The notes under the pieces were generated by a model. The model ran no database searches. It was not told the origin of the DNA and saw only the letters and a list, made by a program, of their open reading frames with translations. A stretch of DNA of 64,000 nucleotides from Chryseobacterium sp. 3008163 (lineage in GTDB: Bacteria > Bacteroidota > Bacteroidia > Flavobacteriales > Weeksellaceae), in assembly GCF_003669035.1 (NCBI RefSeq), contig NZ_CP033070.1:496001-560000 (forward strand). Direction: 5' to 3'. The translations under genes were made by a program, and so were the position numbers. This document shows, piece by piece, positions 1-64,000 of this stretch. Each line of letters starts with the position of its first letter. Positions within the stretch are counted from its first letter, which is position 1.

Positions 1-11
1 GTAAAAAAAAT

Positions 12-42
12 AAAAAAACGCACCTTAAAAAAGATGCGTTTT
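12..42 (-). terminator. Intrinsic terminator after carB
   Basis: Inverted repeat AAAACGCA (15-22) / TGCGTTTT (35-42), with further pairing inside the loop. Read leftward it is followed by a run of seven T. It sits just past the carB stop and would end the pyrB-carA-carB transcript. Confidence 0.75.
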
Positions 43-67
43 AAAAAAAATATTTTAGATCCGAAAA

Positions 68-3000
68 TTACATCGTCTCCATTTTGAAACTCATGCTTTC
101 GATTACTTTCAGGATTGCTTCAACCGTATCCATTGATGTTAAACAAGGAACACCGTTTTCGACACTCATTCTTCTGATCTGGAAACCGTCTCTTTCAGAC
201 TGTTTTCCTTTCGTCATGGTGTTGACAACATATTGAACTTTTCCTTTCTGAATTAAGTCGATTAAGTTGACACTTTCCTCTCCTATTTTGTATCCGATTT
301 TACAAGGAATCCCTTGTTCTGCAAAGAACTTTGCAGTTCCTTCTGTTGCCCAGATTCTGAAGCCAACTTCATGGAATCTTGATGCCAAATCAGCTGCTTC
401 CTGCTTGTGTTTATCAGCTACCGTGAATAAGATTGAACCGTGCATAGGAACTTTTCTTCCCGCTGCAACCAATCCTTTGTACAAAGCTTTCTCTAAAGTA
501 GTATCTTTCCCCATTACTTCTCCCGTAGACTTCATTTCTGGTCCTAAAGAGATATCAACCTTGGTTAATTTTGAGAAAGAGAACACAGGAACTTTTACGA
601 AAACACCTTCTTTGTTGGGAACCAATCCGTTTTTATAGCCTAAATCTTTCAGTTTCTGACCTAAAATCGCTTTGGTAGCCAGGTTTGCCATCGGAACATC
701 CGTAATTTTAGACAAGAAAGGAACTGTTCTTGATGAACGTGGGTTTACTTCAATCACATATACATTTCCTTCAAAAAGAACGTACTGAATATTCATTAAA
801 CCAATCACATTCAATCCTTTAGCCAATCTTTCGGTATAATCTACCAAAGTATCGATTTCTGCCTGAGAAACATTCTGTGGCGGATAGACTGCAATCGAGT
901 CACCGGAGTGAACACCTGCTCTTTCGATATGCTCCATAATTCCAGGAATGATTACTGTTTCGCCGTCGCAAATCGCATCTACTTCCACTTCTCTTCCCGT
1001 AATGTAACGATCCACCAAAACCGGCTGATCCGGACTTGCATCTACCGCAAATTCCATGTAGTGAGCCAATTCTGCTTCATTGTACACAATTTCCATTGCT
1101 CTACCTCCCAAAACATAGCTTGGACGAACCAAAACCGGATAACCGATCTCGTTGGCAATCACAATCGCTTCTTCTTTTGAAGTTGAAGTTTTTCCTAAAG
1201 GCTGAGGAATTCCCATTTCCTGAAGGGCTTTTTCAAACTTATCTCTGTTTTCAGCTCTATCAAGATCTTCTAAAGAAGTTCCTAAAATCTTAACTCCGTA
1301 AGCTGCTAATTTATCTGCTAAATTGATGGCAGTTTGTCCACCGAATTGAACTACAACACCTTTTGGTTTTTCAAGGTCGATGATACTCATCACATCCTCT
1401 TCCGTTAATGGCTCAAAGTATAATTTATCTGAAATCGAGAAGTCTGTAGAAACTGTTTCAGGATTATTGTTGATGATAATCGCTTCGTAGCCCATTTCTT
1501 TGATTGCCCAAACAGAGTGAACGGTTGCGTAATCAAACTCAACACCCTGCCCAATTCTGATTGGTCCCGAACCTAAAACGATAATTTTTTCTTTGTCGGT
1601 AACTACAGATTCGTTTTCCTCTTCGTAAGTTCCATAGAAATATGGAGTTTCGCTTTCAAATTCAGCAGCACAAGTGTCTACCATTTTGTAAACCGGAATG
1701 ATTCCGTTTTCTTTTCTGAAATTGTAAACTTCTCTTTGAGTAGACTCCCACAAATGAGCGATATTCTGATCTGAGAAACCTAATTTTTTAGACTGAATCA
1801 AAATTTCTTTATCGAATCTGTTAGCGGCAATTGTCTTTTCGAAATCGACTAATTTCTTTAATTTCCAGATGAAGAATTTATCGATTTTGCTCCATTCTAC
1901 GATTTGTTCCCAATCGTAACCTCTTCTTAAAGCGTCACAAATGATAAACAATCTTTCGTCATCACAAACTCTGATTCTTCTTTCGATATCTTCGTCCGTT
2001 AAAGCTGCAGCCTGTTTTGTTTTTAAACCTAAATGTCTCAAACCTGTTTCCAAAGAACGCACCGCTTTTTGTAAAGACTCTTCGAAATTTCTTCCGATCG
2101 CCATTACTTCACCTGTCGCTTTCATTTGAGTTGACAATCTTCTGTCAGCTGTTTCGAATTTATCGAATGGGAATCTCGGGAATTTAGTTACTACATAATC
2201 CAAAGCCGGTTCGAAACAAGCGTAAGTTTTACCCGTAACCGGATTCATAATTTCATCTAAAGTTAATCCTACCGCAATTTTTGCAGCAATTTTAGCAATC
2301 GGATAACCTGTTGCCTTACTTGCCAAAGCCGATGAACGAGAAACTCTTGGGTTTACCTCGATGATATAATATTCGAATGAGTGCGGATCTAAAGCCAACT
2401 GTACGTTGCATCCTCCTTCGATTCCTAAAGCTCTGATGATTTTCAGGGAAGCATTTCTCAACATCTGATATTCTCTGTCTGAAAGCGTCTGAGAAGGTGC
2501 TACAACGATTGAGTCACCGGTATGAACTCCCACCGGATCTATATTTTCCATGTTACAAACCACAATCGCGTTGTCGTTTGCATCACGCATTACTTCGTAT
2601 TCAATTTCTTTGAAACCTGCGATTGATCTTTCGATCAGACATTGCGTAACAGGGCTATATTTTAATCCTAATTCTGCAATTTCTTTCAATTCAGTTTCAT
2701 TAGCAGCGATTCCACCACCGGTTCCGCCCATTGTGAAGGCAGGACGAACGATTACCGGATAACCGATTTCTTCAGCAAAGCTAAGCGCTCCCTCAACCGT
2801 TGTTACGATATCTGATTCAGGAACGGGCTCGTTCAATTCTCTCATCAGTTCACGGAACAAATCTCTGTCTTCTGCTCTGTTGATGGCAGAAAGTGTCGTT
2901 CCTAAAACTTCCACTTTACATTCTTCAAGAATCCCTGAATTTTCCAATTCTACCGCCATGTTCAAACCTGTTTGTCCACCAAGGGTCGGTAAAAGTGCAT

Positions 3001-3250
3001 CAGGACGCTCTTTTCTGATGATGTGACTTACAAACTGAAGTGAAATCGGCTCGATGTAAACCTTGTCAGCGATTTCAACATCCGTCATAATCGTTGCAGG
3101 GTTTGAGTTGATCAAAATCACCTTGTAGCCTTCCTCTCTCAGAGAAAGACAAGCTTGCGTTCCTGCGTAATCAAATTCCGCTGCCTGACCGATGATGATT
3201 GGTCCGGAACCGATTACTAAAATTGTTTTTATATCTGTACGTTTTGCCAT
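68..3250 (-). CDS. carB: Carbamoyl-phosphate synthase large subunit
   Basis: Makes carbamoyl phosphate from bicarbonate, ATP and the ammonia channelled from CarA, feeding both pyrimidine and arginine synthesis. The 1060 residues are close to the usual length of about 1070. The internally duplicated ATP-grasp halves are visible: [17 protein letters not shown] near residue 14 is repeated as [16 protein letters not shown] near residue 550. The last 140 residues are the MGS-like allosteric domain (from about [11 protein letters not shown]), where UMP and ornithine act in E. coli. It is the last gene of a leftward operon after pyrB and carA, 141 bases after carA. The start [16 protein letters not shown] is standard for the family. 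No defect seen. Confidence 0.97.
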
Positions 3251-3391
3251 TTTCTAATTTAGATATGAGATGTTAGAAGTCAGATTTCAGACTTTTAGCA
3301 TTAATTTTTATTTAGATTTAATTTCACAATTTGTCATTGACTTTATAGAATTTTTAGAGATTCTTCCTTCGTCAGAATGACAGTAACAGTC

Positions 3392-4465
3392 TTACTTTTT
3401 AAAATCCTCCATCAACGTGATGAAATCATCAAACAAGTAATTCGCATCTTCTGGCCCTGGGCTCGCTTCCGGGTGATACTGAACTGAGAAGCAAGGGTGA
3501 ATTTTATGTTTCAATCCTTCATTTGTTCTGTCATTCAATGCGATATGGGTTTCAATTAAATCTGTTCCTTTAAGGCTTTCCTGATCAACAGCATAACCGT
3601 GGTTTTGAGAAGTAATAGCCACTTTGTTTTTTTCTAAATCTAAAACCGGATGATTTCCTCCTCTGTGACCGAATTTTAATTTGAATGTTTTTGCACCACA
3701 TGCCAATCCAATTAACTGATGTCCAAGGCAAATTCCGAAAATTGGAACTTTTCCTAACAATCCACGAATCATCTCTAAAGCCTGTTGGTTATCTTCTGGA
3801 TCTCCAGGACCGTTGGATAACATGATTCCATCCGGATCCATTAACAGAATTTCTTCAGCTGTAGTATCATGAGAAACAACAATGATGTCGCAGTTTCTTT
3901 GAGATAACTCTCTGATTATTCCTAATTTAGACCCAAAATCCACAAGCACTACTTTAAGTCCTCTTCCCGGATTGGCGTAAGAAGTTTTTGTAGAAACCTG
4001 CTCCACCTGATTGGTTGGGAAAGTCGTTGATTTTAATTCTTCAACGGTAGTATTTTCGTCTGCATCTGCATTCACGATTTTTCCTTTTACCACTCCGGAA
4101 TTACGAAGAATTCTTGTCAGTCTTCGGGTATCAATTCCTGAAATTCCTGAAAGATTTTTCTTTTTAAACAGTTCTTCTAAAGTAATCTGTGTTCTGAAAT
4201 TGGAAGGTAAATCGCAAATTTCTTTTACAATAAAACCTTTGATTGCAGGCTCGATGCTTTCGTAGTCATCACGGTTAATCCCGTAATTTCCGATCAGCGG
4301 ATACGTCATGCAAACAATCTGACCACAATAAGACGGGTCAGAAATCAATTCCTGATATCCCGTCATTCCGGTATTGAAAACCACCTCTCCTGCTGTCTCC
4401 AATTCTGCTCCGAAACCTTCTCCATGAAATACTTCACCGGACTCCAGTATTAATTTTTTCTTCAT
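3392..4465 (-). CDS. carA: Carbamoyl-phosphate synthase small (glutaminase) subunit
   Basis: Hydrolyses glutamine and passes ammonia to CarB. The N-terminal CPSase domain (about 1-150) is followed by a class I glutamine amidotransferase domain. The nucleophile lies in GICLGHQLIG (Cys246 from the chosen start), and the His-Glu part of the triad is in QYHPEASPGP near the C-terminus. I start it at MKKKLILESGEVFHGEG (ATG at 4465, 357 residues). An in-frame ATG 60 bases upstream would add Lys-rich residues encoded by a dispersed intergenic repeat and is very unlikely. It lies between pyrB and carB in one leftward operon. Confidence 0.96.
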   Translation of the reverse strand: MKKKLILESGEVFHGEGFGAELETAGEVVFNTGMTGYQELISDPSYCGQIVCMTYPLIGNYGINRDDYESIEPAIKGFIVKEICDLPSNFRTQITLEELFKKKNLSGISGIDTRRLTRILRNSGVVKGKIVNADADENTTVEELKSTTFPTNQVEQVSTKTSYANPGRGLKVVLVDFGSKLGIIRELSQRNCDIIVVSHDTTAEEILLMDPDGIMLSNGPGDPEDNQQALEMIRGLLGKVPIFGICLGHQLIGLACGAKTFKLKFGHRGGNHPVLDLEKNKVAITSQNHGYAVDQESLKGTDLIETHIALNDRTNEGLKHKIHPCFSVQYHPEASPGPEDANYLFDDFITLMEDFKK

Positions 4466-4512
4466 TTTAACTTTTATCTTTATTTCTATTTTATCTAAAT
4501 CTTTCTCTTTAA

Positions 4513-4568
4513 ACCACCCCGTCAAAAATTCTTTGAATTTTCGCCACCCCTCCAGAGGAGGGGAATTT
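4513..4568. repeat. Dispersed-type intergenic element with CCCCTCC hairpin
   Basis: The pyrB-carA gap holds a perfect hairpin, CCCCTCC (4547-4553), loop AGA, GGAGGGG (4557-4563). Next to it, read leftward, are GGGGTGGCG, an AATTC-AAAG-AATTT palindrome and GACGGGGTGG. From memory, elements of this wording recur between genes in Chryseobacterium and relatives. Only one copy is in this window, so its repetitive nature is recalled rather than shown. The long hairpin could affect pyrB-to-carA expression. Confidence 0.5.
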
Positions 4569-4620
4569 TTAGAGCAATTTATTTTTGAACTTTCACTTGG
4601 CTTTTTAAACTTTAAACTTT

Positions 4621-5511
4621 TTAATTAAAAGAAAATCCTTTTTCCTCTAAAGCATTTTTCAGAATCGCCATTCTTGCGAAAACCCCGTTCTGCATTTGCT
4701 TGAAGATTCTTGAGCGTTCACACTCTACCAGATCAGTATCGATCTCTACACCTCTGTTGATTGGTGCGGGATGCATAATGATGGCTTCTTTTTTCATTGT
4801 TTTTTCTCTGGCTTTTGTCAAACCATATTTCTTATGATATTCAGAAGCTGAGAAACTCATTTTTGAATCATGTCTTTCATGCTGAATTCTCAATAACATC
4901 AAAACATCCACATCGTGAATCATCTCATCTACAGAAAGATAGGTTCCGTCAATTAAAGCTCCTTCGTCAAACCATTGTTCAGGTCCTGAGAAGTATACTT
5001 TCGCTCCTAATCTTCTTAATGCTTCTGCGTTCGAATTGGCAACACGACTGTGTTTCACATCTCCGACGATTCCGATTTTTAAACCTTCAAAGGTTCCGAA
5101 TTCCTGATAAATTGTCAGTAAATCGAGCATACATTGTGAAGGATGATTTCCCGTTCCGTCACCGCCGTTGATTACCGGAATGTTGATATTTTTTAATTCA
5201 TCAAAATAACGGTCTTTCTTATCTCTGATTACGACCAGATTTACCCCTATACTTTCAATTGTTTTTACTGTATCATATAAACTTTCACCTTTGTTGACAG
5301 AACTGTTGGATGCATCAAACGGAACGACCTTCAAACCTAATTTTCTTTCGGCAATATCAAAGCTTGTTTTAGTTCTCGTGCTGTCTTCAAAAAACAGATT
5401 TGAGCAGAAAACCTCACCTTCAATTTTAGCAGTTTTTCCGTTGGCAAAAGCTAAAGCTTCCGTCAGTATCTTATTGATTTTCTCTGTACTTAGTTCGGTA
5501 ATCGTAAACAT
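4621..5511 (-). CDS. pyrB: Aspartate carbamoyltransferase catalytic subunit
   Basis: Catalyses carbamoyl phosphate + aspartate to N-carbamoylaspartate, the committed pyrimidine step, in the cytoplasm. Its 296 residues are slightly shorter than the usual 305-310. The carbamoyl-phosphate loop STRTKTSF is near residue 45, followed by the HPSQCMLDL motif and a C-terminal HPAPINRG loop that binds aspartate. No pyrI regulatory-subunit gene is adjacent; downstream come carA and carB. Only 20 to 30 bases upstream of its ATG is an intrinsic terminator preceded by a short leader ORF, so expression is probably set by attenuation (see 5533-5667). Confidence 0.96.
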
Positions 5512-5532
5512 AATATCTTAATTTTTGAACAT

Positions 5533-5560
5533 AAAAAAAGCGAAGAAAATATCTTCGCTT
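5533..5560 (-). terminator. Leader terminator (attenuator) upstream of pyrB
   Basis: Nine-base stem AAGCGAAGA (5538-5546) / TCTTCGCTT (5552-5560) with a five-base loop. Read leftward it ends in seven T (5533-5539). No leftward gene lies upstream that it could terminate (the next gene, Lrp, is divergent), and pyrB starts about 20 bases further on. It therefore acts within the pyrB leader, as in E. coli pyrBI. Confidence 0.8.
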
Positions 5561-5630
5561 AAAATAAATAAATATCGTAAAGGGCGTCTACGCCCGGTAA
5601 TTCTAATGATATAAATACTGTGTTATTCAT
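5559..5630 (-). CDS. Putative pyr leader peptide (23 codons)
   Basis: A short leftward ORF from ATG at 5630 to TAA at 5559-5561, beginning MNNTVFISLE and ending DALYDIYLF. Its last codons are U-rich (TTT ATT TAT-type), and its stop codon overlaps the first bases of the terminator stem. A ribosome following RNA polymerase closely would cover the 5' arm and prevent termination. This is the expected layout for UTP-sensitive attenuation as in enterobacterial pyrBI (known from E. coli). Here the function is inferred from layout only. The start is six bases from the promoter -7 box, so translation may be leaderless. Confidence 0.5.
   Translation of the reverse strand: MNNTVFISLELPGVDALYDIYLF
5582..5595 (-). 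promoter_or_regulatory. GC-rich pause-type hairpin in pyr leader
   Basis: Perfect inverted repeat GGGCGT-CT-ACGCCC inside the leader ORF, followed leftward by the U-rich tract and then the terminator. The position matches the transcription pause hairpin of the E. coli pyrBI leader. The hairpin is plain in the sequence; the pausing role is inferred. Confidence 0.5.
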
Positions 5631-5636
5631 TAGGTG

Positions 5637-5667
5637 CAAAGATATAACATTTGGGTAACATGACAAA
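5637..5667 (-). promoter_or_regulatory. Bacteroidetes-type promoter of the pyr operon
   Basis: Read leftward: TTTG (5667-5664), 19 bases, TATCTTTG (5644-5637). This fits the Bacteroidetes housekeeping consensus TTTG-N(17-23)-TAnnTTTG exactly. Transcription should start within a few bases of 5630. Confidence 0.75.
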
Positions 5668-5725
5668 GCGAAACTTTAAAAAAATTAAAAAACTTCAATC
5701 GCTGGTTATTCTCATTTATTCTTAA

Positions 5726-5733
5726 TATTTTTG
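5726..5733 (+). promoter_or_regulatory. Possible -7 box for the Lrp-family gene
   Basis: TATTTTTG matches TAnnTTTG, 20 bases before the start codon at 5754. I see no clear TTTG box at the expected spacing, so this is a weak call. Confidence 0.35.
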
Positions 5734-5753
5734 TTAGAATTCAAATACAGTTT

Positions 5754-6215
5754 ATGGACGCAAAAGACAGGATGATTCTCAGCATAATTCAGGAAGATTC
5801 TACTTTCTCGGTGAAAGAAATTTCAGAGAAAATAGGTTTGACCTTTACTCCAACCTATGAACGCATCAAACAGCTGGAGAAGCAAGGTATTATTGAGAAA
5901 TATGTCGGTCTTCTGAACCGTGAAAAACTGGGTTTAAATATTGTTGTTTATTGTAATGTCCGCCTCAAAGAACAGTCTAAAAAAGTTTTGGAAACTTTCG
6001 AGAAAAACATCATGCAACACGATGAAGTTCAGGAAATCATTAGTCTTTCCGGCGAATACGATTATATGTTGAAAATCATTGCTAAGGATATTAATTCTTA
6101 TAATGAATTCGCTGTCAACATTATTTCAAATATTCCTAATATTGGGCAATATCACAGTTCTATTGTTCTTCACGAGGTTAAAAAATCTACTAAGTTTAAG
6201 ATTGATTTGGGATAA
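5754..6215 (+). CDS. Lrp/AsnC family transcriptional regulator
   Basis: 153 residues, the normal size for the family. An N-terminal winged helix-turn-helix (about 1-60: DRMILSIIQEDSTFSVKEI..., recognition helix near TYERIKQLEKQGII) is followed by a RAM ligand-binding/oligomerisation domain (about 70-145, with the SGEYDYMLKI strand). Members sense amino acids or related metabolites and often control neighbouring genes. It is divergent from pyrB, and its 3' side faces the arginine cluster, so control of nitrogen or arginine genes is plausible but unproven. The start MDAKDRMIL is the only sensible one. Confidence 0.92.
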   Translation: MDAKDRMILSIIQEDSTFSVKEISEKIGLTFTPTYERIKQLEKQGIIEKYVGLLNREKLGLNIVVYCNVRLKEQSKKVLETFEKNIMQHDEVQEIISLSGEYDYMLKIIAKDINSYNEFAVNIISNIPNIGQYHSSIVLHEVKKSTKFKIDLG

Positions 6216-6262
6216 TTTTTTTAAAAATAAAATTATCCTTTTAACCACAGAAAGTACGATTC

Positions 6263-6745
6263 ATGAATTATAGAAAATGGATATTATTAGTAATAGGATT
6301 ATTTTTGATTGTTTCCAAATTTTTTCTAAAAGACAATTTTAATCTTAATGAAAATGATTTAATCCAGAAAGAAATAACTGTAAAAGCAGTAAGAGATATT
6401 GGTAATAAAAATTCTTATGATAAATATGTAATTTTTTCTGATAATTATCCTTGCGAGTTTATTATTGACAATTCAGGGGGAGGTGCTTCATATTGGAAAA
6501 TTGAAGATAAAGTTAAAGTAAATGATAAACTTTTTGTTGGAATCAACAATAGTCAGGCAAATAATCTTAACAACAAAGGCAAAGTCTTTATTTATTCCTT
6601 AAATAAAAACAACTCCTATATTTTTACTTTTGAGAACTATTTGAAAGAACGTAAATCTAGAAATATAAGATATGATATTTTAGGTTACATTATATTGATA
6701 TTTATTGTCTATAAATTATTAAAATCTGATAAGAAAGATAACTAA
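6263..6745 (+). CDS. Hypothetical protein with two membrane segments
   Basis: 160 residues, not recognised. One hydrophobic helix is at the N-terminus (about 6-22, WILLVIGLFLIVSKFFL) and one near the C-terminus (about 134-150, ILGYIILIFIVYKLL). Between them is a polar domain of about 110 residues rich in Asn, Lys and Asp, with a Gly-Gly-Gly turn. The tail is Lys-rich. The topology suggests an inner-membrane protein with its middle domain outside the cytoplasm. It follows the Lrp gene by 47 bases and may be co-transcribed; nothing indicates a function. Confidence 0.7.
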   Translation: MNYRKWILLVIGLFLIVSKFFLKDNFNLNENDLIQKEITVKAVRDIGNKNSYDKYVIFSDNYPCEFIIDNSGGGASYWKIEDKVKVNDKLFVGINNSQANNLNNKGKVFIYSLNKNNSYIFTFENYLKERKSRNIRYDILGYIILIFIVYKLLKSDKKDN

Positions 6746-6797
6746 TCATCATTTTATCAAGATAAGAAGCATTGAATGTTTTATCGTTCATAAAACC

Positions 6798-8102
6798 TTA
6801 ACCCAACAACTTATTCTTCAACTTATTGAATTGATATTCAATCTTATCCAGACAAAGATTTCCTATACTTCCTTGGTGAGTATGATTCAAATTTTTTATC
6901 TCAAAATCAAATTCATTATTTTCAATCTCCTGCCCTACTTTTACATACGCATCACGGAAAGAACTTCCGTTTTTCACTTCTTCATTGATCTTTTCTACGC
7001 TAAAAAGATATTTATACTTTTCATCTTCCAAAATCCCATCTTTCACCTGAATATTCGGTAATGTATAGCTTAAAATTTCAAGACATTCTTTCAAGGAATC
7101 GATTGCAGGGAAAAGAATTTCTTTCGTCAACTGCATATCTCTGTGATATCCTGAAGGAAGATTATTCGTCAATAAAATAAACTCATTCGGTAACGACTGA
7201 ATTCTGTTGCAACGGGCACGAACTAGTTCAAAAATATCAGGATTTTTTTTGTGAGGCATGATACTGCTTCCTGTTGTAAACTCTTTAGGAAAGCTTATAA
7301 AATCAAAATTCTGACTTAAATATAAACAAACATCATACGCAAATTTTCCTAATGTTCCAGCCAAAGTTGCCATTGCCATCGACAGCATTTTCTCTGACTT
7401 TCCGCGTGTCATTTGAGCATACACTGAATTATAATTCATCGATTGAAACCCTAAATTATACGTCGTACTCTCACGGTCAATCGGGAAAGACGAACCATAT
7501 CCCGCCGCTGAACCCAATGGATTTTTATTAATGATATTTTTAACCGAGAAAAGCATTTCAACATCATCCAACAAAGCTTCAGCATAAGCTCCAAACCACA
7601 ATCCAAACGATGAAGGCATGGCAATTTGTAAATGGGTATATCCCGGAAGAAGAACATTTTTATGCTGATCTGCCAATTTGATTAATATTTGAAAAAATTC
7701 ATCTGTCAACGCTGTGATTTCACGGATTTCATCTACTAAATACAGCTTTATATCCAATAAAACCTGATCATTTCTTGAACGAGCCGTATGAATTTTCTTT
7801 CCTGTATCTCCTAATTTTTCAATTAAAATAGATTCTACCTGCGAATGAATATCTTCTGCACTTTTATCGATTTCAAAAGTTCCGTTTTCGATATCTTTCA
7901 AAATTTCCTCTAAAACAGACAACATCTGCTCTGATTCTTCATCAGTAATAATTCCAACTTCTGCCAACATTTTACAATGCACCATCGAACCTTTCACGTC
8001 GTATTTTGCTAAACGCTCATCAAAGTCAAGATCTTTCCCAACTGTAAATTTATTGACTAATATATTAGTGGCGTTGTTGTCTTTTTGCCATATCTTTTTC
8101 AT
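6798..8102 (-). CDS. argH: Argininosuccinate lyase
   Basis: Splits argininosuccinate into arginine and fumarate, the last step of the pathway. 434 residues of the fumarase/aspartase superfamily, slightly short of the usual 450-460. The signature GSSIMPHKKNPD is at about 278-288 and contains the mobile catalytic loop. HTARSRNDQ near residue 100 and the TxLQ-type stretch GYTHLQIAMPSS are also present. It is the last gene of the arginine cluster, separated from the M20 deacylase by a 317-base gap holding a structured repeat, so it may have its own promoter or reduced read-through. Intact. Confidence 0.96.
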   Translation of the reverse strand: MKKIWQKDNNATNILVNKFTVGKDLDFDERLAKYDVKGSMVHCKMLAEVGIITDEESEQMLSVLEEILKDIENGTFEIDKSAEDIHSQVESILIEKLGDTGKKIHTARSRNDQVLLDIKLYLVDEIREITALTDEFFQILIKLADQHKNVLLPGYTHLQIAMPSSFGLWFGAYAEALLDDVEMLFSVKNIINKNPLGSAAGYGSSFPIDRESTTYNLGFQSMNYNSVYAQMTRGKSEKMLSMAMATLAGTLGKFAYDVCLYLSQNFDFISFPKEFTTGSSIMPHKKNPDIFELVRARCNRIQSLPNEFILLTNNLPSGYHRDMQLTKEILFPAIDSLKECLEILSYTLPNIQVKDGILEDEKYKYLFSVEKINEEVKNGSSFRDAYVKVGQEIENNEFDFEIKNLNHTHQGSIGNLCLDKIEYQFNKLKNKLLG

Positions 8103-8167
8103 AATTATTCTTTTTTTCTAAAAATGGAAACTCTAAAAAAATCCATTTAAATATTATTTTAAAATTT

Positions 8168-8366
8168 TCTTTTGTCTTGAAACAAAAGAAACAAAAATTC
8201 AAGACTGGAAACTCATGCTAAAATTTTAAACAATTTCCTAAAATTCCCAAAACTCGGGCGGAAACTACGATTAGATATAATAAGATTATTTTTTGCCGCC
8301 ACTCAAACAGTGGAAATTTTTTAACGTAAATTCTTTAAAATTTCTTAACGCTTCCGTTTCCTAAGT
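8168..8366. repeat. Structured dispersed intergenic repeat, copy 1
   Basis: About 200 bases sharing several blocks with 12638-12858, in the same orientation. Blocks: TTCTTTTGTCTTGAA; AACAAAAGAAACAAAAATTC; CAAAACTCG; CTCAAACAGTGG; AATTTTTTAACG; CTTAACGCT. Two stems are visible: GTCTTGAA (8174-8181) / TTCAAGAC (8198-8205), and GGCGG (8257-8261) / CCGCC (8296-8300). In the other copy the second stem has different bases but still pairs. It fills most of the 317-base argE-argH gap, which holds no ORF worth calling. Confidence 0.75.
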
Positions 8367-8419
8367 CATTATTGATATACTTTTCATAGACTTCAATCAT
8401 CCATCATCCCTTTTCCAGC

Positions 8420-9502
8420 CTATAAAACCTTTTCAAGTATCTTAATATAAATCTCAATCCCCTCTTCTATTTCCTTTATATATATGTATTCATCCGCAGT
8501 GTGAGAACGTGTGCTGTCGCCGGGACCGAGTTTTACCGATGTACATGGAATAATCGCTTGATCGGATGAAGTTGGCGAACCGTAAGTTGTCCTGCCGATT
8601 TCCAAACCTGCTTTTACAAACGGATGATCCATTTCTATTTTTGAAGAATTTAATCTGAAAGACCTTGCTGCTAAGGTCGATTTCATCTGCGACTGGATGA
8701 TTTCAAACACTTCTTCATTAGAATATTCGTCTGTAACCCTAACATCTAAAGTAAAAACACAAGATTCCGGAACTACGTTATGCTGAACTCCCGCATGAAT
8801 TCCTGACAACGTCACTTTAACTTCACCCAAATAATCTGAAACTTTTGGAAATTTAAAGCTTAAAATTTGTTGCAAATCTTCCATACATTTCACAATAGAA
8901 TTATCGTCATTCGGATGAGCGGCGTGAGAAGGAGTGCCTTTCATTTCCCCGTCAATGACTAACAATCCTTTTTCTGCAATCGCCAGATTCATCTGCGTTG
9001 GTTCTCCCACAATGGTAAGCTCGATATTGGGTAATTGAGGAAATAAAGCTTCAATTCCGTCAAAACCTGAAATCTCTTCCTCAGCCGTCAAAGCAACAAC
9101 TAAATTATATTTTAAATCTTCTTGAGCATAAAAATGCAAAAATACCTGCGCCATAGAAACCAAAGAAGCACCCGCATCATTACTTCCCAATCCAAACAAC
9201 TTTCCATCCTTTTCAATCGCTAAAAATGGGTCTAAAGTGTAAGCTTTATTTGGCTTTACGGTGTCATGATGCGTATTCAGCAAAATCGACGGTTTGAAAA
9301 CATCAAAGTTTTTGTTCACCGCCCAGATGTTATTTTTAAAACGTTTTGTAGGAATCTGATGTTTTTTGAAAAAATTTTCAATCTCTACAGACGTATTAAA
9401 TTCATCTTTGCTGAATGACGGAATTTCTATCAGTTTTTTCAACAAATCCACTGCGTTATTCAGTAATTCTTCTTTATTATAAACAGATTTCAGTTCCTGC
9501 AT
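8420..9502 (-). CDS. argE: M20 metallopeptidase family N-acylornithine/N-acylcitrulline deacylase
   Basis: A zinc-dependent deacylase of the ArgE/DapE family, 360 residues. Metal-ligand regions are visible: NTHHDTV near residue 80, the GLGSNDAGAS aspartate near 110, and ALTAEEEISG with the catalytic Glu pair near 140. A dimerisation lid follows (about 175-285), then a C-terminal His in DSTRSHTADEY. In a pathway using an acylornithine carbamoyltransferase the acyl group is removed after carbamoylation. The substrate is therefore probably N-succinyl- or N-acetylcitrulline rather than acylornithine (inference). It lies between argB and argH in the leftward cluster. Confidence 0.88.
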   Translation of the reverse strand: MQELKSVYNKEELLNNAVDLLKKLIEIPSFSKDEFNTSVEIENFFKKHQIPTKRFKNNIWAVNKNFDVFKPSILLNTHHDTVKPNKAYTLDPFLAIEKDGKLFGLGSNDAGASLVSMAQVFLHFYAQEDLKYNLVVALTAEEEISGFDGIEALFPQLPNIELTIVGEPTQMNLAIAEKGLLVIDGEMKGTPSHAAHPNDDNSIVKCMEDLQQILSFKFPKVSDYLGEVKVTLSGIHAGVQHNVVPESCVFTLDVRVTDEYSNEEVFEIIQSQMKSTLAARSFRLNSSKIEMDHPFVKAGLEIGRTTYGSPTSSDQAIIPCTSVKLGPGDSTRSHTADEYIYIKEIEEGIEIYIKILEKVL

Positions 9503-9556
9503 GATGGTTTTCTATATGGTTTTTCAATTCGGTTTCTTTTATTAAAAAAACCTTAT

Positions 9557-10270
9557 TTACATTATTTTTATGGCTCCAAGAGCGTTTTCCAGCTTAGGTA
9601 AAATTCCTTTGTGAAGTTTTCCTTCATTTTTTAATGTTGAAAATTCTCCTTCAGAAATATTTTTTATGACAGATTCAGGATTTTCGACATCTTCCAAAAC
9701 TCCTTCTTTATCAAAACAATACAACAATTCAACGTCATATTTTGAAGACAGCGCCTGAGCAATCACCGAAGCAATCGTATCCGCATTGGTATTGAAAAGA
9801 TTTCCTTTTTTGTCGTGAGTGATTGCTGAAAATACAGGAACAAGTTTAAGTTTAATTAATTTTGAAATCAATTTTCTGTTCACACTTTTCTTCTCAATAT
9901 CTCCTACAAATCCGAAATCTATTTCTGCGTGTTCTCTTTTTTTCGCTTTAATTAAATTAGCATCAGCTCCCGAAAATCCTATTGCCTTACATTTTTTCTG
10001 CTGAAGTTTAGCCACGATATTTTTATTGATACCTCCTGCATACACCATTGCCACAATATCCAACGTATCTTTATCCGTGATTCTTCGTCCGTTGATCATT
10101 TTTTGTTCAACACCTAATTTATCAGCCAATATGGTTGCTAATTTTCCACCTCCGTGAACTAAAATTTTCTTCTCCTTAATTTCAGAAAACTGCTTCAGAA
10201 ATTCGTTCAATAATTCCTCATCATCAATTAAAGCACCGCCGATTTTTACAACAAAAAGCTTTTCTTGCAT
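9557..10270 (-). CDS. argB: N-acylglutamate kinase
   Basis: Phosphorylates N-acetyl- or N-succinylglutamate, step two of arginine synthesis. An amino-acid kinase fold of about 237 residues, on the short side (E. coli ArgB 258). Visible motifs are the N-terminal VKIGGALID, HGGGK near residue 40, GFVGDI, and NTNADTIAS near the nucleotide site. I start at MQEKLFVVKIGG (ATG 10270). The longer in-frame start at 10297 would overlap argF', whereas this one leaves a 7-base gap typical of an operon. Which acyl group it carries should follow the neighbouring carbamoyltransferase, which looks succinyl-specific. Confidence 0.93.
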   Translation of the reverse strand: MQEKLFVVKIGGALIDDEELLNEFLKQFSEIKEKKILVHGGGKLATILADKLGVEQKMINGRRITDKDTLDIVAMVYAGGINKNIVAKLQQKKCKAIGFSGADANLIKAKKREHAEIDFGFVGDIEKKSVNRKLISKLIKLKLVPVFSAITHDKKGNLFNTNADTIASVIAQALSSKYDVELLYCFDKEGVLEDVENPESVIKNISEGEFSTLKNEGKLHKGILPKLENALGAIKIM

Positions 10271-10277
10271 GATTGAA

Positions 10278-11254
10278 TTATTTTGAATTAATTTCATCTA
10301 AAATTTCAGAGAAAACAGCCTGCGCAGAGAAAATTCGGTTTTTTGCCTGTTGGTAGATGATTGAATTTTCACCATCCATTACCTCATCACTCAATTCTAC
10401 ATTTCGACGAACCGGAAGACAGTGCATTACTTTCCCCTTATTAGTATTGGCTAATTTTTCGTTCGTCAGCATCCAGTTTTCTTTCACTTCAGGCATTGCT
10501 GCATAATTATCAAAAGATGACCAGTTTTTCACATAAATAAAATCTGCATCTTTCAAGGCTTCATCTTGATTATGAATCACTTTTACATCTTTCGTGAAGT
10601 TTTTATCTAAATCGTACCCTTCAGGATTAGCTATCACTAACTCAACATCCATTTCCTGCATCCATTCTGCGAAGGAATTTCCTACCGCATGAGCAATCGG
10701 TTTGATGTGAGGAGCCCAAGTCAGCACCACTTTAGGCTTTCGGTTTACACTGAGCTTGTCGAAGTGTTCCAAGTTTTCTGTAATCGTGATGCAATCTGCC
10801 AAACTTTGCAAAGGATGACGTGTTGCAGATTCCAGAGAAATTACCGGAACTTTTGCATGTTGTTCGAACTGGCTTAAAATACTTTCGTTAACATCGTCTT
10901 CCTTATGTTTCATTCCAGCAAAACAACGAACCGCGATGATATCGCAATATTGGTTTAAAACTTCAATGGCATCTTTGATATGTTCAACAGTATCGCCATT
11001 CATTACAGCTCCGTCTGCAAATTCTAAATTCCAGGCTTCCTGAGCTGCGTTTAACGTCAAAACATTTAAACCTAAATTTTGTGCTGCAATCTGACTACTT
11101 AAACGAGTTCTCAAACTTGAATTTAAAAATACAAGTCCTATTGTTTTTCCTTTTCCTTTCTCGGTTTCCGAAAGAGGATTTTCTTTAATTTGTAAAGCTT
11201 TTTTATAATTTCCTGTAAGTTTTTAACATCGCTTACAGAGGTGAATTTTTTCAT
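10278..11254 (-). CDS. argF': N-succinyl/acetylornithine carbamoyltransferase (frameshifted as read)
   Basis: Carbamoylates an N-acylated ornithine. The reading frame from ATG 11254 breaks in a run of six A (T on the plus strand, 11199-11204). One more A restores a continuous 325-residue protein with SLRTR (48-51), ATRHPLQSLAD and HCLPVRRN. Residue 90 is Val in NGDTVEHI. The Bacteroides fragilis succinylornithine enzyme has Pro90 and the Xanthomonas acetylornithine enzyme Glu92 at this site; published replacement of that Glu by Val, Ser, Ala or Pro converts the latter to succinylornithine. I therefore infer succinylornithine as substrate. A palindromic repeat (10748-10766) adds about seven residues, matching the excess over the 318-residue B. 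fragilis protein. Homopolymer error or a true mutation cannot be told apart here. Confidence 0.85.
10748..10766. repeat. Short palindromic repeat inside argF' coding sequence
   Basis: CACTTCGACAAGCTCAGTG on the coding strand, the same 15-base core CTTCGACAAGCTCAG as at 14013-14031. The flanking bases differ but are complementary in both copies (CA/TG here, TC/GA there). It is translated in frame as HFDKLSV between the ITITENLE and RKPKVVL segments of the carbamoyltransferase. Confidence 0.75.
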
Positions 11255-11442
11255 TTTGAATTGATTTTAAACCAAAAAAGTTTTAACATATTAGTACACT
11301 TTAGAAGTTTTATATTATTGAAAATATTTAGAACACATGAGTAGAAAATCAAAGATTTTCAGAACCTTAAGTGAACTTCTTCAACTTTATCTTTTAACTT
11401 AATTAAACTAAAGTGTTTAAAATTTTTGTAGTTAATTAAAAA

Positions 11443-12581
11443 TTAGAGATTTTCTAAAATAGTTTTCAGAGCACCGATGAAAATATCGGTTTCTTCTTTT
11501 TTAATGTTAAGTGCCGGAAGAATCCTTAACACAGCCTTATCATTTGAATTTCCTGTGAAAATATGATGATTGTACAACAAGCTATTCCTCACTTCTGAGC
11601 AATCCCTGTCGAGTTCAATCCCAATCATCAAACCTTTCCTTCGGATCGTTTTAATATGTGGAAAATCTTTAATTTCATTTTCAATATATTTGCCCATTTC
11701 ATGAGCATTTTCGATGAGATTTTCATCTTTCATAACGTCTAACACAGCGATCGCAGCAACACAAGCCAAATGATTTCCACCAAAAGTTGTTCCCAGCAAA
11801 CCGTTGCTTGCCTGAAATTTAGGATGAATCAATACTCCGCCGATTGGAAAACCATTACCCATTCCTTTTGCGGTTGTGATAATATCAGCTTCAATTCCAA
11901 ATTCCTGATGAGCAAAGAAATACCCGCTTCTTCCATAACCGGACTGAACTTCATCTAAAATCAAAACCGCATTGTATTTTTCGCACAGTTCTTTGATTTT
12001 AGTTAAAAATTCAACAGTTGGAATCATAATTCCGCCAACTCCTTGGATTCCTTCGATAATCACCGATGAAATTTCACTTCCCTGATTTTCAAAAATTGCT
12101 TCAAGCTGTTCAATATTATTCCATTCAGATTTAATGAATCTTTCGTCATAATTTACCGGAGCAACAATTTTAGGATTATCTGTCACAGAAACTGCTGCCG
12201 AAGTTCTGCCGTGAAATGAACCTGAGAAATACAACACTTTACTTTTTCCATTGTGAAAAGAAGCTAGTTTTAAAGCATTTTCATTCGCTTCAGCTCCTGA
12301 ATTGCATAAAAACAGATTGTAATCTTCCAAACCTGAAAGTTTTCCTAATTTCTCAGCTAATTCAGTTTGCAATTCATTTTGAACAGAATTTGAATAAAAA
12401 GATATTTTATCTAATTGTTTTTTAATTGAGTTTGATAATGTGGATGATTGTGCCCGATAGAAATAACGGCATGACCTCCGTAAAAATCAAGATATTTTTC
12501 TCCTTTATCATCCCAAAGAAATGATCCTTGGGCTTTTACCGGATTTATGTTGAATAATGGATATACGTTGAATAAATTCAT
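11443..12581 (-). CDS. argD: N-acylornithine aminotransferase (frameshifted as read)
   Basis: A PLP class III aminotransferase that makes N-acylornithine from the semialdehyde. From ATG 12581 the frame reads MNLFNVYPLFNINP...HNHPHYQTQLKN and stops after a run of six A (plus-strand T, 12418-12423). With seven A it runs on into QLDKISFYSN and the rest, giving 379 residues, normal for ArgD. The PLP lysine is in TTAKGMGNGF (Lys239 in the restored protein), with LILDEVQSGYGR before it. It is the second of three consecutive arginine genes with a one-A deletion. If the deletion is real, the downstream ORF from a TTG or Met near 12372 would lack about 70 residues of the N-terminal domain. Confidence 0.88.
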
Positions 12582-12637
12582 GTCTATTTATAAATGATAA
12601 TTGATGTTTGATGAATGATTTCATCTTTCTTATATTT

Positions 12638-12858
12638 TTCTTTTGTCTTGAAATCGAAGATTCGACGTAGTCAAACAAAAGAAACAAAAATTCAAGACTT
12701 GGAAAATTCTGCTAAAAATTTAAATTAAATCCTAAAATCTCCAAAACTCGCACGAATTGACTATTTGTTCTTTGATTGAGGATTTGTCTCGTGCTCAAAC
12801 AGTGGGAATTTTTTAACGGATTAAATTTCAATTTTCTTAACGCTCCATTTTCCTAGGT
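12638..12858. repeat. Structured dispersed intergenic repeat, copy 2
   Basis: Homologous to 8168-8366 and in the same orientation. The first stem GTCTTGAA (12645-12652) / TTCAAGAC (12691-12698) is identical, but its loop carries an extra 21 or so bases around CGAAGATTCGACG. The second stem is GCACGA (12750-12755) / TCGTGC (12789-12794), complementary despite differing from copy 1. The conserved tail CTCAAACAGTGG, AATTTTTTAACG and CTTAACGCT follows. It occupies the 330-base gap between argC and argD, where I see no other gene. Confidence 0.75.
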
Positions 12859-12911
12859 CTGTTTTTACTTTGAGTTTTAAAATTCACTATTGGCTTATTA
12901 ACTATTCACAT

Positions 12912-13876
12912 TTAAAACGCCACAGGCTTTAAGTTCAATCCTGAGTTTTCTTCCCAACCCATTGCAATATTCATGTTTTGAACTGCCTGTCCGGAAGCTC
13001 CTTTCAACAAATTGTCAATCGCTGAGTGAATAACTGCAACATTTCCACTCTTTTCTATATGAATCACACAGCGATTGGTATTGACAACCTGTTTTAAATC
13101 AATTGCTTTCTCACTTACCTTTACAAAAGGCTCATCTGCATAAAAATCCTGATACAATTGATTGATATCTGAAAGTTCTAAATCTGTTTTCACCGTGGAA
13201 CTCGTAAAAATTCCTCTCGCAAAATCTCCTCTCCATGGAACAAAATTCAGACTGATTTCATTCGTATTAAAAGAAACTAACTGCTGTAAAATCTCATCCA
13301 CATGTTGATGTGTCAAAGTTTTATATGCTGAAATATTATCGTTTCTCCAGGTAAAATGCGTCGTTGGCTGCAATGACTGACCGGCACCTGTTGAACCTGT
13401 AATTCCCGTTGTGTAAACCTCATGCAACAATCCTTTTTGAGCTAATGGAAGCAAGGCCAGTTGAATTGCTGTCGCAAAACATCCCGGATTTGCAATGCTT
13501 TTTGATCCTAAAAGTTGTTTTTTGTTGATTTCAGGCAAACCGTAGATAAAATTTCTGTTTCCTAAATTACCATCTAAACGAAAATCATTTCCTAAATCGA
13601 TTACTAATGTTTCATCTTTTATATTATTTTGAGTCAGCCAATTTTGACTTTCTTTGTGAGGAAGACATAAAAACAAAATGTCTACATCTTCAGGCTGATC
13701 CGTTAAAACCATTTCACAAACCGTCGCTAAATCCGGGTACAAATCTGAAATCTTTGTCCCCGAATTCGAACGACTATATAAAAAACTCAAAGACACATTG
13801 GGATGAAAAGCCAACAGACGAACTAATTCGCTTCCTGTGTAGCCGTTGGCACCGATTATTCCGATATTTTTTTCAT
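12912..13876 (-). CDS. argC: N-acyl-gamma-glutamyl-phosphate reductase (frameshifted as read)
   Basis: An NADPH-dependent reductase making N-acylglutamate semialdehyde. The family N-terminus (NIGIIGANGYTGSELVRLL, an NADP-binding GxxGxxG type) is encoded directly upstream of the long ORF, but the ATG at 13876 is out of frame. It is followed by seven A (plus-strand T, 13867-13873), and eight are needed. Restored length is 321 residues, normal for the type. The catalytic Cys is in IANPGCFATA (Cys133 restored), with GITGSTGAGQSL and the C-terminal IDNLLKGASGQA also present. The short form starting at TTG 13814 would lack the nucleotide-binding strand and should be inactive. First of the three broken arginine genes. 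Confidence 0.88.
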
Positions 13877-14012
13877 TTTTCTTTTTTCCACAGGTTGCAC
13901 CTGAGGCTATTATTGTTGAACCCTTAGGGTTAATTTATACATTGAATCTCTTGCAGCACGACTTGAGCGGAAATCCTTTTGTGAGGAGGAACGACGAGCA
14001 AAAGATTGGGAG

Positions 14013-14031
14013 TCCTTCGACAAGCTCAGGA
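14013..14031. repeat. Short palindromic repeat, intergenic copy
   Basis: TCCTTCGACAAGCTCAGGA between argC and argG; it shares the core CTTCGACAAGCTCAG with the copy inside argF' (10748-10766). The outer bases differ between copies yet remain complementary, which suggests selection or copying as a hairpin. The rest of the 186-base gap holds a small AACCCT/AGGGTT palindrome (about 13912-13924) and nothing else I recognise. Confidence 0.7.
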
Positions 14032-14062
14032 TAAACTACAGGCTGATAAAGCTGCCCAAATC

Positions 14063-15250
14063 TTATTTATTTATCTGATGATATATATTTAAAGAATTGC
14101 TTACGATTTTTGTGTAGCCCTTTACATCTTCACCTGTCCATGCTCTGTTCGCCTCGCCATAGCTTCCGAATTTATCGGACATCAGATCATGTTTAGACTC
14201 AATTCCGTTTAAGATAAATCTGTATGGATGAAGGGTCACAAATACTTTTCCGCTTACCGTTTTTTGAGAATCGACTAAAAAAGACTCGATATTTCTCATC
14301 ACAGGATCTAAGAAAAGTGCTTCGTGAAGCCAGTTTCCGTACCAATCAGACAATTGAGACTTCATCATCTGCTGATATTTTGAAAGCGTATGTTTTTCCA
14401 ATAAATGATGCGCTTTGATGATCACAGATGCCGCCGCCGCTTCGAAACCGACTCTTCCTTTAATTCCAACAATCGTATCACCAACGTGAATATCGCGACC
14501 AATTCCATAAGCAGAAGCCAATTCTTCAATCTTTCGAATCGCATACACCGAATGTTCAAAGTTTTCTCCGTTTACCGCTACAACTTCACCATTTTTAAAC
14601 TCAATTTCCAGTTCTGAAGGCTGAGTTTCTTTAATTTGAGATGGAAAAGCTTCTTCAGGAAGATAATTTCGTGATGATAACGTTTCTTTTCCACCAACTG
14701 AAGTTCCCCAAAGTCCCTTATTTACAGAATATTGTGCTTTTTGGAATTCCATTTCGTAGCCGTGACTTTTCAAAAACTCAATTTCCTCTTCACGGGATAG
14801 AGACATATCACGGATCGGCGTAATAATTTCTACATTCGGACACATTACCAGAAAAATTAAATCAAAACGAACCTGGTCATTTCCCGCACCTGTACTTCCG
14901 TGAGCAATCGCATCAGCACCGATTTCAATGGCAAATTTTGCAATTTCCTGTGCCTGAATCGTACGTTCAGCACTTACAGACAAAGGATAGGTATTGTTTT
15001 TCAACACATTTCCAAAGATCAAATACTTCACACAAGAATTGTAATAATCTTCCTGAGCATCAACGCACCTGTATTCTTTCACTCCAAGATTGAAGGCTTT
15101 TTTCTCCAGTTCTTTTTCCTCTTCTTTAGAAAAACCTCCGGTATTTACAGTGACTGCATACACCTCATACCCAAGTGTTTCACTCAAATATTTGGCGCAG
15201 TAAGAGGTATCTAAACCTCCGCTAAATGCTAAGATTACTTTCTTGCTCAT
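14063..15250 (-). CDS. argG: Argininosuccinate synthase
   Basis: Joins citrulline and aspartate with ATP. 395 residues from MSKKVILAFSGGLDTSYC (ATG 15250). The SGGLDTS pyrophosphatase loop is at about 9-15 and HGSTGAGNDQVRF lies near 110. The start at 15289 would add an unrelated NPKINIK tail lying inside the previous gene, so I reject it. It overlaps the end of the upstream GNAT gene by 29 bases, which ties the two into one transcript. Second gene of the leftward arginine cluster and intact, unlike argC, argD and argF' downstream. Confidence 0.96.
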   Translation of the reverse strand: MSKKVILAFSGGLDTSYCAKYLSETLGYEVYAVTVNTGGFSKEEEKELEKKAFNLGVKEYRCVDAQEDYYNSCVKYLIFGNVLKNNTYPLSVSAERTIQAQEIAKFAIEIGADAIAHGSTGAGNDQVRFDLIFLVMCPNVEIITPIRDMSLSREEEIEFLKSHGYEMEFQKAQYSVNKGLWGTSVGGKETLSSRNYLPEEAFPSQIKETQPSELEIEFKNGEVVAVNGENFEHSVYAIRKIEELASAYGIGRDIHVGDTIVGIKGRVGFEAAAASVIIKAHHLLEKHTLSKYQQMMKSQLSDWYGNWLHEALFLDPVMRNIESFLVDSQKTVSGKVFVTLHPYRFILNGIESKHDLMSDKFGSYGEANRAWTGEDVKGYTKIVSNSLNIYHQINK

Positions 15251-15821
15251 TTTTATATTGATTTTCGGGTTGATTATTTTCAACACCAATTACTTTATTA
15301 TTATCAGGAACGAAAAGCATTGCGGTACAAAGACAGTTTTTTCGTTCTTTTTTCATTAAAATATCATAATTCACACAGCTTTTACAGCCGTTCCAGAATT
15401 CTTCATCTTGTGTTAATTCAGAATAAATTACCGGCTTGTAACCTAAATCGCTGTTGATCTTCATGACAGCCAAACCCGTCGTCAATCCGAAAATTTTTGC
15501 AGTCGGGTATTTGTCTCTGGATAATTGAAAAACTTTATCCTTAATTAAAGTTGCAGCTCCTCTTTCCCTGAATTTTGGGGAAACAATCAACCCTGAGTTG
15601 GCCACAAACTGACCATGTGACCAAGTTTCTATATAACAAAACCCCACCCACTCACCGTTTTCAGTAGCGACAACAGCATTGCCATCTGAAATCTTTTTAC
15701 TTAAATATTCTATAGAACGTTTTGCGATGCCCGTTCCTCGTCGCTGTGCAGAATCATACATCTCCTGCTGTATTTCACTCACATACATTAAATGTTCGCA
15801 TGAGGAAATTTGTATTTCCAT
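15222..15821 (-). CDS. GNAT acyltransferase, candidate first arginine enzyme
   Basis: 199 residues, GNAT fold. An N-terminal segment (SYEHLMYVSEI-type start, about 1-50) is followed by the acyl-CoA motif A region GLIVSPKFRERGAATLIKDKV (about 98-118), a variant of RGxGxG/A. A C-terminal region with several Cys follows (CKSCVNYDILMKKERKNCLC). As first gene of the arginine cluster, overlapping argG, it is the best local candidate for the glutamate N-acyltransferase step. No classical argA or argJ is present in the window. With a succinyl-type carbamoyltransferase, succinyl-CoA may be its donor. The fold is seen in the sequence; the role rests on context. Confidence 0.75.
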   Translation of the reverse strand: MEIQISSCEHLMYVSEIQQEMYDSAQRRGTGIAKRSIEYLSKKISDGNAVVATENGEWVGFCYIETWSHGQFVANSGLIVSPKFRERGAATLIKDKVFQLSRDKYPTAKIFGLTTGLAVMKINSDLGYKPVIYSELTQDEEFWNGCKSCVNYDILMKKERKNCLCTAMLFVPDNNKVIGVENNQPENQYKNEQESNLSI

Positions 15822-15842
15822 TTATTTATCTGAATTTTTTGG

Positions 15843-15875
15843 CAAATTTAAAGCATATTATCTTTAAAAACCAAA
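15843..15875 (-). promoter_or_regulatory. Promoter of the arginine cluster
   Basis: Read leftward: TTTG (15875-15872), 21 bases, TAAATTTG (15850-15843), then 21 bases to the GNAT start codon. This matches the Bacteroidetes consensus. Confidence 0.6.
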
Positions 15876-15888
15876 TTAAAAAGATAAT
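15857..15888. promoter_or_regulatory. Inverted repeat over the arginine promoter, candidate operator
   Basis: Perfect 9-base arms ATTATCTTT (15857-15865) and AAAGATAAT (15880-15888) bracket the TTTG box. A further half-site ATTATCTT is at 15919-15926. The spacing suits a dimeric repressor or activator. The binding protein is unknown; the Lrp-type regulator at 5754 or the InsA-like protein at 15980 are candidates. Confidence 0.4.
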
Positions 15889-15957
15889 TTTATTGTTTAA
15901 TTAATATTAACAGGTATAATTATCTTATTGTTAAAATTTAATATTGCTAAATTATTA

Positions 15958-15965
15958 TATATTTG
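15958..15965 (+). promoter_or_regulatory. Possible -7 box for the InsA-like gene
   Basis: TATATTTG matches TAnnTTTG and ends 14 bases before the ATG at 15980. No TTTG box lies at the ideal distance. Confidence 0.35.
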
Positions 15966-15979
15966 CTAAAATACTATAT

Positions 15980-16396
15980 ATGGAAAATATTTGCCCAAAA
16001 TGTAAGAGCGAGAAAATCGTTAAAAGCGGAATCATTAATGAGAAACAGAGATTCCATTGTAAGGATTGTAATTATTATTTTACTGTCAAAAAATTGGGTA
16101 AAAAAATCGATGATTATTATGTAACTAAGGCATTACAGTTATATCTTGAAGGACTAAGTTTTAGAGAAATAGAAAGGATTATTGGCGTTTCGCATGTTAC
16201 AATAAGTTCGTGGATCAAGAAATATAATATTACTAGACCACCCCATTCCGACTTTCATCCGGTATATAAAATTTTAAAACAAAATGAGTTGCTTGACTAC
16301 ATGTCTAAAGAAGAAAATATCAAAGATTCCGGTTTGATAATTACTCAGTTTGCGGATAAATATATGTTGATCAAATGGGAAAGGTTTAAAAAATAG
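15980..16396 (+). CDS. InsA-like zinc-ribbon/HTH protein, lone
   Basis: 138 residues from MENICPKCKSEKIV. The N-terminus has a CxxC...CxxC zinc ribbon (CPKC at 5-8, CKDC near 27-30), as in the InsA DNA-binding protein of IS1-type elements. A helix-turn-helix follows (about 60-88: LSFREIERIIGVSHVTISSWIKKY). The remainder is a short tail with no DDE catalytic domain. I see no insB partner, terminal inverted repeats or target duplication, so it is either a remnant or a domesticated regulator. It lies upstream of the porin/transporter cluster, which it might control. The upstream start at 15944 would overlap the promoter region and is not preferred. Confidence 0.7.
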   Translation: MENICPKCKSEKIVKSGIINEKQRFHCKDCNYYFTVKKLGKKIDDYYVTKALQLYLEGLSFREIERIIGVSHVTISSWIKKYNITRPPHSDFHPVYKILKQNELLDYMSKEENIKDSGLIITQFADKYMLIKWERFKK

Positions 16397-16654
16397 ATTT
16401 TAAAAGTTATGAGTTATTAATTATGATTTTTGAGTTCTGTAAACACAATCAATTTAATTAAACATTTATTAATCAAAACATTACTAAATAATTTAATCAA
16501 AAACAATAACTTTCAAATAAGAGTTTTCAACTCATAATTCATGACTAAAAACTTACAACTATATTATAACCACTAATATATATTAAATTTTCACAACTAA
16601 ATTATTAATTCCAATTTGGCTTTCACAAAATAACAGCCAAAAAATTAATAATTT

Positions 16655-18034
16655 ATGAAGAAAATATTAAGTTTTATTGGATTAGCTTTAATTAGCAGTT
16701 CTGTATACGGTCAAGGTTCTCCTGATTATGGAAATGGTTTAAAAATTAATATTAATCCTGAAGGAGATAAGTACATCCGATTTATTTTATGGGATCAGTT
16801 CTGGATCAGGAACACAGAAATGAACCCCGGAAGTATGGTTGGCGGCGAACCAACCGACAATACCTGGAACTTAGGAAACCGAAGAGCACGTATTTTAGCT
16901 TACGCTCAAATTACCAAGCGTTACATGATTCTCACGCATTTCGGGATCAATAACCAGACTTTCATTAACGGTGGCGCAACAGGAACTACAGGAACTGGCG
17001 GCTACGGAAACGGGAAAAAACCTCAGCTTTTTTTTCATGACGCATGGAATGAATATGCCGTTGTAATGCCCGGTGAAGCAGGAAAATTTAGTTTAACTTT
17101 AGGAGGCGGATTGCATTACTACATGGGACTTTCCCGTATGACAATGGCTTCCACACTGAATTTCCTGACTTTAGATTCTCCGGTTTTCAGCTGGCCTCTG
17201 ATTGACAATTCTGATCAGTTTGCGAGACAAATGGGTGTTTTTGCAAAAGGAAAGTACGGTAAATTTGAGTACCGAATGAGTCTAAACAAACCTTTCGCAA
17301 CAGATTTAGCTCCAGCCAACACGTTAATCCCCGGAAATGAAGTTGCGGTTGATAACAACGGAAATCCGAACTGGTCAAAAGCAGGTTATTTTGAATATCA
17401 ATTCTTAGATACAGAATCTAATCTCCTTCCTTTCAAAGTGGGTTCTTATCTGGGAACCAAAAAAGTTTTCAACCTCGGTGCAGGTTTTTATCATCAAGCC
17501 GAAGGAACAAGAACTTCAGTGAATTCAAACATCGAAAAACACGACATTACCCTACTTTCTGTAGATGCTTTTGCTGATATTCCTTTAGGTGAAGCAAAAA
17601 ATAAAATGGCCGTTTCGGCTTATGCAGGATATTTCAACTATAATTTCGGGCCGAATTACGTAAGAAATTTAGGAACGATGAACATTGCAGCCAACGATCC
17701 GAATTTTGTCGGACAAAGAGCTTTAGCGGGCCCCGGAAATCTTCAACCCATGATTGGAACCGGAAATGTGGTTTACGCTCAGGCAGGTTTGTTACTTCCA
17801 AATCAATCAGAAAAACCGAAAATCAGAATTCAGCCTTTTGCGGCTTACACTTACAAAGATTTTGAAGCGTTTGATAAACCTTCTTCTCAGTTTGATGTGG
17901 GAGCCAACTGGTTTTTAGACGGTCATCATGCTAAAATTACGACGCAATATTCTACAAGACCGGTTTATACAAGCCCGACAGAAAACCCTAAATCTAAAGG
18001 AGAATTTATTGTACAACTTCAAATTTATTTATAA
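16655..18034 (+). CDS. Outer-membrane porin
   Basis: 459 residues with a signal peptide (MKKILSFIGLALISSSVYGQ, cleavage after about residue 20). After that come many short alternating aromatic/polar strands (YIRFILWDQFWIR, RARILAYAQITKRYMILTHFG, FEYRMSLNKPF), typical of a 16- to 18-strand barrel. The last residues, GEFIVQLQIYL, end in an aromatic-hydrophobic pattern suited to BAM assembly. It is 48 bases upstream of an MHS-type transporter, so it probably admits the same substrate across the outer membrane. The 258-base gap before it is AT-rich, with no gene recognised. Confidence 0.82.
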   Translation: MKKILSFIGLALISSSVYGQGSPDYGNGLKININPEGDKYIRFILWDQFWIRNTEMNPGSMVGGEPTDNTWNLGNRRARILAYAQITKRYMILTHFGINNQTFINGGATGTTGTGGYGNGKKPQLFFHDAWNEYAVVMPGEAGKFSLTLGGGLHYYMGLSRMTMASTLNFLTLDSPVFSWPLIDNSDQFARQMGVFAKGKYGKFEYRMSLNKPFATDLAPANTLIPGNEVAVDNNGNPNWSKAGYFEYQFLDTESNLLPFKVGSYLGTKKVFNLGAGFYHQAEGTRTSVNSNIEKHDITLLSVDAFADIPLGEAKNKMAVSAYAGYFNYNFGPNYVRNLGTMNIAANDPNFVGQRALAGPGNLQPMIGTGNVVYAQAGLLLPNQSEKPKIRIQPFAAYTYKDFEAFDKPSSQFDVGANWFLDGHHAKITTQYSTRPVYTSPTENPKSKGEFIVQLQIYL

Positions 18035-18082
18035 AAAACTAATCCTATAAAATTTAATTATTAACAAAAAAAATCTACTAAT

Positions 18083-19663
18083 ATGAGCGAACAACACCAC
18101 GATGTTTACGAGAATATGACAGATAAGCAGAAAAACCGCACCATCTGGAGCGTCATCACCGCATCATCCCTCGGAACTTTGATAGAATGGTATGATTTCT
18201 ATATTTTCGGGAGTCTTGCAGTCGTTTTGGCGACCAAATTCTTTCCGGCAGACAATCCTACTGCAGCATTTTTATCTACACTGGCAACTTTTGCGGCTGG
18301 ATTTGTAGTGAGACCTTTCGGAGCTTTATTTTTCGGAAGATTGGGAGATATTATCGGAAGAAAATATACTTTCTTAGTTACTCTGTTAATAATGGGATTC
18401 TCCACCTTCCTGATCGGATGTATTCCGGGATATGAAACCATCGGATTTATGGCGCCGGTTTTAGTTTTAATTTTAAGACTTTTACAGGGATTAGCTTTAG
18501 GTGGAGAATACGGCGGAGCAGCAACTTATGTTGCAGAATATTCGCAGCCGCACAGAAGAGGTTACTGGACTTCTTGGATTCAGACTACCGCAACCGCAGG
18601 ACTTTTCATTTCATTAATTGTTATTTTAATTACTAAAAATACTTTATCCGCAGAAGAATTTGACTCTTGGGGATGGAGAGTTCCGTTCTGGATTTCAATC
18701 TTAATGGTTGGTGTTTCTTATTTCATCAGAAAAAATATGAAAGAATCTCCACTTTTTGCAAAGGCTAAAAGTGAAGGGAAAACTTCAAAAAATCCTTTAA
18801 AAGAAAGTTTCGGAAATAAATTCAACTTTAAATTTGTCTTGCTGGCATTATTTGGAGCAGCAATGGGTCAAGGAGTGATCTGGTACACAGGACAGTTTTA
18901 CGCAATGAGTTTTCTCCAAAAGGTAATGAATATCAACTCAATGCAGGTCGATTATCTGATGGCAACTGCATTATTAATGGGAACACCTTTCTTTGTGTTT
19001 TTCGGTTGGCTTTCAGATAAAATTGGTAGAAAAGCGATAATGATGACCGGAATGCTGGTGGCAATTTTAGCCTACAGACCAATTTACGACGCGATGTACA
19101 AAAGCGTGAATATTGAAGCGAAAACTGTAGCAGACAATGGAATTAAAGAAACAAGAGTTGCAGCAGTGCACAAAACTATTGCATCAGACAGTTTAGTTAC
19201 ATTCCATAAAGAAACCACTTTTACAGACGGAACTTTAATTAAAAAAGACAGTATCGTTCATTGGTCAGCCGCCGGCCCAATAATGAAAGACGGAAAAGCT
19301 GAAGAGCCAAAAGTTTCGACAGCAATTACTTTGAACGACGACACAAGATGGTATCTGGTTTTCCTTGTATTTGTTCAGGTGATTTTTGTGACGATGGTTT
19401 ATGGTCCGATTGCAGCATTTTTAGTTGAGATGTTCCCGGTAAGAATCCGTTACACATCGATGTCGTTACCATATCATATTGGTAATGGAGTTTTTGGAGG
19501 ATTACTTCCTGCGGTTGCCACTTATCTCGTAACTTCCGGAAAAGATGCAGGGCATGCGACGTGGTATCTTGAAGGACTTTGGTATCCGATTGGAGTTGCC
19601 ACAGTCTGTTTAGTCATCGGATTGATTTATCTTAAAACCAAAAACAATAATATCCACGATTAA
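18083..19663 (+). CDS. MHS-family MFS transporter with a soluble insertion
   Basis: A proton symporter of the metabolite:H+ symporter branch of MFS, 526 residues, inner membrane. Family marks are GTLIEWYDFYIFG (about 31-43), GRLGDIIGRKYTF between helices 2 and 3, RLLQGLALGGEYGGA, and GWLSDKIGRKA in the second half. Relatives carry carboxylates such as citrate, ketoglutarate, proline or shikimate. Residues about 336-418 form a polar insertion (from YDAMYKSVNIE to LNDDTRWY) between two helices of the C-terminal half. Ordinary MHS proteins lack it at about 430 residues. Co-transcribed with the porin and the sensor genes downstream. Confidence 0.9.
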   Translation: MSEQHHDVYENMTDKQKNRTIWSVITASSLGTLIEWYDFYIFGSLAVVLATKFFPADNPTAAFLSTLATFAAGFVVRPFGALFFGRLGDIIGRKYTFLVTLLIMGFSTFLIGCIPGYETIGFMAPVLVLILRLLQGLALGGEYGGAATYVAEYSQPHRRGYWTSWIQTTATAGLFISLIVILITKNTLSAEEFDSWGWRVPFWISILMVGVSYFIRKNMKESPLFAKAKSEGKTSKNPLKESFGNKFNFKFVLLALFGAAMGQGVIWYTGQFYAMSFLQKVMNINSMQVDYLMATALLMGTPFFVFFGWLSDKIGRKAIMMTGMLVAILAYRPIYDAMYKSVNIEAKTVADNGIKETRVAAVHKTIASDSLVTFHKETTFTDGTLIKKDSIVHWSAAGPIMKDGKAEEPKVSTAITLNDDTRWYLVFLVFVQVIFVTMVYGPIAAFLVEMFPVRIRYTSMSLPYHIGNGVFGGLLPAVATYLVTSGKDAGHATWYLEGLWYPIGVATVCLVIGLIYLKTKNNNIHD

Positions 19664-19706
19664 TAGGGATAATCACTTAAAAATTATTAATTTTAAATCT
19701 ACTAAA

Positions 19707-19931
19707 ATGAACGGATTAAAAAAAATATTAGGCATTGTATGGATTTTAGCTGCCTTGATCGTTGCCTACTTCGGAATAACGGTGATGGGCATCCCTAAAA
19801 TCACATCAGGAAAACAGGAGGACCTGGTATTCGGCATCATTATACTTTTTGTATTGGTACCGATTGTCACAGGCGGATTGGCCATCTTCGGATATTATTC
19901 TTTGATAGGAGAATATTCTGACGACAAATAA
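19707..19931 (+). CDS. Small two-helix membrane protein
   Basis: 74 residues with two transmembrane helices (about 7-27, ILGIVWILAALIVAYFGITV, and 43-66, IIILFVLVPIVTGGLAIFGYY) joined by a short polar loop. It resembles small Bacteroidetes proteins that follow MFS transporter genes (possibly the DUF6814 group, from memory). It starts 43 bases after the transporter and may be an accessory subunit. Function unknown. Confidence 0.7.
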   Translation: MNGLKKILGIVWILAALIVAYFGITVMGIPKITSGKQEDLVFGIIILFVLVPIVTGGLAIFGYYSLIGEYSDDK

Positions 19932-19947
19932 ATTATAAGTGACAGAT

Positions 19948-19981
19948 GATAATTGATGAATGATTTTGTTCATCAATTATC
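19948..19981. repeat. 13-base inverted repeat between small membrane genes
   Basis: GATAATTGATGAA (19948-19960) / TTCATCAATTATC (19969-19981), loop of 8 bases, followed by two direct copies of TATATCAATCAT. A strong RNA hairpin would form in the operon transcript just before the next gene. It has no U-run, so it is more likely an mRNA stability or processing element than a terminator. Confidence 0.55.
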
Positions 19982-20018
19982 GTTTATTATATCAATCATC
20001 ATATATCAATCATTAATT

Positions 20019-20213
20019 ATGAAAAAGCGTCACGAGCAAAAACTGATTATTCTGAGCGTAGGTTTACTGATTGCGTTTAGTATTCCTGTTTCGCTGCTTT
20101 TTAATAGCGAGAGAGAGGTTTTTGGTTATCCGATGATTCTTATTTATTTTTTCACAGTCTGGATGATTTCAATCATTATTTCCTTTGTAATCGTAAAAAA
20201 ATATGATGAGTAG
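20019..20213 (+). CDS. Small membrane protein upstream of the sensor kinase
   Basis: 64 residues from MKKRHEQKLIILSVG (ATG 20019). Two hydrophobic helices (about 8-27 and 39-58) and a Lys-rich end. An upstream in-frame ATG at 19953 lies in the hairpin and is unlikely. Its end overlaps the start of the sensor kinase by about 10 bases, indicating translational coupling and a role with the kinase. Not recognised otherwise. Confidence 0.65.
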   Translation: MKKRHEQKLIILSVGLLIAFSIPVSLLFNSEREVFGYPMILIYFFTVWMISIIISFVIVKKYDE

Positions 20214-22899
20214 TTTCGCATTATTTATCGTTGTCCTTATTTACCTCGCACTTTTGTTCTTAGTTGCCCATTTGGCAGAGAAGAAAAAGAGTAAGATTTG
20301 GATTAATAATCCATACATCTATGCATTGTCTCTTGCCGTGTATTGCACCGCATGGACGTATTATGGAAGTATCGGCGTGGCAGCAACCAGCGGACTCAAT
20401 TATTTACCGATTTACATTGGCCCGATCATGGTGATTCCTGCCTGGATTTATATTAATACTCGGATTGTCCGCATCTCAAGGGTCAACAAGATCAGTAGTT
20501 TAGCTGATTTTATTTCATTACGGTACGGAAACAGCAGAAGCTTCAGTGCCATTATTACTTTGGTTTGTCTTTTTGCAATTATTCCCTACATCGGATTGCA
20601 GATTAAGGCGATTTCTGAGACTTTTCACTTGGTTACAGAAACTAAAATTTCTCAAAATATTTTAACCGACAGCGGAACTTTTGTGGTTATTCTAATTGCT
20701 GTTTTTTCATCCTATTACGGAACAAAATATGTTGATGCATCCGAAAAACGTTTAGGAATTATTTCCGCAATTGCTTTGGAGAGTTTTCTTAAATTATTTT
20801 TCATTATTATTTTAGGATTATTCGTGATCTATTATGCTTTTGACGGATTTTCGGACTTGTATCAAAAAGCAAGTAAATTCCCGGATTTTAAAGCTAAAAA
20901 CACTTTTAACGGAATTGAAGGCGCCATGAACTGGATGGTTCTCTGCATGATTTCCGGAACTGCAATCTGTATCTTACCAAGACAGTTTCACACCGCAATT
21001 GTTGAAAACAGACAGGAAAAACACATCAAAACAGCAATCTGGTTTTTCCCTTTATATCTTTTGATATTCACCATTTTCATCTTCCCGATTGCCTGGGGTG
21101 GAAGATTAATTTTTGCCGGACAAAACGTAAACCCTGAGTTCTACTCTATTTTAATTCCGCAACATTTTGACAACACATTGATTACGGTTTTGGTATTTTT
21201 AGGAGGATTAAGTTCGTGTATTTCAATGATTATTATTTCGGCAATCACTTTGTCAATTATGCTTTCCAACAACCTGATTATTCCTTACGGCTTATTAGGC
21301 AAATTTAAAGCTGAAAATGAAGTTCAAAACACCAAAAATATTACCAACATCCGTAAATTTTCGATATTCGGATTGATTATTCTGGCTTTTGCCTTTTACA
21401 AATATTTTATTTTAAGAAGCTCTCTAGATTCTGTCGGATTAATTTCATTTGTCATCATTGCACAATTGGCACCTGCATTTTTTGGAGCGATATTTTGGCG
21501 AAGAGGAAGTTATAAAGGTGCAGTGGCAGGACTTTTTGCTGGATTAATTATCTGTTATTTCGGTTTAATTATTCCACAATATTATTTTTCTTATAATTCT
21601 GAACTGAAAGGTATTTTACGAGAAATGTATGACATTTTTCAGTTTTTTGACATTTCTTTTCTAACCAGAATTCCTGAAATTTTCTTCTGGTCGATTTTGG
21701 TTAATACTGCCCTTTTCACCATACTTTCTGTAAGCATGAAAGGGAATTACCGTGAAAGAAATTTCGCAGAATTGTATGTTGACATCGATAAATACATTCA
21801 AAATCACGAAAACGCATTCATTTGGCGGGGAACTGCTTATGTTTCTGATATTCAAAATATTCTGGAACGTTTTTTAGGCAAGAAAAAAACCGAACAGGCG
21901 ATGCGGATTTTCAATATAAAATATAACATCGATTCGCAAACCGAAACGGCAGATTCAAGATTTATTAAATTCTCTGAGAACCTTTTGGCGGGGAGAATCG
22001 GGACGGCTTCTGCAAAAATTCTCATTGAAGGAGTAACGAAAGAAGATAAAATATCTTTGAAAGAAGTTTTAAATATTTTGGAAGAATCAAAAGAAAATAT
22101 CACATTAAATAAAAAACTTACCGAGAAATCTGAAGAGCTGAAACAGCTTTCCAACGACCTCAGTGCCGCAAATGAAAATCTTATCGTGAAAGACCGCCAG
22201 AAAGATGATTTTCTGGATTCTGTTGCTCATGAATTGCGAACACCGATTACCGCAATTCGTTCGGCTGGAGAAATCTTAGCCGATGACGACGATATTCCTT
22301 TAGATATTAAAAGAGAATTTTTAAATAATATCATTACAGAATCTGACCGTCTCAGTGAAATTATCAACGATATTTTATATTTGGACAAACTTCAACACGG
22401 AGAAATCGCATTAAATATTCATGAAAATAACATTATTGAAACGTATAAAAAGGCTTTAAACCCAATATTACATTTAATTCAGCAGAAATTCATTCATGTA
22501 AGCGAAGTTGATTTATTGAATCATTATCAATTTGAATATGATGAAGCTCGATTTATTCAGCTGTTTCAGAATATTTTAGGAAATGCCTTGAAATTCACCG
22601 AAGATCAAGGTACAATTCAAACTAAATTTTCAGCAAAAGATAATTTTTTAATTATAAAAATATTCAATACTGGAAAGCATATTCCCGAAGAAGATTTGGA
22701 AATGATTTTTGATAAATTTTATCAGGCTAAAAATCAAAACATAAGAAAACCTACCGGAAGTGGTCTCGGACTAGCAATTTCAAAGAGAATCGTCGAAGCC
22801 CACAACGGAAACATTAAAGCAGAAAACAGTGGATTGGGTGTTACGTTTACCATCACCCTGCCGAAGAAAAATATAGAAACCCATGAAGTTGAACCCTAA
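20203..22899 (+). CDS. Histidine kinase with sodium:solute symporter-like sensor domain
   Basis: 898 residues. About 1-510 is a multi-helix sodium:solute symporter domain (AWTYYGSIGVAATSGLNYLPIYIGP, ISSLADFISLRYG, ISGTAICILPRQFHTA). A linker with a short coiled coil follows (about 625-660). The HisKA domain has the phospho-acceptor in SVAHELRTPITA (His676), and the HATPase domain shows QNILGNALKFT, DKFYQAK and GSGLGLAISKRIVEAHNG. The layout is that of CbrA-type sensors, where transport and sensing are linked. It is translationally coupled to the small gene before it and followed 12 bases later by its response regulator. It probably senses the acid handled by the adjacent transporter and CoA ligases. 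Confidence 0.92.
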   Translation: MMSSFALFIVVLIYLALLFLVAHLAEKKKSKIWINNPYIYALSLAVYCTAWTYYGSIGVAATSGLNYLPIYIGPIMVIPAWIYINTRIVRISRVNKISSLADFISLRYGNSRSFSAIITLVCLFAIIPYIGLQIKAISETFHLVTETKISQNILTDSGTFVVILIAVFSSYYGTKYVDASEKRLGIISAIALESFLKLFFIIILGLFVIYYAFDGFSDLYQKASKFPDFKAKNTFNGIEGAMNWMVLCMISGTAICILPRQFHTAIVENRQEKHIKTAIWFFPLYLLIFTIFIFPIAWGGRLIFAGQNVNPEFYSILIPQHFDNTLITVLVFLGGLSSCISMIIISAITLSIMLSNNLIIPYGLLGKFKAENEVQNTKNITNIRKFSIFGLIILAFAFYKYFILRSSLDSVGLISFVIIAQLAPAFFGAIFWRRGSYKGAVAGLFAGLIICYFGLIIPQYYFSYNSELKGILREMYDIFQFFDISFLTRIPEIFFWSILVNTALFTILSVSMKGNYRERNFAELYVDIDKYIQNHENAFIWRGTAYVSDIQNILERFLGKKKTEQAMRIFNIKYNIDSQTETADSRFIKFSENLLAGRIGTASAKILIEGVTKEDKISLKEVLNILEESKENITLNKKLTEKSEELKQLSNDLSAANENLIVKDRQKDDFLDSVAHELRTPITAIRSAGEILADDDDIPLDIKREFLNNIITESDRLSEIINDILYLDKLQHGEIALNIHENNIIETYKKALNPILHLIQQKFIHVSEVDLLNHYQFEYDEARFIQLFQNILGNALKFTEDQGTIQTKFSAKDNFLIIKIFNTGKHIPEEDLEMIFDKFYQAKNQNIRKPTGSGLGLAISKRIVEAHNGNIKAENSGLGVTFTITLPKKNIETHEVEP

Positions 22900-22911
22900 C
22901 GAAGTACAAGA

Positions 22912-23277
22912 ATGAAAAAGATATTAATTGCAGATGACGAACACAAAATATTAATGTCACTCGAATACAGTTTCCGGAAAATAGGTTACGAAGTGTTCAT
23001 TGCCAGAGACGGAACTGAAGTTTTAGAATTTTTAAAAACACTTGTTCCCGATGTCATTTTATTGGATATCATGATGCCCAATCTTGACGGATACAGCACT
23101 TTGGAAGAAATTAAAAAAAATGAATCCTTAAACAATACAAAAGTTCTCTTTCTCAGTGCCAAAAACAACCCGAAAGATATTGAAAAAGGACTGGAGATGG
23201 GAGCGGACGCCTATGTGACAAAACCTTATTCAATAAAAAAATTGATTTCTCAGATTGAGGAGTTGCTTAATTCTTAA
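22912..23277 (+). CDS. Single-domain response regulator
   Basis: 121 residues, receiver domain only. Acidic pair DDE at 8-10, phospho-acceptor Asp in VILLDIMMPN (near 52), Ser/Thr in LFLSAKN, and Lys in YVTKPYSIKKL. No output domain. It follows the kinase at 12 bases, so it is the likely partner. With no DNA-binding domain it must act through a protein or by phosphotransfer; the nearby InsA-like DNA-binding protein could be one target, but that is a guess. Confidence 0.92.
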   Translation: MKKILIADDEHKILMSLEYSFRKIGYEVFIARDGTEVLEFLKTLVPDVILLDIMMPNLDGYSTLEEIKKNESLNNTKVLFLSAKNNPKDIEKGLEMGADAYVTKPYSIKKLISQIEELLNS

Positions 23278-23381
23278 ACACGAATGCCACAAACGAATTG
23301 CATGAATGACACAACTGGTATAGTGTTATTCGTGAAAGAAATTCGTGTACTTAGTGTTTAATTAAACCAAACGCAAAAATT

Positions 23382-25271
23382 ATGAAAGCAGACAATTTAT
23401 TTAAACAAAGCATAGAAAACAAAGAGCAGTTCTGGAAAGAGCAGGCTCATGAAATTTCGTGGTTTGAATTTCCCGAAACGATTATTTCAAAAGACGAAAA
23501 CAGTTACACCCAATGGTTTGCAGATGGGAAACTGAATATGTCTTACCTCTGCATCGACAAACATATTGAAGATGGCTTTGGAGAAGAAACTGCGATTATC
23601 TATGATTCTCCGGTTACCAATCAAAAAATAAGATACACTTATAATCAGGCTAAAGAAGAAATTTCAAAATTAGCTGGCGGATTAGTTTCTTTAGGTTTAA
23701 AAAAGGGTGACACCGCAGTAATTTACATGCCGATGATTCCGCAGACGCTTTTTGCAATGCTGGCTTGTGCAAGAATTGGGGTGATCCACAATGTTGTTTT
23801 TGGAGGGTTTGCACCTCATGAATTGGTCGTAAGAATTGATGACTGCAAACCAAAAGCTTTGATTACGGCAACGGCAGGAATTGAAATTGCGAAGAGAATT
23901 CCTTATCTACCATTGGTTGAAAAAGCGATTGAACTGGCGCAGGATAAAGTAGACAATATCATTGTTTTCAACAGAAAATTAGTTAATAATCAACATGAAA
24001 TGTTTGAAGGCATCATCGATTATGAAGAGTTAGTTGAAAAGTCCAAACCTGCAGATTGTGTTTCAGTAGAATCAAATCATCCGTTATACTTACTTTATAC
24101 TTCCGGAACGACTGGTAAACCAAAAGGAATTACAAGAGATACAGGAGGTTACGCTATCGCTTTGAAATTCTCAATGAAATATATTTATGGAATTGATCAA
24201 GGCGAAACATTCTGGGCAGCTTCAGATTTTGGTTGGGCGGTTGGTCACAGCTACAGCGTTTACGGACCATTAATTAACAGAAATACCACCATTATTTTTG
24301 AAGGAAAACCCATCATGACTCCTGATGCAGGAACTTTTTGGAGAATTATTTCCGAATATAAAGTTTCAGCGATGTTCACTGCTCCTACAGCAATCAGAGC
24401 GATTAAAAAAGAAGACCCGAACGGCGAACTAGTTAAAAAATATGATTTAAGCCATTTCAAAAAACAATTTTTGGCAGGTGAAAGATGCGATGTTGCGACT
24501 TTAGATTGGTTTGAAAAGCACATCGGAGTTCCCGCCATCGACCATTGGTGGCAGACAGAATCCGGATCTCCGATGTTAGGACTGATGACTTTTGATGATG
24601 ATTATAAAATTAAAAGAGCTTCAGCAGGAAAACCGATTCCGGGGTACGATATTAAAATTTTTGAAGAAAACGGATTTGAACTTGACGAACATAAAGAAGG
24701 GTATCTAGTTATCAAACTTCCGCTTCCTCCAGGCGCAATGTTGGGAATTTGGAATGATTACGAGCGTTTTGAAAAAAGTTATTTATCACAATACAAAGGC
24801 TATTATTTTTCAGGAGACGGGGCGATTAAAGATGAAGACGGCTATATTTTCATCACAGGAAGAGTGGATGATGTCATCAACGTTGCCGGTCACCGACTTT
24901 CAACTTCTGAAATGGAAGAAATCGTTTCCTCTCATCCTGATGTTGCCGAATGTGCTGTCGTCGGAATTGATGATGATTTACGTGGACAAGTTCCTTTTGC
25001 AACAATCGTTTTAAAAAATGGTTCAGAAATTTCTGAAGAAGATGTAGAGAAAGAAATCATCCTGAAAGTCAGAGAAAAAATTGGAGCTGTAGCGTTTTTA
25101 AAATCTGTAATGGTCGTAAAAAGACTTCCAAAAACCCGTTCGGGAAAGATTTTAAGAAAATTGATCAGGACGATTATTGATGGAAAGGAATTTCAGATTC
25201 CGTCAACGATTGATGATGAAATGATTATTGGTGAGTTGAAAGAGAAGATTCGGCAATACAGAAATTCGTAA
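23382..25271 (+). CDS. Short-chain acyl-CoA synthetase (acetyl/propionyl type)
   Basis: An AMP-forming CoA ligase of 629 residues, ANL superfamily. P-loop YTSGTTGKPKGIT near 240, DHWWQTESGSP near 388, GYYFSGDGAIKDEDGY, hinge GRVDDVINVAGHRLS, and the C-terminal PKTRSGKILRK lysine that is the usual acetylation site. The length and the DHWWQTESG wording suit PrpE-type ligases better than Acs, so propionate or another short acid is possible. It is a distinct paralogue of the ligase at 25924. The 104 bases before it carry degenerate CACGAAT/ATTCGTG repeats of a kind common in this group. Confidence 0.88.
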   Translation: MKADNLFKQSIENKEQFWKEQAHEISWFEFPETIISKDENSYTQWFADGKLNMSYLCIDKHIEDGFGEETAIIYDSPVTNQKIRYTYNQAKEEISKLAGGLVSLGLKKGDTAVIYMPMIPQTLFAMLACARIGVIHNVVFGGFAPHELVVRIDDCKPKALITATAGIEIAKRIPYLPLVEKAIELAQDKVDNIIVFNRKLVNNQHEMFEGIIDYEELVEKSKPADCVSVESNHPLYLLYTSGTTGKPKGITRDTGGYAIALKFSMKYIYGIDQGETFWAASDFGWAVGHSYSVYGPLINRNTTIIFEGKPIMTPDAGTFWRIISEYKVSAMFTAPTAIRAIKKEDPNGELVKKYDLSHFKKQFLAGERCDVATLDWFEKHIGVPAIDHWWQTESGSPMLGLMTFDDDYKIKRASAGKPIPGYDIKIFEENGFELDEHKEGYLVIKLPLPPGAMLGIWNDYERFEKSYLSQYKGYYFSGDGAIKDEDGYIFITGRVDDVINVAGHRLSTSEMEEIVSSHPDVAECAVVGIDDDLRGQVPFATIVLKNGSEISEEDVEKEIILKVREKIGAVAFLKSVMVVKRLPKTRSGKILRKLIRTIIDGKEFQIPSTIDDEMIIGELKEKIRQYRNS

Positions 25272-25278
25272 AGTAAAG

Positions 25279-25734
25279 ATGATGACAGAAATTATTAAAG
25301 CAAATACCGATGACGACAAGATTTTAACTGAGATCACAAAAAGATCAAAGGCCTACTGGGGATATTCTGAAGAACAAATGAGCAGGTGGTCAGATTTACT
25401 AACCATTACTTCAGAATACATCGACAAGAATCAAGTGTATAAATTAATTGTCAACCAATCGATTATTGCTTACTATTCTTATTTTGAAATTGAAAATAAG
25501 AATGTGAGACTTGACAATCTGTTTGTTTCACCTGAATATATCGGTAAAGGTTATGGAAAATTATTAATGAATGATTTTATTTTAAAAATAAAACAGAGCG
25601 AAAAAATCAGAATAATTCTGGACGCCGACCCTAATGCACAAAAATTTTATGAAAGTTTCGGATTTATAAAAATTGGAGAAAGTGAAACATCAGTTAAAGA
25701 TAGATTTCTTCCAATTATGGAACACAAACTATAA
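25279..25734 (+). CDS. GNAT family acetyltransferase
   Basis: 151 residues, one GNAT domain. Motif A is VSPEYIGKGYGKLLMNDFI (about 88-106, the Q/RxxGxG/A form), then a C-terminal ADPNAQKFYESFGFIKIGE, the usual motif B. It starts 7 bases after the first CoA synthetase and precedes the second. In many bacteria a GNAT acetylates the catalytic lysine of acetyl-CoA synthetase. Both neighbours keep the PKTRSGK target, so that role is plausible here but rests on position only. Confidence 0.85.
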   Translation: MMTEIIKANTDDDKILTEITKRSKAYWGYSEEQMSRWSDLLTITSEYIDKNQVYKLIVNQSIIAYYSYFEIENKNVRLDNLFVSPEYIGKGYGKLLMNDFILKIKQSEKIRIILDADPNAQKFYESFGFIKIGESETSVKDRFLPIMEHKL

Positions 25735-25923
25735 TGAAAATTGCTCTCAATCTGTCATGAACTAAAAACCTCTGTAAACTTCTCTAAGTGAAACGGCTTT
25801 GTGAGGCTTAAAAAAAGTCAGATAAAAAAACTTCGTGCGCTTCGTGTTCAATTTGAAAATCGAAAAGGCACAACTTAAACAAATAAAAAATTTAAACAAT
25901 AAATAATTCTAAAAAGAAAAAGT

Positions 25924-27834
25924 ATGAGAAATTACGTGATAGAAGATTTACCGCACTACTTTGAAGAGTACAAAAAATCAATCAAAAACCCGAAAAAATT
26001 CTGGGATAAAGTGGCTGACCAAAATTTTGTATGGTACCAAAGGTGGAGCAAAGTGGTAAAATATGATATGAATGAGGCAAAGATCACATGGTTTAAAGAT
26101 GCTAAATTAAATATCACCAAAAACTGCCTAGACAGACATTTATCTGTGCGAGGAGAAAAAACAGCCATCATCTGGGAACCCAACGACCCAAAAGAAGAAG
26201 CACAGCACATTTCTTACAACGAACTCTACGAAAGAGTCAACAAGACAGCAAATGTTTTGAAAGACATGGGCATTGAGAAAGGCGACAGAGTTTGCATCTA
26301 TCTTCCAATGATTCCAGAACTGGCAGTTACGATGTTGGCTTGTGCGAAATTGGGAGCAGTTCATTCCGTAATATTTGCGGGATTTTCGGCTTCTGCTGTG
26401 GTTTCCAGAGTTAATGACTGTGGTGCAAAAATGCTAATTACTTCAGACGGAAGTTACAGAGGAAGTAAAGTTTTAGATTTAAAATCAATTATCGATGAAG
26501 CAGTAGAAAAATGCCCTACCGTAGAAAAAGTTTTGGTAGTAAAACGCACCAACAACGAGGTTAAAATGAAGGAAGGCAGAGATTTCTGGCTGGCTGATTT
26601 GTACGAAAAAGCTTCTGCCGATTTCGTGACCATCATTATGGATGCAGAAGATCCTTTGTTTATTCTGTACACATCTGGTTCTACCGGAAAACCAAAAGGA
26701 ATGCTTCACACTTCCGCTGGCTACATGGTTTATTCCGCGTACACCTTCAAAAATGTATTCAATTATCAGGAAAACGATATTTATTGGTGTACTGCAGATA
26801 TTGGCTGGATTACCGGGCATTCTTATATTCTTTACGGACCGTTGTTAAATGGTGCAACCACTGTTATTTTTGAAGGCATTCCTACTTACCCTGAGCCGGA
26901 CAGATTTTGGGAAGTTATTGAAAAACATAAAGTTACCCAATTTTATACGGCACCAACTGCAATTCGTTCTTTAGCAAAAGAAAGCGCTGAATGGGTTGAT
27001 AAACACGATTTAAGCTCATTGAGAGTTATCGGATCCGTGGGAGAACCGATTAACGATGAAGCGTGGCATTGGTTTAATGATCACGTCGGAAGAAAAAAAT
27101 GCCCGATTGTAGATACTTGGTGGCAAACTGAAACCGGAGGAATTATGATCTCTCCTATTCCTTTTGTAACGCCTACGAAACCAACGTATGCAACTCTTCC
27201 ATTACCGGGAATTCAACCTGTTTTAATGGATGACAAACGCAATGAAATTACAGGAAATCAGGTGACCGGAAATCTCTGCATCCGTTTTCCGTGGCCGGGA
27301 ATTGCGAGAACCATTTGGGGCGATCATCAAAGATACAAAGAGACCTATTTCTCAGCTTTTCCGGGGAAATATTTCACGGGTGATGGTGCTTTAAGAGACG
27401 AAGTGGGTTATTACAGAATTACGGGTCGTGTGGACGATGTAGTGATTGTTTCTGGACACAATTTAGGAACTGCACCGATTGAGGACAGCATCAATGAACA
27501 TCCAGCAGTTGCAGAATCTGCAATTGTAGGTTTCCCACACGATATCAAAGGAAGTGCTTTATATGGTTTTGTGATTTTAAAAGACAGCGGCGCAGGTCGT
27601 CAAAAGGAAAACCTAAAAAAAGAAATCAATCAGCTGATTTCAGATCAGATCGGTCCGATTGCAAAATTAGATAAGATTCAATTTGTTTCAGGACTTCCGA
27701 AAACGCGTTCAGGAAAAATCATGCGTAGAATTTTGAGAAAGATTGCAGAAGGTGATTTCTCGAATTTCGGAGATACTTCTACTCTGTTGAATCCCGAAAT
27801 TGTGGAGGAAATTAAAAATGAAAGATTAGGGTAA
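25924..27834 (+). CDS. acs: Acetate--CoA ligase
   Basis: Converts acetate, ATP and CoA to acetyl-CoA. 636 residues, typical for Acs. P-loop YTSGSTGKPKGML near 245, VDTWWQTETGGIM near 400 with the double Trp of the acetate pocket, TGDGALRDEVGYY, GRVDDVVIVSGHNLG, and PKTRSGKIMRRILRK carrying the acetylatable Lys near 600. Last gene of the uptake cluster and followed by a strong terminator. The 189-base gap before it holds only low-complexity sequence of the CTTCGTG type. Confidence 0.95.
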   Translation: MRNYVIEDLPHYFEEYKKSIKNPKKFWDKVADQNFVWYQRWSKVVKYDMNEAKITWFKDAKLNITKNCLDRHLSVRGEKTAIIWEPNDPKEEAQHISYNELYERVNKTANVLKDMGIEKGDRVCIYLPMIPELAVTMLACAKLGAVHSVIFAGFSASAVVSRVNDCGAKMLITSDGSYRGSKVLDLKSIIDEAVEKCPTVEKVLVVKRTNNEVKMKEGRDFWLADLYEKASADFVTIIMDAEDPLFILYTSGSTGKPKGMLHTSAGYMVYSAYTFKNVFNYQENDIYWCTADIGWITGHSYILYGPLLNGATTVIFEGIPTYPEPDRFWEVIEKHKVTQFYTAPTAIRSLAKESAEWVDKHDLSSLRVIGSVGEPINDEAWHWFNDHVGRKKCPIVDTWWQTETGGIMISPIPFVTPTKPTYATLPLPGIQPVLMDDKRNEITGNQVTGNLCIRFPWPGIARTIWGDHQRYKETYFSAFPGKYFTGDGALRDEVGYYRITGRVDDVVIVSGHNLGTAPIEDSINEHPAVAESAIVGFPHDIKGSALYGFVILKDSGAGRQKENLKKEINQLISDQIGPIAKLDKIQFVSGLPKTRSGKIMRRILRKIAEGDFSNFGDTSTLLNPEIVEEIKNERLG

Positions 27835-27853
27835 AAACATTTAAATACTAAGT

Positions 27854-27885
27854 AACTCTGTACTTTTATTGTGCAGGGTTTTTTT
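27854..27885 (+). terminator. Terminator after acs
   Basis: AACTCTGTAC (27854-27863) pairs throughout, including G-U, with GTGCAGGGTT (27871-27880), and seven T follow. Confidence 0.85.
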
Positions 27886-28040
27886 GTAATTAGATCAATA
27901 AATGAAGATTTAATAAAAATAGATAATATCTTAATTATTATTAATTTTTTATAGATAAAATAAAATATTTTAAATTTCATTAAATTTTTATCAATTATTT
28001 AAAAAATAGTTCTATCTTTAAGTACCAAAACAAAATTACT

Positions 28041-28406
28041 ATGTCAAGCATTTTAACAGGAATATTTGAACGTCACAGTGATTACAAGCGGTTAGAAAAC
28101 GAAGTTGAAACTTCGGGGTTTGAAAACTCTGATTATATAGTTTATCTCCTAGAAGATCATCCGCATTCACAATATATGGCGAGTGTACAGATTAGAGATA
28201 ACGAACAGTTAACAACAGCGCAGAATATATTTCATCAAAATTCTGTTGTCAAAACGTATTTATTTGAAAACATGAGCATCGAACAAGCATCCTACAGCAA
28301 CATAAAAAAATACATTGATGCAAGGTGTAGAGCTGAAATTCACAGCAGCCCTGATGTAAGAATCAAAGTACAGCATGACGGAATAAATTCTGAAGTGAAA
28401 TCTTAA
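28041..28406 (+). CDS. Hypothetical cytoplasmic protein
   Basis: 121 residues, no signal peptide or membrane helix; not recognised. The first third (FERHSDYKRLENEVETSGFENSDYIVYL) has the flavour of small stress proteins that begin by modulating a 'flip' of residues between helices, but I cannot assign a family. It stands alone between two terminators, so it is a monocistronic gene with its own promoter; TATCTTTA about 20 bases upstream resembles the TAnnTTTG box. Coding is supported by clean boundaries and normal composition. Confidence 0.7.
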   Translation: MSSILTGIFERHSDYKRLENEVETSGFENSDYIVYLLEDHPHSQYMASVQIRDNEQLTTAQNIFHQNSVVKTYLFENMSIEQASYSNIKKYIDARCRAEIHSSPDVRIKVQHDGINSEVKS

Positions 28407-28432
28407 ATTAAAAACTAAAAACTCATAACCGG

Positions 28433-28460
28433 ATCCGTAGAATTTTTTCTACGGATTTTT
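28433..28460 (+). terminator. Terminator
   Basis: Perfect 10-base stem ATCCGTAGAA (28433-28442) / TTCTACGGAT (28447-28456), loop TTTT, then a T-run. Confidence 0.88.
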
Positions 28461-28525
28461 AGTTTATAGAATTGACAAATAGCTATATTTTTCGTATTTT
28501 CGTTTAAACAAAGCCTTTTACACAA

Positions 28526-30730
28526 ATGAGTTACGACCTAGAACAAGAGAATAAAGAAATCTTAACGAGGTATAAAGACCTGATTTCTAACACATACAGA
28601 ACTTTGGATGAAGAGAACAACAAACTCATCCGAAAGGCTTTTGATATTGCATTAGATGCGCACAAAGACCAAAGAAGGAAATCTGGAGAACCGTACATTT
28701 ACCATCCTATTGCTGTAGCTAAAATTGTCGCAACAGAAATCGGTTTGGGAGCAACATCGATCGCTTGTGCATTATTGCATGATGTTATTGAAGATTCAGA
28801 TTACACCTACGAAGACCTGAAGAAGATTTTTGGTGATAAAATTGCGGAAATTGTCAACGGATTGACCAAGATCTCAATCATGAACCATCAGAACATCTCT
28901 GTGCAGTCTGAAAATTACAGAAAACTACTCCTCACGCTTTCAGAAGATTTTCGTGTGATCTTGATCAAAATTGCAGACCGACTTCACAATATGAGAACGT
29001 TGGAAAGCATGGCGCCGGACAAGCAGAAAAAAATTGCTTCAGAAACTGTTTACATTTATGCTCCACTCGCACACCGTTTAGGTTTGTACAATATCAAATC
29101 TGAACTAGAGGACTTATCTTTGAAGTATAACAGTCCGGATGTTTATAATGAAATAACGCAAAAATTAGAACTTGCCAAGGAAAACAGAGAGCGGTACATC
29201 GAAGAGTTTAAGAAAGAGGTTTCTGTACGTTTAAAAGACGAAGGGCTGAATGTCACCATCAAAGGCCGTGCAAAAGCGATTTCGTCGATTTACAGAAAAA
29301 TGCTCAAGCAGGGCGTTACTTTTGAGGAAGTTTTTGACAATTACGCCATCAGAATAATTTATAAATCAGATGCTAAAAATGAGAAATTTTTGGCTTGGAA
29401 AATTTATTCGATTGTAACAGATGTTTATCACAGTAATCCATCGAGAATGCGTGACTGGATTACACAACCCCGTTCTACAGGCTATGAAAGTTTACACTTA
29501 ACGGTGCTTGGTCCTGATAAAAAATGGATTGAAGTGCAAATCCGTTCAGACAGAATGGATGATATTGCCGAAAAAGGTGTTGCCGCACATTACAAATACA
29601 AAGAAGGTTATAAACAGACTAATGACGACCGAAATTTTGAAAAATGGGTTACCGAAATCCGTGATGTACTTGAGCAACAGCAGAATCTTTCAACTTCTGA
29701 GCTTTTAGATAATATTAAACTCAATTTATATTCTAAAGAAGTTTTTGTCTTTACTCCGAAAGGTGAGATTAAAATTCTACCGACCAATGCAACCGCTTTA
29801 GATTTTGCATTTTCTGTACACTCAGATTTAGGAATGAAGTGTTTGGGTGCAAAGATTAATGGAAAATTAGTCCCTATTTCTTATGTTTTGCAAAATGGCG
29901 ATCAGGTAGATATTCTTTCGTCTCAAAACCAGAAACCAAAGTTTGACTGGCTCGATTTTGTGGTGACTTCCAAAGCGAAATCAAAAATAAAAGGGTATTT
30001 AAATTCTGAGAAAAACTCGCTGGTTGATGAAGGAAAAGAAATTCTTCGCAGAAAATTGAGGCATGCGAAAATCAATTTCAATGATGAAGAAATCAATAAA
30101 CTTCAGAAATTTTTCAATCTGAAAACCTCTCAGGAACTATTTTTAAAATTCCAGACGAATGAGCTGGATGCTAGTAGTTTAAGAAAATATATTGAAAGTA
30201 AAAATGTATTCAACAACCTACTTTCAAGATTCAGAAAATCACCTACAAAAAACCAACATTATGTAGAGCCGAAAGAGATCAATCTGGATATGATTGTTTT
30301 CGGGAAAGACGAAGAAAAACTGAATTACAGTTATGCAAAATGTTGTACAGTAATCCCGGGAGACAAAATTTTTGGATTTATCACCATTTCCGAAGGTATA
30401 AAAGTGCACAGCGACAATTGTCCGAATGCGATCAACTTGAGAGCTCAATATGATTACCGTGTAATCCCTGCAAAATGGGTGAATGAAGAAAGCTTCAAAA
30501 ACCGTATTAAAATTGAGATCGAGGGACTCGACAGAATGGGAATGATCAATGACATTACCGCAGTAATCAGCGGTGCAATGGGCATGGATATGAAGAGTAT
30601 GTCAATTGAATCGAATAACGGCGTTTTCACCGGAAATATCAATCTTGAAGTAAAAAATAGAAGCCAGCTCGATGAAACTTTTAAAAAACTAAAAGATATC
30701 GACGGTGTTTCTAAAGTCATCAGAATTTAA
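28526..30730 (+). CDS. Bifunctional (p)ppGpp synthetase/hydrolase (RelA/SpoT)
   Basis: 734 residues, the Rel/SpoT long form that makes and degrades the stringent-response alarmone. An N-terminal HD hydrolase domain (about 50-200: LLHDVIEDSDY, RLHNMRTLE) is intact, so hydrolysis is likely. The synthetase domain has the G-loop region SIYRKMLKQG and TGYESLHLTVLG near 325. A TGS domain (VFTPKGEIKILPTNATALDFA, near 405) and a C-terminal ACT domain (about 655-734: IKIEIEGLDRMGMINDI) follow. Start MSYDLEQENKEIL is normal. nhaA begins 2 bases after its stop, so the two are probably co-transcribed. Confidence 0.95.
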   Translation: MSYDLEQENKEILTRYKDLISNTYRTLDEENNKLIRKAFDIALDAHKDQRRKSGEPYIYHPIAVAKIVATEIGLGATSIACALLHDVIEDSDYTYEDLKKIFGDKIAEIVNGLTKISIMNHQNISVQSENYRKLLLTLSEDFRVILIKIADRLHNMRTLESMAPDKQKKIASETVYIYAPLAHRLGLYNIKSELEDLSLKYNSPDVYNEITQKLELAKENRERYIEEFKKEVSVRLKDEGLNVTIKGRAKAISSIYRKMLKQGVTFEEVFDNYAIRIIYKSDAKNEKFLAWKIYSIVTDVYHSNPSRMRDWITQPRSTGYESLHLTVLGPDKKWIEVQIRSDRMDDIAEKGVAAHYKYKEGYKQTNDDRNFEKWVTEIRDVLEQQQNLSTSELLDNIKLNLYSKEVFVFTPKGEIKILPTNATALDFAFSVHSDLGMKCLGAKINGKLVPISYVLQNGDQVDILSSQNQKPKFDWLDFVVTSKAKSKIKGYLNSEKNSLVDEGKEILRRKLRHAKINFNDEEINKLQKFFNLKTSQELFLKFQTNELDASSLRKYIESKNVFNNLLSRFRKSPTKNQHYVEPKEINLDMIVFGKDEEKLNYSYAKCCTVIPGDKIFGFITISEGIKVHSDNCPNAINLRAQYDYRVIPAKWVNEESFKNRIKIEIEGLDRMGMINDITAVISGAMGMDMKSMSIESNNGVFTGNINLEVKNRSQLDETFKKLKDIDGVSKVIRI

Positions 30731-30732
30731 GC

Positions 30733-31911
30733 ATGAAATTAAGCATATACTTTAAAAAATTCTTCGAGAGCAGCCAGTCATCAGGGGTTTTATTGATACT
30801 TTGTGTCGCTTTGGCATTAGGAATCGCCAATTCTTCTTTGGCCGAAAACTTTCAGAACTTTTTAGATCAAGAAATTGGTGTTAATCTATTTCATCTGAAA
30901 TATCCTGTCAGTATTTGGATTAACGATGGTTTGATGGCTATTTTCTTTCTTTTAGTGGGTCTAGAAATCAAACGAGAAGTCATCGAAGGTGAGCTTTCAT
31001 CTTTTAAAAATGCTTCTTTGCCGATATTTGCCGCAATTGGTGGAATGATTGTTCCTGCAATTATTTATACCGCTTTTAATTATGGAACTGATCATAGCAA
31101 CGGCTGGGGAATTCCGATGGCTACAGATATTGCTTTTTCATTGGCAATTATTTCGATGCTTGGGAAAAAAGTTCCAAATTCGATTAAAATATTTCTTGCA
31201 GCTTTGGCAATTGTAGATGATTTGGGTGCTATTTTAGTGATTGCTATTTTTTACACTGAGCAAATTCATTGGATTTACATTTTTCTTTCTTTAGGAACTT
31301 CAGTTTTGCTGTTTCTTCTGAATTATTTTAAAGTAACCAAAATCATTTTGTATCTGATTCCTGGAATTTTTCTTTGGTATTTCCTTCATCATTCGGGAAT
31401 CCATGCGACAATTGCGGGTGTTGTTTTGGCATTTTCAATTCCAACAAATATTTCTACAACAGAAATTTCACCTTTAGAAAAACTAGAACATCGGCTTCAT
31501 TTTCCGGTAAGCTTTTTCATCATGCCGATTTTCGCTTTAACCAATACCAATATTACTTTTAATAATGGAATGGTTGATGGGCTTTTCAGTGGTTTAGGTT
31601 TGGGAATTATCTGCGGATTAGTTTTAGGAAAATTGATAGGAATCAATCTTTTTTCATGGATTGCCATCAAATTTAAAATCAGTTCGCTTCCTCAAAACTC
31701 ATCATGGACACAGATGTTGGGAGTCGGACTTTTGGCCGGAATTGGCTTTACGATGTCGATTTTCATCGCTTTACTTTCATTTAAAGGAGAAATTCAAATT
31801 CAGGATGAAGCTAAATTTGCCATTCTGATTGCTTCTTTTATTGCTGCAATTGCAGGATACATTATTCTAAATATGAGCTCATCTGAAACCATAGAAACTG
31901 AAGAGGATTAA
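30733..31911 (+). CDS. nhaA: Na+/H+ antiporter NhaA
   Basis: An inner-membrane sodium/proton antiporter of 392 residues with about 12 helices. The catalytic aspartate pair is in AIVDDLGAILVIAIFY (about 161-164). VGLEIKREVIEGELS and the conserved MATDIAFSLAIISMLG precede it, and GIGFTMSIFIALLSF marks the last bundle. It starts immediately after the RelA/SpoT gene. Its stop overlaps the stop of the convergent lipoprotein gene by a few bases. Confidence 0.95.
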   Translation: MKLSIYFKKFFESSQSSGVLLILCVALALGIANSSLAENFQNFLDQEIGVNLFHLKYPVSIWINDGLMAIFFLLVGLEIKREVIEGELSSFKNASLPIFAAIGGMIVPAIIYTAFNYGTDHSNGWGIPMATDIAFSLAIISMLGKKVPNSIKIFLAALAIVDDLGAILVIAIFYTEQIHWIYIFLSLGTSVLLFLLNYFKVTKIILYLIPGIFLWYFLHHSGIHATIAGVVLAFSIPTNISTTEISPLEKLEHRLHFPVSFFIMPIFALTNTNITFNNGMVDGLFSGLGLGIICGLVLGKLIGINLFSWIAIKFKISSLPQNSSWTQMLGVGLLAGIGFTMSIFIALLSFKGEIQIQDEAKFAILIASFIAAIAGYIILNMSSSETIETEED

Positions 31912-32285
31912 TTTTTAGTCAGACTCCAAGTTCCTTTTAAATTTCCCATTTCCCAAGTTCCTTTTTTGGTTTGCATATTTCCGATGAGTATAAAACCTTG
32001 TGGAGATTTTGCAGTTGTATTGAACGATGACATAATCAAATGGGTATCATATGAGTCTGGATTACCCGCTGTACCACGAATAACCTGTACGCTCGCATCT
32101 TTCCGTACATTCACGGTTAGTTGTCCACTCATATCTCCCGTATAACTTCCGGAATAATTTCCCATAAATTCTGAAGTGAAATTTTCCTGAGCTCTTTTCT
32201 CTTCAGCTTGATCAAGAATATGCTCACAAGATTGCATACTTAAAAGTGTACACGTAATCAATACTTTAACCGTTAGATTTTTCAT
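31908..32285 (-). CDS. Small lipoprotein
   Basis: 125 residues from MKNLTVKVLITC (ATG 32285). A lipoprotein signal with lipobox-like LLSMQSC puts the lipidated Cys at about residue 17. The mature part has an acidic/Gln stretch, then a Gly/Ser/Tyr region and a beta-rich end (GTWEMGNLKGTWSLTKN) suggesting a small lipocalin-like fold. The longer form starting at 32414 would overlap the YihY gene by 149 bases and carry a Lys-rich leader, so I reject it. The chosen start overlaps the YihY stop by 20 bases. Not identified. Confidence 0.7.
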   Translation of the reverse strand: MKNLTVKVLITCTLLSMQSCEHILDQAEEKRAQENFTSEFMGNYSGSYTGDMSGQLTVNVRKDASVQVIRGTAGNPDSYDTHLIMSSFNTTAKSPQGFILIGNMQTKKGTWEMGNLKGTWSLTKN

Positions 32286-33303
32286 CTTCTTCTTTTTTAA
32301 TTTCTTGTATAATACTGCGGATATGCTCTTCATCACTGTCGAGATTGGGCTCTTCACTTTTTGACTGATAATGAGAGGCTTCTTTTTTGAGCTCGTCTGC
32401 CAAAAGTTTTTCAACTCTTAATTTTCGCAAGGCCATATTCAATTCATTCCCAAAAAGAAGGAGGTAAACGTTGACATTTACCCAGACCATCAATAAAATC
32501 ATACTTCCAATCGATCCATATAGTACGTTATAACGTGCGATATTTTTCACATAAAGCGTAAACAGATAAGTTGTAAGAATAAATAAAACCGTTGTGAGAA
32601 TCGCTCCCGGAACCGCCTGTCTGAATCTGATTATTTTCACCGTTCCCAACCAATAAAACATAGTCAGCAAAAGGAAAAAGAATACTGGAAATGATACAAA
32701 ACCGATGATCTTTGAAAGGTTATTGACGAGCCAGGAAATATTATATTTTGGTGTAAAAAGCTTAAGAACAACCTCAGAATAGTAAACGCCAAAAAGCGCT
32801 AAAAATACAATGGTAACAAAGCCAATTGTGATGAAAAATGACAGAATAAATTCTTTAACATCAGGAAGTTTCTCTTTAGAATTTTCATTAAAACCATTAA
32901 TAATAGAAAATGTTCCGTTGGTTGCAAAAACAAGGGCAATAAGAATCGTTAAATTACTGATTCCCTTCATATTGGGAATAATGTTATTTTCAATATAACC
33001 TCTCACATCTCCTTCGATATTAGATGGGAAAATATTGTGCATCAACACTTCAAAAATATAAAACTGAAGCTTATCATAATGCGGCATATAAGGCAAAACA
33101 GAAAGCAAAAACAGAATAAAAGGAAATAAACTCAACGTAAAACTCCAGGAGATTGCGGCGGCCTTCTTCCCTATTTTACCTTTGAAAACACCAGCAAAAT
33201 AGATTTGAAATAACTGCCAAAGTGATATTCCCAAAAGTGGAATATGTATATCATCTAGAAAATCTTGAACTTTCAAAAGAAAACCCGGAACTTTTATTGC
33301 CAT
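32266..33303 (-). CDS. YihY/BrkB family inner-membrane protein
   Basis: 345 residues. About six membrane helices between residues 45 and 290: AAAISWSFTLSLFPFILFLLSVLPY, ISNLTILIALVFATNGTFSIINGFNE, FILSFFITIGFVTIVFLALFGVYY and others. The family hallmark region is GAILTTVLFILTTYLFTLYVKN plus YGSIGSMILLMVWVNVNVYLLLFGNELN. The cytoplasmic tail (about 295-345) is strongly acidic/Lys-rich. The family was once labelled RNase BN; that activity is not accepted and its real role is unclear. Between the outer-membrane gene at 33307 and the lipoprotein in a leftward run. Confidence 0.9.
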   Translation of the reverse strand: MAIKVPGFLLKVQDFLDDIHIPLLGISLWQLFQIYFAGVFKGKIGKKAAAISWSFTLSLFPFILFLLSVLPYMPHYDKLQFYIFEVLMHNIFPSNIEGDVRGYIENNIIPNMKGISNLTILIALVFATNGTFSIINGFNENSKEKLPDVKEFILSFFITIGFVTIVFLALFGVYYSEVVLKLFTPKYNISWLVNNLSKIIGFVSFPVFFFLLLTMFYWLGTVKIIRFRQAVPGAILTTVLFILTTYLFTLYVKNIARYNVLYGSIGSMILLMVWVNVNVYLLLFGNELNMALRKLRVEKLLADELKKEASHYQSKSEEPNLDSDEEHIRSIIQEIKKEEDEKSNG

Positions 33304-33306
33304 CTT

Positions 33307-34341
33307 TTATTTTAAAATTTGATCAATCTTGTCAAACTGTTGATTGACAAATTTAGGGGAATTTATTCTAAAACCCAATCCGAAACGAAATAACCAATTG
33401 GTCGTAGAGTAAAAATTCTCATTCGTACTGTTGATCCAATTGAGCTGTGCCCCTCCGCCGAAGAACCATTTTCCATTGTCAAAACCTATTCGTGTATTTG
33501 AGTTTAAACCAATATTAAATTCTTTATAATTTTCATTAATCAGATGAGCGTAATAAACCTGCGGATAAAGTTCCACAATTGCATACCAATTTTTCCCAAT
33601 TACTTTCTGCATTCCTCCTCCGGTTCTCAACGTCAGTCGGATATCTTTTGTAATAGAACTCCCTGCGTCAGCATCCGAAAGATTTATCCCTTGATAAATG
33701 ACATGGTTTGTATCTTTCATCATATTATATTGATAAAGCAAACCGGAAATAAGCACAAAATCATTTTTCAATGGCTTATAAGTCATATTGGTGTAGCTTC
33801 TGTAATTGTCTTTATTTCCCAACCAGAGATAACTTGTTTCACCAGTAAAAGATTGATATTTGGCATCAGGAAACAGCATATAATCGTCACTGAATTCTCC
33901 ATTAAATTCATCTTTAAAAACAGTCTCAAAAAATCTTTTAGTGCTTTCAAAATACAAACCTTTCACCTGATTGTAATTCACATACTGTCTCAATTTTGGA
34001 CTTAGGAAAAACGCAAATCCGAGATTAAAATATTTCGTTCTACCTTTAGTATCATCATCATTGTTGATTCTTACAAACTTAGGAGCAAACGAAACACTTG
34101 CGTCCAGCCATCGGTATCTCAGGAAAAATTCGGTATAAAAAGAATCATTCGGTTTGAGGAGAAAAGTCTGATCTTCATAGTAAAGTCCGAAAGAATTATT
34201 CACGTAACTGACACCGGCAACCAATGAAATTTTGTTGTGGTCTTCTTCAAGATATTTTTTCTCATCGGCATCGATAACTTCCTGACCGAAAGTTATTCCT
34301 GATAAGCTTAAAAATATAAATTTAATGAAAGAAGATTTCAT
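33307..34341 (-). CDS. Outer-membrane beta-barrel protein (DUF4421-like)
   Basis: 344 residues with an N-terminal signal (MKSSFIKFIFLSLSGITFGQ, cut near 20). Repeated amphipathic strands follow (KISLVAGVSYVNNSFGLYY, FFLRYRWLDASVSFAPKF, RTKYFNLGFAFFLSP, WFFGGGAQLNWINS, WLFRFGLGFRI). The spacing and the N-terminal NKISLVAGV...SFGLYY pattern recall the DUF4421 group of Bacteroidetes barrels (from memory). It is just upstream (3 bases) of YihY. The C-terminal residues after the last strand are short and polar. Confidence 0.72.
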   Translation of the reverse strand: MKSSFIKFIFLSLSGITFGQEVIDADEKKYLEEDHNKISLVAGVSYVNNSFGLYYEDQTFLLKPNDSFYTEFFLRYRWLDASVSFAPKFVRINNDDDTKGRTKYFNLGFAFFLSPKLRQYVNYNQVKGLYFESTKRFFETVFKDEFNGEFSDDYMLFPDAKYQSFTGETSYLWLGNKDNYRSYTNMTYKPLKNDFVLISGLLYQYNMMKDTNHVIYQGINLSDADAGSSITKDIRLTLRTGGGMQKVIGKNWYAIVELYPQVYYAHLINENYKEFNIGLNSNTRIGFDNGKWFFGGGAQLNWINSTNENFYSTTNWLFRFGLGFRINSPKFVNQQFDKIDQILK

Positions 34342-34406
34342 CTTAACTGTGATAGTATGGTAAAAATACAGATTTTAAAATAATTCGTCAATTTTTTAAT
34401 TATAAG

Positions 34407-34414
34407 TATCTTTG
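34407..34414 (+). promoter_or_regulatory. Possible -7 box for rlmH
   Basis: TATCTTTG, an exact TAnnTTTG match, 25 bases before the rlmH start; no matching TTTG box is evident upstream. Confidence 0.45.
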
Positions 34415-34438
34415 AACTTTCTTTTTTAAAGCTAAAAA

Positions 34439-34912
34439 ATGCGCATTAATCTAATTTGTATCGGGAAAACCGACGATAAGGAAATCACTTCTTTGATCAG
34501 CTATTATCTCATCCGACTTCCAAAACACTGGAATTTTGAGATTATTGAAATTCCTGACATCAAAAATGCAAAAAATCTTTCACCTGATTTATTGAAAAAA
34601 GAAGAAGCTAAATTATTTCAAAATCATATTGATAAAAATGATTGGGTCGCGATTTTAGACGAAAAAGGAAAACAGTTCACCAGCAGAGAGTTTTCTCAGA
34701 AAATCGACAACTGGATGAATTCTTCCGTAAAAAAAATACATATCCTGATTGGTGGAGCTTATGGTTTTTCAGATGAAATCTATAACAGAGCCAACGAAAA
34801 AATGTCACTTTCTAAAATGACATTTACGCACCAGATGATCCGGTTATTTATCGTTGAACAATTATATCGTGCTGACCAGATTTTGCAGGGAAAACCTTAT
34901 CATAATGACTGA
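34439..34912 (+). CDS. rlmH: 23S rRNA (pseudouridine1915-N3)-methyltransferase RlmH
   Basis: A SPOUT methyltransferase acting on helix 69 of 23S rRNA. 157 residues, the expected length. The knot-forming HILIGGAYGFSDEIY is near 100-115, and the C-terminal MTFTHQMIRLFIVEQLYRADQI is a highly conserved family stretch, ending GKPYHND. Convergent with the TrmL-type gene, 14 bases apart. Confidence 0.96.
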   Translation: MRINLICIGKTDDKEITSLISYYLIRLPKHWNFEIIEIPDIKNAKNLSPDLLKKEEAKLFQNHIDKNDWVAILDEKGKQFTSREFSQKIDNWMNSSVKKIHILIGGAYGFSDEIYNRANEKMSLSKMTFTHQMIRLFIVEQLYRADQILQGKPYHND

Positions 34913-34926
34913 AAAATTTATTTAAA

Positions 34927-35382
34927 CTAAAGTTTTAGGTTAATTTGTCTTTTTGCCTCTCCCACTACAAACGCCACAGAATTTGCAATATTAAAACTTC
35001 TGATCAGATTAGACATCGGTATCGTTAAGTGATTTTCAAATAGGTTTAAAACATCTTTGCTCAATCCCACACTTTCTTTCCCGAAAACCAGCCAGTCACC
35101 ATCCTGAAAATCTATTTCAAGATAAGATTTTTCAGCATGAGAACTCATCAGAAAAACTCTGGATGGATCAGGAATTACCTTCATCCATTCTTCAACATTG
35201 GCATATTCTGAAACATCAAGATGCACCCAATAATCTAAACCTGAACGTTTGAGGTTTTTGTCATCAATTAAAAATCCGAGAGGATGAATGAGGTGTAATC
35301 GGCTTTCGGTTCCTACGCATAATCTTCCGATATTGCCTGTGTTATTAGGGATTTCCGGTTCTACAAGAACGATGTTTAACAT
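34927..35382 (-). CDS. trmL: tRNA (cytidine/uridine-2'-O-)-methyltransferase TrmL
   Basis: A SPOUT-class enzyme for 2'-O-methylation of the tRNA wobble base at position 34. 151 residues. Visible motifs: NIVLVEPEIPNNTGNIGRLC at the N-terminus (about 3-22), LVFGKESVGLSKDVL near 100, and IPMSNLIRSFNIANSVAFVVGEA near 125-147 (the knot and SAM site). Leftward, followed by no gene on its strand for some distance upstream of 35410. The assignment to TrmL rather than another SpoU-like enzyme rests on length and motif wording. Confidence 0.92.
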   Translation of the reverse strand: MLNIVLVEPEIPNNTGNIGRLCVGTESRLHLIHPLGFLIDDKNLKRSGLDYWVHLDVSEYANVEEWMKVIPDPSRVFLMSSHAEKSYLEIDFQDGDWLVFGKESVGLSKDVLNLFENHLTIPMSNLIRSFNIANSVAFVVGEAKRQINLKL

Positions 35383-35409
35383 GAATGAATTTTAAAAGAA
35401 ATTTAGTAT

Positions 35410-36225
35410 TTATTTTTTGACACATTTTGCATACTGCTCAGTCAATGCCGCTTTTTCGTATCCTGTGGCAACAGCTTTATCCAGACTTGCACAAGCTTCT
35501 TTATCTTTTGCAGAATCAAATAAAATTAGTGCTTTCGTCACGTATGATTGTGAAAATTTCGGATCGATTGAGATTGCTTTATTGACGTCTGCTAATGCTT
35601 CTTTGTATTTTTTTAGTTTTAAATAAACATCGGCTCTTCCGTTGTATAGTAGAGATTCTGGCTTTTCTGAAAGTAGTTTATTGTAATCACTCAAAGAACC
35701 TTCAAGGTTGCCATTTCTTTTTTTCAGATTGGCTAAACCAGTTCTTGCAAAAATATTGTCGGGAGCAAATGTTAGAATTTGGTTTAAATCTTTTTCGGCT
35801 AAATCCTTTTTGTTTAAACCTTCATAGACTTTAGCACGAGTCAAATACATTTCAGCATTTTGATCGTCTGCAATTAAACCTTTATTCAGATAGTCAAGAG
35901 CTTTGGTTTTACTGCCTTTCTGATTGTGTAACGAACCTAAATTTGCATAAACCGCAGCCGACTTAGGATTTGATTTTAAAGCAGATTCATAAGATTTAAA
36001 AGCTTCTGCAGTTTTGCCTAAACGTCTTTGTGCAGTACCCAAATTGTTGAAATATTCAGATTGATACTGCTGAATCATTTCTTTGTCAGCCAGTTTTGCA
36101 TACTGCTCTTCGGCACATTTGTAATCGGCCTTTTGCATGCATTCTTCTGCGATCTTTTTATCTTGAGCTGAGAAAAATTGTAGCGATGAAACCGCTAAAG
36201 TAATAATGAATAGATGTTTTTTCAT
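35410..36225 (-). CDS. Secreted TPR-repeat protein
   Basis: 271 residues from MKKHLFIITLAVSSLQFFSAQ (ATG 36225). The signal peptide is followed by about six tetratricopeptide units, visible as A-x3-N/Y-G-x2 patterns (YFNNLGTAQRRLGKTAEAFKS, AAVYANLGSLHNQKGSKTKAL, NIFARTGLANLKKRNGNLEGS, LLYNGRADVYLKLKKYKEAL). It ends with Cys-containing SYVTKALILFDSAKDKEACAS. Probably a periplasmic protein-protein scaffold. The ATG at 36297 lies in the PAP2 gene and gives no signal peptide. It follows the PAP2 gene at 1 base. Confidence 0.85.
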   Translation of the reverse strand: MKKHLFIITLAVSSLQFFSAQDKKIAEECMQKADYKCAEEQYAKLADKEMIQQYQSEYFNNLGTAQRRLGKTAEAFKSYESALKSNPKSAAVYANLGSLHNQKGSKTKALDYLNKGLIADDQNAEMYLTRAKVYEGLNKKDLAEKDLNQILTFAPDNIFARTGLANLKKRNGNLEGSLSDYNKLLSEKPESLLYNGRADVYLKLKKYKEALADVNKAISIDPKFSQSYVTKALILFDSAKDKEACASLDKAVATGYEKAALTEQYAKCVKK

Positions 36226-36226
36226 T

Positions 36227-36787
36227 TTATATAGTTTGTTTGTTGATGACTTTTTTTGCGAGCACAGAAAATATCGCTCCCAATAAAATTCCAACAAACG
36301 CCCCCACCAAAATATCTATCGGGAAATGCACTCCTAAATAAATGCGACTGTATGATACTACCACAGCCCAAACAAATATAACATAAGGAAACCATTTAAG
36401 CTTATCTTTTAACAAAAAACTTAAATAACTTGCTAAAAAGAAGGTATTTGAGGCATGTGCAGAGTAAAAACCGAACTGTCCGCCACATTTTACAATTCTC
36501 ATATAAGACTGTAAACTTGGGTCGTGACAGGGTCTTAATCTCGCAACGCCATACTTGAAAATCCCTGATACCTGATCGGAAATCGTGACCCCGATTGCAA
36601 CGAAAAGAAGAATATACAGTAAAGATTTAAGCTTAAAATTTTTATAAAGAAAATAACAGAAAATGATGTAAAGCGGCACCCAGATCCATGTTCCGGAAAC
36701 CATGAGCCAGAACTGATCGAATGGCGTATCACCTAAATTATTAAGGTACAGAAATGCCTTTTTATCTTCAAGAATGATCTCTTCCAT
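36227..36787 (-). CDS. PAP2-family membrane phosphatase
   Basis: 186 residues with about five helices. The three acid-phosphatase motifs are present: KYGVARLRP (motif 1, near 74), YSAHASNTFF (motif 2, where PSGH is usual and Ser-Ala-His keeps the catalytic His, near 110) and SRIYLGVHFPID (motif 3, near 148). Lies between tatA and the TPR gene, start to stop within 3 bases, so probably one operon. Family members act on undecaprenyl or phosphatidyl phosphates; the exact lipid cannot be told. Confidence 0.9.
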   Translation of the reverse strand: MEEIILEDKKAFLYLNNLGDTPFDQFWLMVSGTWIWVPLYIIFCYFLYKNFKLKSLLYILLFVAIGVTISDQVSGIFKYGVARLRPCHDPSLQSYMRIVKCGGQFGFYSAHASNTFFLASYLSFLLKDKLKWFPYVIFVWAVVVSYSRIYLGVHFPIDILVGAFVGILLGAIFSVLAKKVINKQTI

Positions 36788-36789
36788 TA

Positions 36790-37122
36790 TTATCTGCTTA
36801 CAGGCCCTTCGTAGGTATCATCATCCGAAGGTTTGATCTTTGGTGTTTCAGATACAGAAGGTTCACCGATCAAATCTTTCTGAATATTTTTTGTAGGATC
36901 AAAATCTTTGGCAGCATCTTTTACCTTTTCGATTTCACGTTTAATCTCAGAAACAGGATTGTCTGTTTCTTTCATGATTTCGGTTTTGATATCTTCTACT
37001 GCGCCACGCATTTTTCTTACTCCGGATCCTAGATCACGGGCAATCTGAGGCAGTTTATCCGGACCGAATAAAACTACAATCGCAATGGCGATTAATGCCA
37101 TTTCTCCAATGCTTAATTCCAT
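36790..37122 (-). CDS. tatA: Twin-arginine translocase TatA/E-type subunit
   Basis: 110 residues. One N-terminal helix with the polar Glu (MELSIGEMALIAIAIVVLFGPDKLPQIARDLG), the conserved FGP hinge, an amphipathic helix, then an acidic/Lys tail. This is the pore-forming or TatB-like subunit of the Tat system. No tatC lies nearby. Leads an operon with PAP2 and the TPR protein. Confidence 0.92.
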   Translation of the reverse strand: MELSIGEMALIAIAIVVLFGPDKLPQIARDLGSGVRKMRGAVEDIKTEIMKETDNPVSEIKREIEKVKDAAKDFDPTKNIQKDLIGEPSVSETPKIKPSDDDTYEGPVSR

Positions 37123-37183
37123 GATGCTAAATTACAAAAGATTATATACAAATGATGTTTTATGGCCTAATTTTAAACAAATT

Positions 37184-38401
37184 TTAAGATTTCTTTTTCT
37201 GAAAAGCATAATAAGTGACCGCCACACTAATCGTCATCAAAATGAACGCCAAAAAGAACGGAGCTCCCGAAAATTTAAAAGGGGCATCTTTATGTGTAAA
37301 ATAGAAAAATAACTGCGTCATCATTGGCGGACCGATAATTGAAGTTGCGCTCATTAAACTCGTTAAAGCTCCCTGAAGTTCCCCCTGTTCGTTGCTGGGA
37401 ACACTTTTGGTAATTACAGACTGCAATGCTGGCCCGCAAATTCCACCTAAACAATAAGGAATTAAAAATACAAACATCATCCAGCCTTCTGTGGCAAATG
37501 AGAATAACAACATTCCTAGTGCATATAAAGCCAAACCGTAGTAGATACTTTTTTGTTCGCCTAATTTTGGAGTTGTCCAACGAATTAAAACTCCTTGTAC
37601 CAAACCTACTAAAAGTCCGACTACGCCGAGAGAAATTCCGACCATTCTTTCCGTCCAGTCAAATTCATACATTGTGAAGAAACTCCAGTTGCTTTGAACT
37701 GCATGACCTGCGATGTAGATTAAAATTAAAGCGACAATCAAACCTGAAATTTCCGGATGTTTGCCTAAAAATTTAAATGAACCAACCGGATTTGCACGTT
37801 TCCAGCTATATTCTCGTCTTTTATCTTTATCTAAACTTTCGGGAAGAATGAAATATCCGTATAAGAAATTTAATAAGCATAAAACTGCTGCTGCGTAAAA
37901 TGGAACTCTAGCACCATAATGTCCCAAAACACCGCCAATCACAGGCCCGATGATAAATCCAAGACCAAACGCAGCTCCAATTAAACCAAAGTTTTTAGCT
38001 CTGTCTTCGTCGGTTGAAATATCTGCAATATAGGCACTTGCTGTGGTCACACTTGCTCCGGTAATTCCGGCAATAATTCTCCCTGCAAAAAGCCAGATTA
38101 TTGTTGGTGATAACGCTAAAAGAATATAATCTACCGCAAAACCGAAAAGTGAAATCAAAATTATGGGTCTTCGTCCGAATTTGTCACTCAGATTCCCAAC
38201 AATGGGCGAAAAAATAAATTGGGTAAATGCATACGCAAACCCAAGCCAGCCACCATATTTGGCCGCTTCGCTGATGTCCGCATGAATCAATTCTTTGATC
38301 AATGCCGGAACCACCGGAATGATAATTCCCCACCCTGTAATATCAATCAGTAAGGTGATGAAAATAAAGCTCATGGCGGCTTTCTTTTTCGATTTTTCCA
38401 T
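37184..38401 (-). CDS. MFS exporter, TetA/Bcr-like
   Basis: 405 residues, 12 helices. The MFS loop motif GNLSDKFGRRPIILISL is between helices 2 and 3 (near 65-82). The antiporter motif GITGASVTTASAYIAD is in helix 5, with GLIGAAFGLGFIIGPVIGG after it. The wording is that of the drug:H+ antiporter-1 (TCR/Tet-like) branch, which includes many housekeeping effluxers; resistance cannot be claimed. It is separated from tatA by 61 bases. Start MEKSKKKAAMSFIF. Confidence 0.9.
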   Translation of the reverse strand: MEKSKKKAAMSFIFITLLIDITGWGIIIPVVPALIKELIHADISEAAKYGGWLGFAYAFTQFIFSPIVGNLSDKFGRRPIILISLFGFAVDYILLALSPTIIWLFAGRIIAGITGASVTTASAYIADISTDEDRAKNFGLIGAAFGLGFIIGPVIGGVLGHYGARVPFYAAAVLCLLNFLYGYFILPESLDKDKRREYSWKRANPVGSFKFLGKHPEISGLIVALILIYIAGHAVQSNWSFFTMYEFDWTERMVGISLGVVGLLVGLVQGVLIRWTTPKLGEQKSIYYGLALYALGMLLFSFATEGWMMFVFLIPYCLGGICGPALQSVITKSVPSNEQGELQGALTSLMSATSIIGPPMMTQLFFYFTHKDAPFKFSGAPFFLAFILMTISVAVTYYAFQKKKS

Positions 38402-38728
38402 AATGGTGCAAAAGTAAGGAAATATTGGGAAAAGGGATATTGTGAGTATAAAGTTTAATATTGCTCTTAATCTTTAGTTTTTAAATTTAATTCTATTGTT
38501 AATTATGAAACCCAAAATTGGTGTGAGAAACTAATTTCCACAGATCACGCAGATTTGCACAGATTTTTAAATTTAAAATAAAATTTCAGTAAAAATAAGA
38601 GTTTTTTAAATTCTGTTTAAAATAAGAGATTTATTTCCAATCTCTAAAAAGAGGAAAATCTATTAGAGATTAAGGCAAAAAAAGAGCCCTTCAGATGAAA
38701 GGCTCTTTTGTATTTAATGTAGTTGAAT
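38402..38728. other. 327-base gap with a terminator and short repeats
   Basis: No gene seen. It contains CACAGATCACGCAGATTTGCACAGAT (split here as CACAGAT and GCAGATTT motifs), a low-complexity wording common in this group, and the secDF terminator at 38675-38709. Confidence 0.6.
38675..38709 (-). terminator. Terminator after secDF
   Basis: AAAGAGCC (38681-38688) pairs with GGCTCTTT (38701-38708). Read leftward the hairpin is followed by a run of seven T. About 20 bases past the secDF stop. Confidence 0.88.
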
Positions 38729-41640
38729 TTATTTTGAAGCAAGAACTTCTTTGTTTGTGGTTGTTTTACCATGTACTTCTTCTTCTTTTCCAGATTTCAA
38801 GAAGTCATAGGCAATCGCAGATGCGATAAATATTGATGAGTAAGCACCAAAGCCTATTCCGATAAGCAATGCAAACATAAATCCTCTAAGATTATCTCCC
38901 CCGAAAATAAAGATTGCAAGAATTACAAGTAAAACGGTAAACGTAGTATTGAAAGTTCTACCTAAAGTACTAGAAATAGAATCATCAAATAATCCTGCCA
39001 ATGTTATTGATTTCTTTTCTCTTAAATACTCTCTAATTCTATCGAAGATAATTACGGTATCATTGATAGAGTAACCCAATACTGTAAGAATTGCAGCTAC
39101 AAAATCCTGATTGATTTCCATATTGAATGGCATGATTCTGTGTAGGAGAGAATAAGCACCTAAAATAATCACCGCATCGTGGAATAAAGCTGCTACTGCT
39201 CCCAAGGAGAATTGCCATTTTCTAAATCTCACAAGGATGTAAATAAAAATACCACCCAATGCAGCTATTACAGCTAGAATACCATGCGTTTTAATATCAT
39301 CAGCAACCGTAGGACCTACTTTTTCAGAAGATACAATACCTACACTAGCATTATCTGCTGATTTAAAATCTTGTATCGTTGTATTAGTTGGTAGATTTGA
39401 TTTCAATCCTTCAAATAATTTTTGTTCAACTGTTTGGTCAGCTTTCAAAGATTCATCATCAATTAAATAATCTGTTGAGATCTTCAATTGTCTGTCATTA
39501 CCAAAGGTTTTAGCTTCCACAGAAGAATTTTTACCATCTGAGGTTGCGAATACTTTTACTAGTTTTTGCTCAATATCTTCCGCTTTCACATCCTTATCGA
39601 ATCTCACTACATAATTTCTACCTCCTGTAAAATCAATTCCGTATTTGAAACCGTTTGTGAAGATTGAAACCAAACATATAACTGTTAATATAGCTGATAT
39701 AGTATAAGCGATTTTTCTTTTTCCAATAAAGTCGATCCAAGTATTTCTGAAAAGGTTTTTTGTAGGAGGAGTCCAAACAGACAGACCTTTACCTTTTTCT
39801 AATCTTGAGAAAATCATTACTCTAGAAAGTGCTACCGAAGTGAAAAGTGTCATTACAATACCAATCATCAGCGTTAAAGCAAATCCTTTAATAGGACCCG
39901 TTCCGAAGAAGAACAATACTACTGCTGTTAACAAAGTTGTAAGGTGACCATCGATAATTGCATTTAAAGCATGTTTAAATCCGTCTCTGTAAGCTTCAAG
40001 AATATTTTTCCTGCAAACAGTTCTTCTTTGGTTCTTTCATAAATAATTACGTTGGTATCAACCGCCATCGCCATTGTCAGTACAATACCAGCAATACCGG
40101 GAAGCGTTAATGTAAAGTCTCCGGAATCCATAATTCCGAAAATATAAAACAAGTTGATGATCATTGCAATTACCGCATAAACACCTGCTCCACCATAATA
40201 GAATACGATGTATACAATGATAATTAAAAATGCAATAGCAAAAGAGATTACCCCCGCATTGATTGATTCTTCACCTAATGAAGGTCCTACTTGTGTAGCC
40301 TGAACTACTTTTGCACCTGCAGGTAATTTACCAGCTCCTAAAACGTCAACCAATTCTTTAGCTTCTTCCTGAGAGAAGTTACCTGAGATTTGAGTTCTAC
40401 CGTTTGGAATAGCACCAACAACATTTGGTGCGGTATATACTCTGTTATCTAAAGTTACTGCTACAGGTCTTCCAACATTTTTCTCTGTCAGAGTTTTCCA
40501 TTCTTTAGCACCTTTAGAATCCATTTGCATGTCAACAACCACTCTGCTCAAATCATCATATCCGATACTAGCAGTTTCTACTGCACCATCTACCGGAGCT
40601 TTTTGATTGATGCTACCTTTGATTGCGTAAAGAACCAAGCTATTAGTATCCGTAGATTCTGGCTTGTAACCCCACAAGAATTGGGTATATTTTAAATTTG
40701 CAGGTCTTAATGACTTAGCAACTTTACTGTTTAAAACCTTATTAACAATAGCAGTATCAGATAACTTTACGCTTCCTACTGAACTTTGGCTTCCAGATTT
40801 ACCTCCCTGCATCAAAGCCATTAGGTTTACATTTTTAGCAACACCTATAGAATCACCTTTAGCAGAAACTGCATTGGTTAAATTCTGGAAATAAGGTGCT
40901 ACCTCACCAAATTGCTGCACTTCCCAAAACTGAAGTTTCGCAGAAGTCTGAAGCATTTTTTTCACCTTATCAATGTCTTTCATACCAGGCATTTCAACAG
41001 AAATTCTTGCTGTACCCGGAACTCTTTGAACATTAGGCTGAACAGCTCCCATTTTATCAATTCTGGTTCTGATTACTTCAAAAGCAGTACCCACAGAAAG
41101 GTCGATTCTTCTTTTTACAATACTCTGCACCTGCTCGTCAGTAGTATTAAATTTAATCTCAGAAAGGTTGGTGTTTCCGAAGATTTCAGGATCTGCAAGT
41201 TTTAGATTGGCTCCTTTTGCTTTGTTTACAGCATTAAACTCAACAAAGAAATTATCGATGTAAGGTCTTGTAGAGTTTTTCTGAGCTTCGTCAGTTCTGT
41301 TTAAAGCTTCAATCAAAATAGGATTGGTAGAATAATTGGTTAAATCATTCACCAAGTCTCTTTGGTTGATCTCCAAAAGAACGTTGATCCCTCCTTTAAG
41401 GTCAAGACCAAGTTTCATTTCCTTGTCTTTCGCTTTGGTGTAATAAAGTTCTGTGAAACCTAGATTAAGTGTATCCTTAGAAAGTCTTGCGATTTCTTTC
41501 TGATACTTTTCCGGATTGTCTCCTGCAATAGCAGTTGCCTGCTTTTCAATCTTGCTGGCGTACCATGTTGGTAATAGCTCATTTAAGCAAATTAACCCTA
41601 GTACAATAGCAACAATTGTAATAAGTCCTTTTCCTTGCAT
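38729..41640 (-). CDS. secDF: SecDF protein translocase subunit, fused (frameshifted as read)
   Basis: The proton-driven SecD-SecF export factor, a single polypeptide in Bacteroidetes. As read it is split into SecD (558 residues, 39964-41640) and SecF (401, 38729-39934). The break is in a run of five A after GGA (plus-strand T, 40005-40009). One more A restores NILEAYRDGFKHALNAIIDGH and a continuous 970-residue protein. The SecD half has the LGLDLKGG motif near 78 and a periplasmic domain with VGRPVAVTLDNRVYTAP. The SecF half has YGIDFTGGRNYVVRF, SVGIVSSEKVGPTVA and SINDTVIIFDRIRE. The fourth poly-A loss in the window; a sequencing or assembly fault is the simplest reading because SecDF is important for growth. 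Confidence 0.9.
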
Positions 41641-41669
41641 TTTGTTATAACTACGTTAAATTAAGTCGG

Positions 41670-41677
41670 CAAATATA
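41670..41677 (-). promoter_or_regulatory. Possible -7 box for secDF
   Basis: Read leftward TATATTTG, an exact TAnnTTTG match, 29 bases before the secDF start. No clear TTTG box. Confidence 0.4.
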
Positions 41678-41855
41678 ATGATTTTCTTGATATTTTATGA
41701 ATTTTTAAGAACAGAAATGGTTTATTTTCAGATATATCGGCATTCTGCTTTCAATTAAAGATTCAGCAATTTATCTAATATTTTTTAATAAAGTTTTCAA
41801 TTCTCTTTTGGTATGAAATTTTCATTAAACATAATACACTAAATATCAAAATATT

Positions 41856-43226
41856 ATGAGAAAATTATTACTTTCGGCAATCTTGTTATCTGCCTTACCT
41901 TTCAGTGCACAAAGCTTTGCATTGACGCAATTTGCAACGGGATTCACAAGCCCTGTTGAGATTACCCACGCCAACGACACCCGATTATTTGTTGTTCAAC
42001 AAAACGGAATTATAAAGATAGTACAACCCAACGGAACCGTGAATGCGGCCGACTTTCTGAACATTAGCACGAAAGTCAATTATGGAGGTGAGCGAGGACT
42101 CTTAGGCCTAGCTTTTCACCCACAATATGCAACCAACGGATATTTCTTCGTTTATTATAACAATGCAGCAGGAAATATCATAGTCGCAAGATACACGGTT
42201 AGCTCTGGCAACACAAATGTGGCTGACGATACTACAGAAAAGATTATTTTGAATATCCCTAAGCCTTTTGACAATCATAATGGCGGAAGTATGCACTTTG
42301 CACCAGATGGTAATTTATGGATTGTAACAGGTGATGGCGGCGGTGGCGGTGATCTGAACAATAATGGTCAGAATAAAAATTCACTTTTGGGTAAGATGTT
42401 GAGAATTGATATTAATAATCCTACAGGACCTTACAATATTCCGGCTGACAACCCCTTTGCAGGGGCGGGTGTAGACGGTTCTGATGAAATTTGGTCTTAC
42501 GGATTGAGAAATGCCTGGAAGTTTTCATTTGACCAAACTACAGGAAATGCGATGATTGCAGATGTAGGACAAGGTGTGATTGAAGAAATCAACAGAGTTC
42601 CGGTGACAACAGCAGGTGTAAACTATGGCTGGAGATGTTATGAAGGAAATAACACTTACAACACAGCAGGTTGCGCTGCTTCTTCAACAATGACTTTTCC
42701 TATTGCCGTGTATGATCATACCGGGGGAAAATGCTCAATCACAGGGGGATATGTTTACCGTGGAACGGCTTCACCCAGTCTTCAGGGGAAATATTTCTTC
42801 GCAGATTACTGCTCTACACAGATCGGAACTTTAGACAGCAGCAATGTCATTACTTGGACTACGCCATTTACCGGAAACAATTTTTCAACATTTGGAGAAG
42901 ACAATCAGAAAGAATTATATGTGGCCGCAGTCAACAACGGAATCGTTTACAAAATCACAACATCAACATTAGGTGTTCAGGAAAATATATTCAAGGATGT
43001 TAAAATTCATCCAAATCCAGCGGATGAAAGGGTTTTTGTAGAAGGATTACAGACGGCAAATGCTAAGATTGAATTGATAAGTACCGAAGGTCGTAAAGCA
43101 ATCGACAGTGTAAAACTAGACAGTGAAAACAGTTTTGATGTTACGGGAATTGCACCAGGAGTTTATTACATCAATATAAAATCAGGAGATTTGAAAGAGT
43201 ATAGCCAGAAGTTGATCATTAAATAA
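41856..43226 (+). CDS. Secreted PQQ-type sugar dehydrogenase with T9SS tail
   Basis: 456 residues. A signal peptide (about 1-19) is followed by a six-bladed glucose/sorbosone dehydrogenase domain: GFTSPVEITHANDTRLFVVQQ near 30, GERGLLGLAFHPQYATNGYFFVYY near 78, the HNGGSMHFAPDG motif near 140, YGLRNAWKFSFDQTTG, and a Cys-rich ITGGYVYRG. The C-terminal 75 residues (VKIHPNPADERVFVEG... to SGDLKEYSQKLIIK) are a type A type IX secretion sorting domain, so it is exported and probably surface-anchored. Stands alone, followed by a bidirectional terminator. Confidence 0.9.
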   Translation: MRKLLLSAILLSALPFSAQSFALTQFATGFTSPVEITHANDTRLFVVQQNGIIKIVQPNGTVNAADFLNISTKVNYGGERGLLGLAFHPQYATNGYFFVYYNNAAGNIIVARYTVSSGNTNVADDTTEKIILNIPKPFDNHNGGSMHFAPDGNLWIVTGDGGGGGDLNNNGQNKNSLLGKMLRIDINNPTGPYNIPADNPFAGAGVDGSDEIWSYGLRNAWKFSFDQTTGNAMIADVGQGVIEEINRVPVTTAGVNYGWRCYEGNNTYNTAGCAASSTMTFPIAVYDHTGGKCSITGGYVYRGTASPSLQGKYFFADYCSTQIGTLDSSNVITWTTPFTGNNFSTFGEDNQKELYVAAVNNGIVYKITTSTLGVQENIFKDVKIHPNPADERVFVEGLQTANAKIELISTEGRKAIDSVKLDSENSFDVTGIAPGVYYINIKSGDLKEYSQKLIIK

Positions 43227-43302
43227 GTTAATTTTCTCTCTCTGACTAAAATTAAATTTAAAAAACTGGGTGAAATCTAATTAACCAACATTTATTTAAA
43301 CA

Positions 43303-43337
43303 AAAACAAGCGATTCAAAATTGAATCGCTTGTTTTT
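43303..43337. terminator. Bidirectional terminator
   Basis: AACAAGCGATTCAA (43305-43318) / TTGAATCGCTTGTT (43321-43334), with A-runs on the left and T-runs on the right. It serves both the dehydrogenase gene and the convergent hemN. Confidence 0.9.
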
Positions 43338-44696
43338 TTATATCGTCATCGAGAATATTCGGGTTTCAGGTTTGTTTCTCATCATTCTGAGATCAAATAC
43401 CATGGCAACGTTTCTCGTGAAAGCTCTACCCTTTTCTGTGATTTTTATTTGATTGTCATGAATTTCAACCAACTCATCTCTTTCCATTTCTTGCAGCATT
43501 TCGAAAGCATTTTCAAGCTCAGGAAAAGAGTTTTGAAGATTAAAAGAAGTTTCCAGCTGACACATTAAATTTAAAATATGTCTACGAATTGTTAAATCTT
43601 CATCACTTAAAATATGTCCTTTGACCACAGGAATCACTCCTTCTTCAACAGTTTTCTGATACTCCTCTACCGTTTTCACATTCTGTGCAAAAGCATACCA
43701 GGAATCTGAAATGGCAGACATACCCAAACCTACCATTAATTGGGTTTTGCTCGAAGTATATCCCATGAAATTTCGGTGAAGCTTTTTCTGAATTAAAGAT
43801 TGGTATAAATCATCATGCTCCAGAGAGAAATGATCCATCCCTACTTCAATGTATCCTAAATTTTCTAACAATCTTTTTCCGTCCTCATAAAGACGGCGTT
43901 TTTCTTCACCACTTGGTAAATCGTTTTCGTCAAAACCACGTTGCCCGACACCTTTCACCCACGGAACATGAGCATAAGAGTAAAATGCTAAACGGTCCGG
44001 TTTCAATTCCATTGTTTTGCGGATGGTATGTTCCATCGCTTCCCAACTCTGATGTGGAAGACCAAATACCAAATCATGACTGATCCCTGTATATCCAATT
44101 TCACGGGCTATTTCGGTAACTTCTTTTACTTTTTCAAAAGGCTGAATTCTATTGATTGCTTTCTGCACTTTCAAATCATAATCCTGAACGCCAAAACTTG
44201 CTCTTCTGAAACCTAAATCATACAAAGTCTGCAAATGCTCTCTCGTCGTATTATTCGGATGTCCTTCAAAAGAAAACTCCTGATGCTCGGCTATTTCAAC
44301 CGTAGAAAAAATCCCTTCCAATAAAGTTCTTAGATTTTCAGGAGAGAAAAATGTAGGTGTTCCGCCACCCAAATGAAGTTCTTTCAGTTTTGGTTTTTCA
44401 TTAAACAATTGTAGATACAGTTGCCATTCTTTTAAAACACTTTCAAGGTATGGAATTTCCACACTGTGTTGCTTCGTAATCCGTTTATGACATGCACAAA
44501 ACGTACACAAAGCTTCGCAGAAAGGCAAATGAATATAAATAGAAATTCCTTCTTCAGCATTGGTTTCATTAAAAGACCTGATGACCGTTTCTTTCCATTT
44601 TTCTGATGAAAAAGTGCTCTCGTCCCAATAAGGAACGGTAGGGTAAGACGTATAACGAGGTCCGGGAATATTATATTTATCGATTAAAGAGTTCAT
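43338..44696 (-). CDS. hemN: Oxygen-independent coproporphyrinogen III oxidase
   Basis: A radical-SAM enzyme that decarboxylates coproporphyrinogen III to protoporphyrinogen IX. 452 residues. The N-terminal PRYTSYPTVPYW is a HemN hallmark. The 4Fe-4S motif is in LPFCEALCTFCACHKR (CxxxCxxC, near 58-66). LHLGGGTPTFFSP, GVQDYDLKVQKAINRIQP and GHILSDEDLTIRRHILNLMC mark HemN rather than HemW-like proteins. Alone on its strand. Confidence 0.95.
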   Translation of the reverse strand: MNSLIDKYNIPGPRYTSYPTVPYWDESTFSSEKWKETVIRSFNETNAEEGISIYIHLPFCEALCTFCACHKRITKQHSVEIPYLESVLKEWQLYLQLFNEKPKLKELHLGGGTPTFFSPENLRTLLEGIFSTVEIAEHQEFSFEGHPNNTTREHLQTLYDLGFRRASFGVQDYDLKVQKAINRIQPFEKVKEVTEIAREIGYTGISHDLVFGLPHQSWEAMEHTIRKTMELKPDRLAFYSYAHVPWVKGVGQRGFDENDLPSGEEKRRLYEDGKRLLENLGYIEVGMDHFSLEHDDLYQSLIQKKLHRNFMGYTSSKTQLMVGLGMSAISDSWYAFAQNVKTVEEYQKTVEEGVIPVVKGHILSDEDLTIRRHILNLMCQLETSFNLQNSFPELENAFEMLQEMERDELVEIHDNQIKITEKGRAFTRNVAMVFDLRMMRNKPETRIFSMTI

Positions 44697-44743
44697 TCAG
44701 AAAATTTAAAATAAAATTAAATCCTTGAAGGATTTTCGTCTTG

Positions 44744-44751
44744 CAAAAATA
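44744..44751 (-). promoter_or_regulatory. Possible -7 box for hemN
   Basis: Read leftward TATTTTTG fits TAnnTTTG, 47 bases before hemN; a small ATCCTTGAAGGAT hairpin lies between. Confidence 0.35.
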
Positions 44752-44792
44752 ACCATTACAGATGACTTTTTGATTATGAATTATATTAGGTC

Positions 44793-45689
44793 TTATTTTA
44801 TAATCAGTCTAAATACTTCGTCGGCAAAGTTTTTCCCGAGGTCAATATATCCTGCGCTGTCGTAATGCCAGGGATCATTTCCGTAATTGTATTTAGCTGT
44901 TGAGCGAACTATTGCTGCATTTTTATCGTCATTTACGAATTTCTCCTGCGCATACTGCACCAGCTCTCCGGTTGGCCACACTTTTCCTTTTTCATTTTTC
45001 CCGGAATCGGAAATTTTCCCGATAACCACCGGAAGATCATCCGTAAGTAAAGCAGCTCTCATCTGATTCATCAGAACTTTCAAATTTCCGTAATATCGGT
45101 TGGCAATAGCTTCATCATGGCTTGCATCGCCTTCACCCTGCATCCACAGAATTCCGGATGGGATGATTTCATCATTCTTGCCGTTTCCATCAATGTCGGT
45201 TTCGGCCAAAGCATTTTTTATGGTTTTAAGAAAGTTGTCATATTGATTAATTCCATTTTTACCATGAAAATCGGCATCCCAGCATCCAAATCCGCCTCTT
45301 GCAACACTGTCAATGGATGTTCCCTCTCGTGCATATTTAATCAAAGCAATTTTATCATTCGGAAAAAGTTCTTTGAGCCTTTTGGCAAAAGACAGCTCCG
45401 GACCGAATCTGTCTGAAAGCTGATTGGTTTTCCCATCCGTTTTAAATCCTGTTCCGTTTCCTGGCTTTAAAACGTCCCACTTCCCTATTCCGCCATTCAG
45501 ATCGCCATCCGGAACTGAATTTCCCTGAAATATATAAACATCTTTAAATGTTTTTAAATCATTTGGTAAATCTTTATTATATCCAAATCCATTCATATTT
45601 GACTGCCCTGCAAGAATGAAAACCCTGGTTTTCTGAGTGTAAAATAATGCGGGCAAGAACAGAAGGAGAAATATTTTCAGATTTTTCAT
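44793..45689 (-). CDS. Secreted carbohydrate acetylesterase (CE6/SASA-like)
   Basis: 298 residues from MKNLKIFLLLFLPALFYTQ, a clear signal peptide. SGNH-type esterase blocks: FILAGQSNMNGFG carries the nucleophile Ser near 30, GPELSFAKRL near 100, LWMQGEGDASHD near 190, and the C-terminal HYDSAGYIDLGKNFADEV supplies the Asp/His. This wording matches the sialate O-acetylesterase (DUF303)/CE6 group that deacetylates glycans such as xylan. A TACCTTTG box (45705-45712, read leftward) lies just before. The start at 45707 adds only six residues and no better signal. Confidence 0.85.
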   Translation of the reverse strand: MKNLKIFLLLFLPALFYTQKTRVFILAGQSNMNGFGYNKDLPNDLKTFKDVYIFQGNSVPDGDLNGGIGKWDVLKPGNGTGFKTDGKTNQLSDRFGPELSFAKRLKELFPNDKIALIKYAREGTSIDSVARGGFGCWDADFHGKNGINQYDNFLKTIKNALAETDIDGNGKNDEIIPSGILWMQGEGDASHDEAIANRYYGNLKVLMNQMRAALLTDDLPVVIGKISDSGKNEKGKVWPTGELVQYAQEKFVNDDKNAAIVRSTAKYNYGNDPWHYDSAGYIDLGKNFADEVFRLIIK

Positions 45690-45790
45690 TGGGGAAATTT
45701 TATTCAAAGGTAATTTGAAAATATTGATTGTAAAAAAGAAAAGTTCTATGGGTGAGATTGGTTATTTCGAAAACAAGGTGCTGAACGTGC

Positions 45791-45856
45791 CGCTCCTACG
45801 GAGCTCATTGTAATGTCTAGGATTATTTTCTACAAACATATCGCTCCTACGGAGCT
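45791..45856. repeat. Paired GCTCC-TAC-GGAGC hairpin repeats
   Basis: CGCTCCTACGGAGCT occurs at 45791-45805 and again at 45842-45856, each a perfect 5-base stem with a TAC loop, in the same orientation. From memory this wording recurs between genes in Bacteroidetes. The rest of the 330-base gap (45690-46019) is AT-rich with no gene. Confidence 0.65.
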
Positions 45857-46019
45857 TCTCTAAGGCAATTGATAGGATTGACTTTTTATTTTAATTAAAT
45901 CAAACAAGTTTTAAGAAATGATCTTGAGAGCAATAAGCTTTCTAAATTTTTAAATTAATACAACAGAGCGTAAGAATTATCAATAAATTCTTTTATTTTG
46001 CACAAACCATTTGATATCC

Positions 46020-47201
46020 ATGCAAAATTTCAGATTGAAAGAATTTGTAGAACAGAACATTCAGAATTTTAATCCTAAAAACCCTCAGGATTTGATTAAA
46101 GCTGAAAAACTGTTAAAAGCCGAGAGCAAATTAAACCAAACTTTCAGCATTAATGAAATTGAAGCATTTTTAGATTTCATTAAAAATCAGAAACAGAATT
46201 TTGATGAAATTCTGAAATTGCCCGTCATCAAATGTATTTACACAGACATTTATCCCCAAAATCTTTCCTTTAAGCCTGATTTAAGAAAAATTTCCAAAGA
46301 TGAGCTGGAAGATTTTAGCGAGTTATTTACTCCAAACCTGAAAGCATTTCTTTCTGAGGCTGTAAGGAAAAACCAATGGCAGAGTCTGATTTATTTTCAG
46401 CAATATTATGCTTCCTTTTTCAGTGTAGAATCTTTAGATTTTTATAAGAATTTACTGCACGATCGGAATCATTTAATCATTGAAGGTATACTGAAAAACA
46501 AAGATCTGGTCACTTTCAAAAAAAATTATCCATTTGCTACAGAACGTAAATTCTATTATCTGCAAGGTCTCATTGACGAATTTGAATTTGATGACGATGT
46601 ACTTTCCATTAACAATGTAGTTGCCGAAATGCAACGAACGAACATTAACAATAAAGTCATTCTCGGTGAAATTCTGACGGCCATTTATGGTTTTAATTCT
46701 GAAAATGAGGTGACGAAAAATATCATCCGCAACAACCAAAGAGTTGCTCAGGAATGGAAAGATGAGAAAAGCGGGTTTCTCAATATGATTGCTTATCATA
46801 TTGCGGGTTTCTTTCTAAAGAATAAAAGCCCTGCATTAATTATATTTCTGTCAACAGTTATTATTTTAGGATATCTTTTCAGTTTCATCTATGTTTTTAG
46901 TTTTGGTATCAAAGCATTGATGTTTTACCTGCTGACGAACGCAGTAGCCATCTATCTGGCTTTTAGAAATTTTAAATATTATTTCAGCCAAATCAACTTA
47001 CATGACAAAGTGGATGCTTTAGGGAAAATATCGGCTACTATTCTGATTACGATGGTAATTTCTTTTCCTCTGATGGTTGTGGTGGGTATGGGTTCGCTTT
47101 ACGTTTTCGACTCTGTAGCAGATCGTAAATTCCCTACACAAATCATTTTACCGGTAATCATCATCGGAGTGAAAATCTATATGTACAGAAACAGAAAATA
47201 A
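46020..47201 (+). CDS. Hypothetical membrane protein, paralogue A
   Basis: 393 residues from MQNFRLKEFVEQNI (ATG 46020); not recognised. The N-terminal segment reads NPQDLIKAEKLLKAESKLNQ...INEIEAFLDFIKNQ (about 23-58) and a helical domain follows to about 250. Then come four hydrophobic helices (about 272-296, 298-316, 334-356 and 375-390) and a short Lys/Arg end. It shares length, N-terminal motif and layout with the next gene (2-base gap). The N-terminal three-quarters are probably cytoplasmic. No J-domain HPD motif and no known catalytic pattern seen. Convergent with the Hsp70 operon. Confidence 0.75.
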   Translation: MQNFRLKEFVEQNIQNFNPKNPQDLIKAEKLLKAESKLNQTFSINEIEAFLDFIKNQKQNFDEILKLPVIKCIYTDIYPQNLSFKPDLRKISKDELEDFSELFTPNLKAFLSEAVRKNQWQSLIYFQQYYASFFSVESLDFYKNLLHDRNHLIIEGILKNKDLVTFKKNYPFATERKFYYLQGLIDEFEFDDDVLSINNVVAEMQRTNINNKVILGEILTAIYGFNSENEVTKNIIRNNQRVAQEWKDEKSGFLNMIAYHIAGFFLKNKSPALIIFLSTVIILGYLFSFIYVFSFGIKALMFYLLTNAVAIYLAFRNFKYYFSQINLHDKVDALGKISATILITMVISFPLMVVVGMGSLYVFDSVADRKFPTQIILPVIIIGVKIYMYRNRK

Positions 47202-47203
47202 TT

Positions 47204-48385
47204 ATGTCGCAGCTTCAATTATTGGATATCATTAAAGAAACATTGCCCCATTTTGATGCCGGCAACCCTTCTGATTTGATAAAAGCCGAAAAGATTTTAA
47301 AGATTCACCAGAAAACAAATCCTGATCTGCAGCTCAATGATATTGAGAATTTTATTGAGTTTTATAAAGATAATGGTAACAAATATGAAGCAATTCTTCA
47401 GGATGAGAACCTTCAAAAGATTCTAAAAAATGAGGACTTCAAAATAGATTCTTCACAAAACAATATTCTCTCACAACCCCCTTCTCTGCGTGAAGATTTT
47501 GGAAATGATTATGAGGAAAACATTCAAAACTACATTCAACTGAACATTAAAAATAACAACTGGAAAAATATCAGAGTGTTCTATAAAAACTATTTCCCGA
47601 TTATCAGTTATGAAAATAAGGATTTGTTGATCGACAGCATTACGACAAAAAACAATCTGGTAAGAGGAACAATTCCGTACACTGATCAGTATCATTTGCT
47701 TCTAAATCAATACAGACATTCGGTAGATCCTGATTTTTACGCTCTGCAATCGGATATTGATTCGGCTTATTTTAATGAGGAAATACTGGATATCAACAAT
47801 GATTTGGCAAACCATCAGCATACAACTCAGCAGAATAAAGTCTTTTTAGGCAAAATTTTCGTGGCGCTGGCAAGCTTTGATGCTTATACCGAAGAACTGA
47901 GAGGATTATTAATAAAAAATTCAAGGATTGGAGCCAAATGGATAAATCCTACTTCAGAAATCATCACTGTAGAAAAGAAATCTACTCGAAAATACATCGA
48001 AAAAGAATACGGAAAATACGAAGAAATCACCTTGCTCGTAATTTATCTATCTCTCCTGATATTAATTTCTTTTTTTCTATACATAAAATTAGATGAATAT
48101 TTTTGGACTTTCCCTGTCTTCGAAATTGCTTTCTTTTTACTTTTAAATAAAAGATTAAATGGTCATTATCAAGAAAATCCACCTTCAAATGGAAATCTTT
48201 CAACCCGCAGAAAGATTAAAAAATTGGTTGTGAAATTTTTTATACTTCAGATCTATTTAATAATTATCGCAATTTCTGTTGTAATTGGTTTGGGATTAAT
48301 CGCTTTAATCTTTGCTTCTAGTGGTGTAGGTGCTGTGGGAATCGTTTTTGCAATTTGGATTATTCGGAGGATTATGAAAAGATGA
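47204..48385 (+). CDS. Hypothetical membrane protein, paralogue B
   Basis: 393 residues, exactly the length of paralogue A. The N-terminal NPSDLIKAEKILKIHQKTNPDLQLNDIENFIEFYK (about 21-55) closely matches A. The middle shares NNNWKNIRVFYKNYFPII against NQWQSLIYFQQYYASFF, and QQNKVFLGKIFVALASF against NNKVILGEILTAIYGF. Hydrophobic segments are near 278-295, 300-316 and 345-388, the last Gly/Val/Ile-rich and followed by RRIMKR. It is an ancient tandem duplicate, probably co-transcribed and perhaps a hetero-oligomer with A. Ends 70 bases from the convergent Hsp70 gene. Function unknown. Confidence 0.75.
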   Translation: MSQLQLLDIIKETLPHFDAGNPSDLIKAEKILKIHQKTNPDLQLNDIENFIEFYKDNGNKYEAILQDENLQKILKNEDFKIDSSQNNILSQPPSLREDFGNDYEENIQNYIQLNIKNNNWKNIRVFYKNYFPIISYENKDLLIDSITTKNNLVRGTIPYTDQYHLLLNQYRHSVDPDFYALQSDIDSAYFNEEILDINNDLANHQHTTQQNKVFLGKIFVALASFDAYTEELRGLLIKNSRIGAKWINPTSEIITVEKKSTRKYIEKEYGKYEEITLLVIYLSLLILISFFLYIKLDEYFWTFPVFEIAFFLLLNKRLNGHYQENPPSNGNLSTRRKIKKLVVKFFILQIYLIIIAISVVIGLGLIALIFASSGVGAVGIVFAIWIIRRIMKR

Positions 48386-48422
48386 AAGTAAATTTAATCT
48401 AAAAATTTTTACTAAAAAGCAA

Positions 48423-48448
48423 AAGCCATCCGAACAATCAGATGGCTT
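48423..48448. terminator. Shared terminator between paralogue B and the Hsp70 gene
   Basis: AAGCCATC (48423-48430) / GATGGCTT (48441-48448). The T-run is better on the leftward side, so it serves the Hsp70 operon best. Confidence 0.7.
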
Positions 48449-48454
48449 CTTCAA

Positions 48455-50968
48455 TTATTTCAATCCCAGATTTCCGTCGGTGTCTTCAAACGGATTTTTT
48501 GGTTTTACTTTCAGCAAGTCATATAGTCCCTGGATGACATATTTTACTTCTTTAAAGTTGTTATTTTCCATGGCTTTGTCGCCGGCATCAAAAAGTTTCG
48601 TGGCTTTTTTCTGATCTTTATATTCGTCGATATCTCTGTATTTGTAGTAATAATACAATGATGCGTACGATTCATCTTTTTGATAGTAAATTTCCGAATG
48701 CAACTTATCTAATTCTTTCGTTTTTCTTTTGATGAGTGACTTCTCGTTGGATTCCAGAAATATTTTTTCATCTTTAATAATTTTTTGGAATTGCTCTTTC
48801 TGTCTTTGAGTTGCTTCTTCAAGCTGACTTTCCAAATCAGTCTTTGAAATTTTATACTCCTCTATTTCGTAAATGACATCACGAAAACGGACAATCTTGT
48901 CATATTCCTGCAAAGCACGTCTTTTTCTCTCATCCAACTGGAAAATCCTTTCGGTCTGTTCATCTTCCTGCACTTCAATCAGGTCAAATTTAATTCTGAA
49001 AAGCTCGTCTTTAATGTTTTTAAATTTCACCAAAACAGCAATATCTTCAGGATCTGCTTCATCTACATTTTGAACATAACTTAGCTCAGTTTCTATTTCA
49101 TCAATTACTTTGTCGATGTCTTTCTGAAATTTATCTTTATTAATATGCTTTGTATGCGGATTGAACACTTCATTTTTCTCAAAATCTACCGAACTGATGT
49201 ACACAGAAACCGACAGATCGCGGGACTCGCTCATGCTGAATTTCAGCTCGATATCCATTCCTTTTAATAGGTTAATCGGTAGATCTTTTGAATTGATTTC
49301 AATATATCCGATGCTCATATTGCTCGCAGGAAGTGTGGCATTTTTACCCTCAAGAATATTGATAATCAGTTTATCGTCAGCGTCTTTATTAAAGTTTTTT
49401 GAGGTAGTTTTATAAATAGTCTTTTTAAGCGGAAGAATATCATTTTTCTTAAAAATTCTTTCCAGATAAGTGCTTCCAAAATTATCATCCACTTCAAGGC
49501 AAATGTCATTCGGTAACGGCTGTCCGGAAATATTATAAATTCCGTGATTAATCGAAATATCATTCTGCTCAAAAACCACATTTTGATTTTGATCTGATAC
49601 TGTCAGACTAAACTGGTTGATCTGCTTGGGAAGAATCTTTACAAACTCGGAAAACTTATTTTTAAAGCTCATCAAACCCGTATCAAAACCTCCGTCTTTT
49701 CGGGTAATTCTGTAATATCCATCAAAGTCTCCTTTAACGCTTCCCACCAGAAGTTCTTCATCATCCTGCGTATTGACTTCGTAGATCAATTTTAAATCAA
49801 TCTTATTAGAATTTTGAATTTCTTTCTGGTCTGAACTTAAATGAGTTTCAGTTTTAATTATTTGAGTATCTTCTTCTTTAGTTCCTGCAAAATAGGCTGC
49901 ACCCACCATCACTGCTGTCGACGGATCGATTGAGTGATCTACAGTAATTCCGAAAACCTCTTTCAGATGCTCTCTGATGTACGGAATGTAAGTCGTTCCG
50001 CCTACCAAAATAATTCGTTCAATATCACTCGTCGATTTTTGATTTTCTTCTAAAAGTTTCTTGATGAGGGTAATTGTTTCATCCACTTTTGGAGCGATGA
50101 CTCTGTTAAAATCGTCTCTCGAAATTTCAAAATCGATATAATGATCACCGTCATTCAATTCAAGTTCGGTATTGATGGTCTCTTTTACGGATAATTCTTT
50201 TTTGGTCTCTTCAGCTTTGTACAACAGTTCATAGTATAGTTTTGCGTAAAAACTATTCTCTTTAGACATCAGCTTTTTGAAAAGTGATTCTTCATTCAAA
50301 ACCGCTTCAATTTTCGGAACAAACAAATGCTCAATCACCAAATGGTCAAGGTCAATGCCACCTAAAAAGTTGTTTCCTTCATGATCTGTAATTTTCAGTT
50401 CCCGTTCATTGATTTTCACCAAAGCAACATCGAAAGTTCCGCCACCAAAGTCATACACCAGCCAGTTTTTTTCTTCAGACTGATCCTGAGTCTGAAAATT
50501 AGCATACGCCAAACACGCTGCAATAGGTTCCTGCAAAAGAACAACCTGCTGAAAACCTGCTAAAAGACCTGCTTTTTTGGTAGCATTAGACTGTACGGTA
50601 TCAAAAGATGCAGGAATTGTGATGACAATAGATTGAGGTTTTTCGTCCTGAATAAAACTCTGCAGCTCTTTCAAAATCATCGCCGAAAGCTCTACAGGGC
50701 TTTTTTGTTCCTCGGTATCGGCAACATCGTACAAATGTTCTGTACCCATCTTTCTTTTGAAAGAAGAAAAAACATCCAGATGCGCTGATTTCAAAAGTTC
50801 TCTGGCCTTATCACCAATGAGAATTCTCCCTTTTTTGTAGGCTACAATTGAAGGTAACGTATCGCTGAAGCCTACAGGATTTTTATAAATCTGAACTTTT
50901 CCGTCTGCAAACTTTGAAATCCCCGAATTGGTAGTTCCTAAGTCTATCCCAAAATTTATGTTTCCCAT
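48455..50968 (-). CDS. Non-canonical Hsp70-family protein
   Basis: 837 residues from MGNINFGIDLGTTNSG, against about 635 for DnaK. The ATPase domain (1 to about 375) keeps the phosphate-1 loop GIDLGTTNSG (7-16), VYDFGGGTFDVAL (171-183), and VGGTTYIPYIREHLKEVFG. It should bind and hydrolyse ATP. The remainder is not DnaK-like. A beta-rich part (about 400-620) is followed by a long charged coiled coil (about 655-775: LESQLEEATQRQKEQFQKIIKDEK). The end is a Tyr-rich helical region (SYASLYYYYKYRD) and a tail with NPFEDTDGN. No C-terminal EEVD. It lies 1 base after the GrpE-like gene and is probably a chaperone with its own client or partner. Confidence 0.9.
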   Translation of the reverse strand: MGNINFGIDLGTTNSGISKFADGKVQIYKNPVGFSDTLPSIVAYKKGRILIGDKARELLKSAHLDVFSSFKRKMGTEHLYDVADTEEQKSPVELSAMILKELQSFIQDEKPQSIVITIPASFDTVQSNATKKAGLLAGFQQVVLLQEPIAACLAYANFQTQDQSEEKNWLVYDFGGGTFDVALVKINERELKITDHEGNNFLGGIDLDHLVIEHLFVPKIEAVLNEESLFKKLMSKENSFYAKLYYELLYKAEETKKELSVKETINTELELNDGDHYIDFEISRDDFNRVIAPKVDETITLIKKLLEENQKSTSDIERIILVGGTTYIPYIREHLKEVFGITVDHSIDPSTAVMVGAAYFAGTKEEDTQIIKTETHLSSDQKEIQNSNKIDLKLIYEVNTQDDEELLVGSVKGDFDGYYRITRKDGGFDTGLMSFKNKFSEFVKILPKQINQFSLTVSDQNQNVVFEQNDISINHGIYNISGQPLPNDICLEVDDNFGSTYLERIFKKNDILPLKKTIYKTTSKNFNKDADDKLIINILEGKNATLPASNMSIGYIEINSKDLPINLLKGMDIELKFSMSESRDLSVSVYISSVDFEKNEVFNPHTKHINKDKFQKDIDKVIDEIETELSYVQNVDEADPEDIAVLVKFKNIKDELFRIKFDLIEVQEDEQTERIFQLDERKRRALQEYDKIVRFRDVIYEIEEYKISKTDLESQLEEATQRQKEQFQKIIKDEKIFLESNEKSLIKRKTKELDKLHSEIYYQKDESYASLYYYYKYRDIDEYKDQKKATKLFDAGDKAMENNNFKEVKYVIQGLYDLLKVKPKNPFEDTDGNLGLK

Positions 50969-50969
50969 C

Positions 50970-51260
50970 TTATTCTGCAATTACAATTCCCTTCTGCAAC
51001 AATATATTTCCCGAACCGTCATTCTGAAAAATGGCAGGTTTCAGGACTTTGGTGATGATTGGTTTTGAAGAATTTCCAATAAGATTCGCTTCCAAAGAAG
51101 TGTCTCTGGAATCATACAGTTTCCCGATAGGATTGTTGACAGAATAGCCTAATTCTTCGAGCGCGTGATGTATTCTTTCAAAATTTCTTTCAAAGATTGA
51201 AATATCCTGATCTTTTGATTTTTTTTCTATTTCAAAGATTTGATTAATGATATTCAGCAT
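50970..51260 (-). CDS. Small GrpE-like protein
   Basis: 96 residues. A helix (about 1-40) is followed by LGYSVNNPIGKLYDSRDTSLEANLIG and a beta end, PIITKVLKPAIF...ILLQKGIVIAE. The NPxG-x2-YD stretch and the final beta-strand pattern resemble the C-terminal half of GrpE (NP-x-G-x2-FDP, then RVLRPAxVxVxK). The long GrpE helical stalk is much shortened. Its position one base before an Hsp70 fits a nucleotide-exchange role. The similarity is my reading, not a search result; a fortuitous match is possible. Confidence 0.5.
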   Translation of the reverse strand: MLNIINQIFEIEKKSKDQDISIFERNFERIHHALEELGYSVNNPIGKLYDSRDTSLEANLIGNSSKPIITKVLKPAIFQNDGSGNILLQKGIVIAE

Positions 51261-51312
51261 GAATTATTGATGTTTTTAAAAGCACAATTTAATTATTTTT
51301 TGTTGAAAATAA

Positions 51313-52326
51313 TCAATTGAATTTCATTTTTACGATTCTGTCTTTACCGGCAAAAACTACGGTATTTTTATCAATCCATTCACAAACGAAAAGTCCTTTT
51401 TCATCAGAAATTTTCTTCCATGTTTTTCCGAAATCTGAAGAATAGCTGATATGCTGATCGCCGACTGTAATGATTTCTTTCCCTTTAGATTCTGGTTTTA
51501 TCTTCACGCAAGTTGTGTATCCCGCATTTTGTCCAGATGCCTGAATTTGCCAAGTTTCTCCACCGTCATTTGTCGTTGCAATATTGTTGGCGTTGGCGTC
51601 TTGTTTAGTATAATCACCACCGACTGCGATCCCGAATTTGTCATCTAAAAAATCAATTGAATAAATTCCCTGTGATGAAATTCCTTGAACAAAAGGAGTA
51701 TTGAAAGCTTCCAATTTGTCATTTTTAAGATTTAATCTCAAAATTCTTGAAGAATTTCCTCCAGTTCCAATCCAAAGATAATTTTGTCCTACGGAAATAT
51801 TGCTATTACTTGCTGCAAACGCTGCCTCACCAACATTCAATTTTAAATGTGAATAGTTTTTAATTTCGAATTTTTCTTTATTTAAATTGAATTGCAATAG
51901 TTTTAGCTTTAAATCTGTTGAAGGATCTGAAAAAGCATAAAATTTATTTTTATTAAAATATAGAGCATCATAAAAAGCAGTTTTTACAGTATCGGTGAAT
52001 ACAATTTTATGCGTGAGATCTTTCTTATCAATTTTAAAAAAATAAGCCGGGCTTTCAATATTTATCACATAAAACGATTTTTTATCCTGCGCCAAAGTTC
52101 TAAACTGCAATTTCTTCTCAGACAATTTTATCTGCTTTTGCTTTTTAGGATTTTTTAAATCTACATATCCGAATTTTGAATCTGTTCCGCTGTACCAGAC
52201 TTTATTGTCGTAGATTTCTAGAGCTCTGATGCTGATTTTATCATTGAGTAAAGTTTCAAAACTTACATTTTGGGCAAACAAAAACATTCCGAAGAATAGA
52301 AATAGTGTGGGAAATAATTTTTTCAT
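51313..52326 (-). CDS. Secreted YCF48/sialidase-like beta-propeller protein
   Basis: 337 residues from MKKLFPTLFLFFGMFLFAQ, a signal peptide. It has repeated propeller blades: an N-terminal WYSGTDSKFGYVDL, YLWIGTGGNSSRILRL, NNIATTNDGGETWQIQASG and ISYSSDFGKTWKKISDEKG. The last two are Asp-box motifs (S/T-x-D-x-G-x-T-W) seen in YCF48/HCF136 and sialidase families. No catalytic residues are assignable. It probably acts outside the cytoplasm as a binding or assembly propeller. Its end is 44 bases from the Hsp70-operon start region, same strand. Confidence 0.8.
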   Translation of the reverse strand: MKKLFPTLFLFFGMFLFAQNVSFETLLNDKISIRALEIYDNKVWYSGTDSKFGYVDLKNPKKQKQIKLSEKKLQFRTLAQDKKSFYVINIESPAYFFKIDKKDLTHKIVFTDTVKTAFYDALYFNKNKFYAFSDPSTDLKLKLLQFNLNKEKFEIKNYSHLKLNVGEAAFAASNSNISVGQNYLWIGTGGNSSRILRLNLKNDKLEAFNTPFVQGISSQGIYSIDFLDDKFGIAVGGDYTKQDANANNIATTNDGGETWQIQASGQNAGYTTCVKIKPESKGKEIITVGDQHISYSSDFGKTWKKISDEKGLFVCEWIDKNTVVFAGKDRIVKMKFN

Positions 52327-52342
52327 AACAGTCAAATTTAAT

Positions 52343-52372
52343 CAAAAAAAAATTCCGCATAAAGCGGAATTT
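52343..52372 (-). terminator. Terminator after the amino-acid permease
   Basis: AAATTCCGC (52350-52358) / GCGGAATTT (52364-52372), followed leftward by eight T. Confidence 0.9.
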
Positions 52373-52376
52373 AAAT

Positions 52377-54020
52377 TTATTCTTTATTGTCAATGTTGAT
52401 ATTGACGTCTTCTAAAGGTTTTTGTTCAGCCTTGAAGGTTTCTCCATAACCGCCATTCTGCAGTTTTGAATTTCTCTTACTGTAAAGGAAGTAAATAATA
52501 AACCCGATAATCAACCAACCAAATGAGTACATCTGTGCTTCTTTACTAAGGTTGAAAATCAAGTATACATTGATTGCAATTCCTAAACAAGCAATTACAG
52601 GCAATGCAGGAACTCTGAAACTTCTTACCAAATTTGGTTCTTTCACTCTTAAAACCCAAACCGCAACACAAACCATTGTAAAGGCAAATAAAGTTCCAAA
52701 ACTTGTCATGTGTGCCAACTCGTTAATTGGTGTTAATGATGCTACAATTGCAATAACTGTCCCTAAAATCATTAAGTTTTTTCTAGGAACTCCAGAAGTA
52801 GGATTTACTTTTGAGAAAGTTGCAGGAATAAGACCATCTTTAGACATTCCTAAGAAAATTCTAGACTGTCCCATGATCATTACCATCAATACAGAAATCA
52901 AACCTACAGTTGCAGCAATCGTGATGATGTAACCAGCCCAAGCCTGACCTGCAATATCAAATGCATACGCAACAGGAGCTTTAATTGCATCCGGATATTT
53001 ACCTAAAGGATTAAAATCTGTATAATGCATCATTCCTGTAAGAACAAGTGATACTAATATATATAAAATTGTACAAATTACTAAAGAAGTGATGATCGCA
53101 AAAGGAACATCTTTTTTAGGATTGATTGCCTCACCTGCCTGCGTAGAAACGGCATCGAAACCTACATAAGCAAAGAAGATAGCAGAAGCTCCGGCAATAA
53201 TTCCGCCATAGCCGTATGCTTTGTGGGAGACTCCGTTTTCTGTAATGGTCGTTGCATCAGGGATAAAAGGTGTCCAGTTAGCAGTATCTATGAAGAATAA
53301 ACCTGCAATAATTACGAATATAATTGCAGAAACTTTTAAGATTACGATAAAGTTATTGGCTTTAGCAGCGCCTTTTGTACCTCTCAATAAAATCCAGATT
53401 ACAAATAGAACGATTACCAATGCCGGAAAATTCAAAAACAGTTTAAAATCTAATAATTCAGGAGCTGCATTAAAGTTATTAATGGTTTCTTGAAAACCTA
53501 ATAATTTATCTGCAGGAAGTTTTCCTTCCGCAATCTGTTTTGTAGCTTCCCCGAATGCTTTATGAGCAGTTCCAGGATCTGTGGTCATCCAATAAGGTAG
53601 ATGAAGACCAAACATCTTGAGAAGTTTACCAAAATAACCCGACCATGAAACGGCAACCGTCATCGATCCCATCGCATATTCTAATATCAAACCCCAACCG
53701 ATAATCCAGGCAAAAATTTCACCTACCGTTCCGTATGCATACGCATAAGCAGAACCTTCCACGGGAAGTATTGACGCAAACTCAGCATAACACAAAGCTG
53801 CAAATACACAGGCAATACCCGCTACTACAAAAGAAAGTGCCAATGCAGGCCCTGCGTTGTAATAGGCACCAGTACCTGTAAGTACAAAAATTCCTCCTCC
53901 GATAATAGCTCCAATTCCGATAGCAGTAAGGCTCCATTTTCCTAAAACACGTTTTAGTTCGCTCTTCTGTATATCAGCTTCATAAGCACTCATTGGCTTT
54001 TTAGCCCAAATTTTTGACAT
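52377..54020 (-). CDS. APC-family amino-acid permease
   Basis: An inner-membrane amino-acid transporter of 547 residues. Helix 1 carries the substrate-binding glycine-rich GIGAIIGGGIFVLTGTGAYYNAGPALALS (near 36-64), followed by GSAYAYAYGTVGEIFAWIIGWGLILEYAMG. About 12-14 helices. The wording matches the cationic-amino-acid (CAT/YfnA-like) branch. It has its own terminator and no partner gene. The start MSKIWAKKPMSAYEADIQKSELKRVLGKWSLTAIG is natural, with an N-terminal cytoplasmic stretch. Confidence 0.93.
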   Translation of the reverse strand: MSKIWAKKPMSAYEADIQKSELKRVLGKWSLTAIGIGAIIGGGIFVLTGTGAYYNAGPALALSFVVAGIACVFAALCYAEFASILPVEGSAYAYAYGTVGEIFAWIIGWGLILEYAMGSMTVAVSWSGYFGKLLKMFGLHLPYWMTTDPGTAHKAFGEATKQIAEGKLPADKLLGFQETINNFNAAPELLDFKLFLNFPALVIVLFVIWILLRGTKGAAKANNFIVILKVSAIIFVIIAGLFFIDTANWTPFIPDATTITENGVSHKAYGYGGIIAGASAIFFAYVGFDAVSTQAGEAINPKKDVPFAIITSLVICTILYILVSLVLTGMMHYTDFNPLGKYPDAIKAPVAYAFDIAGQAWAGYIITIAATVGLISVLMVMIMGQSRIFLGMSKDGLIPATFSKVNPTSGVPRKNLMILGTVIAIVASLTPINELAHMTSFGTLFAFTMVCVAVWVLRVKEPNLVRSFRVPALPVIACLGIAINVYLIFNLSKEAQMYSFGWLIIGFIIYFLYSKRNSKLQNGGYGETFKAEQKPLEDVNINIDNKE

Positions 54021-54183
54021 ATTTTTTATTTATTAAAGATTTACGAAAATATAAAAATTTTAACGATATTAACATTTATTAATAAAAATTCATGATTTAA
54101 TTTACATTTAAAAATATAAAAAACTGATTTCCACTTGTTTTACATATTTTAAAGTGACTGTTTTTTTACTTATTTTTGACCTC

Positions 54184-54852
54184 ATGAATGTATATGATCT
54201 CTTTGTAAAACCGTATGAAACCTATACTGATTTGCAAATTTTTCTGGAAGCTGCAGGAACTCTGTTCGGAATTTTGAGTGTTTTCTTTTCTATCAAAAAA
54301 AATATCTGGGTTTATCCTACCGGAATTATTTCTACCATCATTTATGTTTACCTCCTTTTTATTGCAGGATTGTTGGGAGATTGTATGATCAATGTGTATT
54401 ACACAATCATGAGTATTTATGGCTGGATTTTGTGGCAAAGAAATTCTGAAGATAATATTCATGTGGAAGTTTATTGGGCTACTAAAAAAGAATGGTTGAT
54501 TTCTATATTGCTTTTCGTATTCAGTGTGATTCTGGTGATGATTATCTATTTTTATAAACCTTTGCTTGACAACAACTTTATTTCAGAAAATGTGCAGTAC
54601 GGTTTTCATCATCTGGATTGGGCCAACTGGATGGATATTTTCACAACATCAGTATTTCTAGTCGGAATGTGGCTGATGGCAAAAAGACGCATCGAGAACT
54701 GGATTTTCTGGATTTTAGGTGATCTTATTTCTATCCCGATGTATATTTACAAAGGTTACGGAATTACTTCGGTACAGTATTTGGTTTTTACTGTGATGGC
54801 TACCATTGGCTATATTCAATGGAAGAAAAATTTTAAACAAAACAATATTTAA
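54184..54852 (+). CDS. pnuC: Nicotinamide riboside/mononucleotide-type transporter PnuC
   Basis: 222 residues from MNVYDLFVKPYETYTD (ATG 54184). Six to seven helices in the SemiSWEET-like PnuC fold. VYPTGIISTIIYVYLLFIAGLLGDCMINVYYTIMSIYGWILW and WIFWILGDLISIPMYIYKGYGITSVQY are typical, the latter near the ligand site. The start at 54154 adds a hydrophobic run that does not belong to the family. TATTTTTG at 54171-54178 matches TAnnTTTG and lies six bases from the ATG, so the message may be leaderless. Whether the substrate is nicotinamide riboside or thiamine-like cannot be settled. Confidence 0.92.
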   Translation: MNVYDLFVKPYETYTDLQIFLEAAGTLFGILSVFFSIKKNIWVYPTGIISTIIYVYLLFIAGLLGDCMINVYYTIMSIYGWILWQRNSEDNIHVEVYWATKKEWLISILLFVFSVILVMIIYFYKPLLDNNFISENVQYGFHHLDWANWMDIFTTSVFLVGMWLMAKRRIENWIFWILGDLISIPMYIYKGYGITSVQYLVFTVMATIGYIQWKKNFKQNNI

Positions 54853-54857
54853 TAAAG

Positions 54858-55424
54858 ATGAAAAATTTAATAAAAATAGCATTCTCAATATTCATTACAT
54901 TAAGCTTGTCTTCTTGCATGTCTTACAATAATGCATACACTGACACATACGGAGATCCTTATTATAATGATGGATATTATTATGCGCCCCAAGGTTATTA
55001 CAACACAGGAGGATATTATGGTAATGATGGATATTACTACAGAAATAACATGCAGTACCAATATGACAACGGTGTTCCTTATTACTATGGTAATAATAGA
55101 ACGAAAGTTTATGTAGAGAAAAGAAGTACATCTCAAAGACCTGCAAACGGATTCACCAATAAGCCAAACAATAACAATAATGGCAATTATACTAATCCGA
55201 GAAACAATAATAACGGGAACGCAACCAATCCTAGAAACAGTGGATTTAGAAATCAGGGAACTAACAACAATAACGGACAAAGACCTCAGCAACAAAGTAC
55301 CCCGAGATCAAACAGCAATAGTGGTTTCAGAAACAATACAAACAGTACCCCGAACACACAAAATACCACACCAGCTACACCGCAAAACAACTCAACAAGA
55401 TCCGGCGGAGGATTCAGAAGATAA
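54858..55424 (+). CDS. Asn/Gly/Tyr-rich lipoprotein
   Basis: 188 residues. The lipoprotein signal MKNLIKIAFSIFITLSLSSC has its Cys at about 20. Next is a Tyr/Gly-rich region (about 25-85: repeated YY, GYY, DGYYY), then a low-complexity Asn/Pro/Gly/Arg/Thr stretch (about 95-188) ending GGGFRR. The composition is that of a surface-exposed, disordered protein. It begins 5 bases after pnuC and ends before a terminator, so it may share its transcript. No family recognised. Confidence 0.72.
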   Translation: MKNLIKIAFSIFITLSLSSCMSYNNAYTDTYGDPYYNDGYYYAPQGYYNTGGYYGNDGYYYRNNMQYQYDNGVPYYYGNNRTKVYVEKRSTSQRPANGFTNKPNNNNNGNYTNPRNNNNGNATNPRNSGFRNQGTNNNNGQRPQQQSTPRSNSNSGFRNNTNSTPNTQNTTPATPQNNSTRSGGGFRR

Positions 55425-55440
55425 TCATTCTAAATAAGTA

Positions 55441-55467
55441 AACGGACAGCCATCGCTGTTCGTTTTT
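55441..55467 (+). terminator. Terminator after the Asn-rich lipoprotein
   Basis: AACGGACAGC (55441-55450) / GCTGTTCGTT (55455-55464) with one G-U pair, then a T-run. Confidence 0.8.
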
Positions 55468-55481
55468 CGTTTTAATTATAG

Positions 55482-55489
55482 TAATTTTG
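55482..55489 (+). promoter_or_regulatory. Possible -7 box for dapF
   Basis: TAATTTTG fits TAnnTTTG, 28 bases before the dapF start; no good upstream TTTG box. Confidence 0.4.
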
Positions 55490-55516
55490 CACGTTAGTTT
55501 TTAGACAAAATAAAGT

Positions 55517-56287
55517 ATGGAATTTTATAAATATCAGGGAACAGGAAACGACTTTGTAATGCTAGATAACCGCTCTGGAGAGTGGAATAATCTTTCTATT
55601 AAGCATATCCAAAAACTTTGTGACCGCCGTTTTGGGATTGGTGCTGACGGGTTAATCAAGATAAATACAGCAGAAGGTGTAGATTTTGAGGTTGATTATT
55701 ACAATTCTGACGGTTCAAAAAGTTTCTGCGGTAACGGAGCTCGTTGTTCGGTTGCCTTTGCACATTTCCTTTCTATTTTTAAAAATAACAAGACCGTATT
55801 TACAGCAATTGATGGACTTCATGAAGCTGAAATCGATGAAGATATTGTAAAACTGAAAATGGGTGACGTTGATACCATCAACACTGATGGTGATGATTCC
55901 GTTTTAGATACCGGTTCGCCGCATTATGTAAAATATGTAGAAGACATTTCTAATTTCAACGTTTTTGCAGAAGGAAACAGCATCAGAAATTCTGCAAACT
56001 ATCAGGAAAAAGGCATCAATGTGAATTTTGTTGAAAATATTTCTGATGATGAAATTTTCGTAAGAACCTATGAACGAGGCGTTGAGGACGAAACTTACAG
56101 TTGTGGAACCGGAGTTACCGCTTCTGCTTTAACTTTTCTCCAAAAAAGCAATCTAACCTCCATAAAAGTTAAAACGTTGGGCGGTGATCTTAAAGTGTAT
56201 GCTGAAAAAAATGGAAATTCTTTCCAGGAAATTTGGCTCGAAGGTCCAGCAAAACAAGTTTTCAGTGGTAAGGTTGATCTTATTTAA
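55517..56287 (+). CDS. dapF: Diaminopimelate epimerase
   Basis: Interconverts LL- and meso-diaminopimelate for peptidoglycan and lysine. 256 residues, slightly below the usual 274. The active-site cysteines lie in SKSFCGNGARC (near 75) and ETYSCGTGVTA (near 198). The N-terminal YQGTGNDFVMLDNR is diagnostic. Followed 32 bases later by mltG, so the pair fits cell-wall synthesis. Confidence 0.96.
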   Translation: MEFYKYQGTGNDFVMLDNRSGEWNNLSIKHIQKLCDRRFGIGADGLIKINTAEGVDFEVDYYNSDGSKSFCGNGARCSVAFAHFLSIFKNNKTVFTAIDGLHEAEIDEDIVKLKMGDVDTINTDGDDSVLDTGSPHYVKYVEDISNFNVFAEGNSIRNSANYQEKGINVNFVENISDDEIFVRTYERGVEDETYSCGTGVTASALTFLQKSNLTSIKVKTLGGDLKVYAEKNGNSFQEIWLEGPAKQVFSGKVDLI

Positions 56288-56319
56288 ATAAAACAAAAAC
56301 TTTTAATCAATTATCTATA

Positions 56320-57345
56320 ATGAAAAAAGCTATTCTCATTATCGTACTCCTTATTCTTGCTGTGGCAGGATTTTTTGGTTTTAAATTTTACAAAAAATAT
56401 TACGGAAGCAACGTACAGAAAGATGGGTACGTTTTGATTCCGCATGGGGCAGAATTTAAGCAGATTTTAGATTCAATTACACCCTATATTGATAATAAAG
56501 AAGCATTCATTGATGTTGCAAAAGATAAATCGATGGATCAGTATTTCAAACCCGGACGTTATCATTTCCAAAAAGGAGCCAGCAATACCATTCTTGTGAA
56601 TATGATTAAAGCAGGAAATCAAACAGCAAATTCATTCAGAATCGGAGATTTCGGAGACATTTATCAGATGATTGGGAAAGTTTCTAAGAAAACTGAGCTT
56701 GATTCATTAAGATTCGTCAATGATTTAAATAAAATTGCTTCTGAAAAAGGATACAAGAATGCTGAAGATCTTAAAAAATATTTTTTCATTGACACTTACA
56801 ATTTCTTCTGGACGGTAACACCACAAGAGTTTTTCAAAAAATTTGAAGATCAGTACAATGAATTCTGGACTGCCGATCGAAAAGCTAAAGAACAGAAATC
56901 AGGATTATCAAGAGAACAGATTTATTCGCTGGCATCTATTGTTTACAAAGAATCTGGCGGGAAACCTGACGAGATGAAAACGATTGCAGGGTTATATCTA
57001 AACCGTTTCAGAAAAGGAATGAAACTGCAGTCTGATCCTACGGTAATTTATGCAATAAACAAGCAAACCAATTTTAAAGAGCCTATCAAAAGAGTTTTAT
57101 ACAAACATCTTACTACTCCATCGCCATACAATACGTATGCTAATGCAGGAATTCCTCCGGGACCAATTTGTGTAGTTGATAAAAATTCTGTGGATGCCGT
57201 TTTGGATGCAGAAAACAACTCTTATATTTTTATGTGTGCAGACCCTGCTAGAATGGGTTATCACAAATTTACAGCTAGTGCAGAAGAGCATGTTATCAAT
57301 GCTAAAGCGTATCAGGATTGGCTCAATTCAAAAAATATCAAATAG
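56320..57345 (+). CDS. mltG: Endolytic transglycosylase MltG
   Basis: 341 residues. One N-terminal transmembrane helix (about 3-22) is followed by a YceG domain in the periplasm: GRYHFQKGASN near 80, YSLASIVYKESGGKPDEMKTIAGLYLNRFRKGMKLQSDPTVIYA (about 205-250, with the catalytic Glu in the KESG segment), PSPYNTYANAGIPPGPI, and ADPARMGYHKFTAS. Cleaves nascent glycan strands. Downstream of dapF, same strand. Confidence 0.95.
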   Translation: MKKAILIIVLLILAVAGFFGFKFYKKYYGSNVQKDGYVLIPHGAEFKQILDSITPYIDNKEAFIDVAKDKSMDQYFKPGRYHFQKGASNTILVNMIKAGNQTANSFRIGDFGDIYQMIGKVSKKTELDSLRFVNDLNKIASEKGYKNAEDLKKYFFIDTYNFFWTVTPQEFFKKFEDQYNEFWTADRKAKEQKSGLSREQIYSLASIVYKESGGKPDEMKTIAGLYLNRFRKGMKLQSDPTVIYAINKQTNFKEPIKRVLYKHLTTPSPYNTYANAGIPPGPICVVDKNSVDAVLDAENNSYIFMCADPARMGYHKFTASAEEHVINAKAYQDWLNSKNIK

Positions 57346-57536
57346 TAAACATATTTAACTAAATTTTAACAATTTAGCAATTAACAAATCGCAGTAAAAG
57401 GCGACCTATCTATTAAGAACAATAAACGAATTGTGAGAGACTGAAAAATTAATTATTTAATAATTTCATAATATTAAATATGTTTTTCATGATTTCACTT
57501 AAAGAATCTCTTATGAATCAGACGGAAATAATCAGC

Positions 57537-60074
57537 ATGATTACGAAGAAAACCTTGGGGTTGACTTTTGTATTATCTGCAGCGGCTTTTGCCTTCGGAC
57601 AGGAAAAAGTAGGTGTAACAGGAACTATTGTAGATAAAAGCAATCAGCCGGTGCCTTATGCATCAGTTACATTTAGCAATAAAGCGAATAAACTTTTCAG
57701 TGATGCTACACTGACCGACGAAAAAGGTCAATACAAACTTGAATTAACTCCCGGAAATTATGATATTTCTGTTGAGGCAATCGATTTCAAGAAAAGTGTT
57801 ATCAATAAGCAGATTGCAGCAGCTGGAAACATCGGTGCTTTATCAATTGAAGCTGAAGGATCTGCTACCAATCTTAAAACTCAGGACATTCAAGGCGTAA
57901 CAATCACAGTTGCTACAAAGCCTTATAAAGTAGAATTAGATAAAAGAACATACGACCCATCTCAGGATATCGTAAGTAAAGGAGGTAACCTTCAGGATGT
58001 TTTATCGAATGTACCTTCAGTTTCTGTGGATACAGACGGAACGGTATCGATGAGAGGAAGTTCAAACGTAAGATTCTTAATCAACGGAAAACCTTCAGCT
58101 CTTCTTGGAATTGACGATGGTGCCAACGCTTTGCAAAGTATTCCTGCAGATCAGATTGAGAGAATTGAGGTAATCACCAACCCTTCTTCAAAATTTGAAG
58201 CAAGCGGAACGGCTGGTATTTTAAATATCATTTTAAAGAAATCTAAGAAAACAGGTTTCAATGGTAGTGTTATCGGAACTTTAGGATATTTACCTCAAAC
58301 AAATTTAAACACTAACTTAAGCTGGAGAAAAGGAAGCCTTACGTGGTTTTTGAATGGCGGCGGTGGTTATCGTGAATCTAAGAATACGAATAAAACTGAT
58401 AACTATTTTACTAATGTAACCAACATCGGTGGCACTTTACAAAGTAATCAGGAAAACATCAGCGACAGCAAAAATAACAATTATAATGCCTCCACAGGAA
58501 TTGTTTACGATGTATCTGATAAAACTTCAATCAACTTATCAGGAACTGTAAGAACATTTGACAGCGAAAATACAGGTAACGTAACGTACAGCAACCAACT
58601 ATTTAACGCTGCCAATACTTTTAGAAATAGAAAAACTAACAGTTTTAATAACAACCTTGCATTTCAGGGTGATATAGGATTAGATCACAAGTTTGATGAT
58701 AAGGGTCAGAACATTGCTTTATCATTGAGTTTACAAAGTAACAGATCTTACAATGATACTGATATTAATGAAACGAATAATGGCAATTTTGAATTGCAAA
58801 ATATCATTAATCAAACCACGAAGAACAAAACACTAATTGGTAAGGCAGATTATGAGCTTCCAATCGGAGAAAATTCTAAGATTGAAGCAGGTTACAGAAT
58901 CGACATTAATCAAAATGATTATGATAATGATGTAAGAGAAAGCACTGCAAATGCACCAGCATTGAATTTCTTAGGAACATACACTTACGAAGCTAGATAC
59001 AAAGAAATGTTTAATGCAGGATACTTACAATTCAAAAGTAAAGTCGGCAAGTTAAGTTATCAGTTGGGGGTAAGAAATGAATATTCTAATGTAGATATCG
59101 ATTATACCAACTTGAATCCCGCAGATGAAGATATCAGAAGCAGAAAAAGTTATAATAATCTTTTCCCAAGTGTTTATCTTAGCTATGAATTAGCTAAAGA
59201 CAGCCAGTTTTTATTAAACTATACAAGAAGAATAGATAGACCAAGATCTTTCTTTTTGATACCTAATCCTAACTACAACGATAACCAAAATATCTTCGAC
59301 GGAAATATTGATCTAAATCCTTCTTATGTTGATTCATACGAATTTGGTTACAGTATTTCTAAAAAGAAATTTACTATTAACCCAACGCTTTACTACAGAC
59401 ATCAGACTGACGATACAAAAATGTTGGTGTATAACGAAAAGGAAACATTTATCAATAGCCTTGGTCAGCCGGAAGACAGAATTGTTTTCCATACACAACC
59501 TATTAACTTAGGATCTGATGATCGTTTTGGTTTAGATTTAAACTTTAACTGGGACGCAACAAGCTGGTTGAAGTTTTTAGGTAACGTTGATTTATTTGGG
59601 TACAAAACAAAAGGCAGCGTACTTTACAACACATTAGATAGCAAAGGAAACCCAATTGTAGCAACGGCAGACTTTAATGGTAGCGGTTTTTCTACAAGAG
59701 CGAGATTGACTTCAACATTTAAAATTGACAAAACATTCAGCTTCCAATTACAAGGTTTTTACAGAGGAGCACAGAAAACTGCTTACCAGGATAGAAAAGA
59801 TATGTATGCGTTGAGTTTAGGAGCTTCAAAAACGATTTGGAATGGTAACGGAACATTATCATTCAATGTGCAAGATATTTTCAATACCAGAGCAATGAGA
59901 TCTACCACTTATGGTGAGAACTTTACGAGAGAATCTTACATGCAATGGCAGCCAAGACAGTTTGCGCTTTCACTGACGTACAGATTCAAGCAAGGTGAAA
60001 AAATCGAGCAACCGAAGAGAAAGAAAGATGTAAATTCTAATGCCACAGGAGACGAACAACAAGGTCCGATGTAA
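57537..60074 (+). CDS. TonB-dependent outer-membrane receptor
   Basis: 845 residues from MITKKTLGLTFVLSAAAFAFGQ (a signal peptide); starts at 57480 or nearby would place extra residues before it. Domains are a carboxypeptidase-regulatory-like beta-sandwich (about 25-100, GTIVDKSNQPVPYASV), a plug (about 130-235: DPSQDIVSKGGNLQDVLSNVPSVSVD, RIEVITNPSSKFEASGTAGI) and a long OMP barrel with many NYxxx strands, ending RKKDVNSNATGDEQQ. The barrel-type is the 'outer membrane beta-barrel family 3'. No SusD or other substrate gene is adjacent, so the ligand is unknown. The 191-base gap before it holds no obvious gene. Confidence 0.88.
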   Translation: MITKKTLGLTFVLSAAAFAFGQEKVGVTGTIVDKSNQPVPYASVTFSNKANKLFSDATLTDEKGQYKLELTPGNYDISVEAIDFKKSVINKQIAAAGNIGALSIEAEGSATNLKTQDIQGVTITVATKPYKVELDKRTYDPSQDIVSKGGNLQDVLSNVPSVSVDTDGTVSMRGSSNVRFLINGKPSALLGIDDGANALQSIPADQIERIEVITNPSSKFEASGTAGILNIILKKSKKTGFNGSVIGTLGYLPQTNLNTNLSWRKGSLTWFLNGGGGYRESKNTNKTDNYFTNVTNIGGTLQSNQENISDSKNNNYNASTGIVYDVSDKTSINLSGTVRTFDSENTGNVTYSNQLFNAANTFRNRKTNSFNNNLAFQGDIGLDHKFDDKGQNIALSLSLQSNRSYNDTDINETNNGNFELQNIINQTTKNKTLIGKADYELPIGENSKIEAGYRIDINQNDYDNDVRESTANAPALNFLGTYTYEARYKEMFNAGYLQFKSKVGKLSYQLGVRNEYSNVDIDYTNLNPADEDIRSRKSYNNLFPSVYLSYELAKDSQFLLNYTRRIDRPRSFFLIPNPNYNDNQNIFDGNIDLNPSYVDSYEFGYSISKKKFTINPTLYYRHQTDDTKMLVYNEKETFINSLGQPEDRIVFHTQPINLGSDDRFGLDLNFNWDATSWLKFLGNVDLFGYKTKGSVLYNTLDSKGNPIVATADFNGSGFSTRARLTSTFKIDKTFSFQLQGFYRGAQKTAYQDRKDMYALSLGASKTIWNGNGTLSFNVQDIFNTRAMRSTTYGENFTRESYMQWQPRQFALSLTYRFKQGEKIEQPKRKKDVNSNATGDEQQGPM

Positions 60075-60092
60075 TCAGAGTTTAATGAACAT

Positions 60093-60128
60093 AAAAAGTC
60101 CCGAAATTTAAATTTCGGGACTTTTTTT
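60093..60128. terminator. Bidirectional terminator
   Basis: AAAAAGTCCCGAAATTT (60093-60109) / AAATTTCGGGACTTTTT (60110-60126), a near-perfect inverted repeat. Serves the receptor and the convergent nucleotidyltransferase gene. Confidence 0.9.
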
Positions 60129-60564
60129 ATTTTAATAATTTTGACATTTCAGCTTCGTAGATTCTTTTTCTTAAATCGCTTGATGAAAAGCGGTGATCTC
60201 TTTTATTATAAAAAATCTCAATACCTTTTTCTTCGCAATATTTTTTTCCGGTGAAATCTCTGTCCATATAATCATCTCCGATAATTCTCACGTCGATCAC
60301 AAAAGACTTCAAAATATCTTCCAAATCTTCTTCTGTATAGTAAGGAATTATTTCGTTCACAGCATTGACAGCTTTTAACTGAATATATCTTTCAACAATA
60401 GTCTGAGTGGGCTTATTTTTTGTAGGTCTGTCGTGAGAAGGATCAATCTGCAATCCTACAATCAGATAATCACAAACTGTTTTTGCTTCCTCCAACATTT
60501 TGATGTGTCCTGCATGTAATAAATCAAATGAGGAAAATGTAATTCCTATTCTTTCGGTCTTCAT
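60127..60564 (-). CDS. Cytidylyltransferase-like nucleotidyltransferase
   Basis: 145 residues of the TagD/GCT (glycerol-3-phosphate cytidylyltransferase) type. The HxGH nucleotide motif is in SSFDLLHAGHIKMLEEAK (near 10-28) and the C-terminal RHRFSSSDLRKRI near 122-134 is the RTxGISTT-type region. It adds CMP to a small phosphate for surface polymers or lipids, most likely glycerol phosphate, but the substrate cannot be fixed from sequence alone. First gene after the terminator, beside galE. Confidence 0.85.
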   Translation of the reverse strand: MKTERIGITFSSFDLLHAGHIKMLEEAKTVCDYLIVGLQIDPSHDRPTKNKPTQTIVERYIQLKAVNAVNEIIPYYTEEDLEDILKSFVIDVRIIGDDYMDRDFTGKKYCEEKGIEIFYNKRDHRFSSSDLRKRIYEAEMSKLLK

Positions 60565-60595
60565 ATAAATTCTTGGTGTATTATTTTGTTATAAA

Positions 60596-61618
60596 TTAAT
60601 TTTTTCTAGACTCTAAATACTTCTGCCAATCCCATACCGTTTTTAATGCTTCTTCCAAAGAAGTTTCAGATTTCCAATTAAGTTCTTTTTCTGCTTTATC
60701 AACATTAGCATAAGCGATGGTGATGTCACCTTCTCTCCTATCGCAAATTTGATAAGGTACAGCAACTTCATTTGCAGATTCAAAAGCTTGTACGACTTCC
60801 AAAACTGAAGAACCTTTCCCTGTTCCCAGATTATAGATATCAATTACAGTTTCTTCTGAATTATTATTCATTAAACTTTTCAAAGCTGCAACGTGCGCTT
60901 TCGCCAAATCTACAACATAAATATAATCACGAACTGCCGTTCCATCTTTTGTAGGATAATCATTTCCCCAGACGCTTAGTTTCTCACGAATTCCTGCAGC
61001 AGTCTGCATCACGTAAGGCACAAGATTATTCGGAACACCAATCGGTAATTCTCCAAGCAAAGATGACGGATGCGCTCCAATCGGATTAAAATATCTCAAC
61101 AGACAAATTTTACTTTTGTAAGCCGTAGCAAAATCTTTTAAGATTTCTTCTCCCATCTGTTTTGTTTTACCATAAACGCTTTCCGGCATTTTCAGCGGAG
61201 TATTTTCATCGATTGGCATTTCATCAGCCTGTCCGTAAACTGTACAAGATGAACTGAAAATAAAGTTTGAGATTTTTCTTTCTTTAAATTCCTGAAGAAC
61301 ATTGATTAAAGAAAACAAATTATTTTCATAATAATCAATGGGCTTTTGCTGGCTCTCTCCTACTGCTTTGAAAGCTGCAAAGTTGATACAACCTTCGATA
61401 TTGTGTGCGTCAAAAACCTGATGCAAAAGTTCTTTTCTCTTCAAATCGAAAGGATAAAATAAAGGTCGTTTACCTGTAATTTCCTCAATATTATTTAAAA
61501 TAAATTTTTCCGAATTGGATAAATCATCAACAATAACCACTTCAAAGTTATTATTGATCAGTTCTACCACGGTGTGGGAACCGATGTATCCAAGTCCGCC
61601 TGTTACAAGTATTGCCAT
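60596..61618 (-). CDS. galE: UDP-glucose 4-epimerase
   Basis: A short-chain dehydrogenase-type epimerase of 340 residues. The NAD loop GGLGYIGSHT is near 6-15. The catalytic pair is in FSSSCTVYGQ (Ser near 125) and SVYGKTKQMGE (Tyr-x3-Lys near 148-152). RYFNPIGAHPSS and DGTAVRDYIYVVDLA also fit GalE. It provides UDP-galactose for surface sugars. The start and length are normal. The 45 bases upstream contain a run of GTAATGA repeats (61630-61662). Confidence 0.95.
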   Translation of the reverse strand: MAILVTGGLGYIGSHTVVELINNNFEVVIVDDLSNSEKFILNNIEEITGKRPLFYPFDLKRKELLHQVFDAHNIEGCINFAAFKAVGESQQKPIDYYENNLFSLINVLQEFKERKISNFIFSSSCTVYGQADEMPIDENTPLKMPESVYGKTKQMGEEILKDFATAYKSKICLLRYFNPIGAHPSSLLGELPIGVPNNLVPYVMQTAAGIREKLSVWGNDYPTKDGTAVRDYIYVVDLAKAHVAALKSLMNNNSEETVIDIYNLGTGKGSSVLEVVQAFESANEVAVPYQICDRREGDITIAYANVDKAEKELNWKSETSLEEALKTVWDWQKYLESRKN

Positions 61619-61662
61619 TTTTTTATAAGTAATGTGTAATTGGTAATGAGTAATGAGTAATG

Positions 61663-62103
61663 TTAATTTGGTTTTCCTATTTCGTCGATTTCTAAATATT
61701 CAAATTTATCTATTGATTTATATTTATGAATTAAAAAAAGCACTCCAAATATAATTAAATAAGGTATTGGTGCAGTGTAAAAATCAGCCTTATTTTCACC
61801 AAAATCCTTTACTACAAAAATTGAATAAATTAGAAATACAGAAATTATAAGTAGTATTAACAATACTACTACTGAAAAGACAATAGTTGAATTTTTATTT
61901 TTTATAATTAGCATTACCAATGATATCAGCGATAAAATACTGATCAAAGTTATTGCTGTAAATGAAAATATATCTAATATACTATCAAAGTCTTTTGTCT
62001 CAATTCTATTGTTTACTCCTACTAAAAAAGAAATCGATATGGTAATGTTTAATAAAAGTATAATCCAATAAACAAATTTATACTTAAAAACTTTCCTTTT
62101 CAT
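61663..62103 (-). CDS. Hypothetical four-helix membrane protein
   Basis: 146 residues; four hydrophobic stretches (about 10-28, 40-65, 73-95, 108-125) with a Lys/Arg-rich start and an acidic end (KFEYLEIDEIGKPN). Not recognised. It lies between galE and the aminotransferase gene in the surface-sugar stretch, 3 bases downstream of the latter, so it may be cotranscribed. Confidence 0.65.
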   Translation of the reverse strand: MKRKVFKYKFVYWIILLLNITISISFLVGVNNRIETKDFDSILDIFSFTAITLISILSLISLVMLIIKNKNSTIVFSVVVLLILLIISVFLIYSIFVVKDFGENKADFYTAPIPYLIIFGVLFLIHKYKSIDKFEYLEIDEIGKPN

Positions 62104-62106
62104 TCT

Positions 62107-63231
62107 TTATTTCATAAACTCCAACACAGCATCCGTAATATACTTCAACTGTTCTTCGTCTAATTCTGTATGCATCGGAAGAGAAATCACCTGATCCAAA
62201 AGCTTATCTGTATTCGCAAAATCTGCATCATTACTTTCCTGAAAATAAGCTTTTTGTTTTCTTAAAGCTACCGGATAATAAATCATTGCAGGAACTTCTT
62301 TTTCAGTTAAAAATTTCTGCAATTCGTTACGTTTTCCGTTAAGAATTCTTAAAGTATATTGATGAAAGACGTGTGTTGAGTATTCAGCTCTTTTTGGGGT
62401 TAAAATATTTTCGTTACCAGCAAAAGCTTCGTCATAATAGTCAGCTGCTTTTCTTCTTGCATCATTGTAAGAATCAAGATTCGGAAGTTTTTTTCTTAAA
62501 ATTGCTGCCTGGAGGCTATCTAGTCTAGAATTTACACCAACCTCATCGTGATAATATCTTTCGTACATTCCGTGATTTACAATCCCTCTTATTTTATATG
62601 CTAATTCGTCATTATTTGTAAAAATCGCTCCACCATCACCGTAACAACCTAAGTTTTTAGATGGAAAAAAAGAAGTAGTTCCTACTGTTGACATCGTTCC
62701 TGCATCTCTTACAGTTCCGTCTGAAAATGTAAATTGAGAGCCGATTGCCTGCGCATTATCTTCGATAACGAATAAATTATGTTCTTCAGCAATCTTCAAA
62801 ATCTCTTCCATATTCGCACATTGTCCGAAAATATGAACCGGTATAATCGCTTTAGTTTTTGGAGTAATCGCCTTTCTGATTTGTTCTGTAGAAATTGTAA
62901 AAGTATCATAATCTACATCTACCAAAACAGATTTTAATTTAAGCAAATGAATAACCTCTACGGTTGCTGCAAAAGTAAAATCAGCTGTAATTATTTCATC
63001 ACCTTCTTGTAAATCCAATGCCATTAAAGCAATTTGTAAAGCATCAGTTCCGTTTGCGCAAGGAATTACGTGCTTTACATCAAGATAAGTCTCCAATTCG
63101 TTTTGGAAAGATTTCACTTCAGGACCATTGATGAACGCAGCAGAATCCATCACATTAAGAACCGCATTATCTACATCATTTTTTATTTTGTAATACTGAC
63201 TTTGCAAGTCAACCATCTGTATTTTTTTCAT
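62107..63231 (-). CDS. DegT/DnrJ/EryC1-family sugar aminotransferase
   Basis: 374 residues, PLP-dependent. The family pattern is VIEDNAQAIGSQF near 160 with the PLP Lys in TTSFFPSKNLGCYGDGGAI near 187, followed by RLDSLQAAILRKKLPNLD. Such enzymes aminate a keto-sugar nucleotide for O-antigen or S-layer glycans. The start MKKIQMVDLQSQYYKIK is a typical family start. It forms a cluster with the hypothetical membrane gene and galE. Confidence 0.92.
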   Translation of the reverse strand: MKKIQMVDLQSQYYKIKNDVDNAVLNVMDSAAFINGPEVKSFQNELETYLDVKHVIPCANGTDALQIALMALDLQEGDEIITADFTFAATVEVIHLLKLKSVLVDVDYDTFTISTEQIRKAITPKTKAIIPVHIFGQCANMEEILKIAEEHNLFVIEDNAQAIGSQFTFSDGTVRDAGTMSTVGTTSFFPSKNLGCYGDGGAIFTNNDELAYKIRGIVNHGMYERYYHDEVGVNSRLDSLQAAILRKKLPNLDSYNDARRKAADYYDEAFAGNENILTPKRAEYSTHVFHQYTLRILNGKRNELQKFLTEKEVPAMIYYPVALRKQKAYFQESNDADFANTDKLLDQVISLPMHTELDEEQLKYITDAVLEFMK

Positions 63232-63399
63232 ACGTAAATTTATTTTTTCTAAGTTAAATGTAACCGCTTTACTATTATTATTTTTTCACACAAATCTTGC
63301 GCAGCGATTTCACAAACAAATATTTTCGTAAAAATAAGGAATTTAAAATCCTATCAAAAATTTTATTGAATTTGTTTTATCTTTATACAAAATAAAGAG

Positions 63400-64000
63400 A
63401 TGAAAAAACTTTTATTATTTTGTTTTCTAACAGGTTATGGATTGAGTAATGCACAGACCGAACTTGTTTTTGTTTATTTTAATGACAAACCAAATAAGGC
63501 AGCATTTTATGCGAATCCTTTGTCAGAGCTCACTCAAAAGGCATTGAATAGAAGAACTGCTTTGGGAATTGCTCTCAATGATCAGGATGCACCTATCGAA
63601 CAATCATACATTCAAAATCTTCAGAATTTAGGATTTACCATCACAGATTATTCTAAATGGTTGAACGGAGTTGCTGTAACTGTAAACCAGGCTCAGGTTA
63701 ACTTGATTAAAGCACAGCCTTTTGTACAATCGGTAGAAAGTTTCGCTAAAAACTCTTCTTTGACCTTAAAGGCTCAACACTTTAATAAATGGGAAAGTTT
63801 TGAACAAAATCAAAAAACTTTAACAACTTTTGATTACGGATCTGGTTCTGCACAGATTGATCAAATTAATCTGCGACCACTTCACCTCGCCGGATATACA
63901 GGAACAGGAGTTACAATTGCGGTGATTGATACAGGTTTTCCTACAGTCAATACCGGTACTGCGTTCTCAAGATTATGGACCAATAATAAGATTAAAGGTG
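63400..64000 (+). CDS. Subtilisin-like (S8) secreted serine peptidase, 3' end cut off
   Basis: Begins at ATG 63400 and is open to the window end, so about 200 residues are seen. The signal peptide (MKKLLLFCFLTGYGLSNAQ) is followed by an inhibitor-like propeptide (about 25-125) and the start of a subtilase domain, with GYTGTGVTIAVIDTGFP carrying the catalytic Asp near 180. The His and Ser of the triad lie beyond the window. A TATCTTTA box is about 15 bases upstream. In this group such proteases usually end in a type IX sorting tail, which cannot be checked here. Confidence 0.88.
   Translation, partial: MKKLLLFCFLTGYGLSNAQTELVFVYFNDKPNKAAFYANPLSELTQKALNRRTALGIALNDQDAPIEQSYIQNLQNLGFTITDYSKWLNGVAVTVNQAQVNLIKAQPFVQSVESFAKNSSLTLKAQHFNKWESFEQNQKTLTTFDYGSGSAQIDQINLRPLHLAGYTGTGVTIAVIDTGFPTVNTGTAFSRLWTNNKIKG

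Follow-up and report, generated by a model that had tools for sequence, protein, structure and literature searches.

In Bacillota pyr operons, pyrB is placed under the control of PyrR-dependent attenuation. At the Escherichia coli rph-pyrE locus, a translated frame ends just before an attenuator, and the ribosome on that frame relieves termination at low UTP. The E. coli pyrBI operon responds to UTP at two steps, the second control being reiterative initiation. At its attenuator, high UTP permits fast transcription and results in termination, while low UTP brings pausing of the polymerase with a following ribosome (described in the pyrBI passages of PMC10135430; the attenuator mechanism is also treated in a part of PMC4824070).

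Attenuation of another kind has been considered in the class to which Chryseobacterium belongs. In the relevant passages of a study on Flavobacterium psychrophilum, leader-peptide attenuators of amino-acid operons are reported as likely, and short-ORF attenuation is considered likely in the class; those attenuators are thought to serve amino-acid synthesis, and the section on 5' cis-regulatory RNAs does not name pyrB (PMC9723704). The words Bacteroidetes and pyrimidine are absent from the main text of a survey of premature terminators (PMC2965389). In the open-access literature, which leaves most subscription papers outside, our searches brought up no paper describing pyrimidine attenuation for this group.

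Here we describe the leader of pyrB in a 64,000-nt stretch of a Chryseobacterium genome (the window). We propose, with a probability of roughly 0.7, that a pyrBI-like, UTP-sensing attenuator relieved by the ribosome controls pyrB-carA-carB. This attenuator is probably of separate origin from that of E. coli.

The pyrB leader and its parts

The following features make up the locus; all lie on the minus strand.

5637..5667, minus strand: Bacteroidota-type promoter, TTTG at 5667-5664, N19, then TATCTTTG at 5644-5637; read from the sequence, with the box also present in parsed leaders
5631..5632, minus strand: expected transcription start, leaving a 5' UTR of 1-2 nt; placed by published spacing
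5603..5633, minus strand: predicted 5' hairpin with the leader start codon inside its stem (CUAAUG with CAUUAG)
5559..5630, minus strand: leader ORF MNNTVFISLELPGVDALYDIYLF, ATG 5630-5628, 23 sense codons, TAA 5561-5559
5582..5595, minus strand: GC hairpin GGGCG-UAGA-CGCCC, a candidate pause hairpin whose 3' end lies 21 nt before the terminator stem
5561..5581, minus strand: U-rich tract UUUACGAUAUUUAUUUAUUUU, a candidate UTP-sensitive pause region
5533..5560, minus strand: intrinsic terminator (the attenuator), stem 5560-5538 of 9 bp with a 5-nt loop, T run to about 5533
4621..5511, minus strand: pyrB, aspartate carbamoyltransferase catalytic chain, 296 aa, Bacillota type
3392..4465, minus strand: carA, second gene after the attenuator, identified from protein reading; the listed ORF, 4525-3392, begins at a TTG and the likely start is the ATG at 4465
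68..3250, minus strand: carB, third gene after the attenuator, identified from protein reading

An earlier, sequence-only reading of this DNA had placed most of these elements. When the minus strand was read directly, the promoter was present just as that reading gave it (TTTG-N19-TATCTTTG), and the 23-codon ORF, the GC hairpin, the U-rich tract and the terminator were found at the claimed places and in the claimed order. The ORF stop does overlap the 5' arm of the terminator, by the two bases that the TAA shares with the stem. Two details required revision. The GC hairpin was located correctly, but the pairing proposed for it, GGGCGT with ACGCCC, would leave a 2-nt loop, and the predicted stem is GGGCG with CGCCC. 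The terminator stem has the nine base pairs claimed, but not seven free U residues behind it, as two of the seven belong to the stem. Two further features had escaped that reading: a start codon close to the expected 5' terminus of the transcript, and the predicted hairpin around this codon (5633-5603).

The -7 box of this promoter is identical to that mapped in F. psychrophilum (relevant passages of PMC9723704) and in F. johnsoniae (likewise, PMC6847099), and a TAnnTTTG box stands ahead of the ORF in the parsed leaders of the family. The 121-nt leader has a predicted folding energy of -24.8 kcal/mol and is more stable than every one of 200 dinucleotide shuffles (z -3.47). When both strands of the window were scanned blindly for the leader architecture (a -7 box followed after 3-9 nt by an ATG that opens a short ORF extending to a terminator), this was the only site returned. 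No gene lies between the promoter and pyrB, and the 26 nt from the end of the terminator stem to the pyrB ATG leave little room for a second promoter. Therefore, transcripts of this promoter must read through the terminator.

Proposed mechanism and comparison with E. coli pyrBI

From this arrangement we infer the start site, translation of the ORF, a pause, dependence on UTP and relief by the ribosome. RNA polymerase would start 1-2 nt ahead of the leader AUG. With ample UTP it would outrun the first ribosome, the terminator would fold, and most transcripts would end at about 5533. When UTP is low, the polymerase would slow down in the U-rich tract after the GC hairpin; the ribosome would then close the gap and, once at the stop codon on the 5' edge of the terminator or close to it, cover the 5' arm and so allow read-through into pyrB. 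The leader peptide would have no role of its own.

As in E. coli pyrBI, whose pyrL we read in strain MG1655, a leader ORF, a U-rich stretch and a terminator precede the gene for aspartate carbamoyltransferase. The sequence-only reading had called the attenuator enterobacterial-like, which is apt for the layout only: nothing here suggests derivation from pyrL, and the ORF of these leaders mostly ends at the edge of the terminator rather than passing through it. By eye, the leader peptides look unrelated to pyrL, and PyrB groups with Bacillota proteins in a tree that does not contain E. coli PyrB. Whereas pyrL has 44 codons, a GGAGG before its ATG and the terminator inside it, and ends 3 nt before pyrB, the ORF of the present family has 18-26 codons in most cases, an expected 5' UTR of 1-2 nt and no room for a Shine-Dalgarno sequence. 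The expected near-leaderless start thus sets these leaders apart from the known pyrBI system, as do a stop codon mostly at the 5' edge of the terminator and, in roughly half of the lineages, a predicted 5' hairpin that covers the AUG. The promoter class and the pyrB lineage differ as well, and pyrB is followed by carA rather than pyrI. Reiterative initiation has no visible counterpart here, as a run of three U is absent from the expected start (UAAUGAAU). At E. coli rph-pyrE the upstream frame is a full-length gene, rph; here it is a short leader ORF.

Conservation of the leader in the family

The sequence-only reading held that a failure of close relatives to keep the ORF or the terminator would speak against it. 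Both are kept. The 108-nt leader of the window was matched in 173 of 173 Chryseobacterium genomes (E<=0.01), and a blind scan detected the architecture of leader ORF plus terminator at all 79 loci of other Weeksellaceae genera, Apibacter excluded. These 79 loci represent 77 distinct places, two genomes having been fetched twice. In 78 of the 79 loci the PyrB motif follows the architecture on the same strand at a distance of 150-420 nt; the 79th, where the fetched stretch is too short, was assigned by eye. Outside the family, none of 20 loci from the rest of the class displayed a leader ORF with a terminator, the scanned region being roughly 900 nt of a single strand around the start of pyrB. 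A terminator was found up to 350 nt upstream of pyrR in one of six longer class loci, and by eye it is the preceding gene's own.

To the count of loci belongs the count of genomes. PyrB was sought in 129 family genomes from outside the genus (49 + 80) and was present in 95: in 38 of the 49 (E<=1e-60), the remaining 11 having no match at 1e-15, and in 57 of the further 80 (E<=1e-50). The upstream region was taken for 85 of the 95; nine genomes were left out and one had only a PyrB fragment. The leader table omits loci L051-L080 (a second fetch of genus leaders), L111-L130 and L142-L148; of its 138 loci, ten failed the parser, namely the nine of Apibacter and L184, in which a full leader is seen by eye. 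The 128 parsed leaders (92 distinct) were reduced to 27 divergent cluster representatives, and most of the tests described below were made on these.

In genera g10, g19, g21, g28 and g29, every genome searched lacked a PyrB match; these bacteria may be pyrimidine auxotrophs or may use an undetected enzyme. Genome G184 (L090, L135) has two pyrB copies, each with a full leader and terminator, a duplication that could reflect contamination of the assembly.

The frame is kept while the peptide varies

In 25 of the 27 divergent leaders the ORF remains open to within 9 nt of the terminator, where 7.0 are expected from shuffled sequences (P 1.3e-13). Of the other two reading frames, one stays open in 1 leader and the second in 8. 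Stop positions were measured from the stem start as set by the parser, which is marked by GCGAAG or ACGAAG and corresponds to 5558 in the window. In 16 leaders the end of the stop codon falls in the interval from 5 nt upstream to 1 nt downstream of this point, and in 9 leaders the ORF runs into or through the terminator. In the remaining 2 the stop lies 9 and 15 nt short of the stem start, which counts against a pyrBI-like reading. The peptides themselves vary from genus to genus, and no peptide sequence is kept over the 27 leaders. Hairpin, U tract and terminator, like the open frame, are conserved across them. Many have similar endings, such as NNIYFI or DIYLF, because the nucleotides there are conserved.

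Transcription start and 5' hairpin

The distance from the -7 box to the ATG is nearly fixed: 6 nt in 120 of the 128 rows, 5 nt in seven and 7 nt in one. According to the relevant passages of two reports, the F. psychrophilum box spans -12 to -5 (PMC9723704), and in F. johnsoniae the G is at -5 and the gap between box and start is 4 or 5 nt (PMC6847099). Applied here, this spacing puts +1 at about 5632 (5631 with a 5-nt gap) and hence gives a 5' UTR of 1-2 nt. The AUG is thus expected almost at the 5' end of the transcript, making the ORF near-leaderless. According to the passages concerned, leaderless mRNAs make up 5.5% in F. psychrophilum (PMC9723704), and 5' UTRs shorter than 10 nt amount to 3.7% in Bacteroides thetaiotaomicron (PMC7366714).

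Partition-function calculations on the 27 leaders gave the AUG a mean pairing probability of 0.66. Shuffled sequences reach 0.45, a significant difference (Wilcoxon p 0.003, combined p 2e-6). The probability exceeds 0.9 in 13 leaders, lies between 0.5 and 0.9 in 3 and is lower in 11. A test for a contiguous helix, the geometry of which excluded hairpins with short loops, yielded p 0.059. A 4-bp helix with the AATG core occurs in 68 of 83 distinct 5' ends, and the base two before the AUG is partnered as T-A in 33, C-G in 17 and T-G in 2 and is unpaired in 16. These changes look compensatory, in a count where kin enter repeatedly and the longest helix was chosen, both of which favour pairing. 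The predicted 5' hairpin is thus enriched over the family, and appears in about half of its lineages. As modelled, it would hinder translation of the very ORF that the proposed mechanism needs, and to that extent it counts against our best reading.

U-rich tract and mid-leader hairpin

Only the final six codons of the ORF show an excess of U at the third position. There, 92 of 115 third bases are U in the 27 leaders, compared with 67.9 expected (sd 5.2); in the earlier codons the count is 107 of 177, with 108.8 expected. The expectations come from the codon usage of six genes in the window, hence from a single genome, and the earlier codons are the better control. The ATATTT of the tract falls in frames 0, 1 and 2 in 5, 12 and 2 leaders, respectively, and is missing in 8. 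Thus, the U tract upstream of the terminator is selected as nucleotides and not through the peptide. Overall, U accounts for 46% of the 25 nt directly before the terminator and 27% of the preceding 25 nt; its share of 35% in the early part of the ORF (-70 to -50) counts against the proposed mechanism. The hairpin in the middle of the leader is more stable than in shuffles when all 27 leaders are combined (p 2.9e-10), and in 17 of them 20-24 nt separate its 3' end from the parsed stem start. Taken singly, only 11 of the 27 reach p<0.05, which also counts against that mechanism.

These results bear on the most serious rival explanation, an attenuator that monitors translation and is not specific to UTP. 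In that case the leaderless ORF would report ribosome loading or translation capacity, and read-through would track growth rate. The geometry of ORF and terminator would be identical, and the near-leaderless start combined with a hairpin at the start codon would make loading the critical step. Such a device, however, would need neither a U enrichment at third positions confined to the codons just before the terminator nor a positioned hairpin, and the full leader has only one match in its own genome, before pyrB. We regard this explanation as improbable, though it is the rival that deserves most attention.

Constraint within Chryseobacterium

Among the leader matches listed for the genus, at least 35 are identical, the window's own genome included, and the weakest has 87% identity; a further search added one genome at 86%. 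The leader precedes pyrB at all 50 genus loci that were read, as confirmed by script for 42; the fetched stretch of the other 8 was too short for a check of the PyrB motif, and they were judged by eye. What variation exists falls mostly in the hairpin loop, in codons close to the start or immediately preceding the stop, and in the terminator loop. Even leaders whose loop is 3 nt longer preserve the frame and have the stop at the edge of the terminator or close to it. Third positions of the leader differ by 1.2% on average, versus 49% at the fourfold sites of pyrB (406 pairs from 29 genus loci). Among its named close relatives, the PyrB protein itself has nearly all from Chryseobacterium. No second copy of the leader was found in the window's own genome, where the one other match spans the terminator part only.

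This nucleotide constraint exceeds what either the peptide or a plain pyrBI mechanism needs, and it counts against our best reading. It is possible that the terminated leader RNA has a second function. An alternative explanation, in which the ORF is incidental and the leader is a ligand-binding RNA (riboswitch) or also acts in trans as a small RNA, would draw on the nearly invariant third positions and on the predicted terminated RNA of about 100 nt. The frame, however, is open far above chance; no Rfam match was found at E<=1 in positions 1-20000 of the window, and no aptamer-like core common to the genera was discerned by eye. We therefore give it little credence. One candidate of this kind, an aptamer-like internal loop formed by AUAUC and GAUAU around the GC hairpin, was dropped, since by eye it is kept only in the genus and its closest sister genus.

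No antiterminator found, and a peptide switch unlikely

In none of the 27 leaders does the terminator arm have an upstream complement of 6 nt or more, the longest complement being at the chance level; an antiterminator of the trp type is therefore unlikely. This result also weighs against a switch based on the peptide, be it an arrest peptide or an amino-acid attenuator with ribosome stalling at specific codons. The open frame and the shared peptide ends noted above would suit such a switch, but the window's leader peptide is free of single-amino-acid runs, the U tract occurs in all three frames, and the C-terminal likeness follows the conserved nucleotides. Slightly less credible still than a riboswitch, the peptide switch is in our view very unlikely. 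Least plausible is a constitutive partial terminator that merely lowers pyrB-carAB expression, which is compatible with the sequence taken alone but gives no reason for the kept ORF, the position of its stop, the position of the hairpin or the U-biased third positions.

The combination of an open ORF with a changing peptide, selection for U at the nucleotide level and the failure to find either an antiterminator or PyrR favours direct relief by the ribosome over amino-acid attenuation, a riboswitch or PyrR. The interpretation given in the sequence-only reading is in this way supported, and the evolutionary signature of the leaders fits ribosome-relieved, U-sensing attenuation better than it fits the rivals.

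No PyrR found in the family, and the origin of PyrB

A flavobacterial PyrR query found no match at E<=1e-6 in any of 55 family genomes, a few of them incomplete (six of the genus, including the window's own, and 49 others). The same query gave strong matches in all 7 controls from other families, among them the genome from which the query came. At 17 of the 20 class loci outside the family a PyrR-like ORF directly precedes pyrB, and an 18th was added by a separate PyrR search. The arrangement in those other Bacteroidota thus concerns the same pathway step in the same class, and differs in having a PyrR-like ORF before pyrB.

Among the matches listed, the PyrB proteins of the family share 41-47% identity with those of other members of the class. 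In a tree of 40 rows, a single branch (support 100/99) separates the family proteins and 12 of the 15 Bacillota rows from the remainder, and a clade uniting them with two other Bacteroidota rows was rejected (AU p 1.6e-5). By this grouping, PyrB is of the Bacillota type. A single origin of Weeksellaceae PyrB, that of Apibacter included, was not rejected (AU p 0.08). Despite the kinship of the enzyme, Bacillota-style PyrR attenuation does not match what is seen here, with PyrR found in 0 of 55 genomes, no Rfam match and no antiterminator complement.

A more elaborate form of the attenuation model may be considered, tentatively and as doubtful in its entirety. It posits that the leaderless ORF is the core of a UTP sensor with two gates, which would have arisen in Weeksellaceae as a replacement of PyrR after a Bacillota-type pyrB displaced the native pyrR-pyrB, possibly in two separate events, one of them in Apibacter. 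The AUG would be reachable only until the first 30-35 nt, which are U-rich, have been made; then the 5' hairpin would close over it. As the first gate, slow transcription at low UTP would leave time for a ribosome to load, and as the second, the pause in the U tract would let the loaded ribosome reach the terminator.

If the attenuator operates as proposed, UTP-sensing attenuation relieved by the ribosome would have arisen at least once outside enterobacteria, replacing a protein regulator across a family, and this in a phylum that has other promoters and lacks Shine-Dalgarno sequences. It would also imply that the polymerase and ribosome of Bacteroidota are coupled closely enough for such control. 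The leader would then offer a natural, compact reporter for coupling and for leaderless initiation in these bacteria.

Apibacter and minor observations

Apibacter, which has a distant PyrB, departs from the rest of the family. On the side of the proposed attenuator, a possible ORF started by TTG, with 47-54 codons up to the terminator, runs through the terminator in 8 of 9 genomes; this would be nearer to the E. coli pyrBI geometry than the other family leaders are. In the ninth, G212 (L194), no such terminator was found, which counts against the proposed attenuator.

Within the operon, the gap between pyrB and carA (4500-4620) contains a repeat-like element, CCCCTCC..GGAGGGG plus a GGGGTGG stretch. 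The same gap holds related or quite different elements in other species, which suggests REP-like mobile pieces inside the operon.

On the plus strand, divergent from the pyrB promoter, lies a gene that protein reading identifies as an Lrp/AsnC-like regulator (5754-6215). A stretch like TTTTTAGCAAAGATATATTAATTTAGCA recurs upstream of the leader promoters in several genera (several of L156-L176) and is seemingly part of a divergent gene.
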